Positions 1 through 24,729 of a stretch of 24,729 nucleotides of DNA are shown piece by piece; positions within the stretch are counted from its first letter, which is position 1; the number at the start of each line of letters is the position of its first letter. The position numbers and the translations under genes were made by a program. The notes below the pieces were generated by a model. It did no database searches and was not told where the DNA came from. It worked only from the letters and a program-made list of their open reading frames with translations. The DNA is from a virus, in the IMG/VR virus record IMGVR_UViG_3300030380_004143, positions 1 through 24,729 of that record. One strand, given 5' to 3'.

Positions 1-1
1 T

Positions 2-1510
2 TCTAAAATCAGAGGTGGAGAGGTACAACACACAGGCGTTGTCCCCTTCCTTAAAAAGTTTGAAAGCACTGTCAGATGCTGCACTCAAAACGGCATCAGA
101 GGTGGTTCTGCTACAGTTCACTTTCCTATCTGGCACCAAGAAATAGAAGATATTCTTGTTCTTAAGAATAACAAAGGAACGGAGGATAATCGTGTCAGAA
201 AACTTGACTATTCAATTCAGATTTCAAAGATTTTCTACGAGCGTTTCATCAAGAATGAAGAGATTAGCCTCTTCTCACCGCATGACACGCCGGGTCTCTA
301 TGATGCTTTTGGGACTGATAAGTTTGACGACTTATATGTTCGTTACGAACGAGATGAGTCTATTCCGAAAAAGACTATCGGAGCACAGGAACTTGTCCTA
401 AACTTGTTGAAGGAACGTGCAGAGACTGGTCGAATCTATATTATGAATATCGATCACTGTAACTCTCACTCTTCATTTAAAGACAAGGTAGAGATGAGTA
501 ATCTTTGTCAAGAGATTACTTTACCCACGTATCCTCTTCAGCATATTGATGATCACCTGGGAGAAATCGCTCTGTGTATTCTTTCTGCCATCAACGTTGG
601 TAAGATCACTCCAGCAGGTGGTGATAAAGAACTGGAAGAACTATGTGAACTTTCTGTTCGTGGTCTTGAAGAACTGATTGATTATCAGGAATATCCAGTA
701 GTGGCTGCGGAACGTGCTACAAAGGCACGTAGATCGCTTGGAATTGGTTTTATTGGTCTTGCACACTATCTTGCTAAGTTGGGATTTGATTATGACTCTC
801 AGGAAGCATGGGACGCTGTTCATGGTCTATCAGAATCTTTCCAGTTCTATCTTTTGAAGGCATCTAATAAGATTGCTCAAGAGAAAGGATGGTGTGCTGA
901 TTTTGGTCGCACTAAGTATGCAGATGGAATTCTTCCGATTGATACATACAAGAAGGATGTGGATGAAATTTCTAGTCAGGAGCTAGCACATGATTGGGAG
1001 AGTCTTAGGGCATCTATCAATGAGTTCGGTTTACGGCACTCAACACTGTCCGCACAAATGCCATCGGAAAGTAGTTCCGTTGTGTCAAATGCAACCAATG
1101 GAATCGAACCACCTAGAGACTACTTGTCCATTAAAAAATCAAAGAAAGGACCTCTTAAGCAAATTGTTCCTTCCTACGGGAGTTTGAAAAATAACTACAC
1201 ACTTCTATGGGATATGAAATCTAACCGAGGTTACATAAATGTAGTGTCGGTTATGCAAAAATTCTTTGATCAAGCCATATCTGGTAACTGGAGTTATAAT
1301 CCAGAGAACTATCCTGATAACGAAGTCCCAGTGTCCGTTATGGCACAAGACTTTTTAACTACATATAAGTACGGTTGGAAAACTTCTTACTATCAAAACA
1401 CTCACGATATGAAGAATGATGAGGTAGAGGAAGAAAAACCCAACTTGAGTTCATTAATCAACGAACTAGAACAAGCCGAGGAGGGAGAGTGTGAATCCTG
1501 TGCAGTTTAA
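2..1510 (+). CDS. nrdA: Ribonucleoside-diphosphate reductase class Ia, alpha subunit (5' end outside window)
   Basis: This is the large catalytic subunit of aerobic ribonucleotide reductase, which makes deoxynucleoside diphosphates for phage DNA synthesis together with the product of the next gene. The frame is open from base 2, so the gene starts before the window; 502 residues are visible. They align by eye along their whole length with the C-terminal two thirds of E. coli NrdA. Visible landmarks are RGGSATVHFPIWH near the window start, SNLCQE (the cysteine at 506-508 matches the radical Cys439), GEIALC (575-577, matching redox Cys462), PSESSSVVSNATNGIEPPR, and the tyrosine pair in KTSYYQNTHD. 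The tail ends CESCAV, a CxxC pair where E. coli has CxxxxC. Later in-frame starts, such as the TTG at 404, only mark truncated readings. The 3' end overlaps or closely precedes nrdB. Confidence 0.97.
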   Translation, partial: SKIRGGEVQHTGVVPFLKKFESTVRCCTQNGIRGGSATVHFPIWHQEIEDILVLKNNKGTEDNRVRKLDYSIQISKIFYERFIKNEEISLFSPHDTPGLYDAFGTDKFDDLYVRYERDESIPKKTIGAQELVLNLLKERAETGRIYIMNIDHCNSHSSFKDKVEMSNLCQEITLPTYPLQHIDDHLGEIALCILSAINVGKITPAGGDKELEELCELSVRGLEELIDYQEYPVVAAERATKARRSLGIGFIGLAHYLAKLGFDYDSQEAWDAVHGLSESFQFYLLKASNKIAQEKGWCADFGRTKYADGILPIDTYKKDVDEISSQELAHDWESLRASINEFGLRHSTLSAQMPSESSSVVSNATNGIEPPRDYLSIKKSKKGPLKQIVPSYGSLKNNYTLLWDMKSNRGYINVVSVMQKFFDQAISGNWSYNPENYPDNEVPVSVMAQDFLTTYKYGWKTSYYQNTHDMKNDEVEEEKPNLSSLINELEQAEEGECESCAV

Positions 1511-1547
1511 GGTGTCATCAGTGGAAGATGTGAAGAGTAAAGTTGAA

Positions 1548-2681
1548 GGTATGACGGTCTTCAACACTGAACAAGTTAATACTAAAAAGCAACCGATGTT
1601 TTTCGGTAAACCTCTGGGTGTCCAGAGATACGATTCATACAAATATCCAATCTTTGATAAACTCACCACACAACAATTAGGATACTTCTGGAGACCTGAG
1701 GAGGTTTCTTTGCAGAAGGATCGTGGTGACTATCAATTACTTCGCCCGGAACAAAAGCATATCTATACTTCTAACCTCAAGTATCAGATTATGCTTGATT
1801 CTATTCAGGGTCGTGGTCCTGGTATGGCATTCATCCCATACTGCTCTCTGCCTGAATTAGAAGCGTGTATGGAAGTCTGGGGATTCATGGAAATGATCCA
1901 TAGTCGCTCCTACACTTACATCATCAAGAACGTCTATGCAGACCCCTCAGAGGTCTTTGATAAGATTGTCACTGATGATCGCATCCTGGAACGTGCTGCA
2001 AGCGTTACAGGGGCATATGATGACTTTATTAATAGTGCTCAGAGTTGGGGCAATGGAAATATGTGGCGAGAGGATTTTCGTCAATCACCATCCTCACAAT
2101 GGGAAATCAAAGAGGTCAAGAGAAAACTTTATAGGGCAGTTGCAAATGTCAATATCCTGGAAGGAATTCGGTTTTATGTTTCTTTTGCTTGCAGCTTTGC
2201 TTTTGGTGAACTTAAACTCATGGAAGGTTCAGCAAAAATTATCTCCCTTATTGCCAGGGACGAGAACCAACATCTCGCCATCACCCAAAACATTTTGAAC
2301 AAGTGGAAGCAAGGTGATGATCCTGAAATGAAGCAAATCATGAAGGAAGAAGAGGAGTGGACTTACAAGCAGTTTGATCTTGCTGTCAATGAAGAAAAGC
2401 GTTGGGCAGACTATCTGTTTAAAGATGGGTCTATGATTGGTCTGAATGATAAACTTCTACAGCAGTATGTTGAATGGGTTGCTAATCGTCGCCTGAAAGC
2501 ATTAGGTCTTAAACCACAATATGATATTGCTGCTAGCAATAACCCACTGCCCTGGACACAGCATTGGATCTCTTCTAAGGGTCTTCAGGTGGCACCACAG
2601 GAGACTGAAGTAGAGTCTTATGTTGTTGGTGGTATTAAGCAAGATGTGAAAAAGGACACATTCAGTGGTTTCCAACTCTGA
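1548..2681 (+). CDS. nrdB: Ribonucleoside-diphosphate reductase class Ia, beta subunit
   Basis: This is the small subunit, which carries the di-iron centre and tyrosyl radical used by NrdA. The protein reads clearly as NrdB: QPMFFGKPLGVQRYD, FWRPEEV, then EMIHSRSY, which supplies two iron ligands (Glu, His) and the radical tyrosine, then IRFYVSFACSFAFGE and LIARDENQH with the remaining Glu/His ligands. It ends DTFSGFQL, like the E. coli C-terminal tail that docks on NrdA. From the ATG at 1548 it is 377 residues, close to the usual 376. An alternative GTG at 1491 sits 4 bases after a strong GAGGAGGGA site and would add 19 residues and overlap nrdA by 20 bases. I prefer 1548 because homology begins at MTVFNTEQ, but the ribosome site makes 1491 a real option. 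Confidence 0.95.
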   Translation, partial: GMTVFNTEQVNTKKQPMFFGKPLGVQRYDSYKYPIFDKLTTQQLGYFWRPEEVSLQKDRGDYQLLRPEQKHIYTSNLKYQIMLDSIQGRGPGMAFIPYCSLPELEACMEVWGFMEMIHSRSYTYIIKNVYADPSEVFDKIVTDDRILERAASVTGAYDDFINSAQSWGNGNMWREDFRQSPSSQWEIKEVKRKLYRAVANVNILEGIRFYVSFACSFAFGELKLMEGSAKIISLIARDENQHLAITQNILNKWKQGDDPEMKQIMKEEEEWTYKQFDLAVNEEKRWADYLFKDGSMIGLNDKLLQQYVEWVANRRLKALGLKPQYDIAASNNPLPWTQHWISSKGLQVAPQETEVESYVVGGIKQDVKKDTFSGFQL

Positions 2682-2695
2682 TTTGTGCTTAAATA

Positions 2696-2717
2696 GGGGG
2701 AGTAGTTCCCCCATTTT
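2696..2717 (+). terminator. Terminator-like hairpin abutting a start codon
   Basis: GGGGGA (2696-2701) pairs with TCCCCC (2707-2712) around a 5-base loop, followed by ATTTT and then at once by the ATG at 2718. It could end nrdAB transcription or limit ribosome access to the next gene. The T run is short, so termination would be weak. No Shine-Dalgarno sequence lies between the hairpin and the ATG. Confidence 0.55.
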
Positions 2718-2879
2718 ATGCCTAAAAATCAACTGAATAAAGAGGAACTAAAGGTTCGCGTTTACAAATTGAAAAATAAAGTAGATGATGAACCTGATAC
2801 TGTGTGGCAAGGAGAGAAAGACCTAGCACATAAATACCTGAACCGGGTATTAGACATTTTAGATGAGTATCGATATTGA
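2718..2879 (+). CDS. Small conserved cyanophage protein of unknown function
   Basis: This short gene encodes a 53-residue charged protein, beginning MPKNQLNKEELK and ending DILDEYRY. The sequence is largely helical in character, with a KVRVYKLKNK segment and no membrane segment, signal peptide or metal-binding cysteines. I recall similar proteins with the same start and the same DEYRY-type ending in T4-like cyanophages next to nrdB, but no function is known. The start codon follows a GC-rich hairpin (2696-2712) after five bases, with no visible ribosome binding site, so translation may depend on read-through or be unusual. Its last 17 bases overlap the start of the GIY-YIG endonuclease gene in another frame, which suggests coupled translation. 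Confidence 0.8.
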   Translation: MPKNQLNKEELKVRVYKLKNKVDDEPDTVWQGEKDLAHKYLNRVLDILDEYRY

Positions 2880-3306
2880 TTATGAAAATCCGTGGATGTA
2901 TCTGGAGAGACCTTTTACTTCTGATGATGTTTTGGATAACTATGGTTTTGTTTATAACATTACCAATCTCACAAACGAACGACAGTACATTGGGAGAAAG
3001 TATTTTTGGCAACATAGAACGCCAAAAGGAAAAAAACGCAAAGTAAAATCAGAATCCGATTGGAAAAAGTACTATGGGTCTTGTCCAGAACTTAAAGAAG
3101 ACATTGAGCGCCTGGGGCGACAAAATTTTAGTAGAACTATCTTGTCATTACATAAAACACCTGGCAAAACAAACTTTGAAGAAACCCGACAACTCTTCAT
3201 CAACGGAGTCCTCACTGAGTCCCTTGACACTGGTATCCCAAGATACTACAATAGCAACATCCTCAGCAGATACTTCCGAAAAGATTACTATGAAGGAAAC
3301 GGGTGA
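2863..3306 (+). CDS. Free-standing GIY-YIG family endonuclease (putative homing endonuclease)
   Basis: The protein has 147 residues. Near the N-terminus it shows a GIY-YIG-type core: GFVYNIT (28-34) followed after about eight residues by YIGRKYF (42-48), with a basic stretch TPKGKKRKVK (53-62) and a downstream acidic NFEE (104-107) that could hold the metal-binding glutamate. GIY-YIG enzymes cut DNA with one metal ion, and phage versions often act as mobile homing endonucleases. This one is not inside an intron or intein. It lies just downstream of nrdB, where T-even relatives also carry homing enzymes. Similar proteins annotated as putative homing endonucleases are common in T4-like cyanophages. 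It overlaps the gene before it by 17 bases and the next by 17. Whether it is mobile or domesticated cannot be told from this sequence. Confidence 0.75.
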   Translation: MSIDIDYENPWMYLERPFTSDDVLDNYGFVYNITNLTNERQYIGRKYFWQHRTPKGKKRKVKSESDWKKYYGSCPELKEDIERLGRQNFSRTILSLHKTPGKTNFEETRQLFINGVLTESLDTGIPRYYNSNILSRYFRKDYYEGNG

Positions 3307-3505
3307 GATTGTAAATTATGTAAGAGAGTGGGCAAAAGACCTTGTAGACTCTTACGATCAAAAATCAGTAGATAGAATAGGAGACAAATTTGCAATCATT
3401 GATGAATACCATGAATGGTTTGACTTAAATCAAAAAGAACTAGAAATTATGACCCTTGACGAAATTACGGAGGACGAGTATAATAATTATCTTGAGAGAA
3501 ATTAG
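3290..3505 (+). CDS. Small acidic protein of unknown function
   Basis: This is a 71-residue acidic protein beginning MKETGEIVNYVREWAK and ending YNNYLERN. It is predicted to be mainly helical, has no cysteine, no membrane segment and no recognisable motif. The ATG at 3290 lies inside the end of the endonuclease gene (17-base overlap). A longer reading of the same frame from 3074 would lie wholly across the endonuclease coding sequence and is less likely. Ten bases separate its stop from the first tRNA gene, so it is the last protein gene before the tRNA stretch. Small acidic proteins of this kind are usual early genes in T4-like phages, but I cannot name a role. Confidence 0.7.
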   Translation: MKETGEIVNYVREWAKDLVDSYDQKSVDRIGDKFAIIDEYHEWFDLNQKELEIMTLDEITEDEYNNYLERN

Positions 3506-3515
3506 TTTCTCTTTT

Positions 3516-3589
<74 letters not shown>

Positions 3590-3593
3590 CCTT

Positions 3594-3664
3594 GCGGGTG
3601 TGGTGTAGCGGTAACATGCGAGCCTTCCAAGCTCTTGTCACGAGTTCGATCCTCGTCACCCGCT
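3594..3664 (+). tRNA. tRNA-Gly (anticodon TCC)
   Basis: Acceptor GCGGGTG (3594-3600) pairs perfectly with CACCCGC (3657-3663). The anticodon loop is CTTCCAA with TCC, and the T arm carries the usual TTCGATC loop between ACGAG and CTCGT. The 3' CCA is not encoded. It follows tRNA-Arg by four bases, so the two are probably cut from one transcript. Confidence 0.94.
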
Positions 3665-3679
3665 TGTCCTCTTTATACT

Positions 3680-3850
3680 ATGGACCCCATACAAATTCTT
3701 CGTATTATTGATAATCTGGAAGGATCTTATCATCACCTTAGAATATGTGGTTTTGATGAGGACAAAGATACAATCAGAGAAATCTGTAATAGATACTACA
3801 AACTCTATTTCAAACTCTGTAAAGAACAAGGGAGAAATCCCTACGGATAA
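3680..3850 (+). CDS. Small protein of unknown function between tRNA genes
   Basis: This is a 56-residue protein starting MDPIQILRIIDNLEGSYHHL and ending CKEQGRNPYG. It starts 15 bases after tRNA-Gly. It contains two cysteines and a helical RYYKLYFKLCKEQ segment but no motif I can assign. The coding case rests on an uninterrupted frame of ordinary composition, a start placed directly after the tRNA, and the position in a run of similar mini-genes. A weak or absent ribosome binding site (TCCTCTTTATACT before the ATG) is a reason for caution. Longer in-frame starts would run back into the tRNA-Gly sequence and are rejected. Confidence 0.6.
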   Translation: MDPIQILRIIDNLEGSYHHLRICGFDEDKDTIREICNRYYKLYFKLCKEQGRNPYG

Positions 3851-4009
3851 TCCTCTATATCTGCGACGGGGAATGGGCTCGCCCGCGACGGTGCTAACCA
3901 CACTGTGATCTAGAGAGTTGGTTACTCTCTTCTGCCCCATTACAAACTGTCAGAATGTTAGGGTTTAAAAAATGCCCCATAGCAAGCATTCGGATAAGTG
4001 TAATGTTAC
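3851..4009 (+). other. Non-coding, possibly structured stretch between a small gene and tRNA-Val
   Basis: About 160 bases hold no supportable gene. Visible elements are two GCGACGG copies (3863 and 3885), a hairpin GAGAG-TTGGTTA-CTCTC around 3914-3930, a competing pairing TAACCA/TGGTTA, and two TGCCCCAT copies exactly 40 bases apart (3933 and 3973). The hairpin resembles a tRNA T arm, but no full cloverleaf can be formed. It may be a decayed tRNA or a small RNA. Confidence 0.35.
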
Positions 4010-4081
4010 GCTTGATTAGCTCAGCGGTAGAGCATCTCGTTTACACCGAGGCGGTCGGCGGTTCGATCCCGTCATCAAGCA
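4010..4081 (+). tRNA. tRNA-Val (anticodon TAC)
   Basis: Acceptor GCTTGAT (4010-4016) pairs with ATCAAGC (4074-4080). The D arm is GCTC/GAGC, the anticodon arm is TCTCG-TTTACAC-CGAGG with TAC, and the T arm is GGCGG-TTCGATC-CCGTC with one G-T pair. The discriminator base is A and no CCA is encoded. Confidence 0.95.
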
Positions 4082-4103
4082 TTTATTTAGAAACTTATGA
4101 CCC

Positions 4104-4352
4104 ATGATTATCGTAAGATGCAAAGAATGTAACACAGAAATCAACAGTAATAATAAGACTCAAGTATGTGGTTGTTCCAATATGATGAGTGTTAAGGGAG
4201 ATAAAGTTTCTGCACAAGACCTCTCCAAAGTCGTAATGATCGACAATAGTTCTTCACAGAAAAATAAACCAGTGTTGTCAAACCAAGACTTAGCCTTCCA
4301 AGAAGAGCGAAAAAAGAGAAAAGTACGCAAATTAAACTTTGAAGTTCGCTAG
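4104..4352 (+). CDS. Small putative zinc-ribbon protein, conserved cyanophage type
   Basis: This 82-residue protein starts MIIVRCKECNTEI. Four cysteines in a CxxC (6-9) and CxC (22-24) arrangement in the first 24 residues suggest a single small zinc-binding knuckle. The C-terminal third is strongly basic (EERKKRKVRKLNFEVR), as expected for nucleic-acid contact, but that is inference. Proteins with the same start and the same VRKL-FEVR ending are, as I recall, common in T4-like cyanophages and unassigned. The gene starts 22 bases after tRNA-Val, and its start codon fits the N-terminal family pattern. No membrane segment or signal peptide is seen. Confidence 0.8.
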   Translation: MIIVRCKECNTEINSNNKTQVCGCSNMMSVKGDKVSAQDLSKVVMIDNSSSQKNKPVLSNQDLAFQEERKKRKVRKLNFEVR

Positions 4353-4382
4353 ATAGTATCATGCTGTTACATCCGCAGGTAA

Positions 4383-4538
4383 ATGCATCCCGACGAACTT
4401 GCAAACTGGGAAAAAATTAAAGAAGTTTTTGAAGAAAACGGAACAACCGATAACTTCTTTTATAAAAGAGCATGTGCTATAGTAGGTGGGTTACCGGATC
4501 CTATGAGTAACCTACCTAATGTCACACAGGATGGATGA
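4383..4538 (+). CDS. Small protein of unknown function (51 residues)
   Basis: The reading frame encodes 51 residues starting MHPDELANWEKIKEVFEENG and ending NLPNVTQDG. The MHPDEL...WEKIK start followed by FYKRAC is a pattern I associate with small conserved cyanophage proteins; no function is known. The protein is acidic at its N-terminal half, probably helical, and lacks membrane segments. It lies 30 bases after the zinc-ribbon gene, and its stop overlaps the next gene in the sequence ATGGATGA, so translation is likely coupled. Confidence 0.7.
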   Translation: MHPDELANWEKIKEVFEENGTTDNFFYKRACAIVGGLPDPMSNLPNVTQDG

Positions 4539-4713
4539 AATCAAACCTGAGCACTACGTTACTGAAAAACAGTGCCAGGAAATGATAGATAAAGCAATTG
4601 ACAAACACAACAAAACTGCTACAATTATAAGTGCGATCTTAGGATCCATTGTCTTGGGATTCTATTCGCATGGTTTGTTTGCCTTGGTTGGTAATGGAAA
4701 TCTACACGGTTGA
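4531..4713 (+). CDS. Small single-pass membrane protein
   Basis: This is a 60-residue protein beginning MDEIKPEHYVTEKQCQ, with a charged N-terminal half (residues 1-29) and one hydrophobic stretch, about TIISAILGSIVLGFYSHG (31-48), that should span a membrane. The start at 4531 overlaps the preceding stop by 8 bases and matches the N-terminus I recall for relatives in T4-like cyanophages. An ATG at 4519 would add four residues and cannot be excluded. The charged half is probably cytoplasmic if the usual positive-inside rule applies. Function is unknown. The 3' end overlaps the Phd-like gene by 20 bases. Confidence 0.7.
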   Translation: MDEIKPEHYVTEKQCQEMIDKAIDKHNKTATIISAILGSIVLGFYSHGLFALVGNGNLHG

Positions 4714-4846
4714 AGAGTTTCAAGAACGCTGGGATGAAATGATCACCCGTGTAGAAAATGGTGAACACATTGGTATTACTAATGGAAAAAACACTGCAGT
4801 TATGATGCCTGCAGATGATCTTGAGGGACTGTCGCATATTGGTTAA
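4694..4846 (+). CDS. Short Phd/YefM antitoxin-like protein whose 3' end overlaps a tRNA gene
   Basis: The protein has 50 residues. Its layout, YTVEEFQERWDEMITRVENG (4-23), then HIGITNGKNTAVMMPADD (25-42), is that of the N-terminal domain of Phd/YefM antitoxins: a helix ending in R-V-E-x-G, then two short strands ending in a V-x-x-P-x-D type turn. Full antitoxins are about 75-90 residues and carry a C-terminal toxin-binding tail. Here the stop codon comes at residue 51, and the last seven codons plus stop (4825-4846) are also the 5' arm and D loop of the Ile tRNA. No toxin gene is adjacent. It may act as a small DNA-binding regulator or decoy antitoxin; that is inference. Similar short proteins occur in T4-like cyanophages. 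Confidence 0.72.
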   Translation: MEIYTVEEFQERWDEMITRVENGEHIGITNGKNTAVMMPADDLEGLSHIG

Positions 4847-4899
4847 TGCGCTCTGCTTATAACGGAGTCAACTGGGTTCAATTCCCAGCAGTCCTACCA
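4825..4899 (+). tRNA. tRNA-Ile-like (anticodon TAT), CCA encoded
   Basis: Acceptor GGGACTG (4825-4831) pairs with CAGTCCT (4889-4895; first pair G-T). The D arm is GCAT/ATGC with GG in its loop, the anticodon arm is CTCTG-CTTATAA-CGGAG, and the T arm is CTGGG-TTCAATT-CCCAG. The discriminator is A and the genome encodes the 3' CCA at 4897-4899, the only one of the five tRNAs to do so. TAT should read AUA, a job bacteria usually give to a modified CAT tRNA. Its 5' 22 bases are also coding sequence of the Phd-like gene. Confidence 0.88.
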
Positions 4900-4972
4900 G
4901 GGGGCTTAGCAATCTGGTGAATGCAGCAAACTCATAATTTGCCTAAGGCGAGTTCGATCCTCGCAGCCCCTA
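4900..4972 (+). tRNA. tRNA-Met-like (anticodon CAT)
   Basis: Acceptor GGGGGCT (4900-4906) pairs with AGCCCCT (4965-4971; first pair G-T). The anticodon arm is GCAAA-CTCATAA-TTTGC with CAT, and the T arm is GCGAG-TTCGATC-CTCGC. The D stem has three good pairs. The gene begins at the very next base after the CCA of the Ile tRNA. CAT could mean elongator Met or lysidine-modified Ile; the sequence alone does not decide. Confidence 0.9.
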
Positions 4973-5001
4973 TTGACACAGATACATAAGTCAGTTATAA
5001 T
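4973..5001 (+). promoter_or_regulatory. Perfect sigma70-type promoter after the tRNAs
   Basis: TTGACA at 4973-4978 and TATAAT at 4996-5001 are separated by exactly 17 bases, a full consensus match. The -35 box starts at the base after the discriminator of the Met tRNA. It should drive the genes from 5024 onward as an early phage promoter recognised by host RNA polymerase. Confidence 0.85.
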
Positions 5002-5023
5002 ACTTTCGTCAACTAACAAAGCA

Positions 5024-5239
5024 ATGGCACTGACTAGCAAGTTCAAGAAAGACCTGCAGACTCTTCGTGGGGCTGTAGAAGGAGACTTCTTCCTTGATGT
5101 AAGAAACCCGAAACTTTTTAAAAAGGTTCGTCGCTTTTATGAGAACAATGGTGTAGTTTTCTCTGGTGATCCCATGGATGACTATGACATGCTGATGGAA
5201 TATGTGTATAATGACCTTGACACCGTTGAGGCAAAATGA
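5024..5239 (+). CDS. Small conserved cyanophage protein of unknown function
   Basis: This is a 71-residue protein starting MALTSKFKKDLQTLRGAVEG and ending YNDLDTVEAK. The N-terminal half is basic and the C-terminal half acidic (GDPMDDYDMLMEYVYNDLD). There is no membrane segment, cysteine or catalytic motif. I recall similar MALTSKFK proteins in T4-like cyanophages, without a function. The start at 5024 lies about 15-20 bases after the expected transcription start of the promoter at 4973-5001. An in-frame TTG at 4973 would place the start inside the -35 box and is rejected. The stop overlaps the next start in ATGA, so the two genes are translationally coupled. Confidence 0.8.
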   Translation: MALTSKFKKDLQTLRGAVEGDFFLDVRNPKLFKKVRRFYENNGVVFSGDPMDDYDMLMEYVYNDLDTVEAK

Positions 5240-5472
5240 AAATCATCTTTGAGCGTTTCCCCTATCGCTACGTTGAGTGTGGCACACTAGAGATCAATGG
5301 GATGCCAGACTACCGCATCCAAAAAGCACATGAGTACACTAAGCGATATAGTGACATGTATCTCTGTGACAACCAGATGCAGTTCTTGACTGCTATTGAT
5401 GACTTTGAATATACAAAGTGGTTAGATCCTGCGCGTGTGCCATGTTATATCAAGGATACTGTCGCTAAATAA
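5236..5472 (+). CDS. Small protein of unknown function (78 residues)
   Basis: This 78-residue protein starts MKIIFERFPYRYVECGTLEI and ends CYIKDTVAK. It is rich in aromatic residues (many Tyr and Phe), with three scattered cysteines that do not form a metal-binding pair. No membrane segment or recognised motif is present. It shares an ATGA overlap with the preceding gene and so belongs to the same early transcript from the promoter at 4973-5001. The function cannot be inferred; the pairing with the 71-residue gene upstream is the only clue. Confidence 0.75.
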   Translation: MKIIFERFPYRYVECGTLEINGMPDYRIQKAHEYTKRYSDMYLCDNQMQFLTAIDDFEYTKWLDPARVPCYIKDTVAK

Positions 5473-5496
5473 TCACATAGAGTTCATTCTAAAATC

Positions 5497-5712
5497 ATGG
5501 CAACAAAAGGAACAGCAGGGAAGTCTGCATCTGGTGCAGCGATGTCTAAGTATGACGTTGAAGTTGAAGGAAGACTTCAAGCACTAGAAGCACAAGCACA
5601 TGAAAAATGTGGCGGTGGAGTTGATCCCGCAAGACTTGAAGCACTGGAAAAAAGACTTCAGGCACTTGTAGAAAAAGTTGCATATAAACTTGGCGGAGAC
5701 TACTACGTCTGA
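5497..5712 (+). CDS. Small coiled-coil protein with an internal repeat
   Basis: The protein has 71 residues. After a low-complexity, Ala/Gly/Ser-rich start (residues 1-16), most of the rest is heptad-patterned: RLQALEA (26-32), RLEALEK (46-52) and RLQALVE (53-59), with leucines spaced for a coiled coil, interrupted by KCGGGVDPA. The matching DNA shows three near-identical 15-base units (5571, 5631 and 5652). It probably dimerises or bundles, perhaps as a small structural or scaffold-type protein; that is inference. Twenty-four bases separate it from the previous gene. A CTAAATA sequence near 5466 weakly resembles a phage late promoter, but I do not rely on it. The start codon has no obvious ribosome binding site. 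It is the last gene before the sugar cassette. Confidence 0.72.
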   Translation: MATKGTAGKSASGAAMSKYDVEVEGRLQALEAQAHEKCGGGVDPARLEALEKRLQALVEKVAYKLGGDYYV

Positions 5713-5718
5713 TATAAT
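5690..5718 (+). promoter_or_regulatory. Likely promoter of the sugar cassette
   Basis: TTGGCG (5690-5695, four of six consensus bases) and TATAAT (5713-5718, six of six) are spaced by 17 bases, just ahead of the first cassette gene at 5740. The -35 box and spacer lie in the end of the coiled-coil gene. No other promoter is obvious until 23635, so this may serve all 21 genes. Confidence 0.55.
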
Positions 5719-5739
5719 TAAAACGTAAATCTATTCATC

Positions 5740-6786
5740 ATGTCTGAATATACAAAAACCGCACTGGTCCTCGGTGCGGGTGGTTTCATCGGAAGTCACA
5801 TGGTCAAAAGACTCCGCGAAGAAGGTTATTGGGTTCGTGGAGTGGACCTCAAACAACCAGAGTTTTCCTCTACCAGAGCAAATGAGTTTGTTCTTGGTGA
5901 CCTGAGGGACACTAGGTTTGTTCAACGGTGCGTTCGCTTCACCGGATATCTTGGTAATTTCTACAAAGATATTGCAGATAAGTTCGCAGAACCGTTTGAC
6001 GAGATCTATCAGTTCGCTGCTGATATGGGTGGTGCAGGTTTTGTTTTCACTGGTGAGAACGATGCTGACATCATGCACAACTCTGTGTCTATCAACTTGA
6101 ATGTTCTTGAGGAACAGCGTAAGTTGAACGAGAGGACAGGAGTTAATAGAACAAAGATTTTTTATTCTGGATCTGCTTGCATGTATCCAGAGCACAACCA
6201 ACTTGACCCGGATAATCCAGACTGTCGTGAAGAGTCTGCATATCCTGCTAACCCGGACTCTGAATATGGATGGGAAAAACTCTTCAGTGAACGTCTCTAC
6301 CTTGCTTACAACAGGAACCATGGCATTTCTGTTCGTGTTGCTCGCTACCATAACATCTTTGGACCCGAAGGGACCTGGGAGGGTGGAAGAGAGAAAGCTC
6401 CAGCTGCAATCTGCCGTAAAGTCGCTGAACTCCCGGCGCTTGGTGGAACCATCGAGGTGTGGGGAGACGGCTTACAGACTCGTTCCTTCTTGTTCATTGA
6501 TGAATGCATTGAAGCGACTCGAAGACTGATGGACTCCGACTTCCTTGGACCTGTAAATATTGGTTCAGAGGAGATGGTGACTATCAATCAACTAGTAGAT
6601 ACTGCCGCTAAGGTTGCTGGAAAGACAGTAGAGAAGAACCATATCGATGGTCCTCTTGGTGTTCGTGGTCGAAACTCTAACAACGATCTCATCCGTGAGA
6701 AACTTGGTTGGGACTACTCTCAAACACTTGAAGAGGGTATTAGAAAGACATACACTTGGATTGCTAAGCAGGTTGCTAACCGATGA
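5740..6786 (+). CDS. GDP-mannose 3,5-epimerase-like enzyme
   Basis: This 348-residue extended short-chain dehydrogenase most likely converts GDP-D-mannose to GDP-L-galactose (and GDP-L-gulose). The N-terminal NAD site is GAGGFIG (12-18). Sequence blocks match plant GDP-mannose 3,5-epimerase rather than generic epimerases: AADMGGAGF (93-101), SGSACMYPE (143-151), YGWEK (176-180), HNIFGPEGTWEGGREKAPAA (204-223), WGDGLQTRSFLFIDEC (241-256) and GPLGVRGRNSNNDLI (304-318). The expected catalytic residues are present: Cys147, the Tyr176/Lys180 pair, and Lys218 or 219 in GREKAPAA. A slightly longer stretch near residues 61-86 differs from the plant enzymes. It is the first gene of the cassette, 22 bases after the -10 box, with no clear ribosome binding site; it overlaps the next gene by four bases. 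Confidence in the family is high; substrate is inferred from motifs. Confidence 0.85.
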   Translation: MSEYTKTALVLGAGGFIGSHMVKRLREEGYWVRGVDLKQPEFSSTRANEFVLGDLRDTRFVQRCVRFTGYLGNFYKDIADKFAEPFDEIYQFAADMGGAGFVFTGENDADIMHNSVSINLNVLEEQRKLNERTGVNRTKIFYSGSACMYPEHNQLDPDNPDCREESAYPANPDSEYGWEKLFSERLYLAYNRNHGISVRVARYHNIFGPEGTWEGGREKAPAAICRKVAELPALGGTIEVWGDGLQTRSFLFIDECIEATRRLMDSDFLGPVNIGSEEMVTINQLVDTAAKVAGKTVEKNHIDGPLGVRGRNSNNDLIREKLGWDYSQTLEEGIRKTYTWIAKQVANR

Positions 6787-7637
6787 TTATTTCAGTATTA
6801 GGTTCTAGTGGTCAGATAGGTGCTTATCTGACTGAGTATCTTCGTGGCAAAGGTCATGAAGTCATTGAGATTGATAAAAACTTAGGTCCTGAGCATAATC
6901 TCACTACTATTCCCAATGAATATGTTGAGATTCAAATTAAACGCTCTGACTTTGTATTTGTCCTAGCATTTGATGTTGGTGGTTCTAGATATCTCAAGAA
7001 GTATCAACACACATTCGACTTTGTGAATAACAATACTCGAATGATGGCAAACGTATTCACGATGCTTGAGAAGCACAAGAAGCGTTTTGTCTTTGCATCA
7101 TCTCAGATGAGTAACATGAGTTACTCTCCTTATGGTGTGCTGAAGCGCGTGGGTGAACTTTACACTTCTACCCTGAAAGGACTGACTGTTAAGTTCTGGA
7201 ATGTCTATGGTATTGAAAAAGACATGGACAAAGCACACGTCATCACCGACTTCATCCGTAAAGGGTTTGAAGAGAAGCAATTTGATATGCTGACTGATGG
7301 CACTGAAGAGCGTCAGTTCCTCTACGCTGAAGACTGCTGTGAAGCGTTAGAGGCAGTGATGGAGAACTACACGGACTTCAAACCTGAAGATCCTCTTCAC
7401 ATCACCTCATTCCGCTCTGAAACGATTAGAGAGGTTGCAAACATCATTCAAGGGTGTTTCGCAATGGAGGGAATGTATGACGTTAAAATTAACTCTGGAC
7501 TCGCTAAAGATAGTGTTCAGATGGACAAAAGAAATGCTCCAGACACTTTTATTCTTGACTGGTGGATCCCTAAAACTAATATCCAAGATGGTATTAGACA
7601 AGTATTCAATGAAATGAAAAAGAACTATGGCTACTAA
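6783..7637 (+). CDS. NAD(P)-dependent sugar epimerase/dehydratase-type protein
   Basis: This is a 284-residue short-chain dehydrogenase-type enzyme acting on a nucleotide sugar. The dinucleotide-binding loop is GSSGQIG (7-13), the serine-containing strand is ASSQMS (105-110), and the catalytic pair is YGVLK (117-121). A FWNVYG stretch after it fits the usual substrate-side V-x-G region, followed by an EERQFLYAED segment (about residues 176-185) like the R-x-F-x-x-x-x-D region of epimerases. It is shorter than the 310-350 residues of typical UDP-sugar epimerases, so it may be a reductase or a 3,5-epimerase/4-reductase rather than a GalE enzyme. It follows the GDP-mannose 3,5-epimerase by ATGA overlap, which makes a GDP-hexose substrate plausible. 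Substrate unproven. Confidence 0.82.
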   Translation: MIISVLGSSGQIGAYLTEYLRGKGHEVIEIDKNLGPEHNLTTIPNEYVEIQIKRSDFVFVLAFDVGGSRYLKKYQHTFDFVNNNTRMMANVFTMLEKHKKRFVFASSQMSNMSYSPYGVLKRVGELYTSTLKGLTVKFWNVYGIEKDMDKAHVITDFIRKGFEEKQFDMLTDGTEERQFLYAEDCCEALEAVMENYTDFKPEDPLHITSFRSETIREVANIIQGCFAMEGMYDVKINSGLAKDSVQMDKRNAPDTFILDWWIPKTNIQDGIRQVFNEMKKNYGY

Positions 7638-8424
7638 TCTCACTGAAATCAGAAACTTTATCAACGAACCACATTGTGATCTTGGTGTGAACGCTTGGGT
7701 ACTTGCTGAGTTGGTAAAAACATTCAAAGACGCACGTTTCTTGGATCTTGGTGTCCGTCTTGGAGCATCATCCGCCATCTTGTCTATTGATGCTGATGAT
7801 AATAATAACCAAGTATGTGGTTGCGACCTCATGTTTGATGGTTTTCAACGTAATGGTGCTCGTTTTGTAAAACCAAACTACATGTGCTATCAGGCAGATA
7901 GTGTAACTCTTGGTAAGAACTGGGATGAAGATCCTTTTGATATCATCTTTGTTGATACTATTCATACCCGTGAGCAGGTTCTTGCTGAACTTTATTACTG
8001 GAGCGATCATATCAAAGAGAATGGATATTTTATCTTCCATGACTGCCATTGGGTAGGTGCTGGTGGTGAAGATAATGTCGTCTCTGAAGACACCTACGGT
8101 GATACCATCGGGGGTAAACTTTGGAAGCGTCCTGATGTTGCAGTCACTGACTTCTTCGGACTTCCTAAGAGCGTTAGAGAGTTGGAAGACTATGAGGATG
8201 AAAACATTAAGGTTGATCACTATCAACCTAGTTACGGTATGACTTTTGTTCAGGTCAAAAACCTTGAAGCTATTGAACAGTTCAAGAAAAATATTGACTG
8301 GTCTGAAGTTTTTGAGACTCGTAACTGGTTGAATGACCTGCACTTCAACCCTAAGAATCCTAACTTTGTTGACTGGAACCAGGATATTGCTAATATTGAG
8401 AACGAACTTGTTATTACCCCATGA
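7627..8424 (+). CDS. Class I SAM-dependent methyltransferase (cephalosporin-hydroxylase/Methyltransf_24 type)
   Basis: The 265-residue protein has a Rossmann methyltransferase core: FLDLGVRLGASSAIL (38-52) as the SAM-binding loop, an acidic strand end CDLMF (66-70), DIIFVDTIHTREQV (105-118), and ENGYFIFHDCHW (131-142). The D-T-x-H and H-D-C pairs resemble those of metal-assisted sugar O-methyltransferases and the cephalosporin hydroxylase-like group. It probably methylates a sugar hydroxyl on a nucleotide sugar or glycan. It overlaps the upstream dehydrogenase by 11 bases and the downstream glycosyltransferase by four. The sugar and the position methylated cannot be told. The C-terminal 70 residues are acidic and unassigned. 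Confidence 0.78.
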   Translation: MATNLTEIRNFINEPHCDLGVNAWVLAELVKTFKDARFLDLGVRLGASSAILSIDADDNNNQVCGCDLMFDGFQRNGARFVKPNYMCYQADSVTLGKNWDEDPFDIIFVDTIHTREQVLAELYYWSDHIKENGYFIFHDCHWVGAGGEDNVVSEDTYGDTIGGKLWKRPDVAVTDFFGLPKSVRELEDYEDENIKVDHYQPSYGMTFVQVKNLEAIEQFKKNIDWSEVFETRNWLNDLHFNPKNPNFVDWNQDIANIENELVITP

Positions 8425-9251
8425 CGTTTGAGGTTTCCCATTGGAGCGGCAGACTTGGCAACAACATTCAACAGGTTGCCAACTGCCTTATGGCTGCTGA
8501 ACAATATAAGTCAGTTTTTAGACAGAAACTTGACCATCATATTATTTCCAACTATGACATAGACTTCCAACAAATGTCTCATACCTCTCAGTGGGCAGGT
8601 AAAGGAAGATATTATGCTTGGGAGGGTATTGTTCATTGTGAAAGGGGTGAAGTCGAAGGAGGAAATGAGACTGGTGTAGATAGAGACTTTATCTATGCTA
8701 ATATGCGTCGTATTTGTAAGAAATATGTTGCACCTTTTCTAAAAATTCCACGTAAAGAAGCACTTGATGATGACACTATCGTCATGCATCTTCGCAGCGG
8801 TGACAACTATCACCGTGTATTTGACCCTCCGACTAACTATGTTCCAAACCCTCTCATCTTTTATCTTAACTTGATAGAGAGTTTTGACAGGTGTATTCTT
8901 ATTACAGAACCTGATGATAAGAACCCTATCGTTCATGAACTTCGTAAACTTGATAAGGTTCAGATACAGTCATCCTCAGTAGAAGAGGACTTTGCAACAT
9001 TGATGTCTGCTAAAAACCTTGCGTTGTCTGGAGTTGGAACATTTGCCATGGCAGCAGCATTGTGTTCTAGTAACATCAAGAATTTGTTCACGACAGATCT
9101 GTTGTTGACTGAGCACCTAAATTATACTATGCTGTTTAATACAGATGTAGAAGTTCATGTTATGGAACTAGGTGATGAATACATCCCTGTTTATCCTTGC
9201 AGTTGGGCTAACACTGAAGAGCAGAGACAATTTATTCTAGATTATAGATGA
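8421..9251 (+). CDS. Fucosyltransferase-like glycosyltransferase (GT11-related)
   Basis: This 276-residue protein looks like a GDP-sugar-dependent glycosyltransferase of the alpha-1,2/alpha-1,6-fucosyltransferase superfamily. It has GRLGNNIQQVAN (10-21) in place of the usual G-x-x-GNQ-x-F, and VMHLRSGDNY (121-130), the H-x-R-x-G-D donor-site motif. Further on come an EEDFATLMSAKNLALSGVG stretch and PCSW, as in this fold. It is more divergent than the other three family members in the cassette, so placement in GT11 rather than a neighbouring family is tentative. The position next to two nucleotide-sugar enzymes fits transfer of a product of this pathway. No signal peptide or membrane segment is seen, so it should act in the cytoplasm. 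Confidence 0.7.
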   Translation: MTFEVSHWSGRLGNNIQQVANCLMAAEQYKSVFRQKLDHHIISNYDIDFQQMSHTSQWAGKGRYYAWEGIVHCERGEVEGGNETGVDRDFIYANMRRICKKYVAPFLKIPRKEALDDDTIVMHLRSGDNYHRVFDPPTNYVPNPLIFYLNLIESFDRCILITEPDDKNPIVHELRKLDKVQIQSSSVEEDFATLMSAKNLALSGVGTFAMAAALCSSNIKNLFTTDLLLTEHLNYTMLFNTDVEVHVMELGDEYIPVYPCSWANTEEQRQFILDYR

Positions 9252-10237
9252 AAATCTTCGTAACCGGGTGTGCTGGTTTGCTTGGTTCAAACTATGCCCG
9301 TCATCTTCTTGCTTCGGGGCATGAAGTCATAGGTATTGATGATCTCTCTGGAGGGTACAAAGCATTTGTACCCAAAGGGGAGAAGTTTACGTTTGTAAAA
9401 CTAAACTTAGAGAGGAGGAAAAAAGTTGCTGAACTTTTTGAGGAGCATAATCCTGATGTCCTCCTTCATTTCGCGGCGTATGCGGCTGAGGGACTTTCTC
9501 CTTTTATTCGTAATTACAATTATCGTAATAATCTTATCGTTTCCGCTAATCTGATCAATGAATGCATCACCCACGGAACGAAAGTTATCTTCACTTCTTC
9601 CATGGCTGTCTATGGGGAACAGACGCCCCCATTTACAGAAGATAAACGCCCGCAACCTGTTGATCCATATGGTATTGCAAAATACGCAGTAGAGTGTGAC
9701 CTTAAACTTGCTCATGAGCAGTTTGGACTGCGATACAATATCGTCCGTCCTCACAACGTCTTAGGCATCTATCAGAACATCTGGGATAAGTATCGTAATG
9801 TTATTGGTATTTTCATCCGAAAGGCATTGAATGGTGTGCCTATCCTTGTATATGGTGACGGAGAACAGACTCGTGCTTTCTCTGACATCCAATATTACAT
9901 GGAACCGTTTGATAAACTCCTTACTGACTTTGATGGTGAGACGTTCAACATCGGTGCTGACAAATATTTTACTCTAAATGAAGTTGCAGAGACGGTTCAA
10001 ACTATTGCTGCTAAGTATGGTTATGAAGTTCCTATCGAGCACGGTGAACCACGTCATGAAGTCAAACATGCTTTCTGTGATCACACAAAAGCAAAGACAA
10101 TGTTGAACTTTGAGGATAAAACAAACCTTCAGGAGTTGGTTGAAAGTATGTTTGTTTGGGCGATGAAGCAACCAAATAGGAAGGTTAAGAAAATGGAATA
10201 TGAAGTGACTAAAGACATCTATGATTATTGGAAATGA
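9248..10237 (+). CDS. UDP-glucose 4-epimerase-type NAD-dependent sugar epimerase
   Basis: This is a 329-residue extended short-chain dehydrogenase. The NAD loop is GCAGLLG (7-13), followed by IDDLSGGY (30-37), typical of GalE-like enzymes. The active site strand is FTSSMAVYGE (115-124) and the catalytic pair Y141/K145 sits in PYGIAKYAVE. Further GalE-type signatures are VRPHNVLG, a DGEQTRAFSDI stretch and FNIGADKYFTLNEV. It lacks nothing I would expect for activity. It probably interconverts C4 epimers of a UDP-hexose or a related sugar, to feed the glycosyltransferases in the cassette. It overlaps its neighbours by four bases on both sides. The exact sugar, and whether the donor is UDP or GDP linked, is not readable from sequence. 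Confidence 0.85.
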   Translation: MKIFVTGCAGLLGSNYARHLLASGHEVIGIDDLSGGYKAFVPKGEKFTFVKLNLERRKKVAELFEEHNPDVLLHFAAYAAEGLSPFIRNYNYRNNLIVSANLINECITHGTKVIFTSSMAVYGEQTPPFTEDKRPQPVDPYGIAKYAVECDLKLAHEQFGLRYNIVRPHNVLGIYQNIWDKYRNVIGIFIRKALNGVPILVYGDGEQTRAFSDIQYYMEPFDKLLTDFDGETFNIGADKYFTLNEVAETVQTIAAKYGYEVPIEHGEPRHEVKHAFCDHTKAKTMLNFEDKTNLQELVESMFVWAMKQPNRKVKKMEYEVTKDIYDYWK

Positions 10238-10929
10238 CTGACTTAGAAGCGTTGGAGGGTCAGTATCCCACTGGTTCTGAAAGGTATTTTGTTGAAAAGC
10301 ATGATAGACTGAGACATAAGTTTCCAGGTTCAGAAGACATTATTGAGAACCACTCTCAGTCAATGCAGGACCTCTTTGTTCTTTCTGTGCTTGATGGAAA
10401 GAAGAATGGAGTCTATATTGAAGTAGGAGCAGATAGACCAAGAGTTATTAACAACACTTGGTTGCTTGAATCAATGTATGACTGGATGGGAGTATCGTTT
10501 GAAATTGATCCTGTGAAGGTTGAATATTTCAATACCATTCGGAGAAACAAGTGTATCTGCGAAGATGCAACTGCTTTTGACTACAAGTTTCTTTTTCAAG
10601 AGAGAAACTACCCTAAACAAATAGACTATTTGCAGTTGGACTGTGACCCTCCACAGGTCACTCTTGCCTGTCTTAAGCAACTTCCTTTAGAGGACTATCG
10701 TTTTTCTGTTATTACTTTTGAAACGGATCTCTACGCAGGTGGTCACTCTGTTCAAAAAGAGCAATGGGAGATCCTTATGTCACTTGGATATAAGAGAGTT
10801 GCCAAGAATGTATGTAATGAAGGTAACCCTTATGAAGACTGGTGGATTGACCCACTTGTCGTTCCTGAAGAGAGTTACAAACCCTTCATGATTGACGACG
10901 TAGAATTTAGTAAAATTATTTTAGACTGA
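10234..10929 (+). CDS. FkbM-family methyltransferase
   Basis: This 231-residue protein resembles the FkbM (Methyltransf_21) family, which methylates sugar or polyketide hydroxyls. It has SQSMQDLFVL (41-50) ahead of a glycine-rich SAM loop VYIEVGADRPRVINNTWLLE (60-79), an acidic end SFEIDP (88-93) for the ribose, and then IDYLQLDCDPP, equivalent to the family's D-x-E-G region but with D-C-D-P-P. The ATG at 10234 overlaps the previous stop in ATGA; two codons further upstream a TTG is in frame but less likely. It stands directly before a second FkbM-type gene, sharing one base (TGATG). The two differ enough in sequence to have separate targets. Confidence 0.78.
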   Translation: MTDLEALEGQYPTGSERYFVEKHDRLRHKFPGSEDIIENHSQSMQDLFVLSVLDGKKNGVYIEVGADRPRVINNTWLLESMYDWMGVSFEIDPVKVEYFNTIRRNKCICEDATAFDYKFLFQERNYPKQIDYLQLDCDPPQVTLACLKQLPLEDYRFSVITFETDLYAGGHSVQKEQWEILMSLGYKRVAKNVCNEGNPYEDWWIDPLVVPEESYKPFMIDDVEFSKIILD

Positions 10930-11531
10930 TGCTATTAGACTTTAACGCACTTAAAGCACAACACAACGTTAACATCAAGGGTGTCATCCACGTTGGCGGT
11001 CATATTGGTGATGAACTTGAAGAATATCAAGGTATTGAGAACATTATCATCTTTGAACCACAGAAGCATTGTTATGATCAACTTGTAGCAAAAGCAGAGC
11101 GTATTGGTTTGGGTGGTAAGTTTGTAAATTGTGCCCTTGGCAACTTCATCGGTGAAGCAGAAATTACTTCTGACCCAACTGGACTGACGGGTTCACTTTT
11201 GGAACCTGGACTTGTGGTTGATTATCCTGATATCGTGTTCAGTGAGAAGTTTATGGTTGATGTGTCTAAACTGGATGAAGAGATTCCAGCAGACCACCCA
11301 TACAACTTTCTGAATATGGATGTTCAGGGTTATGAGTTGGAGGTTTTAAAGGGTGGCACAAATACACTTGAGAAGATTGACTACGTAATGACTGAAGTCA
11401 ACCGTGCTGAAGTGTATAAAAAGTGTGCTATGATAGAGGAACTCTCCGAGTTCCTGGCACAGTATAACTTTACTAAAGTTGCTGAAGCATGGCACGGAGA
11501 CTGGGGTGATGCATTTTACATTAAAGGTTGA
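10929..11531 (+). CDS. FkbM-family methyltransferase (second copy)
   Basis: This is a compact 200-residue FkbM-family protein. The SAM loop is KGVIHVGGHIGDELEEY (17-33), the ribose-contact strand is IIIFEPQ (39-45), and the NMDVQGYELEVLKGG stretch is the family's D-x-x-G-x-E-x-x-V-L-x-G motif. A TEVNRAEVY stretch follows, as in many members from glycan clusters. It should O-methylate a sugar residue. Its start shares one base with the stop of the preceding FkbM gene, so the two are coupled. Similarity to that neighbour is limited to the family motifs, so this does not look like a recent duplication. No membrane segment is seen. Confidence 0.82.
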   Translation: MLLDFNALKAQHNVNIKGVIHVGGHIGDELEEYQGIENIIIFEPQKHCYDQLVAKAERIGLGGKFVNCALGNFIGEAEITSDPTGLTGSLLEPGLVVDYPDIVFSEKFMVDVSKLDEEIPADHPYNFLNMDVQGYELEVLKGGTNTLEKIDYVMTEVNRAEVYKKCAMIEELSEFLAQYNFTKVAEAWHGDWGDAFYIKG

Positions 11532-11533
11532 TA

Positions 11534-12391
11534 ATGAAAGTATTTGACTCGTTTATTTTTTTCAACGAACTTGAGTTGCTTGAGATGCGTCTTAACATCT
11601 TGGGTGACGTTGTTGACAAGTTTGTTCTCACAGAATCTCCCTATACTGTCAGTGGTAATGAAAAACCACTGTACTATGAGGAGAATAAGGACAAGTTTGC
11701 TAAGTGGCACGACAAGATTGTCCATAATATTACAGAGGAGATCCCTAATGACTTCTCTCATATGATGGAAAAGAGTAAGTTTCACATCGGTTACAGCGAA
11801 CTTGACCCTTACGGCACTCCGTTTATCAACCTTCCTATCCGTTTTCAAAGAGCAGTTTTCAATAGAAACAATAGTTGCTTTGGTATTGAAAAGGCAGGAG
11901 CAGAAGATGGTGACCTTGTGATGACAAGTGATGCTGATGAAATTATCAACCCACTTGTGCTTCAGGATCTGTCCTGGTTTGATCCTAACAACCACTACAC
12001 CACACTATGTAATGCTTATTATTACAAACTGAACTTCTTATATCAGGATGACTGGATGGGAACCAGACTCTGCACCTGGAAACATCTGAAAGGCACCACT
12101 ATCGACCAGCATCGACAAGATCATGCTAATGCTCACAAGATTGCGGACGGTGGTTGGCATTTTAGTTTCCTGGGCAATGCAGAAAATTTCAAGTTGAAAC
12201 TGGCATCATACGAACACACAGAGAATAACATTGCGTCTAACACTGACAACGCAGAAGAAAAGATAGAACAAGGACTGGATCCTATTGGTAGAGGAATGAC
12301 TTACCGAGCAGTCCCTATTGACGAAAGTTATCCAGAATATATTCAAAACAACCAGGAGAAGTACAAAGAATTTATTAAATCATGGAACTAA
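11534..12391 (+). CDS. GT17-family glycosyltransferase (N-acetylglucosaminyltransferase III-like)
   Basis: The 285-residue protein opens with MKVFDSFIFFNELELLEMRL, then VVDKFVLTESPYTVSGNEKP (26-45), which is the characteristic start of glycosyltransferase family 17. That family includes eukaryotic beta-1,4-mannosyl-glycoprotein N-acetylglucosaminyltransferase and many bacterial and phage relatives. A metal/nucleotide-binding motif appears as MTSDADEIINP (130-140). A long aromatic stretch with NAYYYKLNF, and then GGWHFSFLGN, matches the family C-terminal half. The donor is probably a UDP-sugar. The start at 11534 lies two bases after the previous stop, the only gap in the cassette. An in-frame TTG two codons earlier overlaps the previous stop and cannot be excluded. 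Confidence 0.82.
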   Translation: MKVFDSFIFFNELELLEMRLNILGDVVDKFVLTESPYTVSGNEKPLYYEENKDKFAKWHDKIVHNITEEIPNDFSHMMEKSKFHIGYSELDPYGTPFINLPIRFQRAVFNRNNSCFGIEKAGAEDGDLVMTSDADEIINPLVLQDLSWFDPNNHYTTLCNAYYYKLNFLYQDDWMGTRLCTWKHLKGTTIDQHRQDHANAHKIADGGWHFSFLGNAENFKLKLASYEHTENNIASNTDNAEEKIEQGLDPIGRGMTYRAVPIDESYPEYIQNNQEKYKEFIKSWN

Positions 12392-13314
12392 TTGAAGGAG
12401 TTGAACTGTCTAGACTTTGTGACTACTCGTTTGGTGACCAAGCGGGACAGTGGAGTAACATATATTCTCATTTTATGAAGGATGCAAGTTTTTTAAATGT
12501 AGAGTTTGCATCTAAAGTATTTGATATAAAGCAAAGTAGAGACTATATGACTCTGTTTATTGATAATATTCGCTTATATAAGAGAGATATTGCTGAAGTA
12601 AAAGATAGTGATAAACCCATTGTGGATGCCATGATGGAAACAAGTGACCTTCTAAAGTTGTGTGGTCAGTTTCCCGAGATGAAGTTTATCATTTTCACAA
12701 ACCTGGAGGATACACCACTTGACGAGTACATTTTCGATTGTATACCAGATAATGTTCTGCGTGTGTGTGCTGCTAATTCTGTTGTGTGGAATGAAAAAGT
12801 AATTCCCGCACCATATGGTGTTCAAAGACGAATGAGTTTGAATGATGATAGAATAGAAGTTCTTCAAAAATACATGAATAAGGAGGAGAAGAAAGTCCCT
12901 AGATCGTTTAGACTATTGTATGTTGGCATTAATGAAAATTCACACGAAGAAAGAAAGGGTCTCACTCAAAAGTTTGTTGAAGAACCTTGGGCAACTGTAG
13001 AGACTGGAAGAGTTGACTATGAAACTTTTCTTGATAGAATGTGGAGATGTAAGTTTGTCTTATGCCCTAGGGGAAATGCCATTGACTGTCATAGAAACTG
13101 GGAGGCAGTCTACATGCGTCGGGTTCCTGTGATGAAAAGAGACCCATATCTGCAAGAGTTATACAAAAATTACTCAGTTTTATGGGTGGATGACTATTCA
13201 GAAGTAACAGAACAACTTCTCCTTGATAACAACCAACTATTTCTTGACGCACAGGAAGCAGATCTTTCCTCACTTGACCTTAATAACTTCTTTGATAAAT
13301 GGAAAAGACCTTAG
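12382..13314 (+). CDS. Exostosin-like glycosyltransferase domain protein
   Basis: This 310-residue protein has no clear motif in its N-terminal 170 residues, but its C-terminal part carries FVLCPRGNAIDCHRNWEAV (225-243) followed by YMRRVPV. That is the pattern of the GT-B donor-binding half of exostosin/GT47-like transferases: F-x-L-C-P-x-G-x-x-x-D-x-x-R-x-W-E-A. The LLYVGINENSHEERKG stretch (178-193) fits the start of that half-domain. It would transfer a sugar from a nucleotide donor, but which sugar is not apparent. It overlaps the GT17 gene by 10 bases and the next gene by 16. The rest of the protein may be an acceptor-binding half that is too diverged to recognise. Confidence 0.68.
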   Translation: MELIEGVELSRLCDYSFGDQAGQWSNIYSHFMKDASFLNVEFASKVFDIKQSRDYMTLFIDNIRLYKRDIAEVKDSDKPIVDAMMETSDLLKLCGQFPEMKFIIFTNLEDTPLDEYIFDCIPDNVLRVCAANSVVWNEKVIPAPYGVQRRMSLNDDRIEVLQKYMNKEEKKVPRSFRLLYVGINENSHEERKGLTQKFVEEPWATVETGRVDYETFLDRMWRCKFVLCPRGNAIDCHRNWEAVYMRRVPVMKRDPYLQELYKNYSVLWVDDYSEVTEQLLLDNNQLFLDAQEADLSSLDLNNFFDKWKRP

Positions 13315-14000
13315 TAGTATCAAACCACAACTCTTGTCTTGAGTGGTTGACCACCACATATGACTATGGGTTTTCTCCACAAAACACTATCATTTATGAT
13401 AGGAGTGATAAAGAGAAAGACTGGAGTCACTTGGGTGAAAGCATCCGTTCACCTAATGTTGGTGAGAATATCTATGATATTATGCGATATATTGTAGAAC
13501 ACTATGAAACTCTCCCCGATGTTTGTGTATTCATCAAGGGAAACATGTTCCAACGTCCTGAAGAAAGGGGTGGTGCAGAGTATTATACAACCCGTGAGAG
13601 GTTTTATCGTGCTTTAAATGCCGAATATTTCTTGCCTATTGAACGTTTTCATGAGTCAACTGCTTTTGTGGTCAATGGCGGTGGTTTCATTCAACCTACC
13701 TGGGAAGCAGTAAGTAACCAGACTGTTTACACCAGACACTTCTCCACTTTTCCACAAATGTTGGACAAGTTGTTTTACAACGCACCTAACTTTCCTTATA
13801 ATAGGTTCGCACCTGGTGGGAACTATGTTGTCCCTAGGGCAAACATTCACAAGTATAGTAAACAGTTTTATGAGAAACTTCAGTTCTATGTTTCTTATGA
13901 ACCACCGGAAGAATTTCAAAGCACATCAGGCGAATCTTACTTGATTGAGAGACTTCTTTATATGATGTGGACGGAAGACCTGGAGGAGAGAAATGTATAG
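13299..14000 (+). CDS. DUF3431-like protein, possible glycosyltransferase
   Basis: This 233-residue protein resembles the DUF3431 family, seen in fungi and in some bacterial and viral glycan clusters. Visible features are LVVSNHNSCLEWL (5-17), IIYDRSDKEKDW (31-42), NVGENIYDIMRYIVEHYETL (53-72), then PDVCVFIKGN, and later RFAPGGNYVVPRANIHKYSK. The layout, a strand ending in YD(R/K) followed by N-x-G-x-x-x-Y-D-x-x-x-Y-I, is typical of the family, whose reaction is not known to me. The context argues for a role in sugar transfer. It overlaps the gene before by 16 bases and the next by eight. Family assignment is from memory of its motifs, so moderate confidence. Confidence 0.62.
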   Translation: MEKTLVVSNHNSCLEWLTTTYDYGFSPQNTIIYDRSDKEKDWSHLGESIRSPNVGENIYDIMRYIVEHYETLPDVCVFIKGNMFQRPEERGGAEYYTTRERFYRALNAEYFLPIERFHESTAFVVNGGGFIQPTWEAVSNQTVYTRHFSTFPQMLDKLFYNAPNFPYNRFAPGGNYVVPRANIHKYSKQFYEKLQFYVSYEPPEEFQSTSGESYLIERLLYMMWTEDLEERNV

Positions 14001-14787
14001 CGTTTACGGTGCTGGATACATTGGTGGTAGATATTGTGAGATGTATCCAGATGACACGATAATTATCCCTAGAGAGCAAAGAGTTCCTGAAACCCAGGAA
14101 CTTTTGTATTTTATATCTACGATTGACAACAGTAATATTCGCACCGATATTACCCTAGATGTTGAGACAAATCTCCATATTCTGTGTGAGGTCTTGGATT
14201 ATTGTCGGAGTGCTGACCGCGTTTTCAATTTTATTTCTTCTTGGTTCGTCTACGGAGATTGTGATCTCCCTGCCAAAGAGGATGCGACATGTAATCCAAG
14301 AGGGTTTTACTCCATCACAAAGAAGTGTGCAGAAGATCTTATCATTGACTTCTGTAAAACCTATGGAATGAAGTATAGAATACTTCGTATGCCTAATGTT
14401 GTTGGTGGTTTTGACCCTAAGGCATCACCGAAGAAGAATGCTATATCCTACTTGATCAGTCTTCTCAAGAAGGGTGAAGATATTACTTTAGTAAATGATG
14501 GTCAGGTTTATCGAGATGTGATGCACGTTGATGACGTTTGTAGAGGCATTAATACAGTAGTAAATAGGGGAGAACTCAATACCATCTACAACATCGGAAG
14601 TGGACAAACGTTTTCTCTGGGTGGTATAATGAGTACGGCAAAGCATTTTCTAAAGTCAGAGTCAAAAATTCTCTCAAAACCTGGATATAGTCAGGATATG
14701 TTGCTGGATTGTAGTAAGGTGAGAGCATTAGGTTTTAGTCCCAAGATTAGTATTACTGAAATTATCAGAGAGTTATGTACCAACTGA
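13993..14787 (+). CDS. NAD(P)-dependent sugar reductase/epimerase (abequose/paratose synthase-like)
   Basis: This 264-residue protein is a small short-chain dehydrogenase-type enzyme. The nucleotide loop is GAGYIGG (6-12), the active-site strand is FNFISSWFVYGD (78-89), the catalytic pair is FYSITKK (Y106, K110), and LRMPNVVGGFDP and VMHVDDVCRGI follow as in epimerase-family enzymes. It is short (264 residues against 300-340), like CDP-abequose/paratose synthases and related 4-keto-sugar reductases. It directly precedes, and overlaps by 13 bases, the 3-dehydrase at 14775. In O-antigen clusters a 3-dehydrase and a 4-ketoreductase work together to make 3,6-dideoxyhexoses, so the pair probably acts in sequence. 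The substrate remains an inference. Confidence 0.78.
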   Translation: MYSVYGAGYIGGRYCEMYPDDTIIIPREQRVPETQELLYFISTIDNSNIRTDITLDVETNLHILCEVLDYCRSADRVFNFISSWFVYGDCDLPAKEDATCNPRGFYSITKKCAEDLIIDFCKTYGMKYRILRMPNVVGGFDPKASPKKNAISYLISLLKKGEDITLVNDGQVYRDVMHVDDVCRGINTVVNRGELNTIYNIGSGQTFSLGGIMSTAKHFLKSESKILSKPGYSQDMLLDCSKVRALGFSPKISITEIIRELCTN

Positions 14788-16070
14788 TTGATACATTTAT
14801 TGAGTCCGCAAAGGAGATGGATGATGACATCTTTCCCTTTATGGCAAACAGGGGTTGGGAAGAAGGTAAACCTGTTTATTATTCTGGTCCTTATTGGGAT
14901 GACAATGAGGCAAGAGAACTTATATACTCTGTGATGAAAGGTAAGTGGTTGTCTTCTGGTGAGAAGGTAAACCGTTTTGAGCATGAGTTTTCAAGAAAGT
15001 TTGGATTCTCTCATTCTGTAATGGTGAACTCTGGGTCATCTGCCAACCTGGTGATGATCGCTGCGTTAAAGAAATATTTCAACTGGGCAGACGGTGATGA
15101 AATTATTGTATGCGCTTGTGGTTTTGCGACGACTGTAGCACCAATCGTACAGGCAGGTCTGAAACCTGTGTTTGTTGACATCAACTGGGGCGACCTTAAC
15201 TGGGACTTGGAGCAGGTCGAGGCAAAGATTACTGAAAAGACAAGAGCAGTATTTTCCTCTCCTGTTTTGGGTAATGCCTATGATATGGATCAACTTTATG
15301 ACATTCTTGACAGGCATCAACTGGAACTTATCGCTGACAACTGTGATAGTTTGGGCAGTAAGTATGAAGGTCACTACCTTACAGACCGTGCTGTAGCAGC
15401 ATCTTGCTCCTTCTATCCTGCTCACCACCTCTGTACTATCGAGGGTGGCATGGTTTCATCTAATAACAAAGCAATCATTGACCTTGCACGTAGTTTTGCT
15501 TGGTGGGGACGTGGTTGTTATTGTGTAGGACAACAAAACTTGCTGTCTAACGGTGTATGTGGACGACGCTTTGATAGGTGGTTGGAAAAGTATCCTGACA
15601 TCGTTGACCATAAGTATGTCTTCGGGAATATGGGATATAATCTTAAACCTCTTGACCTTCAGGGTGCAGTTGGTTCAGTTCAACTGTTGAAGTTTGAGGA
15701 AATTCATGATAAACGTCGCAAAAATAAGTGGGCAATTCATCAGATTGTTGAGCGTATTCCTGGTATCCGTGTGATGAGAGAGATGCCAAATGCAGAGACA
15801 AGTTGGTTTGGTGTTCCTATTCTCTGTGATAATAAGAAGTTAAAGCATTCTCTTGTCAAACACTTTGAAGATAATAAAGTGCAGACAAGAAACTATTTTG
15901 CTGGTAATATTCTTCTTCATCCTGGATATTCTTACCTTGATGATGCTAATAAATATCCCAACGCGAACCAAGTATTAGACCTAGTATTCTTCCTTGGGTG
16001 TTCGCCAACAATCACTGACAAGATGATTGAGTACATTGCAAAAGTGGCATCACAATATGTTAGCGACTGA
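14775..16070 (+). CDS. PLP-dependent sugar 3-dehydrase, ColD/RfbH type
   Basis: The 431-residue protein belongs to the DegT/DnrJ/EryC1/StrS fold (PLP-dependent). It shows VNSGSSANLVMIAAL (84-98), the IADNCDSLGS loop (186-195) and a GYNLKPLDLQGAVG segment. The usual Schiff-base lysine is absent: the site reads CSFYPAHHLCTIEGG (211-225), with histidines 217/218. That is the mark of GDP-4-keto-6-deoxymannose 3-dehydrase (ColD) and CDP-4-keto-6-deoxyglucose 3-dehydrase (RfbH), which remove the 3-hydroxyl. SWFG and TRNYFAGN also fit. RfbH has an iron-sulfur cluster with C-x-C-x7-C; here GRGCYC (C248, C250) and C262 give C-x-C-x11-C. Simple aminotransfer is therefore unlikely. The start overlaps the reductase gene; an internal ATG at 14817 is an alternative. 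Confidence 0.83.
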   Translation: MYQLIDTFIESAKEMDDDIFPFMANRGWEEGKPVYYSGPYWDDNEARELIYSVMKGKWLSSGEKVNRFEHEFSRKFGFSHSVMVNSGSSANLVMIAALKKYFNWADGDEIIVCACGFATTVAPIVQAGLKPVFVDINWGDLNWDLEQVEAKITEKTRAVFSSPVLGNAYDMDQLYDILDRHQLELIADNCDSLGSKYEGHYLTDRAVAASCSFYPAHHLCTIEGGMVSSNNKAIIDLARSFAWWGRGCYCVGQQNLLSNGVCGRRFDRWLEKYPDIVDHKYVFGNMGYNLKPLDLQGAVGSVQLLKFEEIHDKRRKNKWAIHQIVERIPGIRVMREMPNAETSWFGVPILCDNKKLKHSLVKHFEDNKVQTRNYFAGNILLHPGYSYLDDANKYPNANQVLDLVFFLGCSPTITDKMIEYIAKVASQYVSD

Positions 16071-16947
16071 ATTTCTTCATGGACAAGGCATGGGCAATCA
16101 ACTGTTTGCCTATGTCACGACCAGAGTTCTTGCGCTTAGACTTGGATATGACTTTGGTATCAAAGGACTTCAAAGCGCAGGGGACTCAAGAGTAAACAAG
16201 AAAGGGTTCTACTTTATGAACCTGGACTATGGTAAGGAAGTACCAGATGATCTCACCAGATATGATGAATATCGTCACGCTCTAGAGACAGATACGTGGC
16301 TTAGGACTGATATTAGACTGACTGATAAGGGTCTTCTGTCTATACCTGACAATCATATTATTTACGGTAACTTTCAGTCAGAGGACTATTTCTATCCTGA
16401 AATAGATGTGGTCAAAGATTGGTTGAGAGTTCGTATTATGTACGAACATGATGACACAAACGGAAAGAACATCTGTGTTCTTAATTTCCGTGGCGGAGAT
16501 ATGATTGGTAATGCTGGAGCATTTGTTCCACCATCATATTGGCATAATGCTATGCAGCATATGTCAGAATACAACCCTAACATGGAATATTGCATTGTAA
16601 CTGATGATGTTAAAACTGCTAATAGGATGCTCCCTGACATCCCTGCATATCATGTTGACGTGGCATGGGATTATGTCGCTGTCAAGAATGCAAGGAATGT
16701 TATATGTACTACCTCCACCTTCTCTTGTTTCCCTTTATGGACATCCAAAAATTTAGAGATGTGCATTGCACCCAAGTATTGGTTCCATCACAACCTATCA
16801 CAAGGATGGTGGAGTCTTGGATGCAGTATTTACAGTTATCCGACATATTACATGGATAGGGACGGTAAACTGTTTACACCCGATGAATGTAGGGTAGAAT
16901 GGGACCAATATAAGGAGAGTTCTAACATTTACAATGGGGACCTATGA
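16057..16947 (+). CDS. GT11-like glycosyltransferase, divergent
   Basis: This 296-residue protein is related to alpha-1,2-fucosyltransferases (GT11). GQGMGNQLFAYVTTRVLALR (9-28) corresponds to the G-x-G-N-Q-x-F-x-Y start of the family. YGNFQSEDYF (103-112) matches the G-Y-F-Q-S-x-x-Y-F block, and VLNFRGGDMIG (141-151) takes the place of H-V-R-R-G-D, so the donor-site histidine is Asn and the second Arg is Gly. A C-terminal TSTFSCFPLW segment matches S-T-F-S-W-W. The donor may differ from GDP-L-fucose. It starts inside the end of the 3-dehydrase gene (14-base overlap), where the sequence AATATGTTAGCG also occurs at a second GT11 gene start. A longer in-frame reading from 16027 lies in the 3-dehydrase and is less likely. 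Confidence 0.75.
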   Translation: MLATEFLHGQGMGNQLFAYVTTRVLALRLGYDFGIKGLQSAGDSRVNKKGFYFMNLDYGKEVPDDLTRYDEYRHALETDTWLRTDIRLTDKGLLSIPDNHIIYGNFQSEDYFYPEIDVVKDWLRVRIMYEHDDTNGKNICVLNFRGGDMIGNAGAFVPPSYWHNAMQHMSEYNPNMEYCIVTDDVKTANRMLPDIPAYHVDVAWDYVAVKNARNVICTTSTFSCFPLWTSKNLEMCIAPKYWFHHNLSQGWWSLGCSIYSYPTYYMDRDGKLFTPDECRVEWDQYKESSNIYNGDL

Positions 16948-17654
16948 TGACCAAGATTGACCTAAAAGATGTTACATTAATATCTGTTGACACAACCGAT
17001 GACTTAACTGGAACTCTTAATGGTGTTTTTACTAGTATGTCTGGTATCAACTATGGTGCTGTCAAACTTGTGACTACTCAAGAGCAAATTGATAAGAACC
17101 CACATTTTTCTGATGAGGGCATCACCGCTGAAGTGTCTGTAGCACCCATCAAAAACTACAATGACTATAACCACTACGTCATCTATCATCTTCACAACCA
17201 CGTTGATACCTCTCATTGTCTCTTAGTACAACCAGATGGGTTTGTATTGTTCCCTGACAAGTGGGATGACTCTTGGATGCAATATGACTATATCGGTGCT
17301 CCATGGGCGCATGTAGAAGACGCATATATTGACCCTTTTGGCAACCATCACAGAGTTGGCAATGGTGGTTTCTCTTTCCGAAGCAAGAAGTTTCTTGAGG
17401 TTCCCACAAAAGTCGAAGTCCCATGGGAAACAAACAATAGTGACTTCTACTGGATGCCCGAAGGTGTGGTAAACTATCATGAGGATGGTAACGTTTGCGT
17501 TCACAACCGTCACATCTTTGTAGAACAGGGGTGTAAGTATGCTCCCGTCGATGTCGCCGTCAGGTTCTCACAAGAAACCAGAGTTCCTGAAGCAGAGGGG
17601 GTGACACCATTTGGTTTCCATTATAGACTGCCACCAGGAGTTGAACTTTCATGA
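16944..17654 (+). CDS. DUF5672-type putative glycosyltransferase
   Basis: This 236-residue protein carries the pattern of the DUF5672 family, found next to sugar-transfer genes: HCLLVQPDGFVLFPDKWDD (91-109), then MQYDYIGAPW (112-121), RVGNGGFSFRSKKFLE (137-152), and a HEDGNVCVHNRHIFVEQG stretch followed by APVDVAVRFS and PFGFH. The QPDG and GGFSFR segments could hold the donor- and acceptor-binding sites of a GT-A-like fold, and the H-E-D near residue 180 could be catalytic; that is inference. The start at 16944 lies in ATGATGA with the previous stop, so ATG at 16947 is also possible. It overlaps the following GT11 gene by four bases. No membrane anchor is seen. Confidence 0.8.
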   Translation: MMTKIDLKDVTLISVDTTDDLTGTLNGVFTSMSGINYGAVKLVTTQEQIDKNPHFSDEGITAEVSVAPIKNYNDYNHYVIYHLHNHVDTSHCLLVQPDGFVLFPDKWDDSWMQYDYIGAPWAHVEDAYIDPFGNHHRVGNGGFSFRSKKFLEVPTKVEVPWETNNSDFYWMPEGVVNYHEDGNVCVHNRHIFVEQGCKYAPVDVAVRFSQETRVPEAEGVTPFGFHYRLPPGVELS

Positions 17655-18451
17655 TCGGACACAATCACATTGGTAAGAACGGACGGTTTGGTAACCAGAT
17701 GTTCCAGTATGCTGCCACTCGTGGCATCGCACACTCGCATGGTGTTGACTTCATCATTCCTGATGGTCCTAGAACTGATGAGGAGTTCACGGATGAGGAG
17801 GAGCAGCATAAGCTTTTTATGGCATTTGATATGGAGGCTGCCAAAAATATTGGTTTTCTAGATGCACCCTATCGTCAGGAGGCATCGTTTCGTTTTGATG
17901 CAGACCTTTTTGAGAACTGTGATGACAACGTAAACCTTTACGGATATTTTCAGTCAGAGAATTGGTTCGCTCATATTGAAGACGAAATTCGACAGGACTT
18001 TACTTTCCGAGATGAAGTAACCGAAAAATGTCATAATGTTCTAGATCAAGTTGTGGGTGATGGAGACTTTATCACACTACATGTAAGACGAACCGACCAC
18101 CTTATCAAACCTACATATCACCCAGTCCTGCCAATCAGTTATTATGAAGAAGCACTTGGACGACTGCCGAAGGACCTCCCTGTGGTTGTACTCACGGATG
18201 ATCCATCGTGGGCATTCGGACACTCATTCTTTGAATCTGATCGTTTCTTTGTCTCTGAGAGTGACAACATTCACGATATGTGCCTCATGTCAATGTCCCA
18301 GTATAACATCATCGCAAACTCAACCTTCTCTTGGTGGGGAGCATGGCTCGCAGGACATGATAATGTGATTGCACCCAAACTCTGGTTTGGTCCTGATGGT
18401 GAGGACCCTACCGACATTTATATTGACCGCTGGGAGTATCTTGATGTCTGA
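17651..18451 (+). CDS. GT11 alpha-1,2-fucosyltransferase family protein
   Basis: This 266-residue protein is a clear GT11 member. It starts with NGRFGNQMFQYAATRGIA (10-27), carries LYGYFQSENWF (96-106) and LHVRRTDH (143-150), and later SQYNIIANSTFSWWGAWLAG. The last is the acceptor-side block of the family. In the donor motif H-V-R-R-G-D the glycine is Thr148, unusual for the family. GT11 enzymes usually transfer L-fucose from GDP-L-fucose to a galactose O2. The protein acts in the cytoplasm as no signal peptide or membrane segment is seen. It shares its domain with the genes at 16057 and 19991 but is not a recent copy of either. It overlaps the DUF5672 gene by four bases and the next gene by eight. 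Confidence 0.87.
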   Translation: MIGHNHIGKNGRFGNQMFQYAATRGIAHSHGVDFIIPDGPRTDEEFTDEEEQHKLFMAFDMEAAKNIGFLDAPYRQEASFRFDADLFENCDDNVNLYGYFQSENWFAHIEDEIRQDFTFRDEVTEKCHNVLDQVVGDGDFITLHVRRTDHLIKPTYHPVLPISYYEEALGRLPKDLPVVVLTDDPSWAFGHSFFESDRFFVSESDNIHDMCLMSMSQYNIIANSTFSWWGAWLAGHDNVIAPKLWFGPDGEDPTDIYIDRWEYLDV

Positions 18452-19202
18452 AATTACAGTATGCATCCCCACCTACGAATATAAGGGTAGGGGAGTTGAG
18501 TTTTTAGCAGAGTTGTTTGACTCTCTTGAGCGTCAAACTTTTACTGACTTTGATATTGTCATCTCTGACCATAGCAAAGATGATACGATTCAAGAATGGT
18601 GTCGTCACTGTCACTATGACTTTGAGATCACATACATCAGAAACCCAAATGGACGTGGTTTTCAGGCACCTAATACAGACTGTGCTATTGAAAATGCGGA
18701 GGGTAGAATCATCAAACTCATCTATCAAGATGACCTCTTTGTAGATGAAAATGCACTTCAAAAAATACATGATGCGTTTGAAAGTGGTGCTAAGTGGTTG
18801 ATTCATGGTTTCACTCACACCACAGATGGTATTGAAACACATCGTGACTGTGCTCCTAAGTGGACACCAAGGATGGTGGAAGGTGACAACTTGCTTGGAA
18901 GTCCCTCATGCACTGCTTTTCTTAATGGTGTTTATGATGGTATGGATGATAAGATGAAACTTCTCATCGATACCGAACTCTATCATCGTATGAGGCTCAA
19001 ACATGGTATGCCTGCTCTCATTGATGACGTTCTCATTGCGAACAGGGAACACGGCGATAGAATGAGTTCGGTTGGTGTTGATTATGACGCTACTATCTCA
19101 GACTCTTCTAGAACTTGGTTGGTAAATAAGGCAGAGATAGAGCATATCTATAACAAACATCCAGAATTTTTTGTGACAAGAAAGTATCCTGATGAAACAT
19201 GA
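18444..19202 (+). CDS. GT2-family glycosyltransferase
   Basis: This 252-residue protein begins MSEITVCIPTYEYKGRGVEF, the start of a GT-A fold family 2 transferase, followed by SLERQTFTDFDIVISDHSKD (27-46), which takes the place of the S-L-x-x-Q-x-x-x-x-E-x-I-V-V-D-D-x-S pattern. LIYQDDLFV (92-100) is the D-x-D-type metal site (as Q-D-D). After it comes a FESGAKWLIHGF strand and a PSCTAFLNG segment. GT2 enzymes invert the anomeric centre. The start at 18444 overlaps the preceding gene by eight bases. An in-frame start at 18369 would lie within the GT11 gene and adds no family sequence, so it is rejected. Donor and acceptor are unknown. Confidence 0.83.
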   Translation: MSEITVCIPTYEYKGRGVEFLAELFDSLERQTFTDFDIVISDHSKDDTIQEWCRHCHYDFEITYIRNPNGRGFQAPNTDCAIENAEGRIIKLIYQDDLFVDENALQKIHDAFESGAKWLIHGFTHTTDGIETHRDCAPKWTPRMVEGDNLLGSPSCTAFLNGVYDGMDDKMKLLIDTELYHRMRLKHGMPALIDDVLIANREHGDRMSSVGVDYDATISDSSRTWLVNKAEIEHIYNKHPEFFVTRKYPDET

Positions 19203-20004
19203 TTTAAAACAAGCGACTTTTATCATTCCTATTCGTATTGAATCGGAGGATAGACTTAGAAATGTCATCACTTCAGTGGCATTTCTTCTGAACAACTTTG
19301 ACACCAACATTATCATTAAAGAAGTAGATAAGACTTCTGTGTTTGCTGAGCAGGCACTGCCTCAATTAGAAAGTTTCTTTGGTGTAGCAAAAGTCAAACA
19401 CATCTTTGAAGAGAGTGATGAACCTTTGTTCCATCGTCAGAAAGTTCTGAACGAAATGATCATGGAAGCAGACACAGAGATTGTGGTCAACTATGACTGT
19501 GATGTTATTTTGCCTCTCAATTCTTATACGATTGCCTACCAGGGCATCATGAATGGAACATACGACGTTGTTTACCCTTACGGTGCTGGAATGTTTCAGA
19601 GGCAAGTGAACGCTGAGGATAAACTTGTCTCAGAGTTTCTTGATGGTAATAATTATGATGGTTTAGACAGGGCATCTAATGAGCATACCTCCGACTTTGG
19701 ATGGGCACAGTTCTTCCGTCGCAGTGTATACATTCAAGGTGGTATGGAGAATGAAAACTTCCGTGCGTATGCTCCTGAAGATAAGGAAAGATACTTCCGC
19801 TTTACCACACTTGGATATAAAGTTGGCAGAGTGAATGATGTTGTCTACCATCTGGAACATGCTAGAGGTGATAACTCTTGGTTCTCAAATCCACACATGC
19901 AGTCTAATATGAGTGAATGGGAGAAGATATGTAGGATGGACAAAATGGCTCTTATGGAGTATTATTCAAATCAAGACTATCTGAAAAAATATGTTAGCGT
20001 TTAA
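19192..20004 (+). CDS. GT-A glycosyltransferase (GT2 / galactosyltransferase-C-like)
   Basis: This 270-residue protein starts with QATFIIPIRIESEDRLRNVI (7-26), the R-x-x-R-x-x-N-x pattern at the start of many capsule and chondroitin-type GT-A transferases. VVNYDCDVILP (98-108) is the D-x-D motif. FFRRSVYIQGGMENENFRAY followed by APEDKERYFRF is the C-terminal motif where GGM-N-E and ED-E-R position the acceptor, like the Glyco_transf_7C end of galactosyltransferases. The whole length is accounted for by one transferase domain. It overlaps the GT2 gene before it by 11 bases, and its end (YVSV, then stop) lies in the second copy of AATATGTTAGCG. Sugar specificity is not determined by these motifs. 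Confidence 0.82.
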   Translation: MKHDLKQATFIIPIRIESEDRLRNVITSVAFLLNNFDTNIIIKEVDKTSVFAEQALPQLESFFGVAKVKHIFEESDEPLFHRQKVLNEMIMEADTEIVVNYDCDVILPLNSYTIAYQGIMNGTYDVVYPYGAGMFQRQVNAEDKLVSEFLDGNNYDGLDRASNEHTSDFGWAQFFRRSVYIQGGMENENFRAYAPEDKERYFRFTTLGYKVGRVNDVVYHLEHARGDNSWFSNPHMQSNMSEWEKICRMDKMALMEYYSNQDYLKKYVSV

Positions 20005-20848
20005 TAAACTTGGGAACCTTGGCAGACTTGGCAACCAGATGTTTGAATATGCTACATTGCGTGGTATATCAGCAAAGCACGGTTACGACTGGATGATTCC
20101 ACCATATGATGCTAGTAGTATTGAAAACTATAGTCTTCACTATTGCTTCAAGATGGAGGATGTCACTGATTATAATCTAGGTTTTCTTGTGAATGATAGA
20201 TACGTTCAAGAAAGGCAGTTTCATTTCGATCAAGAACTCTTTGATATGTGCCCTGATGACTGTAGTCTTCATGGGTTTTTTCAGACTGAAAAATATTTTA
20301 AGAATGCAGAAGATATTGTTCGTAGGGAATATACTTTCCATGATGAGCATCTCGAACCTTGCCAGGCAATTATAGAGGAGTATAAGGACCAGGAACCTAT
20401 CATGCTCCACGTTCGACGTGGTGATGCAAACCTGACTGACCCCCGTGGTTTCAAATGGAGTTACACTCAATGTGGTGATATGCATCCTACTCAGACTGTT
20501 GATTACTATGAGAGAGCACTGGCAGAGTTTGATGACAACCAACCTGTGTTTGTTTTTTCCGACTCTATTGAATGGGTAAAGGAGCAAGAGTTCTTCTCTG
20601 GTGATAGGTTCTTACTTTCAGAACCACAGGATAAATATGCCGATGGTTCTTTTACACCATACGCTGACCTATGCTTGATGTCTCTATGTTCTCATGCTAT
20701 TGTGGCTAACAGTAGTATGAGTTGGTGGGGAGCTTGGCTCCAGTCTAACCCAAACAAAAAGGTGATTGCACCTAAGAAATGGTTTGGACCTGCTTATGCG
20801 GACAAAGACACTAAAGATCTCTATTGCTCTGATTGGATTGTGCTATGA
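19991..20848 (+). CDS. GT11 alpha-1,2-fucosyltransferase family protein
   Basis: This 285-residue protein has the full set of GT11 motifs: NLGRLGNQMFEYATLRGISA (9-28), LHGFFQTEKYF (93-103), MLHVRRGDANLTD (138-150), then CSHAIVANSSMSWWGAWLQS and KKWFGP near the end. The canonical H-V-R-R-G-D donor motif is intact (140-145), unlike the genes at 8421, 16057 and 17651. Of the four GT11-like genes in the cassette it is the most conventional. The family normally uses GDP-L-fucose; GDP-L-galactose, the probable product of the first cassette gene, has the same configuration. It overlaps the gene before by 14 bases and the next by four. Confidence 0.9.
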   Translation: MLAFNKLGNLGRLGNQMFEYATLRGISAKHGYDWMIPPYDASSIENYSLHYCFKMEDVTDYNLGFLVNDRYVQERQFHFDQELFDMCPDDCSLHGFFQTEKYFKNAEDIVRREYTFHDEHLEPCQAIIEEYKDQEPIMLHVRRGDANLTDPRGFKWSYTQCGDMHPTQTVDYYERALAEFDDNQPVFVFSDSIEWVKEQEFFSGDRFLLSEPQDKYADGSFTPYADLCLMSLCSHAIVANSSMSWWGAWLQSNPNKKVIAPKKWFGPAYADKDTKDLYCSDWIVL

Positions 20849-21681
20849 ATAGAATTACTGAATATCCTGAACTACGAAATCGTATAGTCAAATGGATTAA
20901 AGAATATGTTGCGGAGAATAATATCAACGCTTTAGTCGTTGGTGTCTCTGGTGGCATTGACTCTGCTGTTGTTTCTACTCTGTGTGCTGAGACTGGACTG
21001 CCAACGTATGTTCTTTCAATGCCACTTCACTCAAAGTATGACAACACCACACTTTCAAATGCTCATTGTGAGAAACTTGCGAAGTATGAGAATGTCACCC
21101 ACGTTAATGTAGAATTGTCTGGTGTCTACGAAAAGTTTATTCATTCTCTTGAGTGGTGGACTGATGCTCGTGGAGAAAAGAAGACCACTTACACCAGCAG
21201 AGAACTTGCCAACTCAAATACAAAGTCACGTCTCCGTATGGTGACTCTGTATCAGGTGGCAGGAAGTGTTGGTGGTATTGTTGTCGGCACTGGTAATAAA
21301 GTTGAAGATTATGGTGTAGGATTCTACACTAAATATGGTGACGGCGGTGTTGATATTGCACCTATCGCTGATCTCTACAAGACTGAAGTATGGGAACTTG
21401 GTAAGTATCTTGGTGTAGACAAACGCATTATTGATGCTCCTCCTACAGATGGTTTGTGGGAAGATAGTCGGACTGATGAATCTCAACTGGGTGCATCTTA
21501 CGAGGATCTGGAATGGGTGATGGATAGTGAAATCTATACTAATGCACCAGATCCAGATTCTTGTAATATGTGGAGAGGAAATCCATTGACTGATGCACAG
21601 AGAAGTGCTATTAGACAATATGGCAAGTTCCACCGCCAGAACAAGCACAAAATGGAACCTATTCCTACATTTAAACTATGA
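20845..21681 (+). CDS. nadE: NAD+ synthetase, ammonia-dependent
   Basis: This 278-residue protein makes NAD+ from deamido-NAD, ATP and ammonia. The PP-loop ATP-binding motif is GVSGGIDSAVVS (33-44). NTKSRLRMVTLYQVA (125-139), VVGTGNKVEDYGVGF (146-160), YTKYGDGG (161-168), IAPIADLYKTEVWEL (171-185) and TDESQLGASYEDLEWVM (210-226) line up with bacterial NadE. Length agrees with the E. coli protein (275). An insertion around residues 101-118 (SLEWWTDARGEKK) is not in the short enzymes I know. There is no N-terminal glutaminase domain. Its place among NAD(P)-dependent sugar enzymes suggests it tops up the cofactor. Related PP-loop sugar amidotransferases were considered, but the NadE blocks fit better. 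The start at 20845 overlaps the GT11 stop. Confidence 0.92.
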   Translation: MNRITEYPELRNRIVKWIKEYVAENNINALVVGVSGGIDSAVVSTLCAETGLPTYVLSMPLHSKYDNTTLSNAHCEKLAKYENVTHVNVELSGVYEKFIHSLEWWTDARGEKKTTYTSRELANSNTKSRLRMVTLYQVAGSVGGIVVGTGNKVEDYGVGFYTKYGDGGVDIAPIADLYKTEVWELGKYLGVDKRIIDAPPTDGLWEDSRTDESQLGASYEDLEWVMDSEIYTNAPDPDSCNMWRGNPLTDAQRSAIRQYGKFHRQNKHKMEPIPTFKL

Positions 21682-22814
21682 AGATTGGACTTATTGGTGC
21701 AGGGAGACTTGGTATTTGCTTCTCCCTGCTTGTAGAACAGGCAGGATATAATATCCTTGCATCTGATATCCGTCAGGACTATGTTGATGACCTTAATAAT
21801 AGGGTCATCAAAACTAATGAACCTGAAGTTCAAGAACTCTTGACCAGGGCACAAAACTTTGAAGCAACAACAAACAACCTTCGAGTCATCGAAGAGAGTG
21901 ATATTGTTTACACACTTGTTGCAACTCCATCATTGGAGAGTGGAGACTACGATGTCTCCGCAGTGTGGCAGGTTGTTGATGATATTATTGAGTCTGGTGT
22001 TAAAGATAAAGCATTCGTTGTTGGATGCACTACTAACCCTGGCGACTGTGAAAAGTTTCAGGAGAAACTTGATAGTGTAGGATGGAAAGTCTATTACAAT
22101 CCAGAGTTTATTGCTCAAGGATCTATTATCAAAGACCTGAGACATGCTGATATGGTCCTTATCGGCGGCAGATGGGGTGCTACTTATGATGAACTTCATA
22201 ACCTCTATCATAAGATTCAGGTCTCACCTCCAAAGATTAGTTTGATGTCAACCACTGCTGCAGAGTTGGTGAAGTTGGCAATGAACTGCTATCTTACAAC
22301 CAAAATTAGTTACGCTAATATGGTTGGTGAAGTTATGGTCAAGGCAGGTCTTGGTGATGAGATCACTACAGTCCTTGGTGCCATTGGTGATGACACTAGA
22401 GTTGGTAGAAAATATCTGAACTATGGATATGGTTTCGGTGGTCCGTGTTTGCCCAGGGACAATCGTGCTTTCGCTGCCTTTGCTAGGAAGCAAGGTCTTG
22501 ACTACAACCTTGGAGAGACTACAGATCTGTTCAATAGACAACACGCAGAGTTTCTCTTAGACCAGTGTGTGGTGAATAATCCAAACGGTTTTCCTTTCTA
22601 TTTTGACTATGTGACATATAAGAAAGGATCTGATATGCTGGTAGAGAGTCAGCAGTTGTTGCTGTGCATTGACCTGTTGGATGCAGGATACACGGTCTAT
22701 ATTGATGACATCGAACCTGTCATTGATATGATTAGTGAGAACCTGACTCACCAATACGGTAATAGAGTCCGTTTCGGTAAACCACAAGAAGAGGTGTATA
22801 AGGTAGAGTTCTGA
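21678..22814 (+). CDS. UDP-glucose/GDP-mannose dehydrogenase family protein
   Basis: This 378-residue protein should oxidise C6 of a nucleotide hexose to the uronic acid in two NAD-dependent steps. Visible parts are the NAD loop GLIGAGRLGICF (4-15), TLVATPS (79-85), TNPGDCEK (119-126), NPEFIAQGSIIKDL (141-154), ELVKLAMNCYLTTKISYAN (196-214), and GYGFGGPCLPRDNRAF (250-265) with the catalytic Cys257. All three active-site elements (Glu143, Lys199, Cys257) are present. The usual length is about 430-450, so the C-terminal domain (residues 305-378) is short; a KKGSDMLVESQ segment (315-325) stands where the family has a T-D-D-V-R-E-S-P motif. It follows nadE by ATGA overlap. Whether it uses UDP-glucose, UDP-HexNAc or GDP-mannose is open. 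Confidence 0.87.
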   Translation: MKIGLIGAGRLGICFSLLVEQAGYNILASDIRQDYVDDLNNRVIKTNEPEVQELLTRAQNFEATTNNLRVIEESDIVYTLVATPSLESGDYDVSAVWQVVDDIIESGVKDKAFVVGCTTNPGDCEKFQEKLDSVGWKVYYNPEFIAQGSIIKDLRHADMVLIGGRWGATYDELHNLYHKIQVSPPKISLMSTTAAELVKLAMNCYLTTKISYANMVGEVMVKAGLGDEITTVLGAIGDDTRVGRKYLNYGYGFGGPCLPRDNRAFAAFARKQGLDYNLGETTDLFNRQHAEFLLDQCVVNNPNGFPFYFDYVTYKKGSDMLVESQQLLLCIDLLDAGYTVYIDDIEPVIDMISENLTHQYGNRVRFGKPQEEVYKVEF

Positions 22815-23638
22815 TGACTTTCTCAATGCTTGATAAAAACAAGTCTGCCTTCAAACTTAAAAACTTTGGTCCTATCTATTATTTGAACCTGGATGATCAA
22901 ACAGACAGGCGTCAGTATATGGAGGACCAGTTTGAGTATTGGCAGATAGAAAACTATGAACGTATCTCTGCTTACGATGGCAGAGAGGATGACCTAGGAC
23001 ACGTCATCAAGGGTGCTTATCCTGACATGATGACCTCTGGTGAGATAGGTTGCACCACGTCCCATCTGAAGGCACTGCAGCACTTCCTAGAGACCTCTGA
23101 TAGTCCCTATGCCATCATCATGGAGGATGACTGTAGTCTTGAGACTGTGATGCATTGGAACTTCACTTGGGATGACTTTGTTGCCTACACGCCCTATGAC
23201 TATGATGTCATTCAACTTGCCATCATTTGTACGGGAGACATTCATGTCAAGATTCACAAGCGGTTTGTGAATGACTTCTCCACTGCTTGCTATATGATCA
23301 ATAGACGCCATGCACAGAAACTGTTAGACTTTCATGTGCGTGGTGATAAGTACAAACTTGATAATGGAGTTAAACCACGTCCAGTTGCAGATGATCTTAT
23401 CTACAACTCTGGCAATACTTACTCTATTCCGCTTCTACTTTACAAGACGGATTTAGGTTCTAGTATTCATCCTGAGCACATCGATGCTTTCCATAAAGGA
23501 AACTATCAAGCTCAATTGCATTACTGGACCACAAATGGTTCGTCTATGAGTATCCGTCAGCAGATGGATTATGACCCATATCTTGGTAGAATTACTGAGA
23601 GTTCTGCTGCAAAACAGGCGGAAAACCCATCCACTTGA
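22814..23638 (+). CDS. GT25-family glycosyltransferase
   Basis: This 274-residue protein belongs to glycosyltransferase family 25, known from LPS galactosyltransferases and collagen galactosyltransferases. It has IYYLNLDDQTDRRQYM (21-36), then a SAYDGRED segment, GEIGCTTSHLKALQHFL (76-92) and AIIMEDDCSL (100-109), where E-D-D binds the metal and nucleotide. STACYMINRRHAQKLL corresponds to the next conserved block. The C-terminal tail (from about residue 225) is less conserved and polar. T4-like cyanophages commonly carry GT25 genes. It starts with a one-base overlap (TGATG). It is the last gene of the cassette; its stop codon lies inside the TTGACA of the next promoter. I found no terminator between the cassette and the next unit. 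Confidence 0.87.
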   Translation: MTFSMLDKNKSAFKLKNFGPIYYLNLDDQTDRRQYMEDQFEYWQIENYERISAYDGREDDLGHVIKGAYPDMMTSGEIGCTTSHLKALQHFLETSDSPYAIIMEDDCSLETVMHWNFTWDDFVAYTPYDYDVIQLAIICTGDIHVKIHKRFVNDFSTACYMINRRHAQKLLDFHVRGDKYKLDNGVKPRPVADDLIYNSGNTYSIPLLLYKTDLGSSIHPEHIDAFHKGNYQAQLHYWTTNGSSMSIRQQMDYDPYLGRITESSAAKQAENPST

Positions 23639-23668
23639 CAGAAACTTTAGAAACTGTTAGTATAAATA
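23635..23668 (+). promoter_or_regulatory. Late/sigma70 promoter ahead of the outer-membrane-like gene
   Basis: TATAAATA at 23661-23668 equals the T4 late promoter core. A consensus TTGACA lies at 23635-23640, and 17 bases after it comes TAGTAT (23658-23663, four of six), so a sigma70-type reading is also possible. The -35 box covers the stop codon of the GT25 gene. Transcripts from here would begin with the structured leader at 23673-23747. Confidence 0.7.
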
Positions 23669-23672
23669 CTTA

Positions 23673-23747
23673 ACCTTTTGTCATTATTACAAAAGGTAAC
23701 ACGGAGAGTTGTCGATTCTCCTTCCATCTGCGGGTAACCATTCCGCA
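23673..23747 (+). ncRNA. Structured 5' leader with three hairpins (candidate cis-regulatory RNA)
   Basis: Three stem-loops follow in order: ACCTTTTG/CAAAAGGT (23673-23697), GGAGAG/TTCTCC with a final G-T pair (23703-23721), and TGCGG/CCGCA (23729-23747). GGTAAC occurs twice (23695 and 23733). The ribosome binding site GAGG (23759-23762) and the ATG at 23771 follow. Rfam describes cyanophage leader RNAs (wcaG and PhotoRC motifs); I cannot confirm a match by eye. Confidence 0.5.
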
Positions 23748-23770
23748 AGTAAACAAACGAGGTAAAACTA

Positions 23771-24151
23771 ATGTTCAAAACGACTATCGCTGCAGCAGCC
23801 GCCGCTGTTGCTTTCGCTCCTGCTGCTGCCCTAGCCGGACCCTACGTAAACGTAGAGGCCAACGCATCTTATCCTGATGGCGAGTATTCTTCAGCAACCA
23901 CAGATATTCATCTGGGTTACGCTGGTGGAGAAGGTAAAGTTGGTTACTACGTACAGGGAGGACCTGCCGTGGTTCACACTGAGTCCACTGATGACACCGA
24001 CACTGAACTGTCTGGTAAGGTTGGTATTTCTTACGCCGCAACCGAGGCTGTTGGAGTCTACGGAGAACTCGCTGGAATCTCTGGTGAAGACGCCACTGGT
24101 GATAACATCATCAACTGGGGTGCTAAACTGGGCGCAACCTGGAACTTCTGA
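23771..24151 (+). CDS. Secreted small beta-barrel / outer-membrane-type protein
   Basis: This 126-residue protein has a classical signal peptide: a positive start MFKTT, a 17-residue hydrophobic Ala/Val-rich core, and a cleavage site after ALA (about residue 22). The mature part alternates polar and aromatic/hydrophobic residues in strands such as YVNVEANASY, TDIHLGYAG, VGYYVQGGPAVVHT, KVGISYAAT and VGVYGELAG, and ends in GATWNF. A C-terminal Phe is typical for outer-membrane beta-barrel proteins recognised by the Bam complex. The length could build about eight short strands, as in OmpW/OmpA-like barrels. I recall similar genes in T4-like cyanophages, often called porin-like. It has its own promoter and leader, a clear SD (GAGG, eight bases away) and a downstream terminator, so it is a one-gene unit. 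Function unknown. Confidence 0.8.
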   Translation: MFKTTIAAAAAAVAFAPAAALAGPYVNVEANASYPDGEYSSATTDIHLGYAGGEGKVGYYVQGGPAVVHTESTDDTDTELSGKVGISYAATEAVGVYGELAGISGEDATGDNIINWGAKLGATWNF

Positions 24152-24155
24152 TAAG

Positions 24156-24183
24156 TAGACAATAAACATCTAGATGTTATAAT
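24156..24183 (+). promoter_or_regulatory. Possible promoter upstream of the terminator hairpin
   Basis: TAGACA (24156-24161, five of six) and TATAAT (24178-24183, six of six) are 16 bases apart. Transcription would start within the terminator stem, so it may make a transcript without a complete hairpin for the small membrane gene at 24209. Confidence 0.4.
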
Positions 24184-24208
24184 GGGGTGCGACGGCACCC
24201 CTTTTTTT
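24184..24208 (+). terminator. Rho-independent terminator, next gene's start abutting
   Basis: GGGGTGC (24184-24190) pairs perfectly with GCACCCC (24195-24201) around a GACG loop and is followed by seven T (24202-24208). The next gene's ATG begins at 24209. It should end the transcript of the outer-membrane-like gene. Confidence 0.9.
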
Positions 24209-24391
24209 ATGAAGAAGATTCTGCTTTCACCAGTTACCCACTTTAATCTAATGTTAGTGGGTATTTTAATTTTCATAGGAGTGCTACACGAACATACTCA
24301 CCGCGCTATGAAGTTAGATGTGCATGGGCATGTCAGACAATTCTGTAGAGCAAACCCTGATACTTGTAAGTCGATGCTCTCAGACTATTGA
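24209..24391 (+). CDS. Small single-pass membrane protein of unknown function
   Basis: This 60-residue protein has a basic N-terminus (MKKILL), one hydrophobic segment around FNLMLVGILIFIGVLHEH (12-29), and a polar tail with two cysteines (CRANPDTCKSML). The hydrophobic segment should insert into the membrane as a signal anchor; the two cysteines could be exported and form a disulfide, if the tail faces the periplasm. The start codon touches the terminator's T run and lacks a ribosome binding site. An in-frame ATG at 24182 would read through the hairpin and add nine residues, which I reject. The stop (24389-24391) overlaps the -35 box of the hli promoter. No family recognised. Confidence 0.65.
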   Translation: MKKILLSPVTHFNLMLVGILIFIGVLHEHTHRAMKLDVHGHVRQFCRANPDTCKSMLSDY

Positions 24392-24416
24392 CAAAACTGT
24401 TACATTACTATATAAT
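24388..24416 (+). promoter_or_regulatory. Perfect sigma70-type promoter of hli
   Basis: TTGACA at 24388-24393 and TATAAT at 24411-24416 are separated by exactly 17 bases, a full consensus match. The -35 box overlaps the stop codon of the preceding gene. The hli start codon follows at 24442, leaving a short leader. Confidence 0.88.
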
Positions 24417-24428
24417 TACAGTAACAGT
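24396..24428 (+). promoter_or_regulatory. Inverted repeat centred on the hli -10 box (possible operator)
   Basis: ACTGTTAC (24396-24403) and its exact reverse complement GTAACAGT (24421-24428) flank the -10 box with 17 bases between them. A dimeric repressor or activator could bind there; alternatively the second arm only affects the transcript's first bases. No protein for it is apparent in the window. Confidence 0.5.
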
Positions 24429-24441
24429 TCTTTACATAACA

Positions 24442-24669
24442 ATGACTGCAACACGCTCTAACACTGTAACAATTGAAGAAGGTGGACGCACAAACATGTG
24501 GGCCACTGAACCCCGTATGTACATTGACCAAACCGCAGCAGAGCGTTATGGTTATGAGACCTACGCAGAACGTGCAGAAAAACTGAATGGTCGCACCGCG
24601 ATGGTTGGTTTTTTCTTTGCAGTGTTCTCATATGCCTTGACTGGTAACCTGTTCTTTGGTATTGTTTGA
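24442..24669 (+). CDS. hli: High-light-inducible (Hli) chlorophyll-binding protein
   Basis: This is a 75-residue single-helix protein. AERAEKLNGRTAMVGF (42-57) is the E-x-x-N-G-R-x-A-M-x-G-F chlorophyll-binding motif of the light-harvesting/Hli superfamily, followed by a hydrophobic helix end FFAVFSYALTGNLFFGIV (58-75). The N-terminal 40 residues are a polar extension, as in other cyanophage Hli proteins. Hli proteins sit in the thylakoid membrane and protect photosystem II from excess light; phage copies are thought to keep host photosynthesis running during infection. The start at 24442 gives a leader of about 20 bases from the promoter at 24388-24416. There is no clear ribosome binding site, common in cyanobacterial genes. 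Further in-frame codons upstream cover the promoter and are rejected. Confidence 0.95.
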   Translation: MTATRSNTVTIEEGGRTNMWATEPRMYIDQTAAERYGYETYAERAEKLNGRTAMVGFFFAVFSYALTGNLFFGIV

Positions 24670-24687
24670 GGATACAGCACTTATCTA

Positions 24688-24729
24688 ATGATTGAACTCT
24701 TGACGCAAACTGAGTTTGCCTGGGCTGCT
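24688..24729 (+). CDS. Start of a gene cut by the window end
   Basis: An ATG at 24688, 18 bases after the hli stop, opens a frame that stays open to the window end: MIELLTQTEFAWAA. Fourteen residues are too few to name it. The spacing suggests cotranscription with hli. Confidence 0.45.
   Translation, partial: MIELLTQTEFAWAA

Follow-up and report, generated by a model that had tools for sequence, protein, structure and literature searches.

The coding sequence of a small cyanophage protein with a predicted Phd/YefM fold ends inside the tRNA-Ile gene that follows it on the same strand. This arrangement is probably the outcome of a net deletion that removed a conserved C-terminal tail and let translation run into the tRNA, leaving a selected N-terminal domain that may act through contacts with other proteins. 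The gene, referred to here as phd, lies in a stretch of 24,729 bases (the window) of an IMG/VR virus record of 28,510 bases. The window has T4-like cyanophage content, and the nearest phage records over the region are S-SM2 and Bellamy.

A Phd-like coding sequence sharing 22 nucleotides with a tRNA gene

The phd coding sequence runs on the plus strand from an ATG at 4694 to a TAA at 4844-4846 (4694..4846) and encodes a tail-less protein of 50 amino acids (MEIYTVEEFQERWDEMITRVENGEHIGITNGKNTAVMMPADDLEGLSHIG*). Codons 1-42 (4694..4819, plus strand) form the conserved Phd N-terminal or dimerisation domain of alpha-beta-beta order, as delimited by dN/dS and an AF2 model (see below), and an out-of-frame TGA at 4822..4824 on the same strand (TTGA if 4821 is included) abuts the tRNA as an apparent fossil stop codon. 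The tRNA-Ile gene was identified by ARAGORN at 4825..4899 (plus strand) with anticodon TAT (UAU) and an encoded CCA. It matches Rfam RF00005 over 4825-4896 (model positions 1-71) with 58.0 bits at a gathering score of 29, and its cloverleaf is intact in this match, with all pairs standard and none broken. A tRNA-Met (CAT; 4900..4972, plus strand, also found by ARAGORN) follows directly, an order that is kept in relatives.

The two genes share exactly 22 nt (4825..4846, plus strand), which serve phd from the last base of codon 44 to codon 50 plus the stop and serve the tRNA as acceptor 5' strand, D-stem and D-loop. The first two bases of the TAA at 4844-4846 close the D-loop, and its third, a paired base, opens the 3' D-stem strand. 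The ORF translation, ARAGORN and RF00005 thus agree with an earlier note on this DNA, which had described a Phd/YefM-like frame ending within the tRNA-Ile with 22 bases in dual use. The same same-strand overlap (-22 nt) is found at 12 or more further IMG/VR loci, ten of them from a protein scan and two from a DNA-pattern scan that is biased toward TTGAGGGACTGTCGC. In 12 homologous loci phd has the same length and the same end as in the window, and the identical geometry is therefore conserved in at least 13 loci with the window included.

Family identity and predicted fold

The sequence evidence for a Phd identity of the 50-aa protein is moderate. It matches PF02604 with E=2.4e-6 and 27.6 bits, just below the cut-off of 29.8, TIGR01552 with 18.0 bits (cut-off 20.8), and the phage family phrog_375, annotated as "Phd-like antitoxin", with E=1.8e-8. 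Identity reaches 79% to relatives in phage records and lies at 57-88% to IMG/VR relatives, and the phrog_375 relatives mostly sit ahead of tRNA-Ile/Met in a tRNA cluster, as in the window.

The AF2 model of the protein (like all models used here, a monomer) has a mean pLDDT of 86.6 and consists of a long helix (residues 6-21), two strands (26-29 and 34-37) and a short helix at residues 40-47 (ADDLEGLS), with a low mean pLDDT of 66 for residues 41-50. Its top matches by Foldseek and VIA-align are P1 Phd, YefM and RelJ, and among solved structures it best matches chains of P1 Phd and YefM (3hs2: Z 4.9, 2.2 A over 43 residues). With a full-length relative of 56 aa (L018), each of the top 23 structural matches is an antitoxin of the Phd/YefM type, and complexes of Phd with operator DNA are among them. 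The predicted structure, which corresponds to the N-terminal domain of Phd, hence bears out the Phd-like fold proposed in the earlier note. The 50-aa protein is thus a Phd/YefM-fold member of phrog_375, and it should not be labelled a demonstrated antitoxin or repressor.

Genomic neighbourhood

Directly upstream of phd lies the gene of a small predicted membrane protein (phrog_1096; 4519..4713, plus strand; homologue SSM2_183 in S-SM2), which overlaps the start of phd by 20 nt in the window. In 11 of the 13 clade members phd starts at the phrog_1096 stop as TAATG. Compared with most clade members, the window has a 4-nt deletion (in the region 4688-4713, just ahead of the phd ATG) that removes the phrog_1096 stop and creates the 20-nt overlap of the two coding sequences; none of the other 12 loci has this deletion, and an error of assembly or sequencing could explain it. 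A tRNA-Pro that lies about 20 nt upstream of phd in many relatives is absent in the overlap clade, and the 5' side of phd is compacted in this clade too. Further upstream, an ORF of 51 aa (MHPDELANWEKIKEVFEENG...) at 4383-4538 precedes phrog_1096, as it also does in L190 and L214. Beyond the tRNA cluster, positions 5740-23638 hold a long run of epimerase-like (nucleotide-sugar), glycosyltransferase-like and methyltransferase-like ORFs, as judged from the ORF sequences and the annotation of relatives.

Scans of the small neighbours of phd with Pfam, PADLOC and NCBIfam gave no match to a toxin family, as the earlier note had stated, and none is annotated in the relatives. Genome contig scans returned no close cellular homologue or partner of phd, a result that does not by itself show their absence.

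A conserved tail in the relatives of phd

The relatives of phd were surveyed in a census of the best 80 of 446 relatives in the scan, so that its counts are samples. Among the 97 distinct contexts listed, 84 are tail-bearing without overlap, 11 overlap the tRNA and 2 are tail-less without overlap (those of S-TIM5 and DSL-LC03). The tail is a conserved stretch of about 14 aa (DDELIRIYTExNNEA[SP]), present in the 84 of 97 contexts listed, whose proteins measure 53-58 aa apart from two distant longer outliers and whose genes overlap a tRNA by at most one base. All 11 overlapping contexts in the census are tail-less. The protein of the window likewise ends at residue 50 and lacks the tail of the 84 relative contexts, as had been noticed before. 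The suggestion that the tail would be longer where no tRNA follows does not hold, since the tail-bearing proteins have 53-58 aa with or without a tRNA within 60 nt downstream. The cyanophage members of phrog_375 (S-SM2 SSM2_185, S-BM3, S-TIM5 "Phd-AT", S-B43/RB11-B) resemble the window in their N-terminal domain, in being orphans and in their place in the tRNA cluster, usually with tRNA-Ile and tRNA-Met next to them, but they differ from it in carrying the tail of about 14 aa and a stop of their own ahead of the tRNA (S-TIM5 and DSL-LC03 have neither the tail nor an overlap).

Two readings of the tail were considered and dropped. A general cyanophage C-terminal tag is contradicted by the finding that only phd ends in this way among 3,987 S-SM2 ORFs, and a recognisable Doc- or YoeB-binding segment by a profile of 39 tails that scores the tails of P1 Phd and YefM at chance level (p 0.31 and 0.44). 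The same profile matches the distant phage relatives S-H9-1 (p 0.0006) and Sf-FS3 (p 0.0002).

Public annotation of this region is uneven. The phd gene is absent from some phage annotations, as at 1527-1643 (minus strand) in S-B43 (L053) and at 1501-1671 in RN05-S (L054), and the S-B43 annotation has an antisense ORF in its place. In S-SM2 (L066, NC_015279.1 100001-150000 and the rest of the record), all 11 annotated tRNAs are placed about 55 nt downstream of where ARAGORN finds them, and this shift produces false overlaps of coding sequences and tRNAs in the public record, for example of phd with tRNA-Pro. The apparent start of S-SM2 phd inside tRNA-Pro was accordingly discarded as an artefact of tRNA coordinates shifted by about +55 nt.

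Origin of the overlap

In 17 of the tail-bearing contexts listed the stop codon of phd directly abuts the tRNA-Ile, and in nine of these it is TGA. A tail-bearing example (L047) reads ...GAAGCTCCTTGA/GGGACTGTCGCC, where the slash marks the first base of the tRNA; the junction is ...CCTTGA/GGGACTG in this locus as well as in L043, L039 and L091, and ...CTTGA/GGGACTG in the window. All 13 overlap loci have the form ...[CTA]TTGA/GGGACTGTCGC, and this TTGA directly before the tRNA indicates that the old stop is still there, out of frame. A relative of 56 aa has 42 nt between the aligned Asp42 codon and the TGA, where the window has 2 nt; because the net loss, 40 nt, is not divisible by three, it shifted the frame. 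A codon tree of 54 sequences groups the overlap clade as monophyletic with a support of 0.79, which is moderate because only 42 codons are usable, and a single event would thus suffice.

The position at which phd now ends follows from the tRNA. Among the 288 distinct tRNA sequences of the phage loci collected, 76% offer a stop in the phase of phd within 30 nt, and most tRNA-Ile among them do so at nt 22. The D-loop GGTTAA (GGUUAA) of tRNA-Ile provides this in-frame stop, so that the end of phd is automatic and unsurprising. The last residues of the protein vary within the clade mainly at position 48, which is His or Pro, and it is a compensated swap in the D-stem (A12-U23 to C12-G23) that turns His 48 into Pro, which shows the ending to be set by the tRNA rather than by the protein. 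As a separate observation, the anticodon arm of the tRNA-Ile of one clade member (L006; CTGTTCCTTATAAGAGCAAG) is strongly unlike that of the others at a nearly constant acceptor and D-arm, a difference that suggests recombination within the tRNA.

Taken as a sequence of events, the ancestor would have been a phage Phd-like gene of 55-58 aa with its TGA stop directly against the tRNA-Ile. The net loss of about 40 nt would then have cost the gene its conserved 14-aa tail and left the old stop in another frame, and translation would since have run 22 nt into the tRNA to the in-frame UAA of the D-loop GGUUAA. The deletion would have been kept in a diverse clade of one marine cyanophage lineage, and its product would combine the Phd N-terminal dimerisation fold with an ending of 8 residues mostly dictated by tRNA structure, under purifying selection. 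We infer the exact ancestor and the length of the deletion from the aligned sequences.

The reverse order of events, in which insertion of the tRNA or tRNA-mediated recombination cut a longer phd gene, had been proposed in the earlier note. Of this proposal the shortening stands, given the tail of the relatives, and the tRNA as its cause does not, because the tRNA-Ile was there before and the fossil TTGA persists. An orthologous tRNA-Ile already lies 0-17 nt past the stop in most tail-bearing relatives, the old TGA survives directly before the tRNA, and tail length is independent of a downstream tRNA; the tRNA-Ile hence predates the deletion, and its insertion did not make the overlap. Some exchange of tRNAs may occur, as the tRNA-Ile bodies of the clade differ at nearly constant acceptor and D-arm, yet we consider an origin of the overlap by this route very improbable. 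Still harder to credit is the idea that phd, having lost its conserved tail and the canonical DNA-binding residues, is a decaying remnant that now drifts. Over codons 1-42, the 12 distinct sequences of the overlap clade have a mean dN of 0.065, a mean dS of 0.86 and a dN/dS of 0.076 (0.06 for the first ten sequences), and no disrupted copy occurs among the 12. Such strong purifying selection argues that the short protein is maintained and functional, and synonymous divergence this high (mean dS about 0.8-0.9) indicates that the members of the clade are not mostly recent copies, which leads us to reject drift.

Does the overlap regulate anything?

Cleavage by RNase P at 4824/4825 would separate the phd message from its stop codon, and a given transcript would then yield either a tRNA or a stop-terminated message. 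We take this competition between tRNA and protein for each transcript to be a side effect, unless RNA data should reveal regulation. An overlap of a coding sequence and a tRNA has precedent in selB and tRNA-Sec, where the tRNA is nested in selB and its maturation is predicted to cost the full-length protein (PMC8124441). In both systems a protein ORF overlaps a tRNA gene on the same strand, but in this bacterial selenocysteine gene pair the whole tRNA is nested in a C-terminal extension (with a partial overlap in Gammaproteobacteria; PMC8124441), whereas in the window, within the tRNA cluster of a phage, 22 nt are shared following the loss of a tail, with no known functional link between tRNA-Ile and the protein. 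By analogy with the logic proposed for selB/selC (PMC8124441), the overlap could itself be a regulatory device that makes maturation of tRNA-Ile and output of the phd protein mutually exclusive, and the predicted RNase P cut within codon 44, before the stop, as well as the stability of the arrangement in at least 13 loci would fit such a device. We nevertheless think it unlikely, since the stop merely abuts the tRNA in tail-bearing relatives, the overlap may simply have come with the deletion, and unprocessed transcripts may dominate phage expression.

What the protein may do

In structurally known Phd/YefM systems the toxin is neutralised by the C-terminal segment of the antitoxin, and arginines R10 and R31 of YefM are, according to a review, essential for DNA binding (PMC4803016). 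The protein of the window shares the N-terminal fold of P1 Phd and E. coli YefM, its top structural matches, but differs from both in lacking the neutralising C-terminal tail, a partner toxin gene and the DNA-binding arginines and in being strongly acidic. With arginines and tail gone and no toxin gene found next to phd, neither a classical repressor nor a classical antitoxin role is supported.

A repressor that binds an operator through a Phd DNA-binding domain kept without the toxin-binding tail had been suggested earlier, and it has some appeal because the fold matches the isolated N-terminal DNA-binding domain of P1 Phd (4zlx) as well as Phd-operator complexes and because the N-domain is the conserved part of the protein. 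The residues that would have to contact DNA nonetheless make this role unlikely. The column of YefM R10 contains no arginine among 105 cyanophage proteins (Q or E in 105/105) and that of R31 contains one (1/105), while at the positions of P1 Phd arginines 7, 30, 31 and 33 the cyanophage family mostly has an acidic or neutral residue, or a gap. The N-domain has a net charge of about -8 (range -3 to -11), against -1 in P1 Phd and -2 in E. coli YefM. DNA contact through residues other than R10 and R31 would be a way around the missing arginines, and we leave the repressor a small chance. Less probable again is direct neutralisation of a host toxin by the new helix 40-47 (ADDLEGLS) in place of the tail. 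This short helix is predicted by AF2, and the new ending extends the Pfam match from profile position 44 to 48; however, neutralisation is the task of the C-terminal segment in the structurally known systems (PMC4803016), and the last residues of the 50-aa protein are fixed by tRNA pairing, with His or Pro 48 following the D-stem swap.

Since both classical hallmarks fail and no neighbouring gene matches a toxin family, action of the dimeric N-domain on another protein is favoured, most plausibly on a host antitoxin with this fold. The 50-aa protein may thus be an accessory anti-toxin-antitoxin factor, a role that the earlier note had also considered in the form of a decoy, and would work by protein-protein contact through its dimeric domain, forming, for instance, mixed dimers with Phd/YefM-type antitoxins of the host. 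We infer this role mainly by elimination and hold it tentatively, at somewhat less than even chances. A narrower version, a pure dimerisation poison of host antitoxins that is free of both hallmarks and whose synthesis is coupled through the 22 shared nt to tRNA-Ile(UAU) maturation, with a single transcript making the tRNA or the protein but not both, strikes us as a long shot.

Solitary antitoxin genes are found in other cyanophages, with counter-defence as their proposed role (PMC9964418). Phage antitoxin mimics such as Dmd, AdfB/Gp145 and the YefM, TacA and MazE of S-CREM1 are, like phd, solitary antitoxin-like genes of lytic phages, and counter-defence has been proposed or shown for them (PMC11481870, PMC9964418). 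The mimics that have been tested bind the toxin, unlike what would be expected of the window protein, which is devoid of a toxin-binding segment.

Implications

The phd gene is a clear natural case of a coding sequence that came to end inside a tRNA, through an adjacent deletion and with the D-loop as a ready-made stop. This lineage is also a natural separation of the two parts of an orphan antitoxin of phages, as the N-domain has stayed under strong selection after loss of the tail. Tail-bearing and tail-less homologues can therefore be used as a natural pair for asking what the "Phd-like antitoxins" of cyanophages do, and the family-wide loss of arginines suggests that this label should not be taken to mean "repressor".
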